A stretch of 64,000 bases of DNA. Source: Lentzea aerocolonigenes. GTDB taxonomy: Bacteria; Actinomycetota; Actinomycetes; Mycobacteriales; Pseudonocardiaceae. The position numbers were made by a program, and so were the translations under genes. Of this stretch, positions 1 through 64,000 are shown piece after piece. The stretch covers positions 744,001 to 808,000 of the forward strand of contig NZ_BBOJ01000001.1 of assembly GCF_000974445.1 (NCBI RefSeq), given 5' to 3'. Every line of letters begins with the position of its first letter. The first letter of the stretch is position 1. Under the pieces are notes generated by a model, which had not been told where the DNA came from, searched no databases, and saw only the letters and a program-made list of their open reading frames with translations.

Positions 1-1
1 A

Positions 2-1786
2 GCTCGGTATCCCATTTGGAAGCACAACCTCCTGCTGCCGCTGTCAGACGTTCTCGCTGATCTCTTAAGATCGACTCTGGTCAATCCTGATCCAGCGAGC
101 TCGTACTATCCGCAGTGGGAATTTGCGCAGCACGCCGACGTGCAGAAGGCAGTGTTAGAGGCTGGCCGAGCTCACGGGATGCTGATTGTCGTCAACTCCT
201 TCGCTGGCGATCAAAGTGATACGGAACGGTTAGCTGCACTGATTCGGCGGCACCATCCATCGCTGGCCGTACTGCAACTGGCGAGTGAGGTGATTCGAGA
301 TACCCGTCGAGAGCGCGCCTTCTACGCGCAACTGCAGGAGATCGAGCAGCGGAAGCGGAACTACGTGATCCTTGCAACCAGCGTCGTAGAGATGGGCGTG
401 ACCTTCTCCTCACTTGACTACGTCGTAACGATGGACTCTGGCTATGACCAGGAGACAGTCGGCGACGTCACGTTTCCGGTAATTGCCCCTCTCGGCGTCA
501 ACTCTCTGCTGCAGCGGATGGGTCGAGTTGGACGGCGTCGCCCCGGCATCGCATATATCAGCCGCGAAGTTGGCGCCGACTATGCCGACCTCGAGGACAA
601 CGAACTAAACCGCGGCGGTCTCAAGTATGAGCCGATCCGGTTCCCGCTGGTTAATTCCACCCTCATGCCGCTGGCCTACTATCTTTGCAAGGTTGGCTGC
701 GTAGATATCCGCCGTGCCGTTGCGGATCTTGCACTCCCATCGCGATTGCACGAAAATGAAGATCGTATGGAGTATCTGCAAGAACAGTTTGACGAGCTTG
801 AGCAACTTGGGCTCGCTACAAATGGCTCGCTCACGCCTATTGGTGAGCGCATGGAGCAGTGGATCGGTCAGGCGGATCTTGCATACGCTGTTCAGTTGCA
901 GCGGCGCCTTGATGAAGATGCGTCGCTACCAGAAGTGCTGTTTTGGACGGTCGCAACAGCACTTAGTACAACCTCTTTGGTGACGCTCCGTGCTCGGTAC
1001 GACTACTTCGTTGACTACGGCAACGTCCACTCCGAATTGCCGCATGCTGTGGAGTTGTTTCAAGGTTTCCCTCACGAGGACTTAGCTGCGTTTAACGCGA
1101 TCTGTTGGCTAGGCGAGATCGCGCCTTGGCTCTTGTGGCCTACGAGCGGTGAATCACGTCCTGTGGAGGAAGAAGACATATTCGAGCTCACCAAGTTCTG
1201 CAACGTGAACGGTCTTGATGCGAGGAAGGTACGGCAAGCGGCAAAGGCAATCGCGAACACTTGGAAGCTGCTGGGGCGAATCGATAAGGGCGCTAACCAG
1301 CTCGGCAAACTGTTTGTAGGTGAAGCACCTCAAGAGCTGGCGCATCTCTCGTGGCGCGCCATCAGGGCACAGATTCCGCAAGCGCGCATTGTCGAGGAAC
1401 TAGCTGATTTGCCCGGCCAATCAGCTATTGAACTGTCGTACAACGATGCGCTTGGGGCCTTCGACTGGCGAGACATCCGGCATGGCCATGAGGGACTGGT
1501 TTCACAAGACGACACGCCTATCCAGCTTGTGGATGGTGCCAGGTTGCAGGCTCGTGTCACTCCGAGCCGGGAGTCAAAGGGGGGCGATACCACCTGGCGG
1601 TTTGCGCACATTGGGATCCGACACGGACGGAATACACCAGTACAGCCGAAAGCGCCTCAAGCTCCGGTGTGGGCGGCGCATGAATCAACTCAAGATCCAT
1701 TTCTGGAGGATTTTCATGCCAACGCCAGCACTTCAACTGATCGTTCTTGGTCAGCGCGCCTTAAGCGCTGGCTCTCCGGCAACTAG
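2..1786 (+). CDS. DEAH-box (HrpA/HrpB-like) helicase, C-terminal part only
   Basis: The frame is open from the first bases, so the gene starts upstream of the window; about 594 residues are visible. They show SF2 helicase motif V (ATSVVEMGVTFSS) and motif VI (QRMGRVGRR), then a winged-helix/ratchet-like stretch (LTPIGERMEQW) typical after the RecA2 domain of DEAH/RHA helicases, then a long unassigned tail. Walker A and the DEAH box must lie outside the window. The family unwinds RNA or DNA using ATP. It leads a same-strand run (spacings 41, 34 and 77 bases) with a zinc-ribbon protein, an unknown protein and a DUF4145 protein in lower-GC DNA. That context suggests a defence-type cassette rather than housekeeping RNA processing (inference). 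A Cas3 helicase is less likely because no Cas genes follow. Confidence 0.8.
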   Translation, partial: ARYPIWKHNLLLPLSDVLADLLRSTLVNPDPASSYYPQWEFAQHADVQKAVLEAGRAHGMLIVVNSFAGDQSDTERLAALIRRHHPSLAVLQLASEVIRDTRRERAFYAQLQEIEQRKRNYVILATSVVEMGVTFSSLDYVVTMDSGYDQETVGDVTFPVIAPLGVNSLLQRMGRVGRRRPGIAYISREVGADYADLEDNELNRGGLKYEPIRFPLVNSTLMPLAYYLCKVGCVDIRRAVADLALPSRLHENEDRMEYLQEQFDELEQLGLATNGSLTPIGERMEQWIGQADLAYAVQLQRRLDEDASLPEVLFWTVATALSTTSLVTLRARYDYFVDYGNVHSELPHAVELFQGFPHEDLAAFNAICWLGEIAPWLLWPTSGESRPVEEEDIFELTKFCNVNGLDARKVRQAAKAIANTWKLLGRIDKGANQLGKLFVGEAPQELAHLSWRAIRAQIPQARIVEELADLPGQSAIELSYNDALGAFDWRDIRHGHEGLVSQDDTPIQLVDGARLQARVTPSRESKGGDTTWRFAHIGIRHGRNTPVQPKAPQAPVWAAHESTQDPFLEDFHANASTSTDRSWSARLKRWLSGN

Positions 1787-1827
1787 AAAGAATCTCAGTA
1801 TCGAGTCGATCGGAGTGTGATCCACGA

Positions 1828-2622
1828 GTGGCGGAACATCCGTATGAGTGTCAGTGTCTTGGACACTCCGAAGGAAGCACGACTTTTCTCGGCGCACCAC
1901 CTGAGTGGTACGAATCTAGGGGTATGAGCACGCCGCGGAACTGCCCGGACTGTCGCGAGTGGATCAAGTCGCAGAAAGACGAGAGGCTGAGTTGTCGGAA
2001 CTGCCGCTCATCAATCTCGGTACCAGCGCGGTATAAGATCAGTTTCCACAAACGGGTGGGTGTATACCAGCCCGCTGAGAAATGCGCTGCATGTATCAAG
2101 AGTGAGCAGCGTGGAGAGAAGCCGCGGCGAGAGCTTATGGAACGGCCGCCCCAGCGAAGGCAAGTCAAGCGGGAAGGGAATCTTCTGGATCTACCCCGCA
2201 CACGACCGACTGGGAGTTACCAACTGAGTGTCGATATCGCTGGTTATCAATCACTAATCCCGGATGGTAGCCAGACGCGGCAGCAGCATATTGAGCAGCA
2301 CACGACCTGGTCGCCGTATTCTCTTGTCGGCGATGGGCCTCGTGATAAGTCTCCCACCGCACTCGCTCAGCAAGACCCGAGTTTCGGAGCCCTGCTCCGC
2401 TCAGCTGCGATTATCGCGCAGAGTCAGAATGAAAGCCATGTAGCGGAATACCGCGGGAAGAACGGCTACATTATTAAGGTGGCACTGACCGGCAGTTCCA
2501 ACCTTGAGGTTACGATCATCAACCATGTTGCTGGACCGGCTGGCCATGAGCTGATTACCACCTACGACAGCTATTCGCTCTCAAAAGTGGTGAGTAACAT
2601 CAAGTCTGGAAAATGGGTGTGA
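1828..2622 (+). CDS. Zinc-ribbon protein of unknown function in helicase cassette
   Basis: 264 residues from a GTG start; a GGAG lies about 12 bases upstream, so the start is plausible but not firm. The N-terminal 100 residues hold paired cysteines (CQC near residue 8, CPDC near 39, CRNC near 55, CAAC near 84), the pattern of one or two zinc ribbons. A polar, glutamine-rich linker follows. The C-terminal 70 residues look like a small folded domain (NGYIIKVALTGSSNLEVTII). No enzymatic motif is visible. It starts 41 bases after the helicase and ends 34 bases before the next gene, so co-transcription is likely. A nucleic-acid-binding partner of the helicase is a reasonable guess, not shown. Confidence 0.7.
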   Translation: MAEHPYECQCLGHSEGSTTFLGAPPEWYESRGMSTPRNCPDCREWIKSQKDERLSCRNCRSSISVPARYKISFHKRVGVYQPAEKCAACIKSEQRGEKPRRELMERPPQRRQVKREGNLLDLPRTRPTGSYQLSVDIAGYQSLIPDGSQTRQQHIEQHTTWSPYSLVGDGPRDKSPTALAQQDPSFGALLRSAAIIAQSQNESHVAEYRGKNGYIIKVALTGSSNLEVTIINHVAGPAGHELITTYDSYSLSKVVSNIKSGKWV

Positions 2623-2656
2623 CATCTCGTAGAATAATCACGAAGGAGTATGTGTA

Positions 2657-3481
2657 ATGAAACGACGTGCCGATAGTCCGCTGGTCCAGTGGAAAGAAGC
2701 TAACAAACCGAACCGAGAGACCAATCGTCAGATCGCTCGTTGGCTTGACGCTGCTCTAGCGACTGAAGAAGCGCTCGTGGTGGAAGAAGCGATCGATGAT
2801 TGGATGCTCAACCGGTCTGGGTCTCCGCCAGATTTCGTCGTATGTGTTGCATGGTATGGCCGATCACGCCTGCTTAGTCAAGGCTGGAAAAAACTGCCGG
2901 TGGATATCCCAGAGTATGACTTGGATAGGTGGCGTGTCGCTGGCTATGAGCCGACCATTGAGGAATTTTGGGATCGTCAAGCGGGTGCTGCCGGAGGATT
3001 CTTAGAGCTGGCCGGCCGCGACCCGGGGGTCATCTGCGCCATCATGCGCCAGCAGGTGGAAGTCAAAACGGCAAAGCTTGAGGAACTTGCCGACCTTCCT
3101 CTCAGTGAGTTTACGCCAACGGAGATGACTGACGATGACCTCCTGGAGGGAGTTGATTTATCGGAGCAGCGCTACTTCGATCGGCCGTTTGTGCTCCGCG
3201 AAGAACTTGAGTGCTTCGCATGGGCGCTTCAGAAGTACCGTCTCTTCTGCTTGTCGAACGAAAACCCGGCACTCGGTTTGCCCAACCACCAGTTGTTTGA
3301 AGAGATGAACCAGATCAATCTCAATGCCTTGACGTCACGGTTGGCTGCTGTGGACTCTAAACTGCGTCGCATTCTTGAGCATCTGGCGAGCTTCAACTAT
3401 TTCGGTCTTGATAACGAGGTCGAGCCGGATCAGTTCTGGTGGCGTCACTGGCAAGGCAGGGAGCGGCGCAAGAGGAAATAG
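2657..3481 (+). CDS. Unknown protein, third gene of helicase cassette
   Basis: 274 residues with a good AAGGAG nine bases before the ATG. I do not recognise the family. It is soluble, acidic in the middle, rich in Trp and Glu, and ends in a basic tail (RERRKRK). Two alpha-helical stretches are apparent near residues 25-50 and 215-250. It has no signal peptide or membrane segment. Spacing (34 bases after the zinc-ribbon gene) suggests an operon with the upstream helicase. Confidence 0.65.
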   Translation: MKRRADSPLVQWKEANKPNRETNRQIARWLDAALATEEALVVEEAIDDWMLNRSGSPPDFVVCVAWYGRSRLLSQGWKKLPVDIPEYDLDRWRVAGYEPTIEEFWDRQAGAAGGFLELAGRDPGVICAIMRQQVEVKTAKLEELADLPLSEFTPTEMTDDDLLEGVDLSEQRYFDRPFVLREELECFAWALQKYRLFCLSNENPALGLPNHQLFEEMNQINLNALTSRLAAVDSKLRRILEHLASFNYFGLDNEVEPDQFWWRHWQGRERRKRK

Positions 3482-3558
3482 CCGCAGATTGAACCAAGTA
3501 ACGTCTGCAGGTGTGCGGGCGACAGGGTCGGTACCAGTCGAACGTGGTGGGAGTAAGC

Positions 3559-4191
3559 ATGGACTGCATGCACTGTGGGGCTGTGGACGCAACCGCGGAG
3601 ATCGCGCGGAAGACGCTTGAATCAGGTAGGCAGGATTTCGGCGGTGGCTTCATAGGAGACTGGGAAAGGTCGCTTACCGTAGAGCAGTGCGGCAAGTGTG
3701 ACGGATTCATGTTGCTCACCCATAGCTACGCTGACTGGATGGATCCTGAGGACGTCACCTACGAAATGCTCTATCCGCAGGCCAGAGATATGTCATCTGT
3801 GCCGGAGAGTGTCAAAAAGCAGTATGACAAGGCTCGCAGGGTTCGGTCGATCGACAGCGAGTTCTACGTGCTTGGCTTGCGGCGCACGCTCGAAGCGGTC
3901 TGCGCTGAGCAGGGTGTGCCGAAGGGGCTTCTCGTAAATCGGCTGAAGAAGCTCGCGGAGGATGCGAAACTTCCGGGCGCATTTACCGATATGGCGGACT
4001 ACCTGCGCGAAGTCGGGAACGTAGGTGCACATCAGAGTGATGTTGAGGTAACACCAGCAGATGTGGACGCTGCACGAGACTTCACCGATGCCATCTTGGA
4101 GTACCTGTATGTGGCACCTGCCCGGTTGAACCTGGTGAAGACCAGCTTGAGCCAGCGGCAGGCTCAGGCCAAATCGCAGCAGACGTCCTGA
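3559..4191 (+). CDS. DUF4145 domain protein
   Basis: The frame opens at 3511, but the ATG at 3559 has a GGTGGGAG ribosome site six bases before it and begins at the natural cysteine pair (MDCMHCG), giving 210 residues. The N-terminus is a small zinc-binding knuckle (CMHC, then CGKC near residue 50). The C-terminal half, with the LRRTLEAVCAEQG and REVGNVGAHQSD motifs, matches the DUF4145 helical domain. That domain often accompanies restriction or other defence enzymes and is HEPN-like in fold; no R-x4-H RNase motif is seen. It is the last gene of the helicase cassette and ends 35 bases before a convergent XRE regulator. Confidence 0.75.
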   Translation: MDCMHCGAVDATAEIARKTLESGRQDFGGGFIGDWERSLTVEQCGKCDGFMLLTHSYADWMDPEDVTYEMLYPQARDMSSVPESVKKQYDKARRVRSIDSEFYVLGLRRTLEAVCAEQGVPKGLLVNRLKKLAEDAKLPGAFTDMADYLREVGNVGAHQSDVEVTPADVDAARDFTDAILEYLYVAPARLNLVKTSLSQRQAQAKSQQTS

Positions 4192-4225
4192 GTCTCGTTT
4201 TGAGACTGCGGCTTGCAGGACGCTG

Positions 4226-4471
4226 CTACTTAGTCAGGGCATCTTCAAGCCTCGTGATCACTGCGGGAAGCGTCGACTCAAGCGCCTTCGCCACCAGGCG
4301 TAGCTCCACCACATCGAGCCGACGCTCGCCCGATTCATACTTGCTCACGAAGGATTGAGGCTCATCCAGTCGATCTGCCACCTCGACCTGCGTGAGCCCC
4401 GCTTCGTGTCGCAGCTCGCGTAGGAGCCTGCAGAGCTGCTGGTACTCCGCCGAGTAGATCGACTTGTCCAC
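4226..4471 (-). CDS. XRE-family HTH regulator
   Basis: A longer frame reaches 4573, but the GTG at 4471 starts where homology to XRE proteins begins and gives 81 residues; no strong ribosome site marks either choice. The helix-turn-helix is LTQVEVADRLDEPQSFVSKYESGERRL in two pieces (LTQVEVADRL, then SFVSKYESGERR), the classic Cro/C1 pattern. It lies divergent to a promoter at 4493-4520 that drives a tiny glycine-rich ORF, so it may repress that promoter and the two-TM gene beyond (inference). Confidence 0.8.
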   Translation of the reverse strand: MDKSIYSAEYQQLCRLLRELRHEAGLTQVEVADRLDEPQSFVSKYESGERRLDVVELRLVAKALESTLPAVITRLEDALTK

Positions 4472-4492
4472 CGGATAAGCGCACTGCCGCAC

Positions 4493-4520
4493 TTGCCAAT
4501 ATCCCAAAATCGGATACTGT
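4493..4520 (+). promoter_or_regulatory. Promoter of first tiny glycine-rich ORF
   Basis: TTGCCA (4493-4498) and TACTGT (4515-4520) are spaced 16 bases apart, a fair sigma-A promoter. Transcription would start near 4527, giving a roughly 45-base leader before the ATG at 4574. The site lies just upstream of the divergent XRE gene, a usual place for autoregulation. Confidence 0.45.
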
Positions 4521-4573
4521 CGATGCGATCGCGCGGATTCGGCCGCGCCAGGCATGGGCAGGAGGTGAACCAC

Positions 4574-4624
4574 ATGCGGATCGCCATGGGTGGTGGCGGT
4601 GGAGGTGGCGGCACTGGCAAGTAG
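4574..4624 (+). CDS. Tiny glycine-rich ORF (16 codons) with perfect Shine-Dalgarno
   Basis: The ORF encodes MRIAMGGGGGGGGTGK. Its ribosome site AGGAGGTGA (4560-4568) matches the full anti-Shine-Dalgarno sequence with a 5-base gap, stronger than that of any full-size gene here. It has its own candidate promoter and is followed 11 bases after the stop by a 17-bp terminator hairpin. This looks like an independent short transcript that is heavily translated. It could be a peptide gene or a leader whose translation controls termination before the two-TM gene at 4718. A second such unit sits at 5906. No known family comes to mind. Confidence 0.55.
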   Translation: MRIAMGGGGGGGGTGK

Positions 4625-4635
4625 CCGCTGAAGCG

Positions 4636-4676
4636 AAGCGGAGCCCTGGGTGTCTCTAGCACCCAGGGCTCCGCTT
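4636..4676 (+). terminator. Strong hairpin terminator after tiny ORF
   Basis: A perfect 17-bp stem (4636-4652 with 4660-4676) with a 7-base loop begins 11 bases after the tiny ORF's stop codon. The T-run is short (TTTCT). It separates the tiny ORF transcript from the promoter of the two-TM gene. Confidence 0.8.
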
Positions 4677-4680
4677 TCTA

Positions 4681-4709
4681 TTCAACACCACGACAATATT
4701 TGATACAAT
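4681..4709 (+). promoter_or_regulatory. Leaderless promoter of the two-TM gene
   Basis: TTCAAC (4681-4686) and TACAAT (4704-4709) are spaced exactly 17 bases apart. The ATG is at 4718, eight bases after the -10 box, so the mRNA should start at or within two bases of the start codon. No Shine-Dalgarno is present, as expected for leaderless translation. Confidence 0.65.
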
Positions 4710-4717
4710 CGTTCTAA

Positions 4718-5845
4718 ATGGCAAGTTCGCTCGACCAGCTGTACGAAACCAAAGCCCGCCTTGCAGCGGTGCTCATCGCCGTGGCCGGCCTCCTGATGGT
4801 GTCGCTCTCTAAGTGGCCACCGCTGGTGAACTTCGTCGCCTCCTTCCCGCTGCCCGTGCCGCTCGCTGAAGTTGGCGGAGGACTCATCGGCGTCGGCGTG
4901 CTCGCCGTCTTCATCGACCAACGGCTGCGGAAGCTCGATGAGAAGCGCAACGCTGAGTCCTTCGACGAAGCCATCAAGCGGAATGCTCCCGCTCTGAGCG
5001 AGGCCTTCTACGAAAGTCTCGCCTTCAACGCCAAGACGTTGAAGGACATCGCCTCACCCGAACTTCTGGATCGCATCGCTTCGGGCACGCTCGGCCTCCG
5101 ATTGGGCGACGAACACCTAGCGCATGACCTCTACACCGATCTGCGAGATCAGGCCATCGCGGCTGAGCGTTGGAAGAGCGCGAAGGTGGCAGTAAGCCTG
5201 AGCCCGTGGGAAGGCGGCCCGTCGACGGGCAAGGGTTCGATGCTCGTTGCCACTGTCAGGATGGAGTACAAGGTGGTACCCACCAATGCCGCCATGCGCT
5301 TCGCCTGTGTGTCGGACGATGTCGAGTACCGCGAGCAGCTCGACGATCCCAGCAATGCCTGGGTGTGGAAGCTCGACGCTTCGAGCGGTGTCGATCCAGC
5401 AAGCGCGGACGCCTTCGAGCTCCAAGCCTTCAACGTGGACGGCAAGCCCCGCAAGATCGAGCGCTCAAAGCGAGCTGGCCTCCAGTTCTATGGCGCCAAC
5501 GTCAGTGCGGAAGCGCGGGCTGGTCAGGAGGTGACGGTCTCCTACACGTTCCGTGGGCTGGTACAGCGCAACGCTCACCTCTTGCAACTCGACTTCGCCC
5601 AGCCCACCAGGGGGCTCGATATCCGCCTCGACTACGCCCACGCCGGCATCAGGTGGATGAACACGGCCGACTACTTCGCGGGCAGCCAAGCTTCGCGCGT
5701 TGAGCAGGCGGAGACCTTCAAGGACGCCAAGGTCGTGAACATCAGCTTCGACGGCTGGGTGCTCCCGCGGGCAGGCGTGGTGTTCGTGTGGGTGCTAGAC
5801 GAAGAATTCGGCGGTCAGTACAAACCGCCTGCGCTTGCAAAATAA
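4718..5845 (+). CDS. Two-TM membrane protein of unknown function
   Basis: 375 residues, probably translated leaderless. Two hydrophobic helices (about residues 13-33 and 47-67) are joined by a short loop. A basic coiled stretch (QRLRKLDEKRN) follows, then a soluble domain of about 300 residues, beta-rich toward the end, with no enzymatic motif I can name. The architecture (two TM helices plus cytosolic domain) resembles that of some membrane effectors and stress sensors. It is flanked on both sides by tiny glycine-rich ORF units and preceded by an XRE regulator, suggesting one small regulated module. Function unknown. Confidence 0.75.
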   Translation: MASSLDQLYETKARLAAVLIAVAGLLMVSLSKWPPLVNFVASFPLPVPLAEVGGGLIGVGVLAVFIDQRLRKLDEKRNAESFDEAIKRNAPALSEAFYESLAFNAKTLKDIASPELLDRIASGTLGLRLGDEHLAHDLYTDLRDQAIAAERWKSAKVAVSLSPWEGGPSTGKGSMLVATVRMEYKVVPTNAAMRFACVSDDVEYREQLDDPSNAWVWKLDASSGVDPASADAFELQAFNVDGKPRKIERSKRAGLQFYGANVSAEARAGQEVTVSYTFRGLVQRNAHLLQLDFAQPTRGLDIRLDYAHAGIRWMNTADYFAGSQASRVEQAETFKDAKVVNISFDGWVLPRAGVVFVWVLDEEFGGQYKPPALAK

Positions 5846-5863
5846 TCCGACTTACATAAAGTA

Positions 5864-5869
5864 GATAAT
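5864..5869 (+). promoter_or_regulatory. -10 box of second tiny ORF
   Basis: GATAAT lies 36 bases before the ATG at 5906, in an AT-rich stretch after the two-TM gene. No good -35 box is visible at the right distance. Confidence 0.35.
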
Positions 5870-5905
5870 GAAACCAATGGAACTACCTTTAGGGAGGTGG
5901 TACAC

Positions 5906-5938
5906 ATGGGTCTCAGTGGTGGCAGCGGTGGCACCTGA
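5906..5938 (+). CDS. Tiny glycine-rich ORF (10 codons)
   Basis: The ORF encodes MGLSGGSGGT after a strong GGGAGGTGG ribosome site (5892-5900) with a 5-base gap. A terminator hairpin follows 17 bases after the stop. The layout (AT-rich -10 region, very strong ribosome site, about a dozen Gly/Ser/Thr codons, terminator) repeats that of the unit at 4574. The two units bracket the two-TM gene. Confidence 0.5.
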   Translation: MGLSGGSGGT

Positions 5939-5955
5939 TGCGCCTGAACCCCAAA

Positions 5956-5981
5956 GCCCTGGCGTCTTCGTACGCCAGGGC
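5956..5981 (+). terminator. Hairpin terminator after second tiny ORF
   Basis: A 10-bp stem, GCCCTGGCGT pairing with ACGCCAGGGC across a 6-base loop, followed by ATCTTTC. Confidence 0.7.
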
Positions 5982-6069
5982 ATCTTTCATCAGAGCTACT
6001 GCTGATGTGGCGGGGGAAGTAGGGGTAGCATCCGCATTGGGTTCTGAGTGGTGAACCCGATGCGGAGTC

Positions 6070-6591
6070 TCAGTTGATGATTCCCAAGTTGACTAGCCGC
6101 CAGCGCATCGCTTCGGTGCTGACGTCGAACACATCAGCCAGGCGTTTTATCACTTGTTCCACCGTGACGTAGCCAGAGGAAACCTCTCTTTGTACGGCGG
6201 CATTAACCAGGGAGCTTGGCATCAACAGTGCTGCCGCAAAGGCGTTGGCATCGATCTCTTCACGGTCGGTCGCCGTGCTCGATAGATCGTTGCGTTTGTT
6301 CACGCGAATGGCATGGTCGATGATCAGCGGTTTTCCCTGATGCATTAGCCAGTGGCCGAGTTCGTGAGCGATTGTAAACCGCTGCCGTCTAGGAGTGTTC
6401 TGGTCATTCAGGCCGATTAGCGTGCGTTGCCCATCTCGCAGAAGAAAGCCAGATTCCCCGCCGGAACTGGAGGTCCGGATTACCTGGATTCCCTGGGCCC
6501 GAGCGATGGCTTCAACATTTACTGGTGCTTGCGCTACCCCGTGTCGTGCCAGCAGGTTCCATGCCAGTTGTTCGATTGAGTGGTCGATCAC
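6070..6591 (-). CDS. ImmA/IrrE-family metallopeptidase
   Basis: 173 residues from a GTG start with GAGGAGGTG eight bases upstream. The HExxH zinc site is at residues 76-80 (HELGH), with a downstream acidic segment (REEIDANAFAAALLMP) that supplies the third ligand. The family cleaves partner XRE repressors to derepress mobile elements or stress genes (ImmR/ImmA of ICEBs1 is the model). It sits 21 bases downstream of an XRE gene on the same strand, so the pair is almost certainly one operon controlling element functions. Confidence 0.92.
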   Translation of the reverse strand: MIDHSIEQLAWNLLARHGVAQAPVNVEAIARAQGIQVIRTSSSGGESGFLLRDGQRTLIGLNDQNTPRRQRFTIAHELGHWLMHQGKPLIIDHAIRVNKRNDLSSTATDREEIDANAFAAALLMPSSLVNAAVQREVSSGYVTVEQVIKRLADVFDVSTEAMRWRLVNLGIIN

Positions 6592-6612
6592 GCCTTCAAC
6601 ACCTCCTCGGCT

Positions 6613-6945
6613 CTACTCGGGGTCTGCCTGTCTGATGACTGAGATAACGAACTCTTGCGTGCTGTCTGGTTGGCCCACAAGCTCTGCTGAGACCCGGCTT
6701 TCGATCATCTCGTCCGGCTGCTCAAGAAGCGTCTCTAGCGGGACCTTGAATTCGTCAGCAATCTGCATGATCCAGTGGATCATCACTCGTTGGCGGCCGG
6801 CTTCGATGTTCGCGATGGAAGACCGCGTCAGCTGCAAGCGCTTTCCAAGATCAGCTTGGGTGACGCCCGCCCTCATGCGTGCATTCCTGATGTTGCTGCC
6901 GATGGTCTCGTACAGCTGGTCGATGGCGTCATCCGTCCAGCGCAT
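6613..6945 (-). CDS. XRE-family repressor partner of ImmA
   Basis: The frame extends to 7005, but the ATG at 6945 has GGAAGGA about eight bases upstream and gives 110 residues starting MRWTDDAIDQ. The HTH is VTQADLGKRLQLTRSSIANIE, shown here as VTQADLGKRL and TRSSIANIE. It lies upstream of the ImmA-like protease and divergent from the small genes at 7120-7569, making it the likely repressor of those genes, with ImmA-mediated cleavage as the inducing step (by analogy with ICEBs1). Confidence 0.9.
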   Translation of the reverse strand: MRWTDDAIDQLYETIGSNIRNARMRAGVTQADLGKRLQLTRSSIANIEAGRQRVMIHWIMQIADEFKVPLETLLEQPDEMIESRVSAELVGQPDSTQEFVISVIRQADPE

Positions 6946-7119
6946 GGCGCGTCCTTCCAACTGGTAACACCGCGTCGGTCGCATAGTGACACGTTTGTCT
7001 CGCACGACACACCCGCCGGAAGCATGTTGAGTCCCACTTGCCCCCGTAGGAGCACGTGTGTAGTCTACCGCTGACCTCAGATGATCGCCTGAGGTTTGTC
7101 ACAGTGACATGGAGGTGTG

Positions 7120-7284
7120 ATGGCTACCAACTCGGGCCGAGGCTTTCGGCGCGGCGCAGTGCGTCGACGTAGCCAGCTCTTGAACACCCTCACGGGGCTG
7201 TGGACGAAGCGCGGCGCCAAGGGCCAGTTCGTCGACGGCAAGAAGAACGGAACGCCCTTCAAGGGTGTTCGGAAGGAGAGGTAG
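7120..7284 (+). CDS. Small basic protein upstream of DUF3892 gene
   Basis: 54 residues, ATG preceded by GGAGG with a 4-base gap. The N-terminus is Arg-rich (GRGFRRGAVRRRSQ) and the C-terminus is KGVRKER. It ends three bases before the DUF3892 gene and must be co-translated with it. Similar short basic proteins are common in actinobacterial integrative elements; the function is unknown. The composition suggests nucleic-acid binding. Confidence 0.65.
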   Translation: MATNSGRGFRRGAVRRRSQLLNTLTGLWTKRGAKGQFVDGKKNGTPFKGVRKER

Positions 7285-7287
7285 AAG

Positions 7288-7569
7288 GTGGCCATCAAGA
7301 TCACCGCAATCCGCCTGTCTGGCGGCGAGGGGCACGAGCACATCGTTCACCTCTGGTGGGTCAATCCGGCTGACGGGAAGGAAGGCAGCAACACGCGCGC
7401 CCAGCTGGTCGACTGGATCGAGAAGGAGAACGGCAAGGCGTACGTGGAGGACAGCCGCGGCAACCGCGCAGACGTCGGTGTGGTGACGCCGAGCTCCGGG
7501 CCGAAGCACTTGCGTACTCACGCTGACGGCAAGTGGACCAACAACCTGCTGGCGCTGCCGCGCAAATAG
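7288..7569 (+). CDS. DUF3892 domain protein
   Basis: 93 residues from a GTG start with AAGGAG about nine bases upstream. The pattern IKITAIRLSGGEGHEHI, then HLWWVNP, then WIEKENGKAYVED fits DUF3892, a small beta-rich domain found in many mobile elements and some secretion loci. It forms a two-gene operon with the 54-residue protein and is followed by a terminator. Confidence 0.75.
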   Translation: MAIKITAIRLSGGEGHEHIVHLWWVNPADGKEGSNTRAQLVDWIEKENGKAYVEDSRGNRADVGVVTPSSGPKHLRTHADGKWTNNLLALPRK

Positions 7570-7593
7570 CCTCGCGCAGCCGAACGAGAGTAG

Positions 7594-7626
7594 AGGGACC
7601 ACGCCGCTTACACCGGCGTGGTCCCT
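7594..7626 (+). terminator. Terminator after DUF3892 gene
   Basis: A 13-bp stem, AGGGACCACGCCG pairing with CGGCGTGGTCCCT over a 7-base loop, then ACTTGTTT. Confidence 0.75.
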
Positions 7627-7787
7627 ACTTGTTTAAGCTAGCCCACAAGTTGCAGCACCGTCACATGAAAGTGGCTCACATAACCGACGCGCAGGGCGCT
7701 CAGTGAGTCGCCCCGTTCAGGCACATCGAGCCCTTGCCAACTTGAATCACCCCGCTTGGGCCAGATGGGTGTGTGCGCTTAGTGAAA

Positions 7788-7824
7788 TCCCGTTGCGTCG
7801 CAGGTGGATGCGAACGCAACGGGA
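7788..7824 (-). terminator. Terminator of the DUF3846 gene (repeated hairpin type)
   Basis: An 11-bp stem (7788-7798 with 7814-7824) starts eight bases after the stop of the minus-strand gene. Its core CGTTGCG/CGCAACG and the flanking GTGAAATCCC are shared with the terminator at 24707-24736, suggesting copies of one element-borne terminator. Confidence 0.6.
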
Positions 7825-7831
7825 GTGTGGC

Positions 7832-8668
7832 TCAGTACTCCAACCGCAAGCACTGTTCCTTGGTGGCTGCGAGCAGCCGGGTGACGAACGCGTCGAACTC
7901 TCCGCGCTCGATGATCGGCATGAACGAGATGCTCTCGAACGCCACACCGTGCCGGATGGTCAGCCACTCGTCGGCTCCATCGACGCGGCAGATGAAGCAC
8001 AAGTCCTTGTAGTAGAAGGATGTTCCGAGTGACCAGTTGCCGTGCTCGAACCGCTCGCGCAGCTCCTGCAGGCTGAAGCAGCCGGTGAAGCTGTCGGGCG
8101 TGAACTCGGGGTCCACCGCGTCGTGCAGTGGTGGTGTGGAGCGGCCGATCTTGAACCACGCATCCCGCAGCTCGGGCTCGAGTTCTGGAACGACCCGAAC
8201 CTCCGTCACCGCCGGCCAGCGGATGGCCAGACCAACCACCAGGCGGTAGGCCTCGCTCCAGGTCTCAAACACCTGTGTGCCCGTGAACCACCCGAAGTAG
8301 TTCTGCATCTTGAGCTGTGTGAGGTAGCGCTTGGTGTGGAACAGGAGCTCCACCAGGTCGGCAGGTGCGTCCTGGTCGTCACCGTTGGCATCGGGTGGTC
8401 CCACGATGAGACCGGGGCCAACGATGGAGTCCTCCAAGCTGAAGTTGGAAGTGTGCGCCCACCAGAGTGTGGAGAGGCGCGGGTTGACCGGAAGGTCTTC
8501 CAGCTTGCCCTCGGCGTTGAAGTAGATCGCGCCGCGGGGGTTCTCCAGCTCGACGGCGTCCAAGTTCCCACCCACGATGCGGCGGTAGGCATCGAGGTCG
8601 GCCTTGTTCAGCTGCTCCAGCCGGATGGGTTTGTCGATGTTGGTAGGTACGACGATGGCGTGCACCAT
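7832..8668 (-). CDS. DUF3846-type N-terminal domain protein
   Basis: 278 residues from an ATG. The first 100 residues follow the DUF3846 pattern: a leading beta strand, AYRRIVGGNLDAVEL, IYFNAEGKLEDLPVN, then SIVGPGLIVGP. DUF3846 proteins are small phage and ICE proteins, some annotated near ArdA-like anti-restriction proteins. Residues 110-278 form a second, unassigned domain with several Trp and Phe residues. It is transcribed alone, with a terminator directly downstream. Confidence 0.65.
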   Translation of the reverse strand: MVHAIVVPTNIDKPIRLEQLNKADLDAYRRIVGGNLDAVELENPRGAIYFNAEGKLEDLPVNPRLSTLWWAHTSNFSLEDSIVGPGLIVGPPDANGDDQDAPADLVELLFHTKRYLTQLKMQNYFGWFTGTQVFETWSEAYRLVVGLAIRWPAVTEVRVVPELEPELRDAWFKIGRSTPPLHDAVDPEFTPDSFTGCFSLQELRERFEHGNWSLGTSFYYKDLCFICRVDGADEWLTIRHGVAFESISFMPIIERGEFDAFVTRLLAATKEQCLRLEY

Positions 8669-9103
8669 GACTGCTCACTTAGGAACCACATGACCTTTGC
8701 CTGGTGGGAGGGTTCATATCCACACCAGGCCGCCTCGCCGTACGCGTCGGGCTTTGCGGCCTCGTGTTGATCGGTGGTCCTGACTCCATTTAGGCACAGC
8801 GTCAGGTCGCTGCATATGGTGGAAAAGTTCGGTGCCTTAGGGCCGCCACGACGGTTAGCTAGGCGGGGAAGTCCGTCATAGGTGCTGATTCCACTTCGCC
8901 GAGACTGACGTTCACCCATTTGGCGGCCAACAAGAGGCGATCGCATGACGTTCCAGAGCCATGCGAACAGGCCGAGTGCTAACGCTCATGGCATGCGCAT
9001 CGATCTCTAGTGCAGCCTACGGCTCTTCGGTTGAGGGCAGACCGCGTCGATCAAGGCGGCTCTTTGCTGGAACAGCAGTTCTTTGGTGTCTACAGGAGGT
9101 CTC
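8669..9103. other. Intergenic stretch with no gene found
   Basis: About 435 bases between two divergent genes. No reading frame here has a credible ribosome site, and no tRNA or strong hairpin is seen. It presumably holds the promoters of both flanking genes. Confidence 0.5.
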
Positions 9104-10300
9104 ATGGTCCGTCGTCCGTCGAAGAGCGGTCGCAGGCTGGGGATCAGGCAGCCTTCTGTACGGCGCCGCAAGAAGTCGGCCGAAAATCCACCGCGCCAAA
9201 GGCAGTGGCTTGCTGGCGTCGCTGTCCTTGTGAGCCTCGTTGCGTTGATTCCGGCGTTCTGGGACAACCTCGTACTCAGAAGCTCCGATTTGTCCATCGC
9301 CGGAATCAAAGCAACAACGAAGACCGACGTTCCCGTCACGGAACATGGTCCTATGGGCGACGCGCCTGGATCCTCGATTATCGCCTCGGCTGTGGCTATC
9401 ACGCTTAAGAATGAGGGTGAACAGCCTGCGCTAATCAAGCGAGTCCGCCTGTCGGTGGATCAGGTGTGGGCTCCTCGGGGCTGTGATGGAGCAGGGTCCA
9501 CTACCTACACGATCGCCTATGATTTCGTGCTGCCAGGTGATATCGAAAGCAGGCCACTGCCGTATGTCCTGGAGAAGGATTATCAGTTCCAGGTTGCTGG
9601 GCAAGAGATCGATGGGATGCTCATTCCCATCGGGCAGGAGCTCTTTGGTGAAGCGGGATGGCCATTGGTCGTAGCTGGCACTCTTGAGTTGATTCAGGAT
9701 GATGGCAAGTCGCTGAAGACGGAACCCTTCGTCCTGATGGATGGCCACCGAAATGACGACATCGTCAGTCTCTCGAATAATACCCGCGGCGATGATTCGT
9801 ACGAGGATCCGAGAAAGGTATGTGTCGAGAAGAATCTCGGAATGCTGAGATCGGCTCTTGAGCGGCCCGGACCCAAGTCGTCTTCGATCACTGACTTGCT
9901 CGAAAGAATCAAGCCAAGGCAGGTGATCCCGAGTCGGGATCCTGAGCCAGCCAAGCCTGGAGAGCGTGATGTGGACACCTGGGTTGCGCAGCTGGCGTCG
10001 CTCCCAGGCGCTACGCCGGAGGCCGAGGCAATCAGGCGCGCAAAGGAGATTGCGTCAAGCACCGGCTGGTCGCTCAGGGTGATTTGGAGCACATACTTCG
10101 AGTCGCTTCGCGAAGGCTATTGGGTGGTGTATTACCCAGGCAGCTTTAAGGACGGCCATGCAGCGCTTGACGCGTGTAAGCGGGCCGGAAGAACTGATCC
10201 TGAATCATGTGTCGGCCGATACCTCAGCCACCGCGAAGCCGACCGGGACTTGGTGTGCTATTTCTCGGATCCTCAAGATGCGCGACGATGCAAGCGGTAG
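9104..10300 (+). CDS. Single-TM protein with SPOR-like C-terminus
   Basis: 398 residues; the ATG at 9104 follows AGGAGGT by five bases, so the earlier in-frame TTG is not used. A basic N-terminus (KSGRRLG, RRRKKS) precedes one hydrophobic helix (about residues 42-58). A beta-rich middle follows, then a C-terminal stretch starting WVAQLASLPG and containing GYWVVYYPGSF, reminiscent of SPOR-type folds; I did not verify that family. The protein is probably anchored with the C-terminus outside. It lies between the DUF3846 gene and the restriction block; function unknown. Confidence 0.7.
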   Translation: MVRRPSKSGRRLGIRQPSVRRRKKSAENPPRQRQWLAGVAVLVSLVALIPAFWDNLVLRSSDLSIAGIKATTKTDVPVTEHGPMGDAPGSSIIASAVAITLKNEGEQPALIKRVRLSVDQVWAPRGCDGAGSTTYTIAYDFVLPGDIESRPLPYVLEKDYQFQVAGQEIDGMLIPIGQELFGEAGWPLVVAGTLELIQDDGKSLKTEPFVLMDGHRNDDIVSLSNNTRGDDSYEDPRKVCVEKNLGMLRSALERPGPKSSSITDLLERIKPRQVIPSRDPEPAKPGERDVDTWVAQLASLPGATPEAEAIRRAKEIASSTGWSLRVIWSTYFESLREGYWVVYYPGSFKDGHAALDACKRAGRTDPESCVGRYLSHREADRDLVCYFSDPQDARRCKR

Positions 10301-10364
10301 CTCAGACTCTCAAGTTCCAGTGGATGGATGCCACCCCGACGCTCGTAGAGGAAGGCTGCGCGGA

Positions 10365-10799
10365 CTAGCGTCCCACTGTTCCTCGTCGTTCGCGCACAAC
10401 CTGAGCTATCGCCTTGGCAGCTTCCGCAGGGTCCTCGTGTTCCCACACGCGTACGCTCAGCCAGCCCACCTCCGCCAGGCGTTGATTCGTGTCTCGGTCG
10501 CGTGCCTGGTTAGTGCGTACCTTCTCCGCCCAGAAGCTCGCGTTCGTTGCAGCCACGGTGTGGTGCTCGGCGCACCCATGCCAGAAGCACCCGTCCAGGA
10601 ACACAGCGACCTTCGCTGAGGTGAAGACCATGTCCGCAGTCCGCCGCAGCTGGGGAAGTGGTCGAGCTGAAACGCGGTAGCGAAGTCCTAGGGCGTGGAC
10701 CGCCGAGCGAAGCGCGAGTTCGGGCTTGGTGTCGCGGGCCTTGTTGCCCTGCATGCTCGCCCGCGTGGCGGCTGAAGACGCCCATGAGGTGCTGGACAC
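10365..10799 (-). CDS. vsr: Very-short-patch mismatch endonuclease
   Basis: 144 residues from a GTG start. The sequence matches Vsr: RDTKPELALR (23-31), the catalytic aspartate in TADMVF (D56), then KVAVFLDGCFWHGC (63-76) with the zinc-binding Cys and His residues. Vsr nicks 5' of T in T:G mismatches made when 5-methylcytosine deaminates, so it belongs with the divergent cytosine methyltransferase that starts 181 bases away. Length is normal for the family. Confidence 0.95.
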   Translation of the reverse strand: MSSTSWASSAATRASMQGNKARDTKPELALRSAVHALGLRYRVSARPLPQLRRTADMVFTSAKVAVFLDGCFWHGCAEHHTVAATNASFWAEKVRTNQARDRDTNQRLAEVGWLSVRVWEHEDPAEAAKAIAQVVRERRGTVGR

Positions 10800-10980
10800 A
10801 CTGCCAGCCTAGATGAGTCGGCGTAGCTTCGACGGTGCACACGTTGCGCTGTAAGGAAAGCCTGTCGAGCTGCCTCTATGAGGGTGGTTCGCACTCGATC
10901 GTGGACTGAGCTGTTGAGTCTCGAGATTTTTGCCGATCTCTTGTACTGTCAGCACGATCTTTGGTGAGAGGAGAACAACC

Positions 10981-12180
10981 GTGTCGGGCTCGTTCCGCGT
11001 GGCAGGCTTGTTCGCGGGCATCGGTGGTATCGAGCTCGGTTTCCACGAGGTCCTCGGGGACAAGTTGGACACGGTCCTGCTCTGCGAGAACTGGGAGCCC
11101 GCGCAGAAGGTGCTCAAGGCTCGCTTCCCAGACGTCGAGCTCCACCCTGATGTGCAGGAACTGCGCGATCTTCCGGACAATCTTGACGTCCTCGCAGCGG
11201 GCTTTCCATGCACTGACCTGTCGCAGGCTGGACGCACGGCAGGCATCCGCGGTGCTCAGTCGGGCCTGGTCGCGCACGTCTTCGAGATGCTTGCGGTCAT
11301 CAAGAACCGCGGTCGCCGGCTGCCGTGGGTGCTCATTGAGAACGTCCCGAACATGCTCACGTTGGACCGAGGCGAGGCGATGGCCTACCTCGTGCAGGAG
11401 CTCGAAGCGTTGGGCTACCGCTGGGCGTATCGCGTCGTGGACTCGCGGTTCACGGGTGTGCCGCAGCGGCGTCGGCGAGTGATCATGGTGGCGTCCGCTA
11501 CGGAGGACCCCCGAGCGGTCCTCTTCGCGGATGAAGCTGGCACGCTCGACGAGGACAAGCTCGCTTCTAACGCGTTCGGCTTCTACTGGACTGAGGGAAA
11601 CTCTGGTGTCGGCTGGGCGCGCGATGCGATCCCGACCCTCAAAGGTGGCTCTGGCGTAGGGATTCCTTCTGCTCCCGCAGTGTGGCTGCCCGAGTGGTCG
11701 ACCGAACCGACAATCGTCGTACCCACCATCGAGGATGCTGAGGTCCTGCAAGGCTTCAAGCGTGGTTGGACTGACCCAGCCATCGAGGAACGCCGCAATG
11801 GTCCACGTTGGAAGCTTGTAGGCAATGCGGTCACTGTGGGTGTGTCCAAATGGGTTGCTGAGCGCCTGTTGAAGCCGGGTTCTTACGACGGTCTCGATGA
11901 CACGTTGTTCCAGCGCAAGGCCGGCTGGCCCACCGCTGCCTGGGGCGAGAACGGCAAGGTGCACCGCGTGTTCATCAGCGAGTTCCCGCGTCAGGAGAAG
12001 TACACGAGTCTTCTGAAGGTGCTGACTGTCGATGAGTGCCCGCCGCTCTCATACCGGGCTGCCAACGGGTTCTGGACACGCCTTCAGAAGACGAACCTCG
12101 GGCAGTACCCCGGCTTCCGGCGGGCGCTTGAGGACTATGTAGACGCTGCTAGTCCTGAGAAGCAGCGCATCACTGTCTGA
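10981..12180 (+). CDS. dcm: DNA (cytosine-5) methyltransferase
   Basis: 399 residues from GTG with GAGAGGAGAA upstream. Motif I is LFAGIGGIELGF, motif IV is GFPCTDLSQ with catalytic Cys77, motif VI is ENVPNML, motif VIII is QRRRRV, and motif X is GNAVTVGVSKW near the C-terminal third. About 80 further residues follow. It methylates cytosine C5 in a specific DNA site to protect against a partner endonuclease. It is divergent from vsr and upstream of ATPase, HNH and GIY-YIG genes on the same strand. The likely cognate restriction enzyme is the GIY-YIG protein, but the ATPase/HNH pair lies between them. Confidence 0.93.
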   Translation: MSGSFRVAGLFAGIGGIELGFHEVLGDKLDTVLLCENWEPAQKVLKARFPDVELHPDVQELRDLPDNLDVLAAGFPCTDLSQAGRTAGIRGAQSGLVAHVFEMLAVIKNRGRRLPWVLIENVPNMLTLDRGEAMAYLVQELEALGYRWAYRVVDSRFTGVPQRRRRVIMVASATEDPRAVLFADEAGTLDEDKLASNAFGFYWTEGNSGVGWARDAIPTLKGGSGVGIPSAPAVWLPEWSTEPTIVVPTIEDAEVLQGFKRGWTDPAIEERRNGPRWKLVGNAVTVGVSKWVAERLLKPGSYDGLDDTLFQRKAGWPTAAWGENGKVHRVFISEFPRQEKYTSLLKVLTVDECPPLSYRAANGFWTRLQKTNLGQYPGFRRALEDYVDAASPEKQRITV

Positions 12181-12277
12181 CAGGGTGTTCCGGAGTCGAG
12201 CGTGTAGACGCGCGCACATCGGGTAATGAAGTGCCGGTTTGCGCCCAAAGATCACTTGTTGGGGTTACCCTCGCTAG

Positions 12278-14335
12278 GTGACCGGATCGATCAGCGCGCA
12301 GCAGCTGGAGATGGTGAGCAACCTCCTAGCCGAGGTGCCTGATCACTCTAAGCGGAGCACCACCAAGTACCAGCAGCTTGAGTTGTATCTGGCCCGTCTG
12401 CTCCGCGTCCCGACAGACTCGATATATGCCGCCTACGTGTCTAAAGCTGGAAACACCACGGTGAGGTTTGATCAGTCGCCACGACCTCGCCAGGCGAAGA
12501 TCCTCGTTGCCGTAGTCGATCCTCCTCATCCAGAGCATCCAATGCGAGCGGTGGAAGCGCTAGAACGGTACTGCGCAGAGAAGCGACCGGACGCCGAAGT
12601 ACTCGTCTTCACCATGCAGAAGGAACGAGGCTGGTACCCGTACGCGGCGATCTTCGTCTCATCGGAGGTGGCTCCCGCTCTGCAGCCAATCATCGATGCG
12701 AGTGAGAGTATCCGGGTTCTCCCGCAAGCCCAGATGCTCGGAAGCATCAGCGCCAAGCGCTCAAGCGCTTCTCTGCGCTTCGTTGTTATGGATCGCCAGA
12801 AAGAAGTACGTGGGCTTCCTTATCCAATTGTCGTGTTGCAGCAAGAAGACTGGCCTGACGGAAAAGATCACTATCAGACCCTGTTCTCCGCCTACTTCTA
12901 CAGCGACTCTCGAAACCGTGAGCTTCTGGGTGAGGTAAAAATCCTTGAAAAAGGCCAGGCGGGAGGACGCACGCAGATGCCGCAGGGGTTGTTCAAGCGG
13001 CTTAACGAAAACTACTGCTCTCTCGGGCAAAGTAGAACGTATTATGAAGCACTTCGCTCTTTACCTCAATCGATATACCAAAAGATCCTCCGCGGCCTTC
13101 GAGATATGGTGTACGACGAGGATGTACGCGAAGATTTCGGAAGGGATCCTGGTTTTAGCAAGTCGCTGATCCGAACCGGCAAAGCTGCTCTGGCCCTTGA
13201 GGAAGCCGGCGAGCTATTTAAGGATGATGTAGCAAGGCCACGCCGAGGACGGAAGTTCACTTTCGATACGCAGGTTGGAGGTGAACGGTTTGAGATCGAC
13301 TTCGCGTTCGACCAGTCGCCGAGCTTGCCGGACAGGATTAACGCCGTTATCGGATATAACGGAACCGGGAAGACGCAGCTGCTCGCAAACATTGCGCTCG
13401 TAGCTACATCTGACTCTGAACAGCGCAGAGAAGCCAATCGCCAGTATGGGAAGATTCTCAACACGGGAAAGGTGCTCTTCAGCTCCGTTATAGCTATCTC
13501 GTACAGCGCCTTCGATACGTTCGCTCTCCCCGACCAGTTTTGGGAGTCGGAAGAGGAACGGCGAAGTGCAGCGAAGAGGTTGCGCGACAAGGGTGAGGTC
13601 AATGGGTATGCTTACTGCGGACTACGCAAGCGCGCGCCCGGACAGAAGAGTCGCTCGCCGCGCGGACTGAAAAGTATTGATGAGGTGAGCGATGAGTTCG
13701 CTCGTGCCCTCGACGTGACCTTTGCGTCTCCGGAGAAGCGGTCGATTCTGCGGGACGCCATGCGAACGATACGTAAAGAACCTTCTTTTGCACGGGTCGT
13801 CGGCGATCCCGAGCAGGCGGAAACCCGTGAGGCGCTACTCAGGCAGTTCAGCACATCAAGCACAGGCCACAAGATCGTCCTGAACATGTTGGTGCAGATT
13901 ATCGCACACAGTGATCCAAGATCACTCATCCTAATTGATGAGCCGGAGTCTCATCTCCATCCGTCGCTGCTGGCGGCATTGATGCGAGCCTTGAATGTCA
14001 TTTTGCGCAGCTCGCTGAACTCGTATGCGATCGTCGCTACGCACTCTCCTGTCGTGCTACAGGAGATTCCGCGGAACTATGTGAGGATCTTGCAGCGTTT
14101 TGGGCAGACAACCAGGGTGGTTAGGCCAAAGATTGAAACATTCGGTGAGAACGTTGGGCATCTGACGACAAACGTCTTCCATCTCGACAGCACCGAAACA
14201 GACTTCCATGCCACCCTCAGGGAGCTGGCCGCCACGAAGACCATCGAAGAGATCGAAGACTTGTTCGACGATGAGATGAGTGCGCAGGCTCAAGCGTATG
14301 TTCTCGGATTCATGCGATCGCTGGGGCGCCTGTGA
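12278..14335 (+). CDS. Septu-like (PtuA-type) AAA/ABC ATPase
   Basis: 685 residues from GTG. A TACCCT box six bases before the start suggests a leaderless transcript. Walker A is GYNGTGKT at 359-366; Walker B is ILIDEPESHLHP with D554-E555, followed by an ATHSPVVLQEIP switch region, as in OLD/RecN-type ATPases of defence systems. It overlaps the HNH gene by four bases (GTGA), the usual arrangement of PtuA with PtuB. About 350 residues precede Walker A, more than I expect for classical PtuA, so it may be a distinct subtype. Its place between a methyltransferase and a GIY-YIG nuclease is unusual. Confidence 0.8.
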   Translation: MTGSISAQQLEMVSNLLAEVPDHSKRSTTKYQQLELYLARLLRVPTDSIYAAYVSKAGNTTVRFDQSPRPRQAKILVAVVDPPHPEHPMRAVEALERYCAEKRPDAEVLVFTMQKERGWYPYAAIFVSSEVAPALQPIIDASESIRVLPQAQMLGSISAKRSSASLRFVVMDRQKEVRGLPYPIVVLQQEDWPDGKDHYQTLFSAYFYSDSRNRELLGEVKILEKGQAGGRTQMPQGLFKRLNENYCSLGQSRTYYEALRSLPQSIYQKILRGLRDMVYDEDVREDFGRDPGFSKSLIRTGKAALALEEAGELFKDDVARPRRGRKFTFDTQVGGERFEIDFAFDQSPSLPDRINAVIGYNGTGKTQLLANIALVATSDSEQRREANRQYGKILNTGKVLFSSVIAISYSAFDTFALPDQFWESEEERRSAAKRLRDKGEVNGYAYCGLRKRAPGQKSRSPRGLKSIDEVSDEFARALDVTFASPEKRSILRDAMRTIRKEPSFARVVGDPEQAETREALLRQFSTSSTGHKIVLNMLVQIIAHSDPRSLILIDEPESHLHPSLLAALMRALNVILRSSLNSYAIVATHSPVVLQEIPRNYVRILQRFGQTTRVVRPKIETFGENVGHLTTNVFHLDSTETDFHATLRELAATKTIEEIEDLFDDEMSAQAQAYVLGFMRSLGRL

Positions 14336-15177
14336 TCCGGAAAGTGCGCAAGCCGCACAGAGATGTTGTAGACGATTTCGACCGCGCCTGTGAGGTCCGT
14401 CGCCGGAACAGCGTGAAGGCGATGCTTCAAGAACTCCGTGAGGAGATCCTTGAAGCCTATGCGGCATACGATGCTGCCGAAGGTGTGCCGCCTAGCGTAG
14501 CTCCCATCGGTTTCGACAAACCTCAAGCAGAAGCCCTTCGTGGAAACTATCCGCATACGTACGAAGGCGGTGTTCTGGCTGAACTTCGTTCTAAAGCTTT
14601 TGCTGCGATCGAGGATGATCTATGCCCAATGTGCGGGGTCGGCTACGTCAGGGCTCTCGATCACTACCTTCCCAAGGAGAAGTACCCAGAGTTCAGCGTT
14701 CTCGCCTTGAACCTTGTGCCAACCTGCACGAGGTGCAATGAGAACAAGTTGAGCCTGGTGGGTGGTGCCGGCGGAAGGTTCTTCCACGCGTACTACGAAG
14801 AGGTGCCAGAAACACCAAGTATCTTACTGGCGGATATCGAGGTGGCCTACGGCAGCGCAATCGTTTCGTTCAAAGTGAATGATGAGTTGCCTGAGGTTAT
14901 CTACAAAAATGCCGCGTATCACTTTGAAAGGCTGCGCCTAAGTGAGACGTATGTGGGACCCGCTGTGCAGGAGCTGGTCGAGCGAGTTCCGTTTTTTGAA
15001 TCGTGGTATGAAGGGGGAGGGTCGGAAAAGGTGGCGCGTAAAGCGCACCGCCAGGCGGAGCACCTCCGCAACGAGTTCGGTCCGCAGTTCTGGAAGGCGG
15101 CCCTTTACGACGCCGTTGAGAAAAATCACGATTTCTGCGATGGCGGATTTAGCTTGCTTGCAAGTCGAAACTGCTGA
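14332..15177 (+). CDS. PtuB-like HNH nuclease
   Basis: 281 residues from a GTG that overlaps the ATPase stop. The HNH/zinc core is intact: CPMC (98-101), RALDHYLPKEKYPEF with D110-H111, ALNLVPTC (C132) and CTRCNENK. LDHYLPK followed by NLVP and a Cx2CN is the characteristic PtuB signature. In Septu systems the nuclease is held by the ATPase and cleaves nucleic acid on phage infection. The GIY-YIG gene begins six bases after the stop, so all three are probably co-transcribed. Confidence 0.85.
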   Translation: MIRKVRKPHRDVVDDFDRACEVRRRNSVKAMLQELREEILEAYAAYDAAEGVPPSVAPIGFDKPQAEALRGNYPHTYEGGVLAELRSKAFAAIEDDLCPMCGVGYVRALDHYLPKEKYPEFSVLALNLVPTCTRCNENKLSLVGGAGGRFFHAYYEEVPETPSILLADIEVAYGSAIVSFKVNDELPEVIYKNAAYHFERLRLSETYVGPAVQELVERVPFFESWYEGGGSEKVARKAHRQAEHLRNEFGPQFWKAALYDAVEKNHDFCDGGFSLLASRNC

Positions 15178-15183
15178 GCCGGT

Positions 15184-15666
15184 ATGGACCCGGCGCTTAG
15201 CTTGCTAGCGAACTGGTCGCCGTGGTTGCCCTTCGCGGACGCTGCCGCTGAAGCACCTCTGTCTCCGGGTGTCTACGTCGTCCGCTCTGGCAGTGATGGT
15301 CCGCTTGTATACGTGGGCATGGCGGGTGAGCGTCGAGGCAGAGGGCTCCGCGGACGCTTAGCCGTGTACGCGAGCGGCAAGGGCGCGGTGAGTGGGCTCG
15401 GTGAAGCCGCCTTCGACCAGGCGCTCATGACGCCCACGTGGGTGCGTGACCGCCTGGCGGCCCTGGAAGCTGGACACCCAAGTACTGCGAAAGGCTGGGC
15501 TCGCGCCGCACTCGAGGCGGCAGGTCTCTACGTGTGCTGGGCGTGTACCCCTGATCGAGCAGCTGCCGAAGCATTGGAGCGGACCGTCCTCAAGCGACTA
15601 TCAGCAGTGCCGCTGTGGAACGTCCGGCGGCCGATCCAAGATAAAGCCTGTGGGGAGCGGCGCTAG
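15184..15666 (+). CDS. GIY-YIG endonuclease
   Basis: 160 residues. GVY at 29-31 and YVG at 43-45 form the GIY-YIG element, followed by RGRGLRGRL with the conserved Arg and by a late acidic site (AAEALERTVLK) that can supply the metal-binding Glu. WNVRRP near the end resembles GIY-YIG restriction enzymes of the Eco29kI kind. It starts six bases after the HNH gene, so translation is probably coupled. It is the best candidate for the restriction half of the cytosine methyltransferase; a role as a third Septu subunit is the alternative. Its stop codon overlaps that of a convergent small gene through CTAG. Confidence 0.8.
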   Translation: MDPALSLLANWSPWLPFADAAAEAPLSPGVYVVRSGSDGPLVYVGMAGERRGRGLRGRLAVYASGKGAVSGLGEAAFDQALMTPTWVRDRLAALEAGHPSTAKGWARAALEAAGLYVCWACTPDRAAAEALERTVLKRLSAVPLWNVRRPIQDKACGERR

Positions 15667-15896
15667 CGGTCGGGTGCCTTGCTGCCGTCGTCATTGGCAT
15701 CGGCTGGCTGTTGCGGAAGGGCATGGCGGCGCCGCCAGCCGTTCGCTTCCGCCAGCTCCACGAGGATGCCAAGTAGAACTCTTGAAACCTCGGGCGTGAG
15801 CGCTGGCAGTTCGTCGGGCAGGTTCACCTTGAGCGGCCGACGCTCCGTGCCGCCTACGTTCCGGTTTGGATGAGCGTGGTCACTAGAATCCGGCAT
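15663..15896 (-). CDS. 77-residue small protein, family copy 1
   Basis: The protein starts MPDSSDHAHP and contains RPLKVNLPDELPALTPEVSR followed by LLGILVELAE. The gene at 16096-16329 has the same plan (MPDS start, RPLKFNPPSELPVLTPEVSR, LLDMLIER), so the two are paralogues of equal length. A CATACT box six bases before the ATG suggests leaderless transcription. Its stop overlaps the GIY-YIG stop by four bases. The shared motif looks like a short amphipathic helix after a beta strand. Function unknown; an antitoxin or immunity role is only a guess from location. Confidence 0.65.
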   Translation of the reverse strand: MPDSSDHAHPNRNVGGTERRPLKVNLPDELPALTPEVSRVLLGILVELAEANGWRRRHALPQQPADANDDGSKAPDR

Positions 15897-16095
15897 TTTT
15901 GCAGTATGCGCCCGTGTCCGCGGATGTGCTGGTCTCAGCTATGACACCCGATTGGGCGTATTTCAGTCTTTCTCTATGGGGGGCAGGAAACGATCCCAAG
16001 TCGCATCCTGAGAGACGTCTGTTTTGTCTGTGCTTCGGCCGCAATGAGATATCGCAAGTCGCATCGAGGTGGCAGAGATTGCACGATGACAGTTC

Positions 16096-16329
16096 CTACT
16101 GCTCATTATGCGGCTCCACCTTCTCGTACTTGTGAAGATGCTTCTGCCAGTCGGTTCCATCGGTACGTTCGATTAGCATGTCGAGCAAGATCCTTGATAC
16201 CTCTGGCGTGAGCACTGGTAGTTCGCTTGGCGGATTGAACTTCAATGGTCGTTGCTCTTTACGACGTCGGGGTGAGCGGAGATTATTGGTCGAGGTGTGT
16301 GAGCTGGTGTCCTCATTTGAATCCGGCAT
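16096..16329 (-). CDS. 77-residue small protein, family copy 2
   Basis: Paralogue of the gene ending at 15663: the core ELP-LTPEVSR-LL is conserved while the ends differ, which argues for real coding under selection. GACAAT lies six bases before the ATG, again giving a leaderless arrangement. It stands alone between two gene-poor stretches of about 200 and 265 bases in which I see nothing else. Confidence 0.65.
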   Translation of the reverse strand: MPDSNEDTSSHTSTNNLRSPRRRKEQRPLKFNPPSELPVLTPEVSRILLDMLIERTDGTDWQKHLHKYEKVEPHNEQ

Positions 16330-16594
16330 GTGTGCATTGTCTGGCTCAGACTGTGGGCCCGCGGGGTCAGGTGGGTAGGTTCACCTGAAGTTGCGGCTTG
16401 CTGCCTGTGTCTTGGTGTCTGCTACCCCGCAGTCGCTAACCGCGGCGAACTGGTCTTGTCGTGCTGAGTGTGGCCTCTCTGCCTTCGGGTGCCGGGTGCT
16501 TGCTGCAAAAGCCTGACCTACGGCATACACACTTGGCGGATGTTCTTCCTAGGCGGAGCGACTATAAAAGTGCCTGGTTGAGCCAACTGTCTTG

Positions 16595-17401
16595 ATGGCC
16601 GATCCAACGGAGGCACCTGTGACCGAACCTGCTCCGACTGGCGTAAGCCTCGCCCTCCACTTTGGTAACGTTGTCACGCTCAGCGAGATGACACAAGTAC
16701 TGCAGGACATCCACGATGGATATGAAGCGTGCCTTCAAGCGCTTGAACCGCCGAAGGACATGCCAGTCGGCGAACCAAGAGTCATAATTCGCACAGGCTC
16801 CCTCTTCGTGGAACTGACAGCGGCGATCGAATCTGGGGCGTGGGTGGCAGGCGCCGTTGTGTTGATGAAGGCAGTACTTACCAATTCGCAGGAAGTCATC
16901 AACGTCTTCAACCTCCCGGTAGAGATCGTCGACAAAGTGCAAGCCCGATGGCATGACTTCCGTAAGAACCGGAGGCTCCGGAGAATCGAGCGCGAGCAGC
17001 TTAGGATCGACGATGCTGCTCGTGAGGCAGTCGGCGACAAGCCTGCATCTATCGGAGACGCGCCAACGCGGCAACAGTCCACCGATAACACGAGAACTCC
17101 CTCACCTCCGCCACGTGGCGATCACGGCGCCATCCCTGAATTTAAAGCGACTCTCAACGGAGCTATCGGGTTCGTTGGAACGATGGAAGCGCAAATGGTG
17201 GGGAGACTTGAGCGGGTGGATGAACTCGATCAGGTGCGAGATCGCATCGTGGCGACCCTAGGAACTAGCCATGATGTGCTGCCTGAACTGCTACGACTGA
17301 TCGAGGCAGCAAATGGACTCATAGCTAGTGCCTCACGCGAAGCCGCAGGCATCTTGGGGCATGTTATCGGACGTCTCGTGGAGGAGGGGCGCAACGTTTA
17401 A
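16595..17401 (+). CDS. Unknown soluble protein next to small-gene family
   Basis: 268 residues from the ATG at 16595; a TATAAA box at about 16562 lies upstream, but no clear ribosome site is seen. The N-terminal half has alternating strands and helices (VIIRTGSLFVELTAAIESGAW), the middle is charged (RRLRRIEREQLR), a Pro/Ser/Thr linker lies near 160-185, and a C-terminal helical region ends in GRLVEEGRNV. I do not recognise the family. Its stop codon overlaps that of the convergent small gene 17398-17493 through TTAA, the same geometry as the GIY-YIG/small-gene pair. Confidence 0.6.
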   Translation: MADPTEAPVTEPAPTGVSLALHFGNVVTLSEMTQVLQDIHDGYEACLQALEPPKDMPVGEPRVIIRTGSLFVELTAAIESGAWVAGAVVLMKAVLTNSQEVINVFNLPVEIVDKVQARWHDFRKNRRLRRIEREQLRIDDAAREAVGDKPASIGDAPTRQQSTDNTRTPSPPPRGDHGAIPEFKATLNGAIGFVGTMEAQMVGRLERVDELDQVRDRIVATLGTSHDVLPELLRLIEAANGLIASASREAAGILGHVIGRLVEEGRNV

Positions 17402-17493
17402 TTCCTGCTTTCCAGTTGGTGCTCTTTGGAAAGAAAAGGAGGTTCGGGGAGTTCTTCCAGGTTCACCTTGATCATTTCTGTAGCTTGGCGCAT
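17398..17493 (-). CDS. 31-residue small ORF, possible short member of the small-gene family
   Basis: The ATG at 17493 is preceded by TACAAT with a 6-base gap, the same leaderless layout as the two 77-residue genes. The protein contains IKVNLEELPEPPFLS, resembling the LKVNLPDELPALT core of those paralogues, but stops soon after, so it may be a truncated copy. Its start codon overlaps the -10 box of the divergent gene at 17505. Confidence 0.45.
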   Translation of the reverse strand: MRQATEMIKVNLEELPEPPFLSKEHQLESRN

Positions 17494-17507
17494 ACTGGGA
17501 TTGTATG
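17491..17507. promoter_or_regulatory. Interlocked divergent leaderless promoters
   Basis: The rightward -10 box CATACT (17491-17496) covers the leftward start codon, and the leftward -10 box TACAAT (17500-17505 on the minus strand) covers the first base of the rightward ATG (17505). The two start codons are only 11 bases apart, so the two polymerases must exclude each other. Confidence 0.5.
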
Positions 17508-17765
17508 AATATTGAACTGGAAGACATAAAGCAACTGCTCCGCGCGGAGATCTCAGGGGCAATGCAGCACATAGATAGGCGCATCGACGACGTAGTAGAA
17601 GATCTCGCACAGGTGAAGAGCGGGATGGCAACTAAGGCTGACCTTGAAGAAGTTCAAGAAGCCATCGCAGATATTGTCACCACCGCCTTGGGGGCGGTCG
17701 ACTCCACGAAGCAAGTCGACGACCACGAACGCCGCATCACCCGGCTTGAACATCACGCCGCTTGA
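17505..17765 (+). CDS. 86-residue coiled-coil protein
   Basis: A mostly helical, charged protein with heptad-like spacing of hydrophobics (IKQLLRAEISGAMQHI, VVEDLAQVKSGMATK, RRITRLEHHAA), typical of small coiled-coil proteins in phages and elements. It is probably leaderless. Its end overlaps the convergent integrase gene by 13 bases. Function unknown. Confidence 0.6.
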   Translation: MNIELEDIKQLLRAEISGAMQHIDRRIDDVVEDLAQVKSGMATKADLEEVQEAIADIVTTALGAVDSTKQVDDHERRITRLEHHAA

Positions 17766-19162
17766 ATCGCCTGCTCGTAAGTGGATCTGACGGCTAAGTT
17801 GACGGCTACCAGTCCTAACTTCCAACGCCTCGTAGCTCGTTCAGCAACCCAATTTACTTCGGTCAGACGGAGTTGCAAGGGGGCTTCGATGGAGCTCTTA
17901 AGCAGGGTGTCCTGGGTTCGATTCCCAGATGGCCCTCCAGAGATGATCGATGTAATCCGCGCAACGAAGTCAGCGGCTGACGGCCAACTTTGACGGCTAC
18001 GCGCGTCACCAACAAGACCACGCAACCTAGGTGCGTGGTCTTTTGGTTTTGCCAGCAGTGCCGCTCCGATGCGCGATATAGCCTCTTCCTTATCTTTCTG
18101 CCTTGCGTGGGTGTAGATGTTCATTGTCGTGATCACGCTGGCGTGCCCGAGGATCTTCTGAGCCACCTTCGGCTGGACCCCAAGCTCTGCTAGGAGCGTG
18201 CTCGTGGTGTGGCGTTGATCGTGGAAACGGATAACCCGAACCCCAGCCTTGTTGCAAAGGCGCCACCACGCTCGCACGAAGTTACGGGGTTCTATAGGTG
18301 TGCCGACCGCGGTGATGAACGCGAGGTCAGAACCTCGACTCACCGACTGCCGGTAAGCGTTGTATTCAAGGAGTGCCGCGCGAAGTTCGTCAAGCAACAG
18401 CAGATCCCGGCGCCCAGAGTTCGTCTTGACCGGGCCCACCACTAGCTCACGGCCTACTCGTTGCAGCTGCTGGCGTACCTGAATAGTGCCACTGGCAAAG
18501 TCGATATCACTCCAGCGCAGCCCCAGTACCTCGCCCCGTCTCATACTGTAGAGAAGTGGCATTAAGAACGCAGGATACAGAACATGCTGCCGTGCGGCGG
18601 CAAGGAACTGTCTGGCCTCCTCTAGTGACCACGGTTCAACCTCCTCCTTCTCCTCATCCTTAAGCTCGACGAGTCGGGCCACATTGCGCATGAGAAGGTC
18701 TTCGCGCATGGCTCTGGTGAGAGCGGCGCTCAGTGTGGTGCGGACGATTTGAGCTTTACGCACAGAGCTGCCCGCGGCTACCATCGCATTGAGGGATTTT
18801 TGAACGTTTGCAACGGTAAGCTTGGTGAGTGAAAAGTGGCCAAGCAGAGGCTTCAGGTAGAGTCTGACCGAAATCTCGTACGACTCGTACGTTTTGGGCC
18901 TCTTCGTCGGCTTGACGTGTGCCTCAAGCCAGTAATCCAGGTAGGCACCCAGCTTCCATGCCTTGTCGGGTGCCGGAATTCCTTGTTGCTGTTTCGCCTT
19001 CAGCTCAACTAGCTTCGCATGCGCTTCCCTGCGAGTTGATCCGTAAACGCGTACTCGCTTGCGAACGCCGCTTGCGCTGGCTATCCAAAGTGAAGCTTCC
19101 CAACGCTTGTCAGTCTTGCGCTGGTAGATTGACCCCTCACCGTTTGTGCCACGGCGAGCCAT
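17753..19162 (-). CDS. int: Tyrosine-type site-specific integrase
   Basis: 469 residues from the ATG at 19162, which overlaps the excisionase stop by one base. An N-terminal AP2-like and SAM-like DNA-binding region (GEGSIYQRKTDKRWEA onward) precedes the catalytic domain with R in SMRRGEVLGLRW, HDQRHT, LGHAS and the nucleophile tyrosine in NIYTH. The C-terminus (GGPSGNRTQDTLLKSS) is translated from the tRNA-Lys att core, as often seen for tRNA-targeting integrases. It is expected to recombine att sites in tRNA-Lys. As a large serine integrase ends the element, this system may be dormant in the present insertion. Confidence 0.93.
   Translation of the reverse strand: MARRGTNGEGSIYQRKTDKRWEASLWIASASGVRKRVRVYGSTRREAHAKLVELKAKQQQGIPAPDKAWKLGAYLDYWLEAHVKPTKRPKTYESYEISVRLYLKPLLGHFSLTKLTVANVQKSLNAMVAAGSSVRKAQIVRTTLSAALTRAMREDLLMRNVARLVELKDEEKEEVEPWSLEEARQFLAAARQHVLYPAFLMPLLYSMRRGEVLGLRWSDIDFASGTIQVRQQLQRVGRELVVGPVKTNSGRRDLLLLDELRAALLEYNAYRQSVSRGSDLAFITAVGTPIEPRNFVRAWWRLCNKAGVRVIRFHDQRHTTSTLLAELGVQPKVAQKILGHASVITTMNIYTHARQKDKEEAISRIGAALLAKPKDHAPRLRGLVGDARSRQSWPSAADFVARITSIISGGPSGNRTQDTLLKSSIEAPLQLRLTEVNWVAERATRRWKLGLVAVNLAVRSTYEQAIQAA
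17895..17939 (+). other. Attachment core: 3' end of tRNA-Lys(CTT)
   Basis: These 45 bases read as the 3' half of a tRNA: anticodon loop CTCTTAA, stem GCAGG, variable loop GTGTC, T-arm CTGGG-TTCGATT-CCCAG, acceptor ATGGCCC, T, CCA. No matching 5' half precedes it (GGAG replaces the expected CCTGC), so it is not a tRNA gene but the att core of the adjacent tyrosine integrase, whose last codons run through it. No intact tRNA-Lys is present in the window. Confidence 0.85.
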
Positions 19163-19419
19163 CACTCAAGGTCCTCGCTAAGTTTTCGTCGGATGTAGCG
19201 AGAGATGCTGGAGATGGGGATGCGGCGAATGCGCCCGATCTTGATTGTCTCAATCGCGCGTGAGCGGATGAGGTCATACAGCGTCCATCGGCTGATTCGG
19301 AGCACTTGGCAAGCTTCAAGCACGGTAAGTAGCTCCGGGCTCAACTTGTCTCGCAGATGCGGTTCCTCGCCAGGATGGTTGCAGTCTTCTTGCTTGGGTT
19401 GTTCTATCGACAATGCCAT
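19162..19419 (-). CDS. xis: Excisionase / HTH_17 DNA-binding protein
   Basis: 85 residues from the ATG at 19419, chosen because AAAGGA lies eight bases before it; an ATG six bases earlier is too close. The winged-helix motif LTVLEACQVLRISRWTLYDL then IKIGRIRRIPISSI is that of MerR-like excisionases. It is directly upstream of int and sets integration versus excision direction. TATAAA at about 19437-19442 is a good -10 box. Confidence 0.85.
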   Translation of the reverse strand: MALSIEQPKQEDCNHPGEEPHLRDKLSPELLTVLEACQVLRISRWTLYDLIRSRAIETIKIGRIRRIPISSISRYIRRKLSEDLE

Positions 19420-19478
19420 TATCATGTCCTTTCTATTTTATAGCTTTATGCACGTTTCGTGAACAGCTTGGGTGTCGC

Positions 19479-20330
19479 CTATGGAGGTGCACGGCCACTC
19501 AGGTAGTCGGCGGTGTCTTCGGCAGGTGGCGAGCTAAGAAGGGCGGGGCCGTCTTCGGCCAGCGCGACGGTGAAGAGTCCGGAGGCTTCAACGGCCAGCC
19601 GGCCGATCGTGTGCTCGATGCGCTCCTTGCGGTACTCGTCGGGCACGAGCCACACCACCAGCGGGAAGACGCCTCGACGCTGCTGTTCAATCCCGCTTTG
19701 CCAGTAGGAGATGAACCGGAGGCACTTGCGTTCGATCGTCGGCAGGCTCTCGGTGGCGAGGTCGACCTCAACAAAGGCGCTGCGCTCGAACTGCTTGAAG
19801 CCAAGGTTCACGTAGGCGTCGGGCTTCAAGATGGTCAGCTCGCCGCCACTACCGCTGAAGTGCCGCCAGCAACCGGGTTCTCCCTCGAACGCTTGCAGCT
19901 CAACAAGACCGTCGCGTTCAAGCTCACGCAGCCGCACGTAGAGCTCGGCCACCGCGAGCATGTGGTCTTGGAAGTAAGGCTTCGTCTCCCACACCCGTCG
20001 CCGACGGCCACCCGTTGGCCCGCCGACCTCAAGAACGGCTTGGCCAAGCGCAGAGAGCCCGTAGACGAAGCCCGATGAACCAGCTCGAACACCGCCGATG
20101 ATGCGGGACAGCCGCACTACGAGGCCAAGTTCTTGGAGACGCTTCAAGAGGTACTGCGTCCGACGCAGACGAGAGCGCGGCGTGCCCTCGTGTAGATGAA
20201 GCCGTTGAACCTGTGCCGTCGTCAGTAGGCGGAGCAGGTGAAGCGAACGCAGCACAGCCAAGGGGAGGGTCTCAAGCTCGACGCGCAGGCGGGCCGCTCG
20301 CCCACGTGGAAGTCGCGCCGTCATAGCCAA
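19479..20330 (-). CDS. Replication-relaxation family protein
   Basis: 283 residues, AGGAGC seven bases before ATG. The N-terminal winged helix (LRLLTTAQVQRLHL, RRTQYLLKRLQELGLV) and the FVEVDLATESLPTIERKCLRF segment fit the replication-relaxation family, found in actinobacterial plasmids and integrative elements next to transfer ATPases. The D/E-x-K-like arrangement (EVDLATE) suggests a nuclease-like fold, probably acting at the origin. It follows the coupling ATPase by 112 bases on the same strand. Confidence 0.8.
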   Translation of the reverse strand: MAMTARLPRGRAARLRVELETLPLAVLRSLHLLRLLTTAQVQRLHLHEGTPRSRLRRTQYLLKRLQELGLVVRLSRIIGGVRAGSSGFVYGLSALGQAVLEVGGPTGGRRRRVWETKPYFQDHMLAVAELYVRLRELERDGLVELQAFEGEPGCWRHFSGSGGELTILKPDAYVNLGFKQFERSAFVEVDLATESLPTIERKCLRFISYWQSGIEQQRRGVFPLVVWLVPDEYRKERIEHTIGRLAVEASGLFTVALAEDGPALLSSPPAEDTADYLSGRAPP

Positions 20331-20442
20331 GCTCCTGGCGGCAAGACACTCGGTGGCACTTCCCGGCGAAGTACAGAGATGAGAGAACGAACCAATGGCA
20401 CGCGACGCGTCAGACGAGACGAATCAAGTTGTGAGCCAGGCA

Positions 20443-22656
20443 TTACGCTGCTCTCCGCGTGATGCCGATGGGGCCTTCCGGGTCGGAAGTTGTTCCTTGC
20501 CAACGGGTAGCCAGCGCCTGATCGAGGTCATCACCGTCTACGCCGTAGCGTTCGAGACTGATTCGGCGGAGTTCGTCGGTGCTGGAGGTAGCAGGGCCGA
20601 GAGGGCGAGTGCGTACCGTGAAGGCTTCGCTCATCGCGTTGTCCACCGTCAGGCGGCAGCAGGCCTCAAAGCGGCCCAGGCGTTCCAAGAGCTTGGCGGA
20701 GACGCCAGAGCCGAGGGCGCCGGCCAGTGGGCGGATGTCGTCGGGGCTCGGGCGGAAAACCATCCGGGAGCGCGCGTTGGCGAAGAAGGCCGCTTTCAGG
20801 CTCGGGGTGAGTTGGCCGAGGTGCTGGTGGGCCGCTGTGATCGAAACCCCGAGGGCGCGAGCTTGGGCCAGCATGTCGCCTACATCAACGGGGAGCTTCA
20901 GGTAGTCCTGAACCTCGTCGATCACCACCATCACGGAGTGACGCTCATCGGGCGGCAACGAGGCTCGGCGCAGGATGGCCTGCCAGAGCTGCGTTAGTAG
21001 AAGCGCACCGATCAATGAAGCCGTGTCGGCGCCGATGAGGCCGGAGTTCAAGTTCACCAGGACGATGCGGCGGTGGGTGAACAGTTCTTCTAAGTGAAAC
21101 CGCGGCGCGGCTTGACCGAGCAGGCGGCGAACGGCCGTGCGGCTGAGAAACGTCCGGGTCTTGTTGAGGACGGGGCCGATCACCTGGGCGCGCTCGGCGC
21201 TCGAAAGTCCGTCGTACCAAGCGAAGAACGGTGCCAGTACGAGGGGGTCGGTGACTTCGCTGAGGATGCGTCGTCTGAAGCCGGAGTTGGTGAGGAGCAC
21301 AGGTAGATCGGCCAGCGTCCCTTGAGGACTGCGAGCCAGTGCGATGAGCGCGTGCAGAAGAACATCGCTACTTCGCGGGCCGATGCTGTTGCCGAAGACC
21401 TGGCGGAACAGCTGCAAGACCTCGTCGGCCTGGCGCTCGGCTTCCTCTACCGTGCCGGCGAGCGGGTTGATGCCAACAACCTGTTGGCCACCAGGTTGGA
21501 GGAGAACGACGTCTTCTCGGCGAGCTGGTGGCACGTGAGCGAGCACATCGTTCACCAGATCGCCGCGGGGCTCGATGAGCAGCACGCTTCTTCCAGCGTA
21601 CATGTCGGCCTTGATGAACGAAGCAAGCTGGGTGGACTTCCCTGCACCGGTAGTCCCTGTGACGTGAAGGTGGTGCAGGGCGGAGGAAACCGGCAGTGAA
21701 ACGAGCTGCCCATCGTCAGCGGGGTGAACACTCTGGCCCAGCACCCGAAGATCAGGCGACCTCACCGCGCGGGTTGGCGGGATGAGCAGCTGGTGTGGAG
21801 CTGGGTTGGTGGTGTGCCCAACATCCGTCACACCGTCGACGGGCCAGCCAAGGAGCGTGGCCAGCTCGGTGGCGTTCAGGATGCCGAACCACCGCTGGTA
21901 GGCGGGGAGGTTGATCAGTCCGCTGCCACCACGCCGAGAAGCGGCGGTGCTCTTCACCTCGGAGTAACTCGCACTCGCGAGGGCTTCAGCCTGCGCCAGC
22001 ATGTGCAGGACTGTCCGTGTGCGTTCGAGGTGATGGGTCCTGGCACCAACCCGTCCTCGAACCGCGAACAGAGGTTCGGCTGTCTTCCTGCGCCAGTGCT
22101 GTTGTTCGCCGGGATGAGCTTGTGCGGGGTTCGCGAAGCCCAGTAGCTGCGACCAGCTTGCGTGCTTCGGCGGTGTGCGGCGCTGCTCGGCAGGGCCGAT
22201 GACCCACTGAACTACGGCTGACTCACCGTCCTTTAAGAGCCTCAGTACTTCGAGCAGGCCGGCGGTGACGCTAGAAGCCATGTCACTTCGCAGCGGCTCG
22301 GACACCCCTGTGATGCGAAGGTCTTTGGTGAGCAAGGGCTGTGGGCGTTGCGGCTCGCTGAGCGGAGTGAGAATAAGTTCTGGGAGTTGCGCCCGTAGCT
22401 GCTCGGGCAAGTGCGTGAGACGGCAATCCAGGCCGATCAACCACGCTAGGGTGCCGCCGTGCGACCAAAGCTCGAACGTGACCACAGGGGTGCGTCCGGT
22501 AATGCCGACGCGTGGGCGCGTGGCGAGCGGGCGGATGAGTCGGGTGATGGCGGCGATGTCGAGGGCAACAGGGAAGAACAGCTTGAACCAGCGGAAGCTG
22601 GTGCTATGAGAGTTTGGTTCGTTACACGGGTTTGGGGTTGACGGCAGTGTCGCCAT
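20443..22656 (-). CDS. VirD4/TraG-like conjugative coupling ATPase
   Basis: 737 residues, ATG with AAGGAGGAG four bases upstream. Walker A is TGTTGAGKST near residue 335; Walker B is VMVVIDEVQDY near 590; a HQHLGQL segment follows, typical of FtsK/HerA-TraG ATPases (arginine-finger/sensor region). The N-terminal 330 residues have a weak hydrophobic stretch near 25-45 but no clear double TM. It probably pumps DNA during conjugative transfer of the element. No relaxase or mating-channel genes are visible, so they are either to the left of the window or absent. Confidence 0.85.
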   Translation of the reverse strand: MATLPSTPNPCNEPNSHSTSFRWFKLFFPVALDIAAITRLIRPLATRPRVGITGRTPVVTFELWSHGGTLAWLIGLDCRLTHLPEQLRAQLPELILTPLSEPQRPQPLLTKDLRITGVSEPLRSDMASSVTAGLLEVLRLLKDGESAVVQWVIGPAEQRRTPPKHASWSQLLGFANPAQAHPGEQQHWRRKTAEPLFAVRGRVGARTHHLERTRTVLHMLAQAEALASASYSEVKSTAASRRGGSGLINLPAYQRWFGILNATELATLLGWPVDGVTDVGHTTNPAPHQLLIPPTRAVRSPDLRVLGQSVHPADDGQLVSLPVSSALHHLHVTGTTGAGKSTQLASFIKADMYAGRSVLLIEPRGDLVNDVLAHVPPARREDVVLLQPGGQQVVGINPLAGTVEEAERQADEVLQLFRQVFGNSIGPRSSDVLLHALIALARSPQGTLADLPVLLTNSGFRRRILSEVTDPLVLAPFFAWYDGLSSAERAQVIGPVLNKTRTFLSRTAVRRLLGQAAPRFHLEELFTHRRIVLVNLNSGLIGADTASLIGALLLTQLWQAILRRASLPPDERHSVMVVIDEVQDYLKLPVDVGDMLAQARALGVSITAAHQHLGQLTPSLKAAFFANARSRMVFRPSPDDIRPLAGALGSGVSAKLLERLGRFEACCRLTVDNAMSEAFTVRTRPLGPATSSTDELRRISLERYGVDGDDLDQALATRWQGTTSDPEGPIGITRRAA

Positions 22657-22711
22657 GACTCCTCCTTCATGATGTAATAAGGTTTCACCTCCGGTGGCAA
22701 GCTTGGATCGA

Positions 22712-22723
22712 GATTAGTTAATC
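22712..22723. promoter_or_regulatory. Inverted repeat upstream of the coupling ATPase
   Basis: GATTA-GT-TAATC, a perfect 5-2-5 palindrome 56 bases before the ATPase start, in AT-rich DNA. A possible operator. Confidence 0.3.
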
Positions 22724-22839
22724 CTGATTTCATAATCTTGCGAGTCCGGCAAGCTGCTGTTGAAGCTGCCCGCCTTGGGTCACCTATGTAGGCAACGCCA
22801 AGGCGGGGGTGTGGAAGCTCCATCGGGGTGGACGGCTTG

Positions 22840-23154
22840 TTACGAGCTAAGACGCGTTCCCGGCAGGCGGCCGCGAGTTCCTCTCGCTGCCTGCACGACG
22901 GCGTCCATGTCTGGCGCAACCTTGTTGAAGTCGGCCAGTCGCACGTAGACGTCCCTGGTTGAACCGTTTGGAAGCTGGAACTCCAGGATCACCAGATCGC
23001 CGATGTCTTTGAAAGAGTCCAGCTCTTCCATCAAGACGTCCAGCGCCTTGGGCTGATCGATCTTAGGGTGCTGGCGAACTACCACCTTCGCAAACTGGAT
23101 CTCCTCGCCCTCCTTGCCGGAGATGTCAGAGATCTTCCTGCTCACAATTGCCAT
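22840..23154 (-). CDS. Small protein upstream of transfer ATPase
   Basis: 104 residues from the ATG at 23154, with GGAG seven bases upstream; a farther ATG at 23166 is less well placed. Contains FAKVVVRQHPKIDQPKALDV and a beta hairpin (VILEFQLPNGSTRDVYVRL). It has no TM segment or signal peptide. Not recognised. Same strand as the transfer genes, 183 bases upstream, so it may belong to the transfer operon. Confidence 0.65.
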   Translation of the reverse strand: MAIVSRKISDISGKEGEEIQFAKVVVRQHPKIDQPKALDVLMEELDSFKDIGDLVILEFQLPNGSTRDVYVRLADFNKVAPDMDAVVQAARGTRGRLPGTRLSS

Positions 23155-23401
23155 GATGTGCTCCACTGGGGTTGTAAATGTGTGCCGGAGCGTTCGCTCT
23201 GGCTACTCCTATTTAGTCATCTCCGCGGAGGCTTGCATATAGTAGAAAAATGTGGTGCTGGTTAGTTGTCGATGTAAGGGGCCGGTAGGCGGCGTGCGAC
23301 AGGAAGAGCCCGCGGTTGATGCATCGGCAACAAATCTTTCAAGTCGTGTAGGGGAATGTGGGTACGCGTATGCTCGGCAATCAGGGCAGTGAAGGGAGCG
23401 C

Positions 23402-24703
23402 GTGGTGTCGGCTGGAAACCTTGGCGCGGGGAGTGGGCAGTCAGGCGGATCGTCTGGTACGTCTTCTTCGGGCGCAGCCAAGCCCTTGTATAAGCGGTTT
23501 TGGATTTGGCTCATCCCGGTACTCGCGGTGGCGCTCGGAGCGTCTCTGTCGGGTGTTGGTGAGAAGCTGGTCGACGGAATCGGTCGAATCTTCGCTGACA
23601 AATACCGCGTTCAAGTTGAATCGGATCGAGACGCGTTGGTCTCACTTAACAAAGACCTGGGGAACTTTGGTGGCGAGTACGCCTTTCAAAAGCCGATCCA
23701 GGATATTGGTGAACCGCCAGCAGGGCTTGACTCTTGTGATGGTCGCTACAAATGGGCGAAGGCCAAGGGTGGCATCGATGTTTCTGCAACGGTTGGACGC
23801 GTGAGCATCTTTGCGGCTTCTGGTCGAAACGTGCAAATCACCGGTGTGCAGCCAGTGCCGCAAGGTCAGCCTGGAAACCCGCTCGCGGGTTCAATTGCGG
23901 CGTGCCCAGGCCGCGGTGGAGGTCCGACGATGTTGCGGGTAAACCTTGATACCAAGGAGGCAGGCTTCTCAGATGGTTTGAGTGAGCAGATCAAGAGTTT
24001 TACTGCGATCCCTGTCGAGTCTGGCACCACCTACACGTTCGACTTCGTCGCATCCACCCAGAAGCAATATTGGCGGTACAAGCTTCGTTTGACCATGATC
24101 ATCGACGGCAATGAAGAGACTGTTGACGTGGACAACGGCGGTAAGCCGTTCGAAACAACTGCTCCAAGCAACAGCAGGCAGTACCGATGGATCGAAAAGG
24201 ATTGGAAGGATGTAACTCCGGGGCAGCCCGATCCGTCGCAGCTCAACATTCCGGTGGAGCAGAATCCGTGTGTCATCGTAAATACTGCCGATGTTGCAAA
24301 AGAGCTTGGCGCACCCGTGCAAGCTGCCGCTCCGCTCGGCGCAGAAGGTCCGAACGCGGTTGGCGGCACGCATCTCACCTACATCTGTAATCACAATGCT
24401 TCCAACGGGCTCAGTGTACAAGTAGGCCATAGTGTTGAGAGGAGTCCTCAAGAAGGGCGCCAACAGTTCGAATACCTAAAGAACTTCTATCTTCAAGGAT
24501 CTCCCGGTGAGACCGCCCGTCAGGTGGTTGGTATCGGTGACGACGCGGTGTATCTGGAGAAGGCGAGGCGCCTACTCGTACTTCGCGATTCCCACATCCT
24601 CGACCTCTCGGTGCCGCCGAACCAAAGCACGGCCCCGCTCGATGCGCCGGCTAGCCTTGAACGCTTGGGGCAAATCGGGGTATCACGTCTGCCGAAGAAG
24701 TGA
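23402..24703 (+). CDS. Membrane-anchored protein with DUF3558-like C-terminus
   Basis: 433 residues from a GTG. A Gly/Ser-rich N-terminus is followed by one TM helix (about 33-51), a beta-rich middle, and a C-terminal stretch in which PCVIVNTADVAKELGAPV, then CNHN, then VVGIGDDAVYLEKARRLLVLRD, matches the layout of DUF3558 lipoproteins of actinobacteria (inference from pattern). It is probably extracytoplasmic. It is a single-gene unit with its own terminator in the transfer part of the element, so a surface or exclusion function is possible. Confidence 0.65.
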   Translation: MVSAGNLGAGSGQSGGSSGTSSSGAAKPLYKRFWIWLIPVLAVALGASLSGVGEKLVDGIGRIFADKYRVQVESDRDALVSLNKDLGNFGGEYAFQKPIQDIGEPPAGLDSCDGRYKWAKAKGGIDVSATVGRVSIFAASGRNVQITGVQPVPQGQPGNPLAGSIAACPGRGGGPTMLRVNLDTKEAGFSDGLSEQIKSFTAIPVESGTTYTFDFVASTQKQYWRYKLRLTMIIDGNEETVDVDNGGKPFETTAPSNSRQYRWIEKDWKDVTPGQPDPSQLNIPVEQNPCVIVNTADVAKELGAPVQAAAPLGAEGPNAVGGTHLTYICNHNASNGLSVQVGHSVERSPQEGRQQFEYLKNFYLQGSPGETARQVVGIGDDAVYLEKARRLLVLRDSHILDLSVPPNQSTAPLDAPASLERLGQIGVSRLPKK

Positions 24704-24706
24704 AAT

Positions 24707-24736
24707 CCCCTCGTTGCGCGTGAACGCAACGAGGGG
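24707..24736 (+). terminator. Terminator after the DUF3558-like gene
   Basis: A 12-bp perfect stem, CCCCTCGTTGCG with CGCAACGAGGGG around CGTGAA. It shares its core and its GTGAAATCCC lead with the hairpin at 7788-7824. Confidence 0.85.
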
Positions 24737-24745
24737 GTGGAAGCC

Positions 24746-25051
24746 TTACGGCTCGTGGTGCGGAACAGCTGGCTCGTCACCGCAGGAACACTGGCACCTG
24801 GCAGAAGTCGTGAAAACCGTCCGCGTCAGCAGCGCCAGCATGATGAAGAACCCAAGGACGATCAGAGCAGCGGCACTCAGGTACATCTCAAAATACAGGA
24901 GAAGTACACCGCCTGTGACAGAGGTGATCGACAGCCTGTAGCGGAAACCGACACCTTTGGAGGTCAGGGCCTGATACGGCAGACCATCCTCCGGGAGAAG
25001 CCTGCTCAAACGCATGACGTCCACCTTCATCAAAACTAGTTGGTTGCCCAC
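24746..25051 (-). CDS. Small membrane protein
   Basis: 101 residues from a GTG. Residues 43-57 and 60-76 are hydrophobic (SVTGGVLLLYF, AAALIVLGFFIMLALL). A Cys-rich tail follows (CQCSCGDE), ending PHHEP, which may bind metal. The start is uncertain; an ATG at 25030 is an alternative. It converges with the upstream plus-strand gene and shares the terminator region. Function unknown. Confidence 0.5.
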   Translation of the reverse strand: MGNQLVLMKVDVMRLSRLLPEDGLPYQALTSKGVGFRYRLSITSVTGGVLLLYFEMYLSAAALIVLGFFIMLALLTRTVFTTSARCQCSCGDEPAVPHHEP

Positions 25052-25155
25052 CTCGATGAAGGTGAACGGCCTACGTTCAGCCGCTTATCTGAGTAATAAC
25101 ACAATAGGAACGATTCGGCAAGATCAAAGGGCTGTAGGAGGTATGCGGAAAGTGA

Positions 25156-25161
25156 TATAAT
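25156..25161 (+). promoter_or_regulatory. Consensus -10 box of small basic gene
   Basis: A perfect TATAAT lies 13 bases before the ATG at 25175, so the leader would be very short. No clear -35 box is seen. Confidence 0.5.
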
Positions 25162-25174
25162 GAAAGAAGCTTAA

Positions 25175-25354
25175 ATGGGTGTTATCATGGGGAAAGTTCA
25201 AAAGAAGACAAACTATCGTGCAGATTTGCGCAAGCGGGTCGAAGCATCCACAAAGAAAAGCGGCGTCCCGCTAAAAGTGCAGGACGCCGCCACGTTGAAC
25301 AGGCTTCGCTTGCTGGTTAGTGAAGCCAGACGATCTCAACAAGCTCAGGGTTGA
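25175..25354 (+). CDS. Small basic protein beside serine integrase
   Basis: 59 residues from ATG 25175 (GAAAGAAG upstream) or 55 from ATG 25187. Rich in Lys and Arg (KVQKKTNYRADLRKRVEAS, then LNRLRLLVSEARRSQ), likely helical. It overlaps the convergent serine integrase 3' end by 38 bases. Large serine integrases need a small directionality factor for excision, often encoded nearby, and this is the only unassigned small gene beside the integrase; the link is a guess. Confidence 0.5.
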   Translation: MGVIMGKVQKKTNYRADLRKRVEASTKKSGVPLKVQDAATLNRLRLLVSEARRSQQAQG

Positions 25355-26912
25355 ACCGCCAGCCGTTCTTGTCTGGCCACATCCTTCCGCCGGGGTGTCC
25401 AGGGTGGATGATGACCTTCTCGACGACGAGCCTGATCACGCTTGCACGCCACTCGATGCTCGCGGTGCTCCACAGCTCGCGCAGGCCGCCGTCCGTGGGA
25501 ACCGCCAGGTTCTTCGCCGCGACGTTCAGCAGCTGCTTCTTCTCTGACTCGGCGGCACGCTGCTTGTCCTTGATGATCTGCAGCATGACGCGGTAGTCAT
25601 CCTTCTCGTGCTCACCGGCTGCGTACTCCGCCGCGAGCTGCTCCCGCCGCTCCTTGAGCTCGGCGAGTTCTTGCATCACCGCGTCCATGCGTCCCTGGTT
25701 GTCCGCAGGAGCGAGAGCTCGGGCCACCTCCGGCGAGTCGAAGCGGTACAGCACCTGCTTAGTGACGAAGTGCTCGACGGCATCCGCAATGCGGAAGACG
25801 GTGCAGCAGCCGATCCTGCTGCCGTCCCGATCCCACTTCTTGCACGCGTAGCGCCGGATGTACCGGCCATCCTCTGTCTTGCCCTGGCCGAACATGTCGC
25901 CGCCGCAGCGTTGTCCTTGGCGCTCAGTATCAGGCCAAGTTCCGCCACACTCCATGATGCCGCTGAGCAGATAGGTGCGGCCCTTTAGGCGGCCGACATT
26001 GGACCAGTACTTGTTTCGCCCGTTGAAGATGGCGGCCATCGACTCGTACTCGGCCTTGGTGAAGATGTACGGCCACTTAGCGCGGTGGCGCTGGTTGTAG
26101 TGAACCCTCGTGCCACCCGTCTCCGGGTTGCGGAGGCAAGGGCACGTGGGTGGATGGCCGGTCGGATCAAACTGCACATAGCGTTCGTTCAGCAGCGTCC
26201 GTTTGAACGACCCGACTCGCCAGGCATGCCCCAGTGCAGTCTTGATGCCGCGCCGCTTCCAGTCCTGCAAGATCACGAACTGGCTCTCGCCAGCGAGGGT
26301 GCGACGCTTTCCCTCTTCAAGAACGACTATCTCATCGTCACGCACCTGGTACGCGTCGCAGATATCTTTGCCCGTCAAGGGGTTGTGGCTGACCACCTTG
26401 CCGTAGCCGTAACAGCGACGACCGCCGCCCACCTTGCCCTCGCAAGCGTCTTGCAGCTTCTTGCGGACAGTCAGCTCTTGGATGTCCTCGGCAACCCCTG
26501 CATCGAGTGCTGCCTGGATGCGGTCCATCTTGCGGTTGGCCGACACCTGAAGGTCGAGGGCTTGGCCGCGAACGTAGTAGTACTGAGCCTGGTTCTTGCG
26601 GGCGAGCCTGATCTGACGCTCGTTCTCGGATGGGTCCCGCGTCAGGCGGCTCTTTGTGTAGGCGAGGACGATCTTTACGGGGCCAGCTTGGACGCGGTCG
26701 AGCATCTCCTCGTAGTCAGGACGCTCTTCATCGCTGTTGGTACTGGCCGAGATGTCGTTGTCGCAGAAGAAGTGAACGATGCTGAGACCCAGCTGGTCGG
26801 CCAGCTTGGCGATGTCTTCGCGCTGCCGCTCGACACCCAGTTCCTTGCCCTCACGGTCATCACTGATCCGCAGATAACCGTACGCTTCCCTACCCTGCAA
26901 TGAGTCGTGCAT
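25317..26912 (-). CDS. Large serine integrase
   Basis: 531 residues. The N-terminal resolvase domain has the nucleophile serine in YLRIS (S17) and the conserved arginines in TKSRLTRDPSE. The recombinase domain and a zinc-ribbon domain follow (LLSGIMECGG, then RCGG, then RYACKK, then GCC), and a coiled-coil region lies near 400-450 (LAELKERREQLAAEY). Such enzymes integrate phages and elements at attB sites without host factors. It is the last gene before the chromosome, transcribed away from the junction. AAAGGA lies about 11 bases before the ATG and a TATAAT -10 box lies at 26939-26944. Confidence 0.95.
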   Translation of the reverse strand: MHDSLQGREAYGYLRISDDREGKELGVERQREDIAKLADQLGLSIVHFFCDNDISASTNSDEERPDYEEMLDRVQAGPVKIVLAYTKSRLTRDPSENERQIRLARKNQAQYYYVRGQALDLQVSANRKMDRIQAALDAGVAEDIQELTVRKKLQDACEGKVGGGRRCYGYGKVVSHNPLTGKDICDAYQVRDDEIVVLEEGKRRTLAGESQFVILQDWKRRGIKTALGHAWRVGSFKRTLLNERYVQFDPTGHPPTCPCLRNPETGGTRVHYNQRHRAKWPYIFTKAEYESMAAIFNGRNKYWSNVGRLKGRTYLLSGIMECGGTWPDTERQGQRCGGDMFGQGKTEDGRYIRRYACKKWDRDGSRIGCCTVFRIADAVEHFVTKQVLYRFDSPEVARALAPADNQGRMDAVMQELAELKERREQLAAEYAAGEHEKDDYRVMLQIIKDKQRAAESEKKQLLNVAAKNLAVPTDGGLRELWSTASIEWRASVIRLVVEKVIIHPGHPGGRMWPDKNGWRFNPELVEIVWLH

Positions 26913-26962
26913 GATCGTGCTATTCCTTTACAAGATCAATTATAAAGGATGCACAGGAATTT
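26913..26962. other. Right junction of the integrated element
   Basis: On the left is the integrase leader. On the right, from about 26963, the sequence reads in frame as the conserved core of a DUF4244 gene (DEYAIGTLAAAAFAG), with no start codon joined to it. The crossover must lie in this interval. The integrase -10 box (26939-26944) lies inside it. The left junction and the 5' part of the target gene are outside the window. Confidence 0.75.
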
Positions 26963-27088
26963 GACGAGTACGCCATCGGGACGTTGGCCGCGGCCGCGTT
27001 CGCCGGGGTGCTGTACGTGCTGGCCACCAGCGACTTCGTCCACAACCTGTTGCAAGGGCTGATACAGCGTGCGCTGTCTGCGGTCTGA
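26963..27088 (+). pseudogene. DUF4244 pilin-like gene, 5' end removed by the element
   Basis: The remaining 41 codons read DEYAIGTLAAAAFAGVLYV and on to IQRALSAV and stop, the usual C-terminal part of DUF4244 proteins (M. tuberculosis Rv3656c family, small Flp-pilin-like proteins of the tad locus, which typically carry MSTAEYAIGTLAAAAFA). The segment before the EYAIGT core is replaced by element DNA and no in-frame start with a ribosome site is left. The following TadE-like genes are in the expected order, confirming the identity. Confidence 0.8.
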
Positions 27089-27398
27089 CGACCGGGGAAT
27101 GGCCACGGTCGAGGCGGCCATCGCGGTGTGCGCGCTGCTGGTGGTCATGGGGCTGGCGGCCGCCGGGCTGACGGCGGTCGTCGAGCAGATGCGGTGCACC
27201 GACGCGGCCCGGGAGGCGGCGCGGCTCACCGCCCGCGGTGAACGGCAGCGCGGGGAGGCGGCCGTCGGGCAGATCGCGCCCGGTGCCGGCGTCGTGATCC
27301 ACGACCAGGTGGACGCGGTGAAGGTCGTCGTGCACAAGAGAGGTCCGCTCGGCTTGCCGCTCAGCGCGGAGGCGTTCGCCGTGCTGGAGCCGCGATGA
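27069..27398 (+). CDS. TadE-like pilus-associated membrane protein
   Basis: 109 residues from a GTG overlapping the end of the DUF4244 remnant. The sequence DDRGMATVEAAIAVCALLVVMGLAAAGL is the TadE signature, here read as GMATVEAAIAV plus a single TM helix, followed by QMRCTDAAREAARL. It corresponds to Rv3655c. TadE proteins are pseudopilin-like parts of the tight-adherence secretion machinery. With the upstream genes displaced beyond the element, its transcription may now depend on element or readthrough promoters. Confidence 0.88.
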   Translation: MRCLRSDDRGMATVEAAIAVCALLVVMGLAAAGLTAVVEQMRCTDAAREAARLTARGERQRGEAAVGQIAPGAGVVIHDQVDAVKVVVHKRGPLGLPLSAEAFAVLEPR

Positions 27399-27820
27399 AC
27401 GGTGAAGCGGCAGGCAGCGAACGCGGATCGGCTGCGGTGAGCGGCGTCGTGGCGATGGTGCTGCTGATCATCGTCACGGTGGCCGGTGCGCAGGTCGGCG
27501 CGGCGGTCGTCGCGCGGCACCGGGTGACCGGTGCGGCCGATTTGGCGGCACTCGCGGCCGCCGCTCGTCTCACCGACGGCGACGAAAGTGCTTGTGAGCA
27601 GGCAAAACGAGTGGCGCGGGCCCACGAGGCCGAGCTGGTCGGCTGCGCGGTGAGCGGTTGGGAGGTGGTTGTGGAGCTGTCGGCGATTACGCCGTTCGGC
27701 CCGGTGAACGCACGTTCCAGGGCAGGTCCGGCTGAAGATCGAAGCGTTTGGAGCACGACGAGCGGTCGCCTCCGGGCGGTGAGCGGACTCACACCGGTGC
27801 CCGGGAATGCTGAACGGTGA
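27395..27820 (+). CDS. Rv3654c-type TadE-like protein
   Basis: 141 residues, starting in the ATGA overlap with the preceding gene. ERGSAAVSGVVAMVLLIIVTVAGAQV and then RHRVTGAADLAALAAA is the pattern of the helicase/secretion-neighbourhood TadE-like family (TadG-like N-terminus), secreted or membrane-bound through one N-terminal helix. Third gene of the tad tail in the order seen in other actinobacteria. Confidence 0.88.
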   Translation: MNGEAAGSERGSAAVSGVVAMVLLIIVTVAGAQVGAAVVARHRVTGAADLAALAAAARLTDGDESACEQAKRVARAHEAELVGCAVSGWEVVVELSAITPFGPVNARSRAGPAEDRSVWSTTSGRLRAVSGLTPVPGNAER

Positions 27821-28017
27821 TCGAACCAAACGCCCGGAGTTCAGCGGCTCGTTCTCGCGAAGGGCGTTCGTCGTCTCGTAGCTACCAGTTGTCGAGCGGG
27901 GGTTACGGAGGCCGGTGCCGGTGTCGTTAGTTGTAGTGGCGGCACCGACGCGGTGTCCTACGAACACCGGCACCACGTCGATGTCGAAGCAGAACCTCAG
28001 GAAGAAGGCGACAGAAG

Positions 28018-28638
28018 ATGGATTGGTCGGACAGCTGGCGCGGGGCCTTCCGCATCGAACTGCGTGCCGAGGCCGTCAGCCTCGCGTACCGCGGTTGGCC
28101 CGTACTGCCCGGCACCTACCCGGCCGGTTCTGAGCAGGGTGTCACCCAGTGGGCGGGCCGCAGCGGGCTCGAGCTCCACGGCCCGATCCCCGTGCACCGC
28201 GACTGGGTGGACCGCATCGGGACGCGTCCCGACCAGGTCGCCACGTGGTGGGCGGGTCGCTCCTACAGCCTTCTCGTCGCCACCGGTCACGTGGTGGACG
28301 CGATCGAGGTCGGCACCGACCTCGGCCGCCGCGCCGCCGTCGCACTGCGGTCGATCGGCGTTCCCGTGCCGATCGCCGCGACCCCGTCCGGCCGGTGGAT
28401 GTTCCTCGTGAAGTCCGGTTCGAAGCTCAACGCCGAGCTGGCCGACAACAGGGACGTGCACCACTACGCCCAGGGCGAGTACATCCCGCTGCCGCCCACC
28501 CCAATGGCGCACGGTGTCGTGCACTGGCGGGTCAAGCCGTCGATCTGCGGCTGGAACCTGCCGGACGCGCACGTCGTGCAGGACGCACTCGTCGAGGCGC
28601 TGCACGCCCCGGCCGTTCGTCAGCTCGAAGCCGTTTAA
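28018..28638 (+). CDS. Prim-pol-like domain protein
   Basis: 206 residues. Start chosen at ATG 28018 after a purine-rich GGAAGAAGG. The pattern AVSLAYRGWPVLPGTYP, then WWAGRSYSLLVATG, then AATPSGRWMFLV, then HYAQGEYIPLPPTP matches the bifunctional DNA primase/polymerase N-terminal family common in actinobacteria. Canonical catalytic aspartates are not obvious, so activity is uncertain. Chromosomal, downstream of the tad genes with about 200 bases in between. Confidence 0.7.
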   Translation: MDWSDSWRGAFRIELRAEAVSLAYRGWPVLPGTYPAGSEQGVTQWAGRSGLELHGPIPVHRDWVDRIGTRPDQVATWWAGRSYSLLVATGHVVDAIEVGTDLGRRAAVALRSIGVPVPIAATPSGRWMFLVKSGSKLNAELADNRDVHHYAQGEYIPLPPTPMAHGVVHWRVKPSICGWNLPDAHVVQDALVEALHAPAVRQLEAV

Positions 28639-29231
28639 CCACAACTACACAGCCCGGCCGCGCTGGGTGTCGTCGTGGACTCTCCCCGACAACCCCGAAG
28701 ACGATGCCCTGCGCGGCCGTTCCAACCCCAGCCCGATCCGATGATCGGCCCTCGTACCCCGCACTTCGGGGGCCGCGGAGGACCGGGCGAAAAAGCCGAA
28801 CACGCACCCCGAAGGACAGCCTCCCGCACCAGCGACCGGGCCGAGGAACGTTAGTGGCAGAGCGCCAGCTCTGCCGCGGTCGGCGAAGCCGGCTCCTCCC
28901 CGGAGTTCGTCACACAGCAGTCGACACCGACGCCTCCCGCGTGTCCTGTTGAGACGAACAAACCAGATTCCGCCGATGTTCCAAGGGATCCGGTCGCGAA
29001 GCGGTAGCAGGCGGGAACACAGTGTTCGGCACGTGGAGAGCGCGCGCCGCGGGTACCCGTGAGCCCGCGGCGCGCGCCCAGCGTCCTCAGCCCGACGCGT
29101 CCTCAGCCCGACCCTGCTCGCGCTACGCGCTCGCCGAGTCGGACGCCGTGTCTTCTGGGGGACGACCCCCAGACCCCCGCGGGTTCGGGCGCGAAGCGCC
29201 CTCACGGACTCCGGGTCCGGCCAGGCGCGGG
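28639..29231. other. Long intergenic region with one hairpin
   Basis: About 590 bases without a credible gene; the long antisense frame through it shows no family features. A 12-bp GC hairpin (29042-29053 with 29064-29075) without a T-run may act as a terminator for the minus-strand or plus-strand neighbour. Confidence 0.5.
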
Positions 29232-30014
29232 TCAGGCCAGGCGTTCGGCGTAGGCAGCGAAGGCGCGGGTTGCCTCCATGCTTCCCGGACGCGGGGCAGT
29301 GTCGGCGTCCCAGCCGAGGTCCCGGTCCCCCAAGACCTGCTCGATCAGCGGGTGCCACCGCTGATCGAGCATTTTCAGTCCCCAGAGCAGCGCGCCGCGC
29401 TTCGACTCCACCTCTCCCGTGTGGATGGTGTAGAGCATCCGGCAGTACGTCGCGACGATGTAGCGCTGAGTCCAGGCGACGTTCATCGGCGCCCAGCCCT
29501 TGATGCCCTCCCACACGAGCGGCAGCTCGGCACGCATCGCAGAACGCAGAGCGTCAGGCGGCACCTCGTCCACCAGCGAGGTGATCGGCGGACCGTCCAA
29601 CACGATGCCCCGGTTGCGCAGGATCCAGCGGGCGTGCGGGTTGTTGCAGTGGGTGTCCCAGATCAGCGTGCGGTGGCCGTGGTCGTTGAACAGCCACGGA
29701 ACCCCCATGCCCGCCACCGAGCGCAGTGAGCCGACGTCGGCGTACGAGCCTTCGATCTCGGTCGACCAGTGGCCCGGCCGGGTCGGGATCTCGTCGTGCA
29801 GGACGCGAAGCCCGGCTTCTCGGTCGCCGGACGGCAGTTCGGTGCAGGCGACGATGAAGTCGCAGTCGCTGTGGATGTCGCCGGCTCCCAGGGCGAACGA
29901 GCCCTGGACGTAGGTGCCGACGTAGGTGTGGCCGAGGATCTCGCGGACCGAGGAGACGAGGTCGGCGAGCAGTGTGTCCAGATCCGCAAAAGGTGTGAAC
30001 AAAGCAGACTCCAA
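29232..30014 (-). CDS. DUF4111 nucleotidyltransferase (aminoglycoside adenylyltransferase-like)
   Basis: About 260 residues if it starts at TTG 30014; the frame continues upstream only through a tandem repeat, which is unlikely to be coding. The nucleotidyltransferase site YVQGSFALGAGDIHSDCDF has the GS and DxD metal ligands. The DUF4111 C-terminal part includes RYIVATYCRMLYTIHTGEV and SKRGALLWGL. Relatives adenylylate aminoglycosides such as streptomycin and spectinomycin; the substrate here is unknown. Single gene. Confidence 0.82.
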   Translation of the reverse strand: MESALFTPFADLDTLLADLVSSVREILGHTYVGTYVQGSFALGAGDIHSDCDFIVACTELPSGDREAGLRVLHDEIPTRPGHWSTEIEGSYADVGSLRSVAGMGVPWLFNDHGHRTLIWDTHCNNPHARWILRNRGIVLDGPPITSLVDEVPPDALRSAMRAELPLVWEGIKGWAPMNVAWTQRYIVATYCRMLYTIHTGEVESKRGALLWGLKMLDQRWHPLIEQVLGDRDLGWDADTAPRPGSMEATRAFAAYAERLA

Positions 30015-30048
30015 TGAACCCGAGGCCGGTGAGGGACGGGCGCGGCGG

Positions 30049-30248
30049 GACCTTCGGCGCCCTGCGCTGTGGGGCGGCGGGGCAGTCGGGTCAGCCGTGA
30101 GAGGGCACGGCGGACATTCGACGCCCTGTGCCGTGGGGGTGGCGGGGCAGTTGGGCCAGCCGTGAGAGGGCACGGCGGACATTCGACGCCCTGCGTTGTG
30201 GGGCGGCAGAGCAGTCGTGCCAGCCGTGAGAGGGCACGGCGGACCGAT
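30049..30248. repeat. Tandem direct repeat, 64-65 bp unit, about three copies
   Basis: The block CAGCCGTGAGAGGGCACGGC begins at 30092, 30157 and 30221, separated by 65 and 64 bases. Between copies the motif ATTCGACGCCCTG followed by GTGGGG-GGC recurs with small changes. A partial unit leads the array. It lies upstream of the DUF4111 gene and would be transcribed only as leader. Confidence 0.85.
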
Positions 30249-30373
30249 CAACGCCGCCGCGTCATCGGCGCGGCGGAGCGTCCTGGCTCGGCCGCGCTAA
30301 GCGCGACGGGTTCGGGTGGCGTTGCAGCAGCATGCGTTCACACCGCCACCGTAGCCAGGCGGTGCCGGACCAG

Positions 30374-32803
30374 TCAGGCGATTTTGCCCAGCACCACGTC
30401 CAGCACCAGCACGGCACCGGCCTTGTCCAGCGGGTCGTTGCCGTTGCCGCACTTCGGTGACTGCACGCACGACGGGCAGCCCATCGGGCACGAGCACGCG
30501 CTGATCGCCGCCCGCGTTGCCGAGAGCCACGCTCGCAGCGCCTCGAAACCGCGGTCCGCGAAGCCCGCGCCGCCGGGGTGGCCGTCGTGCACGAACACCG
30601 TCGGCATCCCCGTGTCCGGGTGCGCGGCCGTCGACACGCCGCCGATGTCCCACCTGTCGCACGTCGCGAACAGGGGGAGCAGGCCGATCGCCGCGTGCTC
30701 GGCGGCGTGGAGGGCGCCGGGGATTCGTTTGGCCTCCACGCCGGCGTCGAACAGCAGCGACTCGTCGACCGTGTACCAGACCGCGCGGGTGTGCAGGGTC
30801 TGTTCTGGCAGGTCGAGCGGGATCTGGTCGAGCACCACGCCGGACGGCAGTCTGCGCAGGTAGCCGACGACCTGCGTGGTCACCTCCACCTCGCCCAGCG
30901 ACACGGAGACGCCGCCGAAGTCGGTGCGTTCGACCTCGCGCACCACGGTGATGTCCACGCAGTCGCGCGGCTGCGTCGTCCACTCCGGGTCCTCGCGGTG
31001 CACCATCGCGAGGCCGCTCTCCAGATCGAGCTCGTCGACCACGTACGCCCGGCCCTGGTGCAGGTACACGGCACCCGGATGCACCTGCCACGAAGCGGAG
31101 CCCGGGTCGACGGTGCCGAGCATGCGGCCCGAGTCCGACTCGACGACCGCCACCTGCTCGCCGCCGGAGCCGCGGATGTCCACGCCGGCGTGCGGGCGGT
31201 CGTGCGACGCCCAGTACCACCCCGCCGGTCTGCGGCGCAGCAGCTTCTCCGCCACCAGGTCGGCGAGCACGGCCTCGGCCAGCGGGCCGCCGAAGTCGTC
31301 CAGGCACGCCGGGGTCAGCGGCATCTCGGCCGCCGCGCACGCCAGCTGCGGGCCCAGCACGTACGGGTTCAACGGGTCCAGCACCGTGGCCTCGACCGGC
31401 CGGTCCAGGACCGCGGCAGGGTTGTGCACCAGGTACGTGTCCAACGGGTCGTCGCGCGCCACGAACACCACCAGCGCGCTGTCGCCTGATCTGCCCGCAC
31501 GGCCCGCCTGTTGCCAGAACGACGCCAGCGTGCCGGGGAAGCCTGCCACCACCACCGCGTCCAGCCCGGCGATGTCGACGCCGAGCTCCAGCGCGTTCGT
31601 CGTCGCCACGCCCAGCAGATCGCCCGTGGACAGGGCCTTCTCCAGCGCCCGCCGCTCCTCCGGCAGGAACCCGCCCCGGTACGCGGCCACCCGCGCGGGC
31701 AACTCACTGTCCACTTCGGACAGAATGCGCTGGGTGCCGATGGCGGTCAGCTCCGCACCACGCCGGGAGCGCACGAAGGCGAGCGACCGCGCCCCCTCGA
31801 CCACGAGATCGGCGAGGATCCGCGAGGTCTCCGCACCCGCCGAACGCCGGACCGGAGCGCCGTTCTCGCCCTCCAGCGACGTCAGCGGTGGCTCCCACAA
31901 CGCGACGGTCCGCGAGGCGCGCGGTGAGAAATCGTCCACCACGGCGGAAACCGGGACGCCCAGCAAACGTTCGGCGGAAGAAGAAGGATCAGCCACAGTG
32001 GCCGATGCCAGCACGAAGATCGGATCCGCACCGTATTTGCGGGCGACCCGTCGCAACCGTCGCATCAACAGCGCCACGTGCGAACCGAAAACGCCGCGGT
32101 AGGAATGGCACTCGTCGATCACCACGTACTTCAGCCTGCGGAAGAACCGCAGCCATTTCGGGTGCTGCGGCAGGATTCCGCGGTGCAGCATGTCCGGGTT
32201 CGTGAAGACCCAGTTCGCGTGCGCCTTGACCCAGTCGCGTTCGGCCATCGGGGTGTCGCCGTCGTAGGCCGCCGCGCGCACTCCCTTGATCCCCAGCTCG
32301 TCGAGCGCGCGGAGCTGGTCCGCCCCAAGGGCTTTGGTCGGTGACAGGTACAGCGCCGTTGCCTTCGTGTCCGCCAAAAGAGTGGAAAGCACCGGCAGCT
32401 GGTAGGCGAGCGACTTGCCGGACGCGGTGCCCGTCGCGAGCACCACGTGTGATCCAGACCACGCAAGCGAAGCCGCTTCCACTTGATGCCGCCACGGCTC
32501 GCGCACGCCGATCTCGGTGAACGCCTCGACCACCTGCGAGGCGGCCCAGGAGGGCCATTCGACGTGATCAGCCTGCCGCAACGGAAGATCGCGTGCGTGT
32601 GTGAGAGGTGACTCCCCGGCGGGTACTCCCGCCAGCACGCGGTCCAGCAACCGCCGTCCCTGATCCACCACGAGGCGAGCTTTGCACACGACACCGACAG
32701 TTCCGGCCGGCCCGTGCTCCACTTCCTGCGCGGATAACGGTGTGTGCACGGATCGGGACAGTTCGTTGCCTCGTTGCAACAACCCCCTAGACTCCCCGCT
32801 CAT
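30374..32803 (-). CDS. DEAD/DEAH helicase with DUF1998 zinc-binding C-terminus (Rv3649-type)
   Basis: About 809 residues from ATG 32803; the frame continues to 32866, so the start is not certain. Walker A region LATGTASGKSLAYQLP, DEAH-type box VVIDECHSYRG, motif VI QQAGRAGRSG. The C-terminal DUF1998-type four-cysteine cluster is CSCPMGCPSCVQSPKCGNG. This is the conserved helicase next to topA in actinobacteria, related to the MrfA/YprA family. MrfA of Bacillus acts with an exonuclease in mitomycin repair; a DNA-repair role is inferred here. Confidence 0.92.
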   Translation of the reverse strand: MSGESRGLLQRGNELSRSVHTPLSAQEVEHGPAGTVGVVCKARLVVDQGRRLLDRVLAGVPAGESPLTHARDLPLRQADHVEWPSWAASQVVEAFTEIGVREPWRHQVEAASLAWSGSHVVLATGTASGKSLAYQLPVLSTLLADTKATALYLSPTKALGADQLRALDELGIKGVRAAAYDGDTPMAERDWVKAHANWVFTNPDMLHRGILPQHPKWLRFFRRLKYVVIDECHSYRGVFGSHVALLMRRLRRVARKYGADPIFVLASATVADPSSSAERLLGVPVSAVVDDFSPRASRTVALWEPPLTSLEGENGAPVRRSAGAETSRILADLVVEGARSLAFVRSRRGAELTAIGTQRILSEVDSELPARVAAYRGGFLPEERRALEKALSTGDLLGVATTNALELGVDIAGLDAVVVAGFPGTLASFWQQAGRAGRSGDSALVVFVARDDPLDTYLVHNPAAVLDRPVEATVLDPLNPYVLGPQLACAAAEMPLTPACLDDFGGPLAEAVLADLVAEKLLRRRPAGWYWASHDRPHAGVDIRGSGGEQVAVVESDSGRMLGTVDPGSASWQVHPGAVYLHQGRAYVVDELDLESGLAMVHREDPEWTTQPRDCVDITVVREVERTDFGGVSVSLGEVEVTTQVVGYLRRLPSGVVLDQIPLDLPEQTLHTRAVWYTVDESLLFDAGVEAKRIPGALHAAEHAAIGLLPLFATCDRWDIGGVSTAAHPDTGMPTVFVHDGHPGGAGFADRGFEALRAWLSATRAAISACSCPMGCPSCVQSPKCGNGNDPLDKAGAVLVLDVVLGKIA

Positions 32804-32887
32804 CGCATCCAATGAGGGATGCGTCACGTCGCGCGAGGGCGGCTGGTCTGCCTTGGCGCTGCACATGGCAACTCACCAGGAGGACGG

Positions 32888-35200
32888 ATGTCCCGGCAAT
32901 TCCTCGCGGAGAGCCTCGAGCTCTCCGGAGGTGATCGCGGCGTCGTAGCCGTGGTCGCCGTGGTCGCCCTGGCTGCTCTCGCCGTCGGGTACGTGCTGCT
33001 CAGGGAGGTGCTGGCCGCCGGCCAGGGCACCCCGAAGATGCAGGACATCGCCAAGGCGGTTCAGGAGGGCGCAGCGGCCTACCTCAACCGGCAGTTCCGC
33101 ACGCTCGGCATTTTTGTCGTGATCGTGTTCGTGCTGCTGTTCGCGCTTCCGGCAGATGACCTTTCCGAACGAATCGGCAGGTCGTTGTTCTTCATCGTCG
33201 GTGCCGCGTTCTCGGCGACCATCGGCTACCTGGGCATGTGGTTGTCCACGCGCGCCAACGTGCGTGTCGCCGCCGCCGCGAACGAAGGTGAAGGCGGTCG
33301 CGAAAAGGCGATGCGCGTCGCGTTCCGCACCGGTGGCGTGGTCGGCATGACCACGGTCGGCCTCGGTCTCTTCGGTGCGGCGCTCGTCGTGCTCGTGTAC
33401 GCGGGTCAGGCCCCGAAGGTCCTGGAGGGCTTCGGTTTCGGCGCCGCGCTGCTCGCGATGTTCATGCGTGTCGGTGGCGGCATCTTCACCAAGGCCGCCG
33501 ACGTCGGCGCCGACCTGGTCGGCAAGGTCGAGCAGAACATCCCCGAGGACGACCCCCGCAACGCCGCCACGATCGCGGACAACGTCGGCGACAACGTCGG
33601 TGACTGCGCCGGCATGGCCGCGGACCTCTTCGAGTCCTACGCCGTGACCCTGGTCGCGTCGCTGATCCTCGGCACCGCCGCGTTCGGTGCGCAGGGCCTG
33701 CTGTTCCCGCTGATCGTCCCCGCGATCGGCGTGCTGACCGCCGTCATCGGCGTCTACACGACCTCCGCGAAGGCGGGCGAGAGCGGTCTGACCGCCATCA
33801 ACCGCTCCTTCTACATCTCCGCGGTCATCTCCGCGGTGCTGTGCACCGTCGCGGCGTTCGCGTTCCTGCCGAGCTCCTTCGCGGACCTCAACGGCATCAG
33901 CGACTCGATCAAGGCCACCAGCGGCAACCCGGCGCTGATCGCGTCCGTCGCCGTGATCATCGGCATCGTGCTGGCTGGCGTCATCCTGTGGCTGACCGGC
34001 TACTACACCGGCACCGAGCACAAGCCGGTCAAGGAGGTCGGCCAGACCTCGCTGACCGGTGCCGCCACGGTGATCCTGTCCGGCATCTCGGTCGGTTTCG
34101 AGTCGGCCGTCTACACCGCGCTCGTCATCGGTGCGGCCGTGTACGGCGCGTTCCTGCTCTCCGGTTCGGTCGTCGTCGCGCTGTTCGCGATCGCGCTGGC
34201 CGGTTGTGGTCTGCTCACCACCGTCGGCGTCATCGTCGCGATGGACACCTTCGGCCCGGTCTCCGACAACGCACAGGGCATCGCCGAGATGTCCGGTGAC
34301 GTGCACGGCGAGGGCGCACAGATCCTCACCGAGCTCGACGCGGTCGGCAACACCACCAAGGCCATCACCAAGGGCATCGCGATCGCGACGGCCGTGCTCG
34401 CCGCGACGGCGCTGTTCGGCTCCTACCAGGACGCGATCACGCAGGCACTGGTCAAGGTCGGCAACGTCGCGGGCGACCTGCCCGTGTCGTTCAGCAACCT
34501 GGTGTTCAGCCCGAACGTGCTCGTCGGCGTCGCGATCGGTGCGGCCGTCGTCTTCATGTTCTCGGGTCTCGCGGTCAACGCCGTGACGCGCGCCGCCGGT
34601 GCCATCGTGTTCGAGGTGCGCCGCCAGTTCCGCGACAACCCCGGCATCATGGACTACTCGGTGAAGCCGGAGTACGGCAAGGTCGTCGACATCTGCACCA
34701 AGGACTCGCTGCGCGAGCTCGCGACTCCGGGTCTGATGGCGGTGCTCGCCCCGATCGCCGTCGGCTTCGGCCTCGGCGTCGGCCCGCTGGCGGGTTACCT
34801 CGCCGGCGCGATCGCGACCGGCACGCTCATGGCGGTCTTCCTGGCCAACTCCGGTGGTGCCTGGGACAACGCGAAGAAGCTGGTCGAGGACGGCAACCAC
34901 GGCGGCAAGGGCTCCGACGCCCACGCCGCGACGGTCATCGGCGACACCGTCGGCGACCCGTTCAAGGACACCGCCGGCCCCGCCATCAACCCGCTGATCA
35001 AGGTCATGAACCTGGTCTCGGTGCTGATCGCGCCCGCCATCGTCACCTTCTCCATCGGTGACAAGGCGTCCGACCCGATCCGCATCGCGATCGCCGTGGC
35101 CGCGGCACTGATCATCGTCGGTGCGATCGTCGTGTCCAAGCGTCGCGGTACCGCGATCGCGGACGCTCCCGCGGAGACCGTGAGCAACGGCGCCGCGTAG
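32888..35200 (+). CDS. hppA: Membrane-bound proton-pumping pyrophosphatase
   Basis: 770 residues from ATG 32888 with AGGAGGA upstream. About 16 TM helices. The substrate-binding signature DNVGDNVGD lies at 231-239 and GDTVGDPFKDTAGP near the C-terminus. The position that separates subfamilies reads GNTTK with lysine 491, typical of K-independent proton pumps (K-dependent enzymes have Ala there). It hydrolyses PPi to export protons across the cell membrane. It is inserted between the helicase and topA. The soluble enzyme ppa is at the right end of the window. Confidence 0.97.
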   Translation: MSRQFLAESLELSGGDRGVVAVVAVVALAALAVGYVLLREVLAAGQGTPKMQDIAKAVQEGAAAYLNRQFRTLGIFVVIVFVLLFALPADDLSERIGRSLFFIVGAAFSATIGYLGMWLSTRANVRVAAAANEGEGGREKAMRVAFRTGGVVGMTTVGLGLFGAALVVLVYAGQAPKVLEGFGFGAALLAMFMRVGGGIFTKAADVGADLVGKVEQNIPEDDPRNAATIADNVGDNVGDCAGMAADLFESYAVTLVASLILGTAAFGAQGLLFPLIVPAIGVLTAVIGVYTTSAKAGESGLTAINRSFYISAVISAVLCTVAAFAFLPSSFADLNGISDSIKATSGNPALIASVAVIIGIVLAGVILWLTGYYTGTEHKPVKEVGQTSLTGAATVILSGISVGFESAVYTALVIGAAVYGAFLLSGSVVVALFAIALAGCGLLTTVGVIVAMDTFGPVSDNAQGIAEMSGDVHGEGAQILTELDAVGNTTKAITKGIAIATAVLAATALFGSYQDAITQALVKVGNVAGDLPVSFSNLVFSPNVLVGVAIGAAVVFMFSGLAVNAVTRAAGAIVFEVRRQFRDNPGIMDYSVKPEYGKVVDICTKDSLRELATPGLMAVLAPIAVGFGLGVGPLAGYLAGAIATGTLMAVFLANSGGAWDNAKKLVEDGNHGGKGSDAHAATVIGDTVGDPFKDTAGPAINPLIKVMNLVSVLIAPAIVTFSIGDKASDPIRIAIAVAAALIIVGAIVVSKRRGTAIADAPAETVSNGAA

Positions 35201-35264
35201 TTCCACGCCCGGTCGGGGTACGTTCGGGTATTCCCCCGACGTACCCCGACCGAGGAGTTAGGAC

Positions 35265-35837
35265 ATGAGGCGCAGCCTCGTCGCCACTGCCGCTGTTGCC
35301 GCCCTGGCGCTGACCGGGTGCACCAACGGCGGCAACTCCGGCACTTCATCGACGCCCACCAGTGGCGCGGCCAGCCCCGAGGCCGTCGCCTACATGGACA
35401 AGGTGTGCGGCGCCGCGTCCGAGTTCGCCAAGATCGAGAAGAGCGCCCCGAAGCTCGACTCCGGCGACTCCGCCAAGCTCAAGGCCGACATGGCCGCCTA
35501 CATGGGCCAGCTCGCCGACGCCTTCACCAAGTCCGCGGACGGCCTCAAGAACGTCGGTCCGTCGCCCGTCGCGGGTGGTGAGGAGGCCGTCAACAAGATG
35601 GCCGAGGCGTTCACCTCGCTGGGCACGGTCTTCACCGACGCCAAGACCAAGATCGAGCAGGCCGACGCGAACAACGCCACCGGAGGCATCCAGGCCGCCG
35701 GGGAGGCCATCGCCAAGCTCTCGGAGCTGGCTGACCCGCTGCGGGACATCAAGGCCGTCCCCGAGCTGCAGAAGGCCACCCAGACGGCGCCGAAGTGCCA
35801 GGAGATGCAGCGGCTCAACGTCACGCCAACGAGCTGA
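35265..35837 (+). CDS. Lipoprotein, tandem family copy 1
   Basis: 190 residues with a GAGGAG ribosome site. Signal peptide with lipobox LTGC (Cys19). The mature protein is helical: VAYMDKVCGAASEF, ADGLKNVGPSPV, FTDAKTKIEQADANN and VPELQKATQTAPKCQEM. Shares the D-VCGA motif and overall helical plan with the next two genes. Function unknown; an extracytoplasmic helical bundle. Confidence 0.85.
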   Translation: MRRSLVATAAVAALALTGCTNGGNSGTSSTPTSGAASPEAVAYMDKVCGAASEFAKIEKSAPKLDSGDSAKLKADMAAYMGQLADAFTKSADGLKNVGPSPVAGGEEAVNKMAEAFTSLGTVFTDAKTKIEQADANNATGGIQAAGEAIAKLSELADPLRDIKAVPELQKATQTAPKCQEMQRLNVTPTS

Positions 35838-35866
35838 GCGAGGCCGTCCGGAGTAGCTTCCGCCCC

Positions 35867-36436
35867 ATGCGTCGCACAGTCATCGCGCTCATGACGAGCT
35901 GTCTGCTCGTGGTCACCGCGTGCAGCAGCGGAGGTTCTTCCACCTCGACGTCGCCCACGGCCAATGAGGCCGACGTCGTGGCCTGGATGGACAAGGTCTG
36001 CGGTGCCGTCGGCGGCACCGTCACGGCCATGTCGGACGAGCCCAACATCGACATGAGCGACCCGACGAAGCTCAAGACCGGTCTGTCGGAGTGGCTCGGC
36101 ACCAAGGTCAGCGCCGTCGACAAGTCGATCGCGGACCTCAAAGGGCTGGAGAACGGCCCGCACCCGAAGTCCAAGGAGCTGGTCACCGCTGCCGAGCAGG
36201 GCATGGGTCAGATCAAGACCCTGCTCGCCGACACCAAGGCGAAGCTCGACTCGGCGACCGACTCCACCCAGGTCGTCTCCGCCTTCACCGACATGATCGC
36301 CAAGGCGGGCGAGCTGGAGAAGGCGGGCGCCGACGTGCAGAAGAAGATGGACGAGACGGGTCTCGCGGACGCCTCGAAGAAGGCTGCCAACTGCAAGGCG
36401 CTGGAGACCTCGACGTCGAGCGCACCGACCACCTGA
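35867..36436 (+). CDS. Lipoprotein, tandem family copy 2
   Basis: 189 residues from ATG 35867, lipobox VTAC (Cys19). Contains VVAWMDKVCGAVGGTV, LKTGLSEWLGTKVSAVDKS and LENGPHPKSKELVTAAEQGM, nearly the same as copy 3 and more distant from copy 1. Lies 29 bases after copy 1. Both cysteines of the VCG and NCKALE motifs are kept, perhaps a disulphide. Confidence 0.85.
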   Translation: MRRTVIALMTSCLLVVTACSSGGSSTSTSPTANEADVVAWMDKVCGAVGGTVTAMSDEPNIDMSDPTKLKTGLSEWLGTKVSAVDKSIADLKGLENGPHPKSKELVTAAEQGMGQIKTLLADTKAKLDSATDSTQVVSAFTDMIAKAGELEKAGADVQKKMDETGLADASKKAANCKALETSTSSAPTT

Positions 36437-36498
36437 TCCACTGGAACGACCCGGAACCGGATCGCCCGGACGTGCACTTGGGCGATCCGGTCCGACAG

Positions 36499-36645
36499 GT
36501 CCGCAGAGGGCCTCGAGCACGTCGGCCTGGAGCGAGGACGCCGTCGATGAGATGGCGAAGGCCTTCACCCTCGGGTCACTTCGTCCAGCGATGCGGCCGG
36601 GGCCCCGAGCTGCAGAAGGCCACCGAGGCCGCGCAGAAAGCGTGA
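36499..36645 (+). pseudogene. Decayed fourth lipoprotein copy
   Basis: The DNA aligns with the 3' half of copy 1: the stretch for ADGLKNVG recurs as GAGGGCCTCGAGCACGTCGG, that for EEAVNKMAEAFT recurs with few changes, and the end reads PELQKATEAAQKA then stop. The reading frame shifts between these pieces and the signal peptide and central part are missing. A relic of gene duplication between copies 2 and 3. Confidence 0.7.
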
Positions 36646-36708
36646 GAAGACGCGGCTCAACGCCGCGTCAACGAGCCGGATTAGACTGTTCGGAGTAACT
36701 TCCGGGCC

Positions 36709-37302
36709 ATGTGTCGCACAGTGAACGCCCTTCTGGCGAGCCTGCTCACGCTCACAGCGTGCACCAGCGGAAGTCCTTCCACGACGCCGGCGACGCCCGT
36801 GTCGCCGGTGTCAGCCGCCCCCGTCGCGAACGACGCCGCCGTCGTGACGTGGATCGACAACGTCTGCGGTGCCATCAACAGCTCTGTCAAAGCCTTGGCG
36901 GACCAGCCCGCCATCGACGTGAACGACCCGTCGAGGATCAAGACGGGCCTCTCGGACTGGCTTGGCACCAAGGTCGCCGTGATCGACAAGTCGACCGCAG
37001 ACCTCAAGGTGCTCGAGGACGGCCCGCACCCGAAGTCGAGGGAGCTGGTCACCAACGCGGAGGAAGGCATGGGCACGATCAAGACCGTGCTCACCGACAC
37101 CAAGTCGAAGCTGGACGCCTCCACCGACGCGACGCAGATCATCGCCGCGTTCACCGAGATGATCAGCAAGGGTGCTGCGCTGGAGAAGACGAGCGCCGAC
37201 GTGCGGAACAAGTTCGACGCGGCGGGTCTCGCCGCGCCTGCTCAGAAGGCCCCCAACTGCAAGGACATGGAGCTCTCACCGCACGCGCAGCCCACGCCCT
37301 GA
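36709..37302 (+). CDS. Lipoprotein, tandem family copy 3
   Basis: 197 residues, lipobox LTAC (Cys18), a Pro/Val/Ser-rich linker, then VVTWIDNVCGAINSSV, IKTGLSDWLGTKVAVIDKS and LEDGPHPKSRELVTNAEEGM as in copy 2. Same direction as the rest of the array. Separated from copy 2 by the decayed copy. Confidence 0.85.
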   Translation: MCRTVNALLASLLTLTACTSGSPSTTPATPVSPVSAAPVANDAAVVTWIDNVCGAINSSVKALADQPAIDVNDPSRIKTGLSDWLGTKVAVIDKSTADLKVLEDGPHPKSRELVTNAEEGMGTIKTVLTDTKSKLDASTDATQIIAAFTEMISKGAALEKTSADVRNKFDAAGLAAPAQKAPNCKDMELSPHAQPTP

Positions 37303-37489
37303 CGGCGGAGTGCGGCCGGACCGCTCGCCGGGACGTGCACCCCGTTCGGTGGTCCGGTTCGACTCCCGGCGAAGCGCCTTGCGTGAGCAGGCGATGCCCT
37401 CGTGCGCGGTCGAGCTCGTAGTAGCTCGACCGGCGTGGTCACAGGCGCACCACTGGTCACAGTCGAACGTCTGTTCTACCCTGTGGGCC

Positions 37490-38062
37490 GTGGTGGGGCA
37501 GCTGTCCTTCTTCTCGGCCGAGGCGCGCACGCCGGCCAAAGCGGACCTCGCCGGCTTCCTCTGCGGGCCGGGCCAGGCCGTCAGCTTCGCGCGCGGTACG
37601 GCCGCCCGCGTGTACGTCGAGCTGCGCGACGAGTGGCGGCACCGCCCGCTCAAGCAGGCCTGCGACGAGCGCGGCGTGACGTCCGAGCTGTGCGTCAACG
37701 AGGAGGGCACGCGGTTCGTCCGCACTCCGTTCCGCACCGATCTCACCCCTCTGGCCGCCCGCTGGCTGGACGGATCCGTCAAGAAGGTGCCGGACGACTT
37801 CGAGCTGAACGGCGCAGTGCTGCGGGTCTGGGCGCTGGCCGCGGGCAGCTGGATGGAGTCGGCGTACCTGCTCGGTTTGGACCCCAACGCACCGCAGACA
37901 CACCTTCCGTTGCAAAATGCCCTGCTCGCATCCGGACTTCCGTGCACCCTGGTAGGGGCTCCGGCGTTGCGGGTAACCGGCCGACGACGGCTGGCACGGC
38001 TCGCTGAGCTGGTCGGAAGCCCTCCGCACGGGGTGGCGTGCAGCACCTGGCCGGCGGCCTGA
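37490..38062 (+). CDS. Conserved actinobacterial protein (Rv3647c-like)
   Basis: 190 residues from GTG 37490 (or 37493). TACCCT seven bases upstream fits a leaderless start. Begins VVGQLSFFSAEA and contains VYVELRDEWRHRPLKQACDERGV and VRTPFRTDLTPLAARW. It matches the uncharacterised protein encoded directly upstream of topA in mycobacteria and relatives. No enzymatic motif seen. Confidence 0.75.
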   Translation: MVGQLSFFSAEARTPAKADLAGFLCGPGQAVSFARGTAARVYVELRDEWRHRPLKQACDERGVTSELCVNEEGTRFVRTPFRTDLTPLAARWLDGSVKKVPDDFELNGAVLRVWALAAGSWMESAYLLGLDPNAPQTHLPLQNALLASGLPCTLVGAPALRVTGRRRLARLAELVGSPPHGVACSTWPAA

Positions 38063-38191
38063 GCGGGCCGTCCGGCAAGGTTGTGTCACTCTGTCTCGTC
38101 GTACAGGCGTCGCGGATGGTGTGCTTTTCGGCCGACGCTGGGCAACACTGGCGGGCCTGGGAACCGGGTTTGGAAGAGAGCGGGACGGCGA

Positions 38192-40951
<2,760 letters not shown>

Positions 40952-40968
40952 GCTGGTAGGAGGTGGCG

Positions 40969-41373
40969 GTGCCGACGAACGAGTTCGGTCCGGACGGGAC
41001 TCAGGCCCCGCCGCCTCCCAGGCCGTTCCCCGACCCGTTGGCGGGGCTGGTGACCGCCGACACCTGGATCGCTCCCCAATGGACGTCTTCCACGTCACGT
41101 GTGTCGGTGCCGACACCGCCGGAGCCGACCGAAGAGATGCGCCAGGCGATCTTCGCGCAGATGGAACGGGAGCGGCGCCGCCCGCGCGGCCGGGTCCAGC
41201 GACCTCCCCACCAGCAGCCCCAGCCGTTCGCGCCGACGTACCAAATCCCTGTGGCGCAACAACAACAGGCCGCCAGGCAGACCGGCGGAGTGGGTGCGTT
41301 CATCGGCTGTCTGGTGGTGCTCGCGTTCTTCGTGCTGGTCGTGATCAACATTCTTGCGTCGATCTTCAGCTAG
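40969..41373 (+). CDS. Pro/Gln-rich single-TM protein after topA
   Basis: 134 residues from GTG 40969, five bases after AGGAGG; the GTG at 40963 lies inside the ribosome site. The N-terminal 100 residues are Pro, Gln and Arg rich and one TM helix lies near the C-terminus (GAFIGCLVVLAFFVLVVINIL), so it is tail-anchored. Ends with ASIFS. Function unknown. Confidence 0.75.
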   Translation: MPTNEFGPDGTQAPPPPRPFPDPLAGLVTADTWIAPQWTSSTSRVSVPTPPEPTEEMRQAIFAQMERERRRPRGRVQRPPHQQPQPFAPTYQIPVAQQQQAARQTGGVGAFIGCLVVLAFFVLVVINILASIFS

Positions 41374-41446
41374 TCGTGCTGAGAGTCCGGCGTGCTGACT
41401 CACCTCATCCGGTTACGCTGATCGCACGGAGTGGGCCGATTTTGGG

Positions 41447-43480
41447 GTGACGAAGATTCAGGACGCGGACACAGGAGTGACCGAGGCAGGCCAGTCGGGG
41501 CAGGCCCAGTCCAGCGTGTCCACGGTCCACCGGCTGCGCTCGGTGCTGGCCATCCGGCCGTTCCGCAGGCTGTGGCTCGTCACCTACCTGTGCAGCGTTG
41601 GTGACTGGTTGTCACTGCTCGCGCTGACCGGTCTGGTCTCCGAGATGATGAACAGCTACCAGTGGCAGTCGTTCGCATTGTCCCTGGTCGTGCTCACGCA
41701 GCTGCTGCCGGGCATCCTGTTCGCGCCCATCGGTGGCGTGCTCGCGGACAAGTTCGACCGCCGCAAGGTGATGGTGATCTGCGACGTCCTGCGCGGGTCG
41801 TTGTTCATCTCGATCGCCCTCATCGGTTCCCCGATCTGGCTGTTCGTGGCGAACTTCCTGGTCGGCTGCTGCGCGATGCTGTGGATCCCGGCCAAGGAGT
41901 CGGCGGTCCCGAACCTGCTGCGCCGCCCCGACCAGGTGGAGTCGGCGAACCAGCTCGGCCTGGTGATGACCTACGGCATCTCCACGATCAGCGGTTTCGG
42001 CCTGTACTCCCTGGTCTCGGGCATCCCCGGCTACCTCAACCTGCAGGGCGGGAACCTCGAGTTCCGCATCGCGACGATCGCCGTGATGATCAACGGCCTG
42101 CTGTACTTCACCTCGGCGGTCCTGGTCGCGACCAGGCTGCCCGAGCTGTCCGGCCGCATCGCGTCGGCTCCCAAGAAGGACGCGGACAAGCCCGGTTTCG
42201 TCGCGATGTTCCGCGACGGCCTGCGGTTCGCCGCCGCGACGCCGCTGGTCCGCGGCCTGGTGATCGGCATGATCGGCGCGTTCGCCGCGGCCGGTGTGGT
42301 GATCGCGACCGCGAAGCTCTACGCGCAGTCTCTGCTGGGCGGCGCCTCGACGTTCGGCCTGCTGTTCGTGGCCGTGTTCGTCGGCCTCGCGATCGGCATG
42401 GCGACCGCGCCCAGGCTGGCCCAGCGCCTCGCGTACAACCGGCTGTTCGGCGTCACGATCGTGGGCGCCGGCATCACGCTCGTGCTGGTCGCGCTCGCGC
42501 CGCACCTGTGGATCGCGCTGCTGACGGTGGCGCTGGTCGGCACGTGCGCCGGCGTGGCGTTCCTGACCGGCCTGACGATCGTCGGTTCGCAGGTCGAGGA
42601 CGAGATGCGCGGCCGCACGGTGGCGTTGATCCAGTCGTTGCTCAAGATCGTGCTGTTCGGTGCGTCCGCCGGTGCTCCGCTGCTGGTCGCGTTGCTGCAG
42701 AAGCGGACGGTCAGCGTCTTCGGCCACCCGATGGAGGTCGACGCGACCCGCCCGGTGATGCTCGGCGGCGCCGCGATCGCGATCGTCCTGGGCCTGGTCG
42801 CGTACCGGCAGATGGACGACCGCCGCGAAGAGCCGGTGCTGTCGTCGCTGTTCGCGGCGATCCGCGGCCGCCGCAACACCAAGGGCCTGCTGATCGCGGT
42901 CGAGGGCGACACCCGCGAGGACACGTCCGTGCAGGCCCGCCGCCTGGCCGCCGCGTTGCGCGCCGAGGGCCTCGACGTGCTGCTGGCCGCCGATCCCGAG
43001 CACGACGAACGCCGGCTGCGCACGATGCTGTCCTCCGCCGAACTGGCTGGCGTGCGCGCGCAGGCACTCGTAGCCGCCGCCGTACGCGCCGATGTCGTCG
43101 AACGGCAGGTGCGTCCCGCACTGGACGAGGGTTCCGTCGTGGTGATGGAGCGCTACGTCGACTCACCGCTCGCACACTTCACGGCCACGAGCTCGCTGGA
43201 GCACCAGGAGCTCGAAGGCCTGGTCGACTGGGCCACCGGACGCCTGCGCCCCGATCTGACGATCCTGCTGGACCGCCCGGTCGCCGACGGCAAGGCGATC
43301 GGCCTGGAGCACCACTGGCGGGTCCAGCGGCTGCTGAGCGAGATGGCCGCCGCCGATCCGGACCGCTACGTCGTGGTCGAGGCCGACGGCGACGCGGACG
43401 CCGTGGCCGAGAGGGTCCGTTCGGCCGTGGTGCCGCTGCTCGCGACCCGCAAGCGAGCGGTCCCCGAAGCCGCCGTCTGA
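41447..43480 (+). CDS. MFS transporter fused to a thymidylate-kinase-like domain
   Basis: 677 residues from GTG. Residues 30-455 form a 12-TM MFS domain (loop motif ADKFDRRKVMV). Residues 475-670 resemble dTMP kinase: GLLIAVEGDTREDTS, ERYVDSPLAH and LDRPVADG. The P-loop is degenerate: the Walker A lysine and glycines (EGxDGxGKST in active enzymes) are replaced by EGDTREDTS (486-494). Such fusions are known in actinobacteria, where the kinase part may be non-catalytic. It lies between topA and holB. Confidence 0.88.
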   Translation: MTKIQDADTGVTEAGQSGQAQSSVSTVHRLRSVLAIRPFRRLWLVTYLCSVGDWLSLLALTGLVSEMMNSYQWQSFALSLVVLTQLLPGILFAPIGGVLADKFDRRKVMVICDVLRGSLFISIALIGSPIWLFVANFLVGCCAMLWIPAKESAVPNLLRRPDQVESANQLGLVMTYGISTISGFGLYSLVSGIPGYLNLQGGNLEFRIATIAVMINGLLYFTSAVLVATRLPELSGRIASAPKKDADKPGFVAMFRDGLRFAAATPLVRGLVIGMIGAFAAAGVVIATAKLYAQSLLGGASTFGLLFVAVFVGLAIGMATAPRLAQRLAYNRLFGVTIVGAGITLVLVALAPHLWIALLTVALVGTCAGVAFLTGLTIVGSQVEDEMRGRTVALIQSLLKIVLFGASAGAPLLVALLQKRTVSVFGHPMEVDATRPVMLGGAAIAIVLGLVAYRQMDDRREEPVLSSLFAAIRGRRNTKGLLIAVEGDTREDTSVQARRLAAALRAEGLDVLLAADPEHDERRLRTMLSSAELAGVRAQALVAAAVRADVVERQVRPALDEGSVVVMERYVDSPLAHFTATSSLEHQELEGLVDWATGRLRPDLTILLDRPVADGKAIGLEHHWRVQRLLSEMAAADPDRYVVVEADGDADAVAERVRSAVVPLLATRKRAVPEAAV

Positions 43481-43503
43481 CGGCCCGCTGGAAGACTGCA
43501 CCC

Positions 43504-44700
43504 ATGAGCGTGTGGGACGAGGTGGTCGGCCAGCCGGACGCGGTGGCAACCCTGTCCGCGGCCGCGGAAGCCGCGGCCACGATCGTCGCGGGCGGCACTC
43601 CGGCACCCGGCGTGATGACCCACGCCTGGCTGTTCACCGGCCCACCCGGATCCGGCCGTTCGTCGACGGCCCGCGCGTTCGCCGGCGCTCTGCAGTGCGT
43701 GGTGACGGACGACCGCCCCGGCTGCGGTGTGTGCACCGGCTGCCGGACCGCCCTGCACGGCACCCACGCCGACGTGCGCGTGGTGACGCCGGAGGGCCTC
43801 TCGATCTCGGTCGCCGAGATGCGCGCACTGGTCCAGATCTCCGCCCGCCGCCCCACGTCGGGCCGGTGGCAGGTCGTGATCATCGAGGACGCCGACCGCC
43901 TGACCGAGGGCGCCGCCAACGCCCTGCTGAAGGCCGTCGAGGAACCGCCGGAGCGCACGGTCTTCCTGCTGTGCGCCCCCTCCGACCACCCCGACGACGT
44001 GTCGGTGACCATCCGCTCGCGCTGCCGCCTGGTGTCCCTGGGCTCACCGCGCCCCGCCGCCATCGCCTCGGCCCTGGAGTCGGTGGACGGAGTTCCGCCC
44101 GAGATGGCGCAGTGGGCGGCGTCGGTGTGCGGCGGCCACGTGGGCCGCGCACGCCGGTTGGCCGTGGACGAACAGGCCCGCGGCCGCCGGGAGTCGGTGC
44201 TGCGCATCCCCCTGGCGCTGCGCAAGCCCGCCGACGTCTTCACCTGCGCCGACGAGCTGATCAAGGCCGCGGAGGAGGACGCCACCACGGCCAACGAGGC
44301 CCGCAACGAGGCAGAGCGCGAGGCCCTCGAAACGGCGATGGGCGCGGGCGGCACCGGCAAGGGCACCGCGGCCGCGACCCGTGGCGCCAAGGGTGCGTTG
44401 AAGGACCTGGAGAAGCGCCAGAAGTCCCGCGCCACCCGAACCCAGCGCGACTCGCTGGACATGGCCCTGGTCGACCTGGCCGGCTTCTACCGCGACGCCC
44501 TGGTGACCAAGACGGGCTCCGAGGCGGCGCTGATGCACCCGGACCGCGCCGGCGACTCGCGGACGGCGGCGGCGCAGTGGTCGCAGGAGTCGATCCTGCG
44601 GCGGCTGGAGGCGGTGCTGGCGTGTCGTGAGGCGATCGAGGTGAACGTGAAGCCGCGGATCGCGATCGAGGCGATGGTGACCACGCTGCACCGGGGTTAG
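43504..44700 (+). CDS. holB: DNA polymerase III delta' subunit
   Basis: 398 residues from ATG. Clamp-loader AAA+ fold: GPPGSGRSS in place of Walker A, with Arg for Lys as is common in delta' subunits; zinc motif CGVCTGC with an upstream Cys; DAD (EDADRLTEGAANALLKAVEEPP); and SRC motif (RSRCRLV). Part of the complex that loads the beta clamp. Follows the MFS-kinase fusion by 23 bases. Its stop overlaps that of the convergent iclR gene. Confidence 0.96.
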   Translation: MSVWDEVVGQPDAVATLSAAAEAAATIVAGGTPAPGVMTHAWLFTGPPGSGRSSTARAFAGALQCVVTDDRPGCGVCTGCRTALHGTHADVRVVTPEGLSISVAEMRALVQISARRPTSGRWQVVIIEDADRLTEGAANALLKAVEEPPERTVFLLCAPSDHPDDVSVTIRSRCRLVSLGSPRPAAIASALESVDGVPPEMAQWAASVCGGHVGRARRLAVDEQARGRRESVLRIPLALRKPADVFTCADELIKAAEEDATTANEARNEAEREALETAMGAGGTGKGTAAATRGAKGALKDLEKRQKSRATRTQRDSLDMALVDLAGFYRDALVTKTGSEAALMHPDRAGDSRTAAAQWSQESILRRLEAVLACREAIEVNVKPRIAIEAMVTTLHRG

Positions 44701-45434
44701 AGCCAGCCGAGCGCCGCTGACACCTCGTCCGCTGCCCGCAGCACCCGCGGCCCCAACGCGATCAGCTCCGGCAACGAGTGCTCCATGGCGAGCGACGACG
44801 CCGAGAGCCCGCCGATCACCACCCCCGCGTGGTCACGCACGGCCGCGCCCACGCAGCGCACCCCGACCTCGTTCTCCTCGTCGTCCAACGCGAACCGCGA
44901 CCGCCGCACCCGCGCCAGCTGCGCCTTGAGCCGCGGCCCGGACGTGATCGTCTTCGGTGTCCGTCCCTGCAGTCCGGTGCGCCCGAGGAACGCGTCCAGT
45001 TCGGCGGGAGTGAGCGAGGCCAGCACCGCCTTGCCGATGGCGGTCCCGTGGGCCGGCAAAGACATGCCCAGACGGGACGCCATCCGGTAGGGCTTGTTGG
45101 CCTCGATCTTGTCGACGTAGACCAGTTCGTCGCCGTACAGCACGGCCAGGTGCACGGTGCACCCCGTGGATTCCTGCAGCGAGCGCAGGAAGGGCCGTGC
45201 GCGCTCCACCGTGTCGACGGGCCGGAGAACCTTGCCCGCGAGGGCGAGCACTCGCGGGCCGGTCAGGTAGCCGTCCGCTGTCGGTGTGGCGAAGCCCCGG
45301 TCCACCATCGTCTGCAGGAGGCGGTGGACCGTGGACTTCGGCAGGCCCGTGACCCGCGCGATGTCCGTGATGCGCGTGTGGTCGGCGAGGGCCTCCAGCA
45401 CGGCGAGCGTTTTTTCGACGGCGGTATCGGTCAT
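44697..45434 (-). CDS. IclR-family regulator of the uronate cluster
   Basis: 245 residues from ATG 45434 (ATGA overlap with kduD; GGAGG about 11 bases upstream). HTH: HTRITDIARVTGLPKSTVHR; effector domain with GCTVHLAVLYGDELVYVDKI and LPAHGTAIGKAVLA. Last gene of the kduI-kduD-iclR operon. It probably binds the GGAAC/GTTCC sites at 47037-47061 and releases them on binding a uronate-derived keto acid, as KdgR does (inference from the family). Confidence 0.9.
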   Translation of the reverse strand: MTDTAVEKTLAVLEALADHTRITDIARVTGLPKSTVHRLLQTMVDRGFATPTADGYLTGPRVLALAGKVLRPVDTVERARPFLRSLQESTGCTVHLAVLYGDELVYVDKIEANKPYRMASRLGMSLPAHGTAIGKAVLASLTPAELDAFLGRTGLQGRTPKTITSGPRLKAQLARVRRSRFALDDEENEVGVRCVGAAVRDHAGVVIGGLSASSLAMEHSLPELIALGPRVLRAADEVSAALGWL

Positions 45435-46156
45435 CTCGCCAGCCAGCCTCCATCGACCACCAGTACGTGTCCGGTCACATAATCGGACGCCGTGGACGAA
45501 AGGAACACCGCCGGGCCCACGAGATCTTCCGGCGTGCCCCAGCGGCCCGCCGGGATGCGGGTGCGGATGGCCGGCTCGCGGTCGGGGTCGGCACGGAGAG
45601 GGGCCGTGTTGTTGGTTTCGATGTAACCGGGTGCGATGGCGTTGACCTGCACGTTCGCCGCGGCCCACTCGTTGGCGAGCAGCTTTGTCATGCCGACCAG
45701 CGCGTGCTTCGAGGCCGTGTAGGCCGAGACCAGGATTCCGCCCTGGAACGACAGCAGCGACGCGATGTTCACGACCTTGCCGCTGCCCCGCGCCACCATC
45801 TGACGGCCGCAGAGCTTGGAGATCTCGAACGCCGAGTCGAGGTTGACCGCCATGACCCGTTGCCAGTCCGCCAGCGAGACGTCGACGGCCGCGCCGCGGT
45901 GGATGGTGCCGGCGTTGTTGACCAGGACGTCCACCCGGTGCTCCGCCAGGACCGGTGCCAGCGCGGGTTCGATCGACGCCGGGTCCGCCAGGTCCACCGA
46001 CACCGTCGCCACGGCCGGTGCCACGTCGGACAGGTCGCCGCGGCCCACCAGGATCAACGACGCTCCGGCCTCGTGCAGCCCGCGGGCGATGGCGCGGCCG
46101 ATGCCGGTGCGGGCGCCGGTCACCACCGCCGTTTTGCCGTCGAGGGAGAAGTTCAC
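45431..46156 (-). CDS. kduD: 2-deoxy-D-gluconate 3-dehydrogenase-type SDR
   Basis: 241 residues from GTG 46156 (GTGA overlap with kduI). Cofactor motif TGARTGIG, NNAG, catalytic Ser and YxxxK in SAYTASK, then IAPGYIETNNTAPLRAD as typical for KduD. Converts 2,5-diketo-3-deoxygluconate to 2-keto-3-deoxygluconate with NAD(P)H. Translationally coupled to kduI and iclR. Confidence 0.9.
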   Translation of the reverse strand: MNFSLDGKTAVVTGARTGIGRAIARGLHEAGASLILVGRGDLSDVAPAVATVSVDLADPASIEPALAPVLAEHRVDVLVNNAGTIHRGAAVDVSLADWQRVMAVNLDSAFEISKLCGRQMVARGSGKVVNIASLLSFQGGILVSAYTASKHALVGMTKLLANEWAAANVQVNAIAPGYIETNNTAPLRADPDREPAIRTRIPAGRWGTPEDLVGPAVFLSSTASDYVTGHVLVVDGGWLAR

Positions 46157-46980
46157 CGCAGCTCCGTCACGGCGACCGGGTCCATGTCGTCGTAGGCCTG
46201 GTTCTCGCCGCCCATGGCCCAGACGAACGTGTACGAGTGCGTTCCGGCTCCACTGTGGACGGACCACGACGGCGAGATCACGGCTTCCTCGTTGCGCACC
46301 ACGATGTTCCGGGTGTTCTGCGGTTCGCCGCAGAGGTGGATCACGCGGTGCTCCTCTGGCAGGTCGAAGTAGAGGTAGCACTCGGTGCGGCGGTCGTGGG
46401 TGTGCGGCGGCATGGTGTTCCAGACGCTGCCGGGAGCGAGCGAGGTGACGCCGAGGACCAACTGCGACGAGCGGATGCCGTCGGCGTGCACGAACTTGCG
46501 GATCTCGCGGACGTTCGCGGTGCTCTGGTCGCCCAGCTTCAGCACGTCGACCTCGTCGAAACGGGCCACGGCGGTGGGGAACGAGGCGTGCGAGGGCGTG
46601 GAGAAGAGGTAGAAGCGGGTGTCCTCGCCGGCGGCGTGGAACTCGACGTCGACGGCGCCCTGGCCGACGTACAGGCAGTCGCGCGTACCGAGTTCGTACT
46701 CGGTTCCGTCCACGGTAACCGTTCCGGAATTTCGGAGGGCGAGCACGGCGAGCTCACGCCGTTCGCAGAAATGCGCTGATCGCAGCGGGGGAGCGCTCTC
46801 GAGCTTGAGCGGCTGACCTGGTGACGGGGACGCTCCGCCGAGCACGATGCGGTCTTCGTGGGTGTAGACGGTCCGGATCTCGCCCGGTACGAACAGGTCG
46901 TCCACGAGGTAGTGCCGCCGCAACCCGTCCGTGTCGAGGTCCGGCAACTGAGCCGGATGGGTCGAGTGCCTGATTTGCAT
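46153..46980 (-). CDS. kduI: 5-dehydro-4-deoxy-D-glucuronate isomerase
   Basis: 275 residues. Cupin zinc site MPPHTHDRRTECYLYFD with a further His in WSVHSGAGTH. Length and sequence match KduI. It isomerises 4-deoxy-L-threo-5-hexosulose uronate, the ring-opened unsaturated uronate, to 2,5-diketo-3-deoxygluconate. First gene of the leftward operon, divergent from the permease. Confidence 0.95.
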   Translation of the reverse strand: MQIRHSTHPAQLPDLDTDGLRRHYLVDDLFVPGEIRTVYTHEDRIVLGGASPSPGQPLKLESAPPLRSAHFCERRELAVLALRNSGTVTVDGTEYELGTRDCLYVGQGAVDVEFHAAGEDTRFYLFSTPSHASFPTAVARFDEVDVLKLGDQSTANVREIRKFVHADGIRSSQLVLGVTSLAPGSVWNTMPPHTHDRRTECYLYFDLPEEHRVIHLCGEPQNTRNIVVRNEEAVISPSWSVHSGAGTHSYTFVWAMGGENQAYDDMDPVAVTELR

Positions 46981-47036
46981 CTGAGGATGCCTTCCGATCG
47001 GGGCGGCGGAGTGACACGATGTGCGCCGACCAACAT

Positions 47037-47061
47037 GGAACTACGTTCCGTGGAATGGAAC
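47037..47061. promoter_or_regulatory. Candidate IclR operator (three half-sites)
   Basis: GGAAC-TAC-GTTCC (47037-47049) is a perfect inverted repeat, and its right arm pairs again with GGAAC at 47057-47061 across seven bases. The site lies between divergent kduI and the permease gene, a typical IclR-type arrangement allowing control of both operons. Confidence 0.65.
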
Positions 47062-47113
47062 AAGCCTGAGGCCTCCACGCCGCCGGAGTTCAGGCTCAGG
47101 AAAGGCGGCCTTG

Positions 47114-48703
47114 GTGTACCAGCAGAATCCGAATCCGACAGGCTCGTTGTTCCTGTCGGCTCTGCTCGCGTTGATACCGCTCGTTGCCGTGCTCGTGCTG
47201 CTCGGCGGCCTCAAGTGGAAGGCTCATTGGGCTGGTCTGACCGCGCTCGTGCTCGCGATCGGCGTCGCGATCTTCGGCTACTCGATGCCGCTCGGCCAGG
47301 CGCTCAACTCGGCGGCGTTCGGCGCGGCGACCAGCGTGCTCGTGGTCCTGTGGATCACGTTCAACGCCATCTGGATCTACAACCTCACCGTCCACAGCGG
47401 ACACTTCGCCGTGCTGCGGCGGTCGTTCAGCTCGATCTCGGACGACCAGCGCGTGCAGGCGATCGTCATCGCGTTCTCGTTCGGCGCGCTGCTCGAAGCT
47501 CTGGCGGGCGGCGGCGGTCCCGTGGCGATCTGCTCGGTCATGTTGATCGCTCTCGGCGTCGACCCGATGAAGGCGGTGGCGCTGGCGTTGATCGCCGACA
47601 CCGCGCCGGTCGCGTTCGGCGGCATGGGCAACCCGATCACGGTGCTGAACACCGTCACCGGACTGCCTGCCGACACGTTCGGTGCGATGACCGGTCGTCA
47701 GGTGCCGTTCCTGGCGATGCTCGTGCCGTTCGTGCTGATCTTCGTGGTGGACGGCAGGCGCGGCTTCAAGCAGGCGTGGCCCGCTGCCCTGGTGGCAGGC
47801 GGCTCGTTCGCTCTGACGCAGTACCTGGTCTCGAACTTCTGGTCCTACAAGCTCTGCGACATCATCGCGGCCGTCGTCTCGGTGCTCGCGGTGATCGCGC
47901 TGGCGCGGGTCTGGCAGCCGGAACGTTCGATCCCACCGGTCATCGCGGGTGGCTCGACGACGGACTCGCGGCGTGACGTGATCACGGCGTTCAGCCCGTA
48001 CGCGATCATCGTGGTGATCTTCTCGATCGCGCAGATCGTGCCGGTGAAGAAGTTCCTCGACTCGCTGACCTACAAGTTCCTGTGGCCGGGCATGCACCTG
48101 ACGAACGCGTCCGGCAAGCCGATCAAGGTCGAGTACGCGCTGAACTGGGCGTCCGCGACGGGTTCGCTGCTGTTCCTGTCCGGCCTGATCACGTTGGTGC
48201 TGCTCGGGATCAGCGCGCGGAAGGGCCTGGAGATCTACGGCCAGACGATCAGGCAGTTCAGCTGGGCGATCCTGGCGATCCTCGCGGTGTTCTCGCTGTC
48301 GTACGTCATGAACTACTCGGGCCAGATCACGACACTGGGCCTGTGGCTCGCGGGGACCGGCGCGTTCTTCGCGTTCCTGTCGCCGGTCGTCGGCTGGTTC
48401 GGCGTCGCGATCACCGGCACGGACGCGGGCTCCAACGCGTTGTTCGGCGGCCTCCAGGTCACCGCGGCGCAGCAGCTCGGCACGTCCCCGTTCCTGTTCG
48501 GCGCCTCGAACAGCTCAGGTGGCGTGATGGCGAAGATGATCTCGCCGCAGAACCTGGCGATCGGCACCGCCGCGGCGGGTCTCGTCGGCCGCGAAGGAGA
48601 CCTGTTCCGCAAGGTCTTCGGCTGGAGCCTGTTGCTGCTGCTGGCGATGTGCGTGATCGCGTACCTGCAGTCCACGCCGGTGCTCGGATGGATGGTGCCA
48701 TGA
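47114..48703 (+). CDS. LctP-family permease, probably uronate transporter
   Basis: 529 residues from GTG with AGGAAAGG eight bases upstream. About 13 TM helices. LEALAGGGGPVAICSVML and APVAFGGMGNPITVLNTVTGLP are the hallmark of L-lactate permease proteins, and TDAGSNALFGGLQVTAAQQLG is conserved near the end. In this setting the cargo is likely the unsaturated uronate or its keto form rather than lactate (inference from operon). Overlaps the GH88 gene by ATGA. Confidence 0.88.
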   Translation: MYQQNPNPTGSLFLSALLALIPLVAVLVLLGGLKWKAHWAGLTALVLAIGVAIFGYSMPLGQALNSAAFGAATSVLVVLWITFNAIWIYNLTVHSGHFAVLRRSFSSISDDQRVQAIVIAFSFGALLEALAGGGGPVAICSVMLIALGVDPMKAVALALIADTAPVAFGGMGNPITVLNTVTGLPADTFGAMTGRQVPFLAMLVPFVLIFVVDGRRGFKQAWPAALVAGGSFALTQYLVSNFWSYKLCDIIAAVVSVLAVIALARVWQPERSIPPVIAGGSTTDSRRDVITAFSPYAIIVVIFSIAQIVPVKKFLDSLTYKFLWPGMHLTNASGKPIKVEYALNWASATGSLLFLSGLITLVLLGISARKGLEIYGQTIRQFSWAILAILAVFSLSYVMNYSGQITTLGLWLAGTGAFFAFLSPVVGWFGVAITGTDAGSNALFGGLQVTAAQQLGTSPFLFGASNSSGGVMAKMISPQNLAIGTAAAGLVGREGDLFRKVFGWSLLLLLAMCVIAYLQSTPVLGWMVP

Positions 48704-49881
48704 CGTTCACTCGCAGAACCCTGCTCGGTGCGGCCGGGGCTGTCGCGGTTCTTCCGGGAGAGGCTTCGGCTTCGGGGCGGCTCTTCCGCGAGTCGCTGGA
48801 CTACGCGCTCGGGAAGCTGAGGCAGGTGGCGCCGAACGTCACCTCGTTCCCGGAGGAGACGAAGTTCGAGAAGTGGACCTACGTCAACTCCGGCGGCTGG
48901 GTCGGCGGTTTCTGGCCCGGCATGCACTGGCTCGCGTTCCTGGACAGCGGCGACGAGCAGTTCAAGGCGTGGGCCGTGGAGTCGGCGCTGAGGCTGTCCC
49001 CGCGGCGCACCGACACGTCGATCCACGACCTCGGCTTCCTGTTCTACCCGTCGTGGGTGACCGCGTACCGGCTGACCGGGGACGCGTCCTGGCGTGACGG
49101 CGCGGTGCAGGCCGCGTCGTCGTTGATCCAGCGCTACAACGAGAAGGGCCGCTTCATCAGGGCGTGGGGAGCGCTCGGGACGCCCGCGAACGCCGGCCGC
49201 GCGATCATGGACACGATGATGAACCTCGACCTGCTGACGTTCGCGTCCGAGCAGACGGGGGAGTCGCGGTTCCTGGACGTCGCGGTGGCGCACGCCTTGA
49301 CGACTCGTGCGAAGTTCATCCGGCCGGACGGCTCCACGCCGCACGTCTTCGACTTCAACCCCGACACCGGCGAGGACATCGGGCCCAACACGAACCAGGG
49401 CTACAGCCCGACGTCGTGCTGGTCGCGTGGTCAGGCTTGGGGCATCTACGGGTTCACGACGATGTACCGGCGTACTCGGCGTCGTGAGTTCCTCGAGGCT
49501 GCGCGAAAACTCGCCGACTTCGCCCTGGACGCCCTTACACCGGACCACGTTCCGGTGTGGGACTACCGCTCACCGTTGGCGCCCAACGACGTCAAGGACT
49601 CGTCGGCGGGCGCCATCATGGCGTGCGGTCTGCTGGACCTGGCCGTCGCGTCTGGCCGGTTGTCGTACCGGGTGGCCGCGCTGCGCATCCTGGATGCGTT
49701 GTGCCGCACGTGTTTGACCACCCGGTCCGAGCGGCACGAGGCGATCCTGGCGCGCGGCACCCGCAACCGCCGCACGGAGGTCGGCATCGAGGTCTCGTTG
49801 CCCTACGGCGACTACTACCTCATGGAAGCGTTGCTCAGGGTTCTGAAACCTCGGGAGATTTCGCGCGCGATCGGCCTCTGA
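48700..49881 (+). CDS. GH88 unsaturated glucuronyl hydrolase, Tat-exported
   Basis: 393 residues. Twin-arginine signal TRRTLLGAAGAVAVL. GH88 (alpha/alpha)6 barrel with aspartates D110 in IHDLGF and D171 in IMDTMMNLD, spaced 61 residues like the catalytic D88/D149 pair of Bacillus UGL. It hydrates the double bond of unsaturated uronyl oligosaccharides left by polysaccharide lyases, releasing the free uronate. No lyase is in the window. Its 3' end overlaps a convergent gene by 47 bases. Confidence 0.93.
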   Translation: MTFTRRTLLGAAGAVAVLPGEASASGRLFRESLDYALGKLRQVAPNVTSFPEETKFEKWTYVNSGGWVGGFWPGMHWLAFLDSGDEQFKAWAVESALRLSPRRTDTSIHDLGFLFYPSWVTAYRLTGDASWRDGAVQAASSLIQRYNEKGRFIRAWGALGTPANAGRAIMDTMMNLDLLTFASEQTGESRFLDVAVAHALTTRAKFIRPDGSTPHVFDFNPDTGEDIGPNTNQGYSPTSCWSRGQAWGIYGFTTMYRRTRRREFLEAARKLADFALDALTPDHVPVWDYRSPLAPNDVKDSSAGAIMACGLLDLAVASGRLSYRVAALRILDALCRTCLTTRSERHEAILARGTRNRRTEVGIEVSLPYGDYYLMEALLRVLKPREISRAIGL

Positions 49882-51196
49882 CCGGCAGCGCCGCGAAGAT
49901 CACGACACCCGCGAGCAGCAGTCCCGTGCCGGTCCAGAACAGCGGAACCGACTGGTACGCGGCGTTGGTGTAGGCGAGCGGCGGTGCCTTCTTGGGAGGC
50001 GCCGCCGGCCCGCCCGGTTCCTGCGTCTGGGGAGGCTGCGCGGTTGCGCAGACCACGCCGCCCTGCGGTGCCGCGGCCCGCACGATCTGCTCGCCCAGCG
50101 AGATCTGCGCGAGCGCCGTCGGCAGGTTCGGGAGCTTCAGCTTGTCCGTCGGCAGGAGCTGGACGTCGAGCATCCGCGCCGTCGCCCCGAGCTGGAACCC
50201 GCTGAACCCGTTGCCGCTGAAGCTCGCCTTCTTCTCGTTGAGCCCGGCGACCTGCAGCCTGACGACGACCAGGTCCAGCAGCAGCGGCACGTCCAGTGCC
50301 GGGTGCGCGGCGTCCAGCGTGCCGAGCTCCTTGCCGTTCTGGCTGACCTTCAGCACCGGCGCGGTGTAGGTGATCTTCGACGTCTTCTCGTCCCCGGTGG
50401 CCGTCGCCGTGAGCGTGGGCGGGCTGGCGACGTCGATCTTGATCCCGCCCGCGAGCTCGACGCTCACCGCGCGCATGGTCGACGTCGACTCGACGGCCTT
50501 GTTCTTCGAGCCGGGCAGATCCACCAGCCGGACCTGCGAGTTCGCCTCGAACGTGTCAGGGATGCTGATCAGGCTCTTGGACGGCAACGGCACCTCGGCC
50601 GGCAACGCGCTCAGAACCTCGAGCCCCGCGAGGGAGGTCTTCGCCGTCGCGAGCGGACTGACGCACGGCCCGAGCTTCTCGTCCCACCGCGCGTGCACGC
50701 TGCCGTTGAGCAGCCGGAGCTTCCCGAGCGGCGTCTCGGGAATCGGCAGCCCGCCGTTGGCCGGCTGCGGGTTGTCCGGAATCGCCGTCTGCACGAGCGT
50801 GCCCGGCGACTGCGGCGACCGCCCGCCCACCGCGAACCCGAACGGACTGGCCTGCGTGACCACCCGCTCGGTGCTCAGGAACGCCTCGGTGTTGACCTGC
50901 GCACTGGCGAGCCCCAGCCCGAACTCGGTGACCGACTGCTTCGGCAGCTGCTCGCTCAGCCCGGGAAGGATCGTGTTGGTGGGCACCCCCTGCGGCCCGA
51001 GCCGGACCACGCTGAGCCCGGTCCCCGCATCCCCCACGGCGTGCGCGAGCGACTGAGGCCCGTTCGGCGCCGACGCGGGTGGCTGGTTCGGGTCACGCGG
51101 GCCCGGCACCGGTGTAGTCGGCGGCTGCGCGAGCGCGGGCGCTGCGACGAGCGCGAGCATCAACCCTGCCAGCGGCACGGACAACGTGCGGCGCAT
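49835..51196 (-). CDS. Secreted, C-terminally anchored surface protein
   Basis: 453 residues. Signal peptide (MRRTLSVPLAGLMLALVAAPALA), a Pro-rich segment, a long beta-rich domain, a Pro/Gln-rich linker near 400, then one TM helix (FWTGTGLLLAGVVIFAALP) and a basic tail (RGRSRAK). The layout is that of actinobacterial cell-surface proteins; there is no LPxTG motif. Function unknown. Confidence 0.8.
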   Translation of the reverse strand: MRRTLSVPLAGLMLALVAAPALAQPPTTPVPGPRDPNQPPASAPNGPQSLAHAVGDAGTGLSVVRLGPQGVPTNTILPGLSEQLPKQSVTEFGLGLASAQVNTEAFLSTERVVTQASPFGFAVGGRSPQSPGTLVQTAIPDNPQPANGGLPIPETPLGKLRLLNGSVHARWDEKLGPCVSPLATAKTSLAGLEVLSALPAEVPLPSKSLISIPDTFEANSQVRLVDLPGSKNKAVESTSTMRAVSVELAGGIKIDVASPPTLTATATGDEKTSKITYTAPVLKVSQNGKELGTLDAAHPALDVPLLLDLVVVRLQVAGLNEKKASFSGNGFSGFQLGATARMLDVQLLPTDKLKLPNLPTALAQISLGEQIVRAAAPQGGVVCATAQPPQTQEPGGPAAPPKKAPPLAYTNAAYQSVPLFWTGTGLLLAGVVIFAALPVRGRSRAKSPEVSEP

Positions 51197-51287
51197 GAAC
51201 CACTCCTCGGCGGTCAGGACGTGGTGACATCGGTCACGGTCCGTACAACGAAGGCGACCCCCGTGAGTGACGGGTCTTCGGACCCGC

Positions 51288-51293
51288 TATAGT
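51288..51293 (+). promoter_or_regulatory. -10 box of tRNA-Thr
   Basis: TATAGT lies 11 bases before the mature 5' end of the tRNA. Confidence 0.45.
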
Positions 51294-51304
51294 TATCGCG
51301 TCTC

Positions 51305-51378
51305 GCCGCCTTAGCTCAGTCGGCCAGAGCGGCTCACTCGTAATGAGCAGGTCGTCGGTTCGATTCCGACAGGCGGCT
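51305..51378 (+). tRNA. tRNA-Thr (anticodon CGT)
   Basis: Acceptor GCCGCCT pairs with AGGCGGC (51371-51377), discriminator T. D-arm GCTC-AGTCGGCCA-GAGC, anticodon stem GCTCA/TGAGC with loop CTCGTAA, T-arm GTCGG-TTCGATT-CCGAC. CCA is not encoded. A strong terminator follows. Confidence 0.95.
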
Positions 51379-51389
51379 CGGTGAGACGG

Positions 51390-51420
51390 AAGGGCCAGGT
51401 CACTCGCTGACCTGGCCCTT
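51390..51420 (+). terminator. Terminator after tRNA-Thr
   Basis: A 13-bp perfect stem, AAGGGCCAGGTCA with TGACCTGGCCCTT around CTCGC, then CCTCTGTTT. Confidence 0.88.
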
Positions 51421-51662
51421 CCTCTGTTTAGCGTTCGCCAAGCCTGCGCGTGAACGGCGGACTAAGCTCGCGCGTATCCGGTGGAAGACGCAGTCACCAG
51501 GCGCTTCCGCGGGGTCACCTGAGGTGAGTTCGGACCGGGTGGATAACATCGCCGACCTTCGCGCGATCAGTCCACCGAGGGCCGGACGAGCCTCCACTGT
51601 CGTCTGGTGCGGTGGTGACCGGATTGCGCTTCACCTCGTGGCCAGAAGGAGGAACGCACACC

Positions 51663-51698
51663 ATGTCGTACACGGGCGGCGAGAACGGCGACAAGTGA
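51663..51698 (+). CDS. Tiny ORF (11 codons) with strong Shine-Dalgarno
   Basis: Encodes MSYTGGENGDK after AAGGAGGAA with an 8-base gap. GATAAC at about 51541 could be a distant -10 box. A hairpin with T-run follows at 51731. It resembles the two tiny units in the mobile element in size, glycine content, ribosome site and terminator, but it is in the chromosomal part and less glycine-rich. It may be a leader or regulatory peptide. No family known to me. Confidence 0.4.
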   Translation: MSYTGGENGDK

Positions 51699-51730
51699 GT
51701 CGCTGACCTGGGCTTTGTGCCCCGTCAGGG

Positions 51731-51768
51731 GGCCTGCACGGTCAGGTGAGGCTTGTGCAGGCCGTTTT
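51731..51768 (+). terminator. Terminator between tiny ORF and convergent gene
   Basis: GGCCTGCAC pairs with GTGCAGGCC (51755-51763) across a 15-base loop and is followed by GTTTT. Its end touches the stop codon of the minus-strand gene. Confidence 0.6.
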
Positions 51769-52636
51769 ACCTCTGAAGTTCCAGCAGCATGCCGGCCCGG
51801 CGGTTCGCCGGCAGGTTGTTGATGGCCAGCTTGATCTCGACGCGGCCGGCGTCGGTCCGCCTGGTGATTTCGAAGTCGTCGCGGATCCGGTTGAGCGCGA
51901 TCACGTCCCAGTGGACGTCGACTCCCGGTGGCAGGACGATTGTGTAGGTCGCCCGTTCGACCGGTTGCCGGAAGTAGAAGGTGAATGGATCCGGCTTCTT
52001 GGCGACCATCAGCGGAACGCACTTCTTCGGCCAGGTCCACTCCATTTTCAGGCGTATTTCGCTGTCCACTTCGGCAGGGGAGTGGAAATGGGACACCATG
52101 TCGAGCTTGCCGTCCGCGCTCCAATGTGACGTGACGAGGAAGCTCGGGCCCATCGTTCCGTCCACCAACAGGCTGCGCACTTTCGCGTTGACCAGCTTCT
52201 GGATCGACTTGGGCTGGTTCCACCCCGGACCGAACCGCAGCCGGAAGAACCTCGCCTCGGCGTTGCGGATCATGGCGTTCACCGTGATGAACTCCTGCGT
52301 GTCCCCGTTGGCCTCGATCACGGCCACCTGCTCCCAGACCTTGATGTCGAACTGGCTGGGCTGCAGTTCCATCAACATGTAGGAGTACTTGGACAGCAGT
52401 GCGCGGTACTCGCGCGACTCCGCGTCGAACTTCGCGACGCGGCCCGTCAGATACCCCAGCAGCAGGAGCGTCAGCACGATCGCGCCGATCACGAACGTCG
52501 TGCGAATGGCCACCGAGCCGAACAGCGTGGACAATACGGCGCCGAACGCGACCAGGCCGAGCAGTCCCTTGACGAAGCCGACCGCTCCTTCTTCCTGCAG
52601 GAATTTCTCCAGCCACTGCGCGAACGACTTCAGCAA
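51767..52636 (-). CDS. Two-TM protein with beta-rich soluble domain
   Basis: 289 residues. Two hydrophobic helices (about 19-41 and 45-64) are followed by RVAKFDAESREYRALLSKYSY and a 200-residue soluble domain with many beta strands, ending AINNLPANRRAGMLLELQR. The general plan resembles the two-TM protein at 4718-5845, but I could not see real sequence similarity. Unknown function. Confidence 0.75.
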   Translation of the reverse strand: MLKSFAQWLEKFLQEEGAVGFVKGLLGLVAFGAVLSTLFGSVAIRTTFVIGAIVLTLLLLGYLTGRVAKFDAESREYRALLSKYSYMLMELQPSQFDIKVWEQVAVIEANGDTQEFITVNAMIRNAEARFFRLRFGPGWNQPKSIQKLVNAKVRSLLVDGTMGPSFLVTSHWSADGKLDMVSHFHSPAEVDSEIRLKMEWTWPKKCVPLMVAKKPDPFTFYFRQPVERATYTIVLPPGVDVHWDVIALNRIRDDFEITRRTDAGRVEIKLAINNLPANRRAGMLLELQR

Positions 52637-52770
52637 CCCCGTCCACCCCTCTTGCTCGGCCGCACGTGCCGGACTGATCAGGGTAGCTCTGGTGTGTCCG
52701 ACCCGTCATCGAAGTTGGTACGAATGGGTGGAGCAGCTCAATTGTCAATCAATTGGCATTGTTTCCAGGG

Positions 52771-53436
52771 TTATGTCGCAGGGGGTGTGTCACAGGTGGC
52801 GAGTGCCTTCTCCAGCGCCGACCGTTCCGCCGGAGCCACGCTCAACCCGTAGGCCGCCTTCACCGTCACGTAGATCCGCCCGTACGAACACGCGTACGCC
52901 GCACTGGGCGGCATCCACTCGTCCGGCGTCTTGTCGCCCTTCGACTGGTTGACGCTGCCGGTCACCGCCACCAGGTTCCGCAGGTCGTTCGCCGCCGCCA
53001 CCCGCTTCTCCTGCGGCCACCCGGCGGCTCCGCTGCGCCACATCTCGGCGAGCGGCACCACGTGGTCGATCTGGATCTTCGACACGCTGGTCACCCGCGA
53101 GCCGGTGTACGGGTCGTCGAGCGTGCCCGACTGCACGCCGCACCGGCCCGGCTTGCGCTGCACGTCCGCCAGGTCGCGGGCCAGCACCTGGCTGCGCTGG
53201 TCGCAGCCGTCGCCGTCGGTGTCGAACCACGGCTGCCCGAACACGCACGCGCCCTTGTCGCAGTCGCGCGAGTACCCGTCGAGGCGGCCCGGCGCGGCGA
53301 GGGGGAGCGCGGCGAGCGAGGTGCGCGCGGCCGGGGCGTCGAGGGTTCCCTCCGGCACGCGGTTCAGTTGCGGGCCGGGGGAAAGAGGTATCGCGGAACA
53401 GCCGGTCAGCAGGATGATCAGCAACAACCACCGCAT
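52771..53436 (-). CDS. Secreted HNH nuclease-like lipoprotein
   Basis: 221 residues with lipobox LTGC (Cys13). The HNH/DUF1524 core is IDHVVPLAEMWRSGAAGW, NDLRNLVAV, NQSKGDKTPDEWMPP. CDKGACVFGQPWFDTDGDGC before it may form a disulphide or metal loop. Proteins of this type are common secreted nucleases of actinobacteria, thought to degrade DNA outside the cell. Confidence 0.85.
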   Translation of the reverse strand: MRWLLLIILLTGCSAIPLSPGPQLNRVPEGTLDAPAARTSLAALPLAAPGRLDGYSRDCDKGACVFGQPWFDTDGDGCDQRSQVLARDLADVQRKPGRCGVQSGTLDDPYTGSRVTSVSKIQIDHVVPLAEMWRSGAAGWPQEKRVAAANDLRNLVAVTGSVNQSKGDKTPDEWMPPSAAYACSYGRIYVTVKAAYGLSVAPAERSALEKALATCDTPPAT

Positions 53437-53501
53437 GGAAAGGGCTTACCCGGCACAACCTGCCGTCATGGCCGCCCAACGGCGCAACTTCCGGGGGACA
53501 G

Positions 53502-54983
53502 ATGTCGCAACTCGACGCGCTCGCCGACCGTCTGTGGGACCTGGTGCTGGAGCAGCACCCGTTGCTCGCGAACCTCATGGGACTGCGGGACGACGGTGCG
53601 CTGGCCGACCACAGCGAGGAGGCCCATTTGCGGTTCCTCGGGCGGTACCTGGCCGTCGTCGAGGACGCGGACGGCCTGGTGCCGGAGACCCTCGACGACC
53701 GCGTCACGCTGGGCCTCGTCCGGCACCTCGCCCGCGTGGAGTGCGAGAAGATCGAGTCGAGGGAGATCGAGTTCGGGATCAGCGGGTACCTCCAGTCCGC
53801 GGTGCCCGAGACGCTCCACTTCCTCTCCCACCTCAGAAACCACCACGCCGTACCGGGGTTCGTCGAAACGGTCACCGAACGGCACCGCGCGGGCATCGCC
53901 GCGGGACGAACGCCGGTCCGGCACCTCGTCGAGCAGGCGATCGAGCTGACCGAACGACACGCTGCGGAACAGCACGAGTTGCGCCCGGTCCTGGAGAACT
54001 ACCGCGACTTCCTGCGGCGGGAAGCCCTGCCGCACGGCCGGGACGCCGAGCATGCGGGGCTCTGCTGGCTTCCTGACGGCGAAGCGTTGTACCGCAAGGC
54101 AGTTCGCAGGCACACGACGCTGGACGTCGATCCGGACGAGCTGCACGCCACCGGGCTCCGGCTCGTCGAGAACGTCCGGCGAGAGCTCGGTGGGAGGCTC
54201 AGCGACGGCAGCACGTACATCAGCGCCGCGGAGATGCTCGCGGCTGCCGAGGCCGCTGTGCGCAGGGCGGAAGCCGTTGCACCGCAGTGGTTCCGGACGA
54301 TCCCGGACGAGCGGTGCGTGATCGCCGAGACCGCGCCGTCCGTGCCCGCGAGCACGCCGCCGCACTACCTGGCCGCCGCGCTCGACGGCAGCCGCCCCGG
54401 CACGTATTTCGTCAACACCAAGGATCCGCACGTCCAGCCGCGGAACATCGCGGAGGCGACGGCGTTTCACGAGGCGGTGCCCGGCCACCACTTCGAGAGC
54501 TCCCGGCTCATGCTGCTCCAGGACATCCCTCTGCTGCGCCGCAAGGCCCGCGTCACCGCCTTCACCGAGGGGTGGGCGCTCTACTGCGAACGCCTCGCCG
54601 ACGAGATGGGTCTCTACAGCGACGAGGAGACCCGGCTCGGCATGCTCATGATGGAGGCCAAGCGCGCGTGCAGGCTCGTCGCCGACACGGGCCTGCACGC
54701 GAAGGGCTGGAGCAGGGAGGAAGCCGTCGACCACCTGCTCGGCAACACCTCGATGCCGCGCGAGCTCGCCGAGGCCGAGGTCGACCGCTACCTCGCCCAG
54801 CCGGGCCAGGCTCTGGCGTACGCGGTGGGCCGCCTCAGGTTCGACGAGCTGCGCGCGAAAGCGGAGCTGGCTCTAGGAACGGCGTTCGACGTCCGCGACT
54901 TCCACGAGGTCGTCCTCGGCCGCGGCAGGCTCACCCTCGGCCTGCTCGACGACGTGGTCACCGCCTGGCTGGCCGAGCGCTGA
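53502..54983 (+). CDS. DUF885 family protein (putative metallopeptidase)
   Basis: 493 residues. The conserved HEAVPGHH motif lies near residue 323 with FTEGWALYCERLADEMG downstream, the DUF885 zinc-peptidase-like arrangement. YFVNTKDP and HARGWSRE-type segments also fit. No signal peptide, so cytosolic. Ends overlapping the convergent symporter gene by 111 bases, a long coding overlap. Confidence 0.9.
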   Translation: MSQLDALADRLWDLVLEQHPLLANLMGLRDDGALADHSEEAHLRFLGRYLAVVEDADGLVPETLDDRVTLGLVRHLARVECEKIESREIEFGISGYLQSAVPETLHFLSHLRNHHAVPGFVETVTERHRAGIAAGRTPVRHLVEQAIELTERHAAEQHELRPVLENYRDFLRREALPHGRDAEHAGLCWLPDGEALYRKAVRRHTTLDVDPDELHATGLRLVENVRRELGGRLSDGSTYISAAEMLAAAEAAVRRAEAVAPQWFRTIPDERCVIAETAPSVPASTPPHYLAAALDGSRPGTYFVNTKDPHVQPRNIAEATAFHEAVPGHHFESSRLMLLQDIPLLRRKARVTAFTEGWALYCERLADEMGLYSDEETRLGMLMMEAKRACRLVADTGLHAKGWSREEAVDHLLGNTSMPRELAEAEVDRYLAQPGQALAYAVGRLRFDELRAKAELALGTAFDVRDFHEVVLGRGRLTLGLLDDVVTAWLAER

Positions 54984-56228
54984 CCGCATCTGGCCGACGT
55001 CGAGCATGCCCTCCCACCGCGACACCACGAACGTGGCCACGCAGTTGCCCAGCAGGTTCGTGAAGACGCGCATGGAGTCCATGATCCTGTCGGCGCCCAG
55101 CAGCAACGCCACCGCCGCGGCCGGGATCGAGCCGACGGCGGCGACGGTGGCGGACAGCGCGAGGAACGCCGAGCCCGGCACGCCCGCCATGCCCTTCGAC
55201 GTCAGCACGAGCACCAGCACGATCGTGAGCTGGTCGCCGAGGTCGAGCGGGATGTTCAACGCCTGCGCCAGGAACACGGTCGCGAGCGACAGGTAGATCG
55301 ACGCGCCGTCCAGGTTGAACGAGTACCCGGTCGGCAGCACCAGCCCGACGGACGTGGGCGCGCAGCCCGCACGTTGCAGCTTCGCCATCATCCGCGGCAG
55401 CACGGCCTCCGACGACGCCGTGCCGAGCGCCAGCAGGAACTCCTCCTTCGCATACCTGATGAACCGCAGGAGGTTGACCCGCGCGAACGTCCAGGCGATC
55501 ACCCCGAGCAGCACGCAGAACAGCAACGCCGCGCCGTAGGAGGCGAGGATCAGCCACAGGTACGTGCGCAACGACCCCAGTCCGTACTGACCGACGAGGA
55601 ACGCCATCGCGCCGAACGCGCCGAGCGGCGCCAGCTTCATCACGTACCCCAGCACCGTGAAGAACGCCAGGTTGACGCGTTCCAGCAGGTCCACGACGGG
55701 CGTCGCGCGCTCGCCGAGCTGGGCCAGTGCGCAGCCGAACAGCACGGCGAACAACAGCACTTGAAGCAACGCGTTGCGCGCCAACGCGTCCACCACACTG
55801 GAAGGGATGAGATCGAGCAGGAACTGGACGACGCCCGGGAGGTGACCACCCTGCGTCTTCGCCTCCACGGCGGAGGCGTCCAAGGTGGACGGATCGATGT
55901 TCATGCCGGCGCCCGGTCGCACGACGTTGCCGACCAGCAGCCCGAACGCGAGCGCCGCGGTCGAGACGACCTCGAAGTAGATCAGGGCCTTGACCCCGAT
56001 CCTGCCGACCGCGCGCAGGTCGCCGACCTTGGCGATGCCCGTCGCCACCACGCAGAAGATCAGCGGCGCGATCACCATCTTGATCAGCTTGATGAAGCCG
56101 TCCCCGATCGGCTTGAGATCAGCGCCGAACGACCGGAAGTAGTGGCCCACGAGCACGCCGGCGACCACCGCGAGGAGGAGCTGCACGAACAGCGACCGAG
56201 TTTTCACCTGGCGGAAACTAGTTCTCAT
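54873..56228 (-). CDS. dctA: DAACS-family dicarboxylate:cation symporter
   Basis: 451 residues. Eight TM helices plus re-entrant loops; SSEAVLP (substrate hairpin) and GYSFNLDGASIYLSLATVFLAQA, the classic motif of the DctA/GltP family. Transports C4-dicarboxylates or glutamate with H+ or Na+. The C-terminal 40 residues, antisense to the DUF885 gene, are acidic and not conserved in the family. Confidence 0.88.
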   Translation of the reverse strand: MRTSFRQVKTRSLFVQLLLAVVAGVLVGHYFRSFGADLKPIGDGFIKLIKMVIAPLIFCVVATGIAKVGDLRAVGRIGVKALIYFEVVSTAALAFGLLVGNVVRPGAGMNIDPSTLDASAVEAKTQGGHLPGVVQFLLDLIPSSVVDALARNALLQVLLFAVLFGCALAQLGERATPVVDLLERVNLAFFTVLGYVMKLAPLGAFGAMAFLVGQYGLGSLRTYLWLILASYGAALLFCVLLGVIAWTFARVNLLRFIRYAKEEFLLALGTASSEAVLPRMMAKLQRAGCAPTSVGLVLPTGYSFNLDGASIYLSLATVFLAQALNIPLDLGDQLTIVLVLVLTSKGMAGVPGSAFLALSATVAAVGSIPAAAVALLLGADRIMDSMRVFTNLLGNCVATFVVSRWEGMLDVGQMRSALGQPGGDHVVEQAEGEPAAAEDDLVEVADVERRS

Positions 56229-56292
56229 TCATGAGCAATGGAGTGCCCTCGTGTTACGTCCGCGTCATCTCATCGCTGGCACACTGCCGCGC

Positions 56293-57114
56293 ATGAAGCC
56301 AGTCGCGGCGCTCGCCGCCCTGCTCCTGCTCGTCGCCTCCTGCAGCACGAGCGAACCCGAACCGCCCTCGGTCGAACTGCCGCCGAGCGGCGCGAAGTTC
56401 GACTACCAGATCGGCGGGGTCTACCAGCCGGACGCGCGCGTCAAGATCGTGGTGCGGGACCGCAGCAAGCTGCCCGTCGGCGACCGCTACAACATCTGCT
56501 ACCTCAACGCCCTGCAGACCCAGCCGGATCCGATGGAGGGCAGCCTGAGCTGGTGGCAGCAGAACCACGGCGACCTGCTGGTGAAGAAGCCGGACGGCCA
56601 GCCGGTGATCGTCCCCCAGTGGGAGGAGGGCGTCCTCGACATCTCCACCCCCGAGAAGCGGGGGAGGATCCTGGACATCCAGAAGAAGTGGATCGAGGGC
56701 TGCAAGACCTCGCGCTTCCAGGCGATCGAGGCGGACAACCTCGACTCGCACACGTGGGCCGGCGGGGCGTTCGACATCAACGCCACCAAGGAGTTCATGA
56801 AGTCGTTCGTGCGCCACGCCCACGAGAAGGGACTCGCGGTCGCGCAGAAGAACGGCGGTGAGCTGGGCGACTCGGGCAAGAAGTACGTCGGCTTCGACTT
56901 CGCCATCACCGAGGACTGCCAGGCCCACGACGAGTGCAAGCCCTATGCCGACGCGTTCGGCGACAACGTCTTCCAGATCGAGTACACCGACGAGGCGTTC
57001 CAGAGCTCCTGCGCCGACCGCGGCGGACGGGTGTCGGTCATCCGCCGCGACCGGAACGTGGTGCCGTACGGGCACCCGGACTACGTCTACGAGGCCTGCC
57101 CGCTCAAGCCTTGA
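56293..57114 (+). CDS. GH114 endo-alpha-1,4-polygalactosaminidase-like lipoprotein
   Basis: 273 residues from ATG 56293, lipobox VASC (Cys17). FDYQIGGVYQPDARVKIVV, ICYLNALQTQ, FQAIEADNLDSHTW with the candidate acidic residues, and GLAVAQKNGGEL fit GH114. It hydrolyses galactosamine-containing surface polymers outside the cell. Single gene; the 3' end overlaps a convergent gene by 11 bases. Confidence 0.85.
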   Translation: MKPVAALAALLLLVASCSTSEPEPPSVELPPSGAKFDYQIGGVYQPDARVKIVVRDRSKLPVGDRYNICYLNALQTQPDPMEGSLSWWQQNHGDLLVKKPDGQPVIVPQWEEGVLDISTPEKRGRILDIQKKWIEGCKTSRFQAIEADNLDSHTWAGGAFDINATKEFMKSFVRHAHEKGLAVAQKNGGELGDSGKKYVGFDFAITEDCQAHDECKPYADAFGDNVFQIEYTDEAFQSSCADRGGRVSVIRRDRNVVPYGHPDYVYEACPLKP

Positions 57115-57829
57115 TCGCGGTCTCCAGGAAAGCCTGCCACTTCTCGGCCTGGCCGGTCGCGTCGCCGAAGAGGTGGTGGCCGACGGCACGGGTGCCGTGG
57201 AACCGGTACAGGCCATCGGTTCCGCGCACGCTGAGGAACACCCCGGGCAGGTCGTAGGCGAAGTCGACGACCCCGGTGATGCCGAAGGGCTCCAGCGTGA
57301 CCTCGTCGCCGACCTGGGGTTCGGCGGGCACGCCGAGCGCCGCGAGCAGTCGGTCCCACGCGTCGTCGGGCTGTTCCTGGGGCGCCTGGGCGAACACGTA
57401 CGTGCCGCGACGGCCGGGGAAGTACTTGACGTACTGGCCCAGGGTGGCGAGGTACATGTCCCAGCCGTACGACGTCTGGTCGAGGTACTCGTCGCTCCAG
57501 CCGTCGCCGAGGATGCCGCTGTGCACGAACCGGAGCACGGTCGAGCCGCCGTCACGCGCCTCGATCAGGTACTCCATCGCGTGGATCGTGCCGTCGTCGG
57601 CCTTGTCGCTCTCGTAGGCGAACCGCTTGCCCGGCTCCCAGGCGGTGATCGTCGAAGCCTCCTGGAAGAAGCCCAGGTCGAGCGTCATGCGGCCGCCGAG
57701 CCGTCCGTCGACGGTGTGCGGGCCCATGAACCACGAGTCGATGCCGGGCCCCGTCGCGATGGCGTCCCACACCTGCTCCGGGGTGCCCTCGACCTCGACT
57801 TCCTTCTTGATCTCGAACTCGCGGGTCAC
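57104..57829 (-). CDS. SRPBCC/AHSA1-domain protein
   Basis: 241 residues from GTG (GTGA overlap with the ArsR gene). FEIKKEVEVEGTPEQVWDAIATGPGIDSWF and GKRFAYESDK are typical of AHSA1-like START/SRPBCC proteins; a second, C-terminal half follows. The function of such proteins with ArsR partners is unknown but the pairing is frequent. Confidence 0.88.
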   Translation of the reverse strand: MTREFEIKKEVEVEGTPEQVWDAIATGPGIDSWFMGPHTVDGRLGGRMTLDLGFFQEASTITAWEPGKRFAYESDKADDGTIHAMEYLIEARDGGSTVLRFVHSGILGDGWSDEYLDQTSYGWDMYLATLGQYVKYFPGRRGTYVFAQAPQEQPDDAWDRLLAALGVPAEPQVGDEVTLEPFGITGVVDFAYDLPGVFLSVRGTDGLYRFHGTRAVGHHLFGDATGQAEKWQAFLETAIKA

Positions 57830-58422
57830 GACTCTTCCTCCTTGGCACTGACGCTCGGGTGCAGGGCGACGACGACTCGGTGCGCACGCCCTCCTTCGGC
57901 CTGTTCGTCGTGGTACTTCGCGACGAGGTGCGTCACGCACGAGGCGAGCTCTTCGGCGAATGCCGCGCGGTCCGCCGCGGTGGCGAAACGCACCTCGCCG
58001 TCCAGCGCGAACGTCGCCAGCCGTTTCTTCGCCCTGGTCGCGCCCGTGATCAACGTGCCGACGTCGCGCACCAGCCTGGCCGAAACCGCCAGGAGCCACC
58101 GCGCGGACAACCGGTCGGGTGAACGCGCCGGGTCCGGCTGCACGGCCGCGAGCGCGGTCGGAGAGATCACGTAGGACGCCGCGGTCGCCTGCAGCAGGCG
58201 CTCGTTCACGTTGCCCTTGCGCCGTTCCTCGACGAGCTCCACGAGGCCGTGCTGCTCCAGCGTGCGCAGGTGGTAGTTCACCTTCTGCCTGGGCAGGCCC
58301 ACCTTCGCGGCGAGCATCGTCGCCGATCCCGGCTCTGCCAGCTCCGCGAGCAACCGCGCCCGCACGGGGTCCAGCGACACCTCGGCCGCTGCCGGATCCT
58401 CGATCACCGCCACTTCGAACAT
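57826..58422 (-). CDS. ArsR-type HTH regulator
   Basis: 198 residues. Winged helix: LDPVRARLLAELAEPGSATMLAAKVGLPRQKVNYHLRTLEQHGLVELVEE (pieces: RARLLAELAEPGSATMLA and RQKVNYHLRTLEQHGLV). No metal-binding cysteines. It should control its own operon with the SRPBCC gene through the repeat at 58452-58466. Confidence 0.88.
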   Translation of the reverse strand: MFEVAVIEDPAAAEVSLDPVRARLLAELAEPGSATMLAAKVGLPRQKVNYHLRTLEQHGLVELVEERRKGNVNERLLQATAASYVISPTALAAVQPDPARSPDRLSARWLLAVSARLVRDVGTLITGATRAKKRLATFALDGEVRFATAADRAAFAEELASCVTHLVAKYHDEQAEGGRAHRVVVALHPSVSAKEEES

Positions 58423-58451
58423 GGCTCCACCGTCGCACCGAAAACAAAATT

Positions 58452-58466
58452 AGTCAAGAACTGACT
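58452..58466. promoter_or_regulatory. Inverted repeat, candidate ArsR operator
   Basis: AGTCA-AGAAC-TGACT, perfect 5-5-5 repeat 30 bases upstream of the ArsR start, overlapping a TTGACT -35-like box on the minus strand. Confidence 0.5.
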
Positions 58467-58566
58467 TGCTGTCGGTGACTTTGCTCCACCTGGGTGGCTT
58501 TGGACCCGGTACCGTAAGTGCCGTCTCGATTGGTCGTTGCTTGTTCGCAACCCTTGAGGAGACAGA

Positions 58567-58740
58567 ATGATCATGATGCTGGTCCTGACCCTGCTCGCCC
58601 TGCCGTTCGCTCTCACCGCCGCCAACGTGGGCAGACGCCGGTGGGTCAGAAAGAGGGGCGTCGCCAGAGTGCGCGCCGAGCTCGACGCTTTCCACGCCGA
58701 GCTCGCACGTCAGGGCCTCAGTCACTTCTCCGGCCGGTGA
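58567..58740 (+). CDS. 57-residue small membrane protein
   Basis: ATG after GAGGAGACAGA. MIMMLVLTLLALPFALTAANV is one TM helix, followed by RRRWVRKRG and a short amphipathic helix ending HFSGR. Overlaps the convergent LLM gene by 19 bases. Function unknown. Confidence 0.6.
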   Translation: MIMMLVLTLLALPFALTAANVGRRRWVRKRGVARVRAELDAFHAELARQGLSHFSGR

Positions 58741-59684
58741 AGGACGTTCCCCGACGGTGAGATCCGGGTGACCACGTCGCCGTAGCGTTCCAGGAGCGAG
58801 GCCGTGGCGGTCTCCGGCGAGCCGACGACGGCGAAGGTGTTCAGCACCTCGTCCGTGATCAACCCGCTCATCTCGGTCCAGTGCTGCCGCCGCGACATCC
58901 GGTGCAGCTCCTCGTGCAGCGTTCCCCAGCCGTGCAGCTCCAGCACCGGCCGGTACGCGGGCGTCGACCCGTAGAACGCGATCTGCCGCTTGACGTCGGC
59001 GATCTCCTCGTCGTTCGTCGCGGCGAACACCGGGCCGCTGATCTCGAAGCCCTCCAACGTCTTGCCCGCCTTCGCCCGGCCGCGTTCGAGCGCCGGCAGC
59101 GTCACCTCGCGCAGGTACCGCTCCGTCGTGAAGTTGTGGCACAGGAAGCCGTCCGCGACCTCGCCCGCGACCTCGGTCATCAGCTCACCGACGCCCGCGA
59201 GGTAGATCGGCGCGTTGCCGTGCGGGTTCGGGCCGGGGTCGAAGAACGGCGTCATCAGCGTGTGCTTGTAGAACTCGCCGCGGAACGCCAGCCGCTCACC
59301 GGTCTCCCACGCGTGCCAGATCGCCCGGATCGCCAGCACGAACTCGCGCATCCTCGCGGCGGGCTTGCTCCACGGCATCGAGAACCGCTTGGTGATGTGC
59401 GCTTCGACCTGCGAGCCCAGCCCGAGGTTGAAGCGCCCCTTCGAGAGCAGCCGCAGGTCGTTCGCCGTGGTCGCGACGGTCATCGGGTTGCGCGCGAACG
59501 CCACCGCGATCGCCGTGCCCAGCTCGATCCGCTCGGTCGCCGCGGCGGCACCGGCCAGCGCCAGGAACGGGTCGTGCTTGGTCTCCGCGAGCCAGAACCC
59601 GTCGTAGCCGCGGTCCTCTGCCCGTTTGGCGATGGCCCCGGCGTCGCCCGGGGTGTAGTCGACGGCACTCCTGTCCAGCTTCAT
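58722..59684 (-). CDS. LLM-class F420-dependent oxidoreductase
   Basis: 320 residues from ATG. Luciferase-like TIM barrel: YDGFWLAETKHDPFLALAGAAAATERIELGT and LLSKGRFNLGLGSQVEAHI belong to the actinobacterial F420-dependent branch (TIGR03617-like). Substrate unknown. Runs in the same direction as the Excalibur gene upstream. Confidence 0.9.
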   Translation of the reverse strand: MKLDRSAVDYTPGDAGAIAKRAEDRGYDGFWLAETKHDPFLALAGAAAATERIELGTAIAVAFARNPMTVATTANDLRLLSKGRFNLGLGSQVEAHITKRFSMPWSKPAARMREFVLAIRAIWHAWETGERLAFRGEFYKHTLMTPFFDPGPNPHGNAPIYLAGVGELMTEVAGEVADGFLCHNFTTERYLREVTLPALERGRAKAGKTLEGFEISGPVFAATNDEEIADVKRQIAFYGSTPAYRPVLELHGWGTLHEELHRMSRRQHWTEMSGLITDEVLNTFAVVGSPETATASLLERYGDVVTRISPSGNVLHRPEK

Positions 59685-59702
59685 GCCGCTGAGGCTATGA
59701 GG

Positions 59703-60410
59703 TCACCGGCGCGGCGGCTCGCAGGCGATGCCGTTGCGGTTCGCGTCCAGCTCGACCCGGTAGCCCGGCTGACCCCAGTAGATCGGCGCCGCCCCGGCCC
59801 GCCACGCGTCGTCGCACGTCGCGAAGAAGACGGGCTTCGGCGTCGGCTTCGTCGTGGTGGTCGGCTTGGGCGGGGTCGTGGTGGGCGGTGGTGGAGGCGG
59901 AGGCGGCGGAGTGGGGGTCTCGGTGGCGTCCTTGCCGCCGCACGGTGCTCCCCACAGCCCGATCGGGACGCGTTGCGCGGCCCCCTCGGCTTCCTTCTGC
60001 GCGGGCGACGGAGCGCCCGCGGTGCGCCCAGCGCCGTTGCCCAGCGCGAGCAACGCGTAGTCCGTGCCGTCCGCGAGGCTCAGCGCGCCGGTGGCCCGGT
60101 CGTAGCGCACCTGCTGGTTCAGCAGCATGCTCCGCGCGAAGCCCGCGGCGGCCTCCGCCCAGCACGGTCCCGGCTGGGCGAGGCCGCTGACCTCGGCCTT
60201 CGACCCGTCGGACAGCATCACGGCGCGTCCGTCGACGACCGACACCACGCTGATGCCCAGCATGGCCGGTGGCACCGACGGCGACGTCGTGACCTGCGTC
60301 TCCCCGGCTCGTTTCTCCACCGCAACGGGAGTCGACTGCTGTGCCTGCGCCGTGCACCCCGCGCTCAACAAGGCCAGCAGGACGCCGCCCACAGTTCTCC
60401 ACCCCGACAT
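59703..60410 (-). CDS. Excalibur-domain lipoprotein
   Basis: 235 residues, lipobox SAGC. A degenerate nuclease-like N-terminal half (VVDGRAVMLSDGSKAEVSGLA) is followed by a Pro/Thr linker and the C-terminal Excalibur calcium-binding motif ELDANRNGIACE. The layout resembles secreted thermonuclease-like proteins, though catalytic residues of staphylococcal nuclease are not evident. Confidence 0.82.
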   Translation of the reverse strand: MSGWRTVGGVLLALLSAGCTAQAQQSTPVAVEKRAGETQVTTSPSVPPAMLGISVVSVVDGRAVMLSDGSKAEVSGLAQPGPCWAEAAAGFARSMLLNQQVRYDRATGALSLADGTDYALLALGNGAGRTAGAPSPAQKEAEGAAQRVPIGLWGAPCGGKDATETPTPPPPPPPPPTTTPPKPTTTTKPTPKPVFFATCDDAWRAGAAPIYWGQPGYRVELDANRNGIACEPPRR

Positions 60411-60510
60411 GACACCGAATGGTCCTACTTGGGCGGGGTGTGGCCAAGGTTACGTATTTGGTTCAGATCGGTTCACGGGTATTCCGAACTGAAATACGGA
60501 GACGCCCAGT

Positions 60511-60963
60511 TCAGCGCGCGGGCTTCAACGTCCACACGACGGTCATCTCGCCGGTGGTCACTCCCTCGGCGTTGGTGATCGTGATCGTCACCGGGAACTC
60601 GGGCCGCGCACCGGACTCCAGCTCGGCCAGAACCTCGTCCGCGGAACGGCCCAGAACGGCCTCAGCACGCAGAACGCCGAGCGCGACCTTCTTGTACGCG
60701 ATGTCGGCACGGGCGACCAGCGGTGTGGCCTTGCCCAGGTGAGCGGCGAACGCGGCCATCACCACCGCGCCCGACGCGGTCTCGGCGAGACCGAACATCA
60801 TCGCGGCGTGCGGCCCGCCGACGTGGTTGCGCAGCGTCTCGTCGTCGGGCAGTGACGCGACGACACGGCTGGCGGAGACCTCCTCGAACTCGATGCCGGT
60901 GGTCTTCACCCACGGCACGGCCTGCTTCATGGCGTCGGCGACGAAAGACACGTCTTGGCTCAT
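60511..60963 (-). CDS. Hotdog-fold thioesterase-like protein (DUF4442)
   Basis: 150 residues. VASLPDDETLRNHVGGPHAAMMFGLAETASG is the PaaI/DUF4442 pattern, with the asparagine and HVGG/PHAA core and the acidic helix (LAETASG). Likely hydrolyses an acyl-CoA. Single gene, upstream region shared with the MarR gene. Confidence 0.85.
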   Translation of the reverse strand: MSQDVSFVADAMKQAVPWVKTTGIEFEEVSASRVVASLPDDETLRNHVGGPHAAMMFGLAETASGAVVMAAFAAHLGKATPLVARADIAYKKVALGVLRAEAVLGRSADEVLAELESGARPEFPVTITITNAEGVTTGEMTVVWTLKPAR

Positions 60964-61091
60964 GAGACGGATGCTACCGGCGGGTAACCAGTGAAGCTAC
61001 CCGTCGGTAACCACTACTCCCTGCAGTCCCGTCACTCCTCTGTGGAGTGAGACTCGAAACCCACTTGCATTCCGGTCGACCGAGATGGATG

Positions 61092-61123
61092 CTTGTAGCG
61101 AGCAACTAGTTGGGTGATACAAG
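61092..61123. promoter_or_regulatory. MarR operator dyad
   Basis: A 32-base dyad with outer arms CTTGTA/TACAAG and a perfect central palindrome CAACTAGTTG (61103-61112); 12 of 16 positions are symmetric. It ends 14 bases before the marR start, so the regulator likely represses itself and the efflux gene. Confidence 0.65.
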
Positions 61124-61137
61124 CAACGGGGTGTGGG

Positions 61138-61650
61138 ATGGTCGAACCGGGCAGCTGCCACGTCGATCCCGAGCAGGGGCTCGCCGATCGCGTGAGCATG
61201 GCGATGATGCGCCTGAACAAGATGCACGCCCAGGTCACACACCAGATGTCGAAGCAGGGCATGGACAAGTCGGCCTTCATCCTCCTGTTGACGATCGCTG
61301 GTCTCGGCGAATGCCGGTCCAGCGCTCTCGCGGAGGCGGTGTTCTCCGACCCGTCCACGGTCAGCAGGCAGGTGGCCGCGCTGGTGAAGGACGGGCTCGT
61401 CGAGCGCCGTGCCGACCCGGCGGACGGCCGGGCCAGCGTGCTGGCGGTCACCCAGTCGGGACGCGAGTTGCTCCTTGAACGACGCCGGATGCGCATCGAA
61501 GCGTTCGAGCGGGTGTTCGCGGACTGGTCTGACGAGGAACTCAAGGTGTTCGCGGACCAGTTCGAACGCTTTGTCCAGGACTACGAGTGCACCATTCCGG
61601 CGCTTCTGACCGAACGCGGACTGGGGATCCGCGCAGGAGGGGAAAAGTAG
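61138..61650 (+). CDS. MarR-family regulator
   Basis: 170 residues from ATG 61138 (a start at 61114 is in frame but falls inside the operator). SALAEAVFSDPSTVSRQVAALVKDGLVERRADPADGRASV is the wHTH with wing (shown as SALAEAVFSDPSTVSRQV and ERRADPADGRASV). Three bases before the MFS gene, so co-transcribed. Confidence 0.9.
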   Translation: MVEPGSCHVDPEQGLADRVSMAMMRLNKMHAQVTHQMSKQGMDKSAFILLLTIAGLGECRSSALAEAVFSDPSTVSRQVAALVKDGLVERRADPADGRASVLAVTQSGRELLLERRRMRIEAFERVFADWSDEELKVFADQFERFVQDYECTIPALLTERGLGIRAGGEK

Positions 61651-61652
61651 AG

Positions 61653-63293
61653 ATGTCACAAACAACCGAGGCGACACCCCCGTCAGGGGTCTCGTTGACG
61701 CACCGCCAGATCATGACGGTGCTGTCCGGCCTTCTGCTGGGCATGTTCCTCGCGGCGCTGGACCAGATGATCGTCGCCAGCGCCATGAAGACCATCGCGG
61801 ACCAGCTGCACGGCCAGACGCTGCAGGCGTGGGCGACCACCGCCTACCTGATCACCGCGACCATCACGACCCCGTTGTACGGCAAGCTGTCGGACATCTA
61901 CGGGCGCAAGCCGATGTACCTCGCGGCGATCTCGCTGTTCCTGCTCGGCTCGCTGCTCTCGGGCATCGCGACGTCGATGTACGAGCTGGCCGCGTTCCGC
62001 GCGGTGCAGGGCCTGGGCGCCGGCGGTCTGATGTCGCTCGCGTTCGCGATCATGGCCGACATCATCTCGCCGCGTGAGCGCAACAAGTACTCGGCGTACT
62101 TCATGGCCGTGTTCGGTTCGGCGAGCGTGCTCGGACCGGTCATCGGTGGTGTGTTCGCGGGTCTGGACTCGTTCATCGGCATCACCGGCTGGCGCTGGGT
62201 GTTCCTCGTGAACGTCCCGATCGCGCTGCTCGCGCTGTTCGTCGTCGGCCGCGTGCTGAACATCCCGCACAACCGGGTCGACCACCGCATCGACTTCGGT
62301 GGCGCGGCCGCGCTGACCGTCGGCCTGGTGCCGCTGCTGATCGTGGCGGAGCAGGGCCGCGAGTGGGGCTGGGCGTCCGGCACCTCGATCGCGATGTACG
62401 TGATCGGTGTCCTCGGCCTGCTCGCGTTCGTGTGGGTCGAGAACCGCATGGGCGACGAGGCGCTGCTGCCGATGCGGATGTTCCGCAACCACACGTTCGC
62501 GCTGGGCAACACGATCAACTTCGTGCTCGGCATCGGCATGTTCGGCGGCATGGTCTCCATCCCGCTGTACCTGCAGATCGTCAAGGGCGTCTCGCCGACC
62601 GTGTCGGGTCTGATGCTGCTGCCGATGACGTTCGGCATCATGTCGGCCACGGCGACCGCGGGCCGCATCACGTCGAAGACCGGCCGCTACAAGGTCTTCC
62701 CGATCATCGGTGCCGGGCTGATGGCGACCGCGCTGTTCCTGTTCAGCACCATCGGCACGGACACGCCGAACTGGCTGGTCATGGTCTACATGTTCGTCAT
62801 GGGTGCCGGTCTGGGCCAGTGCATGCAGACGCTGCTGCTGGCGATCCAGAACGACGCCGAGCCGCGCGACATGGGTGTGGCGACCGCTTCGGCGACGTTC
62901 TTCCGCCAGATCGGTGGCACCGTCGGTACCGCGGTGTTCCTGTCGATCCTGTTCACCACGGTCGGCGACAAGATCGCGGAAGGCCTCAAGGCCGCCATGC
63001 AGACCGAGGCGTTCAAGGTCGCGCTGAGTCACAACCCGGAGTTCGCCAAGTCGCTGCAGGCGGGTGGCGGGTCCGGTGTGGACATCAACAACACCGAGTT
63101 CCTCAACCACCTCGACCCGGTGCTGGCCCGTCCGTTCCTGGACGGCTTCTCCGGCGCGATCGACCTGGTCTTCATGACCGGCGGCATCGTGATGGTGGCG
63201 GCGTTCGTCCTCGTGTGGTTCCTGCGCGAGAAGCCGCTGTCGACCAAGTCGGGCCTCGAGCGCGTCGCGGACGCGGAGTCGATCGCGGTCTGA
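61653..63293 (+). CDS. DHA2-family MFS drug efflux transporter
   Basis: 546 residues, AGGAGG 11 bases upstream. About 14 TM helices, motif A LYGKLSDIYGRK, motif C region GSASVLGPVIGGVFAG; EmrB/QacA type. Exports lipophilic compounds by proton antiport. Regulated by the adjacent MarR protein through the 61092 dyad. Ends at a bidirectional terminator shared with ppa. Confidence 0.93.
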   Translation: MSQTTEATPPSGVSLTHRQIMTVLSGLLLGMFLAALDQMIVASAMKTIADQLHGQTLQAWATTAYLITATITTPLYGKLSDIYGRKPMYLAAISLFLLGSLLSGIATSMYELAAFRAVQGLGAGGLMSLAFAIMADIISPRERNKYSAYFMAVFGSASVLGPVIGGVFAGLDSFIGITGWRWVFLVNVPIALLALFVVGRVLNIPHNRVDHRIDFGGAAALTVGLVPLLIVAEQGREWGWASGTSIAMYVIGVLGLLAFVWVENRMGDEALLPMRMFRNHTFALGNTINFVLGIGMFGGMVSIPLYLQIVKGVSPTVSGLMLLPMTFGIMSATATAGRITSKTGRYKVFPIIGAGLMATALFLFSTIGTDTPNWLVMVYMFVMGAGLGQCMQTLLLAIQNDAEPRDMGVATASATFFRQIGGTVGTAVFLSILFTTVGDKIAEGLKAAMQTEAFKVALSHNPEFAKSLQAGGGSGVDINNTEFLNHLDPVLARPFLDGFSGAIDLVFMTGGIVMVAAFVLVWFLREKPLSTKSGLERVADAESIAV

Positions 63294-63303
63294 CTCGTTG
63301 CAC

Positions 63304-63352
63304 GACGAAGGGCTCCTTCATCCACCTCACGTGGATGAAGGAGCCCTTCGTC
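63304..63352. terminator. Bidirectional terminator between efflux gene and ppa
   Basis: A 22-bp perfect stem (63304-63325 with 63331-63352) around CTCAC, lying between two convergent genes. Confidence 0.9.
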
Positions 63353-63361
63353 GTCGTCCGT

Positions 63362-63868
63362 TCAGTGCAGCGTTTCGCCGCGCGCCTCGGCGTCCTTCAG
63401 GCGCTGGTAGGAACGCTTGATCTCGGCCTCGGCCTCGGTGCGGCCGACCCAGGTCGCGCCCTCGACGCTCTTGCCGGGCTCGAGGTCCTTGTAGACCTCG
63501 AAGAAGTGCTGGATCTCCAGGCGGTCGAACTCCGCCAGGTGGTGGATGTCGCGCAGGTGCTCGTGCCGCGGGTCGAAGGCCGGGACGCACAGAACCTTGT
63601 CGTCGCCGCCCTTCTCGTCGGTCATGCGGAACATGCCGATGGCACGGGCCGCGATCAGGCAGCCGGGGAACGTCGGCTCCTGGACGAGGACGAGGGCGTC
63701 CAGCGGGTCGCCGTCCTCACCCAGGGTGTTCTCGATGAACCCGTAGTCAGCCGGGTACTGCGTCGACGTGAACAACGTGCGGTCGAGGCGGATGCGGCCA
63801 CTCTTGTGGTCCACCTCGTACTTGTTGCGCACGCCCTTGGGGATCTCGATCAGGACGTCGAACTCCAC
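63362..63868 (-). CDS. ppa: Soluble inorganic pyrophosphatase
   Basis: 168 residues from GTG 63868 with GAGGA upstream; the frame extends to 63916 without support. Family I signature [10 protein letters not shown] with the metal-binding aspartates, YGFIENT, and [11 protein letters not shown] near the C-terminus. Hydrolyses PPi in the cytosol. The window thus holds both a soluble and a membrane pyrophosphatase. Confidence 0.96.
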
Positions 63869-63991
63869 TGGTCCTCGCTCATGTAGCCCATTCGTGACGC
63901 CACTAGTGTGGACCACGACGCCCTGTCAACCCTCATCGGAGCGGCGGCTGGAGGGTGTGAGATTGCCCGTACCGAGCTGACGGAGGTCGCT

Positions 63992-64000
63992 TTGCCGGAC
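63992..64000 (+). CDS. Possible start of the next gene
   Basis: TTG with GGAGG five bases upstream at the window edge (MPD...). In related genomes a D-alanyl-D-alanine carboxypeptidase gene lies divergent to ppa; only three codons are visible, so the identity is a guess. Confidence 0.25.

What the first reader, a model, noticed from the sequence alone, without database searches (positions are those of the whole stretch)
10365..15666. Septu-like ATPase/HNH pair inserted between a cytosine methyltransferase and a GIY-YIG nuclease
Vsr, cytosine-5 methyltransferase, PtuA-like ATPase, PtuB-like HNH nuclease and GIY-YIG nuclease are consecutive, the last three coupled by overlaps or a 6-base gap. 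Either Septu has been inserted into a restriction-modification operon, or the five form one combined system. The ATPase has a longer N-terminal region (about 350 residues before Walker A) than I expect for PtuA.
Basis: partly seen in the sequence, partly recalled or inferred. Interest (0 to 1): 0.65.

Follow-up and report, generated by a model that had tools for sequence, protein, structure and literature searches.

The report
Septu-like pair beside orphaned restriction methyltransferase
A two-gene anti-virus unit related to the known Septu system sits right behind a DNA-marking enzyme whose usual partner, a DNA-cutting enzyme, is missing here, and two other bacteria hold a similar pairing, so the neighbours may work together but most likely are separate defence modules packed side by side.

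Summary
The five genes are real and consecutive; Vsr is divergent. The ATPase/HNH pair belongs to PADLOC candidate family PDC-M01, which is Septu-like (ATPase matches retron PtuA, Z 17.2). The 358 residues before Walker A include a separate ~165-residue N-terminal domain with no Pfam or PDB sequence relative, found in one four-member clade (support 100/99).

The MTase is nested in a clade whose other three members keep a PD-(D/E)XK-like endonuclease (RE2) right behind them; one is a second copy in this same genome. The window has no RE2, so its MTase/Vsr lost their partner. The GIY-YIG-like gene occurs without these partners in 8 of 8 relatives. No C5 MTase was detected in 65 of 67 other pair loci.

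The two exceptions (Dactylosporangium; genome G313) put the pair immediately beside a C5 MTase with an endonuclease-like gene, in different orientations, so an R-M/Septu partnership like PrrC with type I R-M is not excluded.

Best reading: a modular defence stack on a mobile element: autonomous Septu-like unit, orphan MTase/Vsr perhaps shielding against the resident RE2 specificity, and a hitchhiking GIY-YIG gene. New variant; moderate interest.

The parts
10365..10799 (-). Vsr mismatch endonuclease, divergent
   Evidence: Pfam Vsr 4e-18, TIGR00632 124.7 bits vs cut-off 97.85; 72-75% to Vsr of the RE2-bearing units L029/L121
10981..12180 (+). C5-cytosine DNA methyltransferase, orphaned (usual partner RE2 absent)
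   Evidence: Pfam DNA_methylase 5e-39, PADLOC MTase_II 423 bits, 70% to own-genome copy C18 and to G017; PCT, ENV, QRRRR, GNAV motifs intact
12266..12271 (+). TACCCT, leaderless-type -10 exactly 6 nt before the ATPase GTG
   Evidence: TANNNT at -12..-7 also in L041 and L012, 3 of 3 readable of 4 members of the clade; the generic sigma-70 scan finds nothing here
12278..14335 (+). PDC-M01A / PtuA-like ATPase, 685 aa
   Evidence: PADLOC PDC-M01A 8e-130; AF2 pLDDT 83; residues 309-685 match retron-Eco7 PtuA, Z 17.2 over 301 aa
12278..12772 (+). N-terminal extra domain (residues 1-165) of the ATPase
   Evidence: similarity seen only in window, L041, L042, L012; monophyletic 100/99; structured in AF2; no Pfam or PDB sequence relative
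13352..13375 (+). Walker A GYNGTGKT, residues 359-366
   Evidence: sequence; G359, N361, G364, K365 invariant in 29 of 29
14332..15177 (+). PDC-M01B / PtuB-like HNH nuclease, 281 aa
   Evidence: PADLOC PDC-M01B 2e-47; C98, C101, D110, H111, N127, C132, C135, N136, K139 invariant in 11 of 11
15184..15666 (+). GIY-YIG-like nuclease, 160 aa
   Evidence: motif conservation in an alignment of 7, family profile hits UvrC GIY-YIG domains weakly
17753..19165 (-). tyrosine integrase of the surrounding mobile element
   Evidence: Pfam Phage_integrase 4e-25
19479..22656 (-). Replication-relaxation protein (19479-20330) and TrwB-like coupling ATPase (20443-22656)
   Evidence: Pfam Replic_Relax 6e-39, TrwB_AAD_bind 8e-8
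25317..26912 (-). large serine recombinase beside the GC shift to the core genome
   Evidence: Pfam Resolvase 6e-17; GC per kb 0.54-0.65 before and mostly 0.66-0.74 after 27 kb

Best explanation
A modular defence stack on a mobile element, not one integrated machine. (1) ATPase+HNH is a Septu-like (PDC-M01) unit with its own leaderless promoter: a dormant ATPase/nuclease complex that is set off during phage infection and cuts tRNA or DNA, halting the cell (fold and motifs shown; promoter suggested by a conserved -10; trigger and target inferred from PtuAB). (2) MTase+Vsr is what remains of a type II C5 R-M that lost its RE2 endonuclease. The MTase may still methylate the same site as the complete MTase/RE2/Vsr unit elsewhere in this genome, so it can shield the element from that specificity, while Vsr mends the T:G mismatches that deaminated 5-methylcytosine leaves (inferred). 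(3) The GIY-YIG gene is a separately travelling small nuclease read from the pair's transcript. The pair sits where RE2 normally sits; whether it displaced RE2 or came after its loss is not shown.
For: No C5-MTase profile hit in 65 of 67 other pair loci, no GIY hit in 67 of 67. MTase tree (Dactylosporangium,(window,(own C18 copy,G017))) with supports 97/96 and 96/96; the other three all carry RE2 directly behind; no RE2 remnant in the window and RE2 only once in the genome, at C18. RE2 has invariant D81 and E136-x-K138 in 7 of 7. Similarity to RE2-bearing units stops near the MTase 3' end. The MTase target-recognition region is 67% identical to the C18 copy. GIY relatives show no hit to the window's MTase, Vsr, ATPase or HNH in 8 of 8. 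-10 at fixed spacing in 3 of 3 readable clade members. PtuA fold. Literature: PtuAB targets vary, nicked DNA or tRNA-Tyr (PMC11555353, passages; PMC13096335, section 8). MTase+Vsr of this family also occur without RE2 in Nocardia-type genomes.
Against: In L041 and L128 the pair is immediately beside a C5 MTase with an endonuclease-like gene (gaps 62 and 102 nt), which chance alone explains poorly. The window ATPase's sister (L041, support 91/92) is one of these and has the same MTase family. GC of MTase and pair differs, but RE2 and its own MTase in C18 differ too (0.559 vs 0.618), so composition does not prove insertion. A generic promoter scan found nothing at the ATPase. Same methylation specificity is inferred: the target-recognition region (67%) is less conserved than the N-terminal core (84%) and is 46-66% even to the 14 other family members compared. 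One GIY relative (L033) has an annotated site-specific DNA-methyltransferase about 2.8 kb and an HNH gene about 1.8 kb upstream.
Confidence: 0.62

Rival explanations
1. Guard model, as with PrrC and type I R-M: the Septu-like pair is a second line that watches the neighbouring C5 R-M and kills or arrests the cell when a phage blocks restriction. In the window the cutter has changed (RE2 lost, GIY-YIG perhaps in its place) but the pairing persists.
For: Three of 68 pair loci have a C5 MTase hit, and in all three the pair is immediately adjacent: window, L041 (MTase 67% to the window's, RE2 64% to the C18 RE2), L128 (MTase, Vsr, HNH gene hitting PADLOC REase_II at 5.5e-8). Window and L041 ATPases are sisters and their MTases fall in one clade. 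PrrC silenced by a linked type I R-M is an established precedent (PMC2610378 abstract).
Against: Orientation and order differ in all three loci; 65 of 67 other loci show no C5 MTase; L128 is a distant pair (31%) with a different MTase subfamily whose best PADLOC model is DruM2; the other two members of the N-extended clade have no linked MTase (L012; L042 is cut by a contig end and its genome's only family MTase is a core Nocardia-type gene). No baseline for defence islands was run. L128 was extended because a Vsr hit was seen first.
Confidence: 0.17
2. Five-gene combined system: the MTase marks self, and the HNH and GIY-YIG nucleases act on unmethylated DNA under control of the ATPase, whose N-terminal domain reads methylation.
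For: Gene order and tight ATPase/HNH/GIY coupling; N-terminal domain specific to one clade that includes the two loci with the same MTase family.
Against: The five-gene order recurs in 0 of 67 other pair loci; GIY relatives occur without this MTase or the pair in 8 of 8; the N-terminal domain also occurs in L012 without a linked MTase.
Confidence: 0.08
3. The GIY-YIG gene is the replacement restriction endonuclease of the MTase (as in GIY-YIG type II enzymes such as Eco29kI, recalled), with the Septu-like pair inserted between them.
For: Known GIY-YIG restriction enzymes exist (recalled); a distant GIY-like protein lies two genes from a same-family MTase in Mycolicibacterium plasmid L039; one closer relative (L033) has an annotated site-specific DNA-methyltransferase about 2.8 kb away.
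Against: Relatives at 42-59% show no hit to this MTase in the DNA fetched around them, 8 of 8, which an enzyme cutting this MTase's site could hardly afford; no MTase/GIY neighbours without the ATPase/HNH were found for the close relatives.
Confidence: 0.1

Closest known systems
Septu (PtuA/PtuB)
   Same: ABC-type ATPase gene overlapping an HNH nuclease gene; PtuA fold by structure comparison (Z 16.8-17.2 to 8eea, 8ee4 and retron PtuA)
   Different: Best PADLOC family is PDC-M01, not PtuA; the alignments to PtuA begin only at model residue 309-325, leaving the N-terminal domain and about 150 residues after it uncovered; the HNH has only weak PDB similarity to PtuB (E 0.02)
PDC-M01 (PADLOC phage-defence candidate)
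   Same: Both proteins' best hits (8e-130, 2e-47); two-gene layout; PADLOC's PDC-M01 coincided with Septu calls in 41 Bacillus cereus-group cases (PMC11811056, passages)
   Different: The window profile match starts at residue 171; the N-terminal domain is outside the best model
Retron-Eco7 / type I-A retron effector PtuAB
   Same: Closest solved ATPase structures (9kjz, 9kjx, 9nnb)
   Different: No reverse transcriptase among the 20 neighbouring ORFs scanned
Type II C5 R-M with Vsr and RE2
   Same: MTase and Vsr 70-75% identical to complete units in G000 C18 and G017
   Different: RE2 is missing in the window
PrrC beside type I R-M
   Same: ATPase-based toxin next to R-M genes (PMC2610378 abstract)
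   Different: Type II C5 MTase, not type I; HNH rather than HEPN-type nuclease (recalled); no evidence of silencing by the R-M

Membership tests
Septu / PtuAB | PtuA-type ATPase with Walker A, signature, Walker B and H-loop | tested here: met
   G359-K365, S528, G530-K532, D554-E557, T588-P591 conserved; Z 17.2 to PtuA
Septu / PtuAB | adjacent HNH nuclease gene (PtuB) | tested here: met
   HNH/zinc residues invariant in 11 of 11; 4-nt overlap; direct PtuB similarity weak
Septu / PtuAB | best family call is PtuA/PtuB | tested here: not met
   PADLOC ranks PDC-M01A/B first; filed as Septu-like, not Septu
Septu / PtuAB | anti-phage activity, nuclease complex | not testable with these tools
   needs experiment
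PDC-M01 | M01A ATPase plus M01B HNH, adjacent | tested here: met
Type II R-M | C5 MTase with intact catalytic motifs | tested here: met
Type II R-M | cognate endonuclease beside the MTase | tested here: not met
   RE2 absent from the window; GIY-YIG as a substitute is unproven
GIY-YIG nuclease | GIY...YIG, R, E, N signature and fold | tested here: inconclusive
   motif positions conserved; profile to UvrC E 0.008; AF2 model unusable
R-M-linked guard (PrrC-like) | toxin gene stably linked to one R-M type | tested here: inconclusive
   C5 MTase beside the pair in 3 of 68 loci including the window, no baseline
R-M-linked guard (PrrC-like) | toxin silenced by the R-M enzyme | not testable with these tools
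   needs experiment
Type I-A retron | reverse transcriptase and msr-msd beside PtuAB | tested here: not met
   no reverse transcriptase among the 20 Pfam-scanned window ORFs between 140 and 26912; Rfam finds only one tRNA in the window

The most novel reading that the evidence does not exclude
A restriction-modification system in which the DNA-cutting enzyme has been exchanged for, or backed up by, a Septu-like suicide pair: the clade-specific N-terminal domain of the ATPase senses unmethylated sites (or failed restriction) set by the adjacent C5 MTase and licenses the HNH nuclease, so methylation gates abortive infection. L041 would be a version that keeps the cutter; L128, which lacks the N-terminal domain, would be a parallel case.
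Probability: 0.1. Interest if true: 0.78.

Novelty: new variant of a known kind. Interest (0 to 1): 0.42.

Why it matters
It shows a type II R-M caught after loss of its endonuclease, with an intact sister copy in the same genome for comparison, and a Septu-like pair in the vacated place. If the recurrent adjacency with C5 R-M is functional, it would be a type II counterpart of the PrrC guard arrangement, and the uncharacterised N-terminal domain would be the obvious sensor to test. If not, it is a clear example of how mobile elements stack and strip defence modules.

Tried and rejected
GIY-YIG as a constant third gene of the pair: GIY profile hits 1 of 68 loci, the window only. N-terminal domain as a separate upstream gene in other pairs: domain queries hit only L041, L042 and L012 outside the window; L051, L076 and L078 have frames of 641-668 aa but no similarity to it. 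N-terminal domain on plasmids: no match, but this search also missed the known member L012, so it shows nothing. Profile in 149 other genomes of the order: none. Nocardia L042 as a further case of linkage: its genome's only family MTase (54%) is a Vsr/MTase locus syntenic with L038, L085 and L087, not linked to the pair. Phages: no GIY match; viral contigs: 19 ATPase loci with no C5 MTase or GIY hit. Composition as proof of insertion: dropped, because RE2 and MTase of the intact C18 unit differ as well. Fold of the N-terminal domain: the Foldseek and VIA lists are filled by the ATPase, so its fold is untested, not new. Viral-structure search: mostly generic ATPases and ABC proteins. sigma-70 scan: 1 found, 1.4 expected. 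Print searches for Septu within R-M loci (listings only, 10 of 10, 5 of 5 and 8 of 64 papers shown) showed no title or abstract start describing this arrangement; subscription papers are not held.

ATPase tree used 55 of 60 ATPase rows (L014, L061, L069, L073, L079 left out for spurious or short frames). Some loci are cut by contig ends, and L061, L073 and L112 show no HNH hit. L128 was extended because its short version L011 showed a Vsr hit; L129 and L130 were fetched with it; L095-L099 were not extended and L118 was not counted. The MTase profile was built from sequences that include its three hits. RE2 was not scanned against NCBIfam.
Full report
Observation. The five genes are present and consecutive: Vsr 10365-10799 (minus), C5 MTase 10981-12180, ATPase 12278-14335, HNH 14332-15177, GIY-YIG-like 15184-15666. 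Vsr is divergent. The MTase and ATPase are 97 nt apart, ATPase and HNH overlap by 4 nt, and HNH and GIY are 6 nt apart. The ATPase and HNH are best matched by PADLOC PDC-M01A (8e-130) and PDC-M01B (2e-47), ahead of PtuA (2e-89). The GIY-YIG gene has no family match; the label rests on conserved motif positions and weak profile hits to UvrC GIY-YIG domains.

The long N-terminus. Walker A begins at residue 359. Many ordinary relatives begin near window residue 160, so the 358 residues are an M01-type stretch of about 190 residues plus an extra domain of about 165. The extra domain is found in the window, L041 (Dactylosporangium fulvum), L042 (Nocardia cyriacigeorgica) and L012 (Rhodococcus plasmid). 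These four ATPases form one clade in a tree of 55 of 60 collected ATPases, support 100/99, window and L041 being sisters at 91/92. AF2 models the extra domain as structured and joined by a poorly predicted linker at 152-163 (mean pLDDT 83 for the whole protein). It has no Pfam or PDB sequence relative; its fold was not searched alone. Residues 309-685 match retron-Eco7 PtuA with Z 17.2, rmsd 3.9, 301 residues, 16% identity. The ATPase family is sparse: other genomes with a match at E 1e-30 or better were 2 of 395 drawn from the phylum and 5 of 396 from the order.

What normally follows this MTase. The genome holds a second, 70% identical MTase on contig C18, with a divergent Vsr and directly followed by a 282-residue protein, RE2. 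G017, in the same genus, has the same Vsr/MTase/RE2 layout. RE2 directly follows this kind of MTase in L041, L091 and L094, and follows with a Vsr gene in between in L092 and L093; it lies near such an MTase on Rhizobium and Sinorhizobium plasmids. RE2 matches nothing in Pfam, PHROGs or PADLOC but has invariant D81 and E136-x-K138 in 7 of 7 sequences, a PD-(D/E)XK-like pattern. The MTase tree is (L041,(window,(C18,G017))) with supports 97/96 and 96/96, all but the window carrying RE2. The window has no RE2 remnant, RE2 occurs once in the genome, and similarity to RE2-bearing units ends near the MTase 3' end. So RE2 was most simply lost on the window lineage, and the pair now occupies its place. 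The target-recognition regions of window and C18 MTases are 67% identical, against 84% for the N-terminal core and 46-66% between the window and the 14 other members compared, so a shared site is plausible but unproven. Not all family members keep RE2: in L038, L085-L087 and L127 the MTase and Vsr occur with no RE2 hit.

The pair elsewhere. Thus the pair usually stands without an R-M of this kind. The two exceptions are close: in L041 the pair converges on RE2 and MTase, 62 nt from stop to stop; in L128 the order is MTase divergent from Vsr, then an HNH gene (PADLOC REase_II 5.5e-8), then after 102 nt the ATPase and HNH. L128 has a distant pair (31%) and MTase (29%), and its MTase's best PADLOC model is DruM2. 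In L041 all four genes have GC3 of 0.61-0.71, while 11 of the 13 other ORFs picked in that stretch have 0.85-0.96, so they look like one foreign block. Rough expectation: family MTases occur in 9 of 395 other phylum genomes, so chance within 16 kb is about 1e-4 per locus assuming about 5 Mb genomes (my estimate). Defence islands raise this by an unknown factor and I ran no baseline. In genomes reached through loci, the family MTase was in 2 of 2 N-extended genomes (one of them the core Nocardia-type copy) and 0 of 1 plasmid record, against 0 of 3 ordinary-pair genomes.

The GIY-YIG gene. Relatives at 42-59% occur in 6 plasmid records, G018 and G806 (a fragment); none of the 8 has a hit to the window's MTase, Vsr, ATPase or HNH in the DNA fetched. 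One of them, L033, has an annotated site-specific DNA-methyltransferase about 2.8 kb and an HNH endonuclease gene about 1.8 kb upstream. A search of phylum genomes found it in 0 of 395 besides the window's at E 1e-8. A distant relative (30%, E 3e-6) lies two genes from a same-family MTase on Mycolicibacterium plasmid L039.

Transcription. TACCCT lies exactly at -12..-7 of the ATPase GTG, the position expected of a -10 box for leaderless start (recalled rule); L041 and L012 have TAGCAT and TAACAT at the same spacing, L042 is cut off. I saw the window site first, so only the other two are tests; local frequencies of the motif there are 0.005 each. The ordinary-pair locus L128 has no such box, and a generic sigma-70 scan found nothing at the ATPase. 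The MTase's own upstream region resembles that of the C18 copy. So the pair and the MTase probably have separate promoters.

Mechanism. PtuAB complexes are infection-linked nucleases whose target varies: nicked DNA in one E. coli Septu and tRNA-Tyr in retron-Eco7 (PMC11555353, passages), tRNA-Tyr variable loop in Septu EcB88 (PMC13096335, section 8). By fold and motifs the window pair should act likewise; trigger and target are inferred. The MTase/Vsr may methylate and maintain a site shared with the C18 R-M, which would protect the mobile element that carries them: tyrosine integrase, Replic_Relax, TrwB-like ATPase and serine recombinase lie between 17.7 and 26.9 kb and GC rises from about 0.6 to 0.7 at 27 kb. 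The GIY-YIG gene is taken as a passenger.

Standing of rivals. The guard model (PrrC beside type I R-M; PMC2610378 abstract) is the main rival because of L041 and L128. A five-gene machine is unlikely because the order recurs nowhere else in 67 loci. The GIY as replacement restriction enzyme is possible but its relatives occur without this MTase. The window is a new variant: a Septu-like pair with a clade-specific N-terminal domain next to an R-M whose cutter is gone.

Noticed in passing
L128:7825-13041 (genome G313): A C5 MTase / Vsr / HNH restriction-enzyme-like locus followed by a PDC-M01 pair on the strand of Vsr and the HNH gene; a second R-M plus Septu-like neighbourhood with a different MTase subfamily.
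   Followed up: partly
L038, L085, L087, L127: Vsr and a C5 MTase of the same family without RE2 in syntenic places in Nocardia-type genomes, suggesting a long-kept solitary MTase/Vsr pair.
   Followed up: partly
window 17753-26912: Mobile-element genes: tyrosine integrase, small HTH-like ORF, Replic_Relax, TrwB-like coupling ATPase and a large serine recombinase at the GC shift; two kinds of integrase in one island.
   Followed up: partly
window 140-1786: Helicase C-terminal protein with weak Cas3-like C-terminal match; it may be cut off by the window start.
   Followed up: no
window 6070-7005: Adjacent HTH regulator and IrrE-type peptidase genes, a layout common in mobile-element control (recalled).
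   Followed up: no
window 9083-10300 and 16592-17401: Two ORFs (405 and 269 aa) on either side of the cluster with no Pfam, PADLOC, NCBIfam or PHROGs match.
   Followed up: no
L039:4824-7632 (Mycolicibacterium arabiense plasmid): A distant GIY-YIG-like gene lies two genes from a same-family C5 MTase with Vsr and an Eco57I-type methylase gene.
   Followed up: partly
L084:4630-5457 and L085:4260-5069: ORFs of 275 and 269 aa without a Pfam match directly behind same-family MTases where RE2 would be; perhaps other endonucleases.
   Followed up: no
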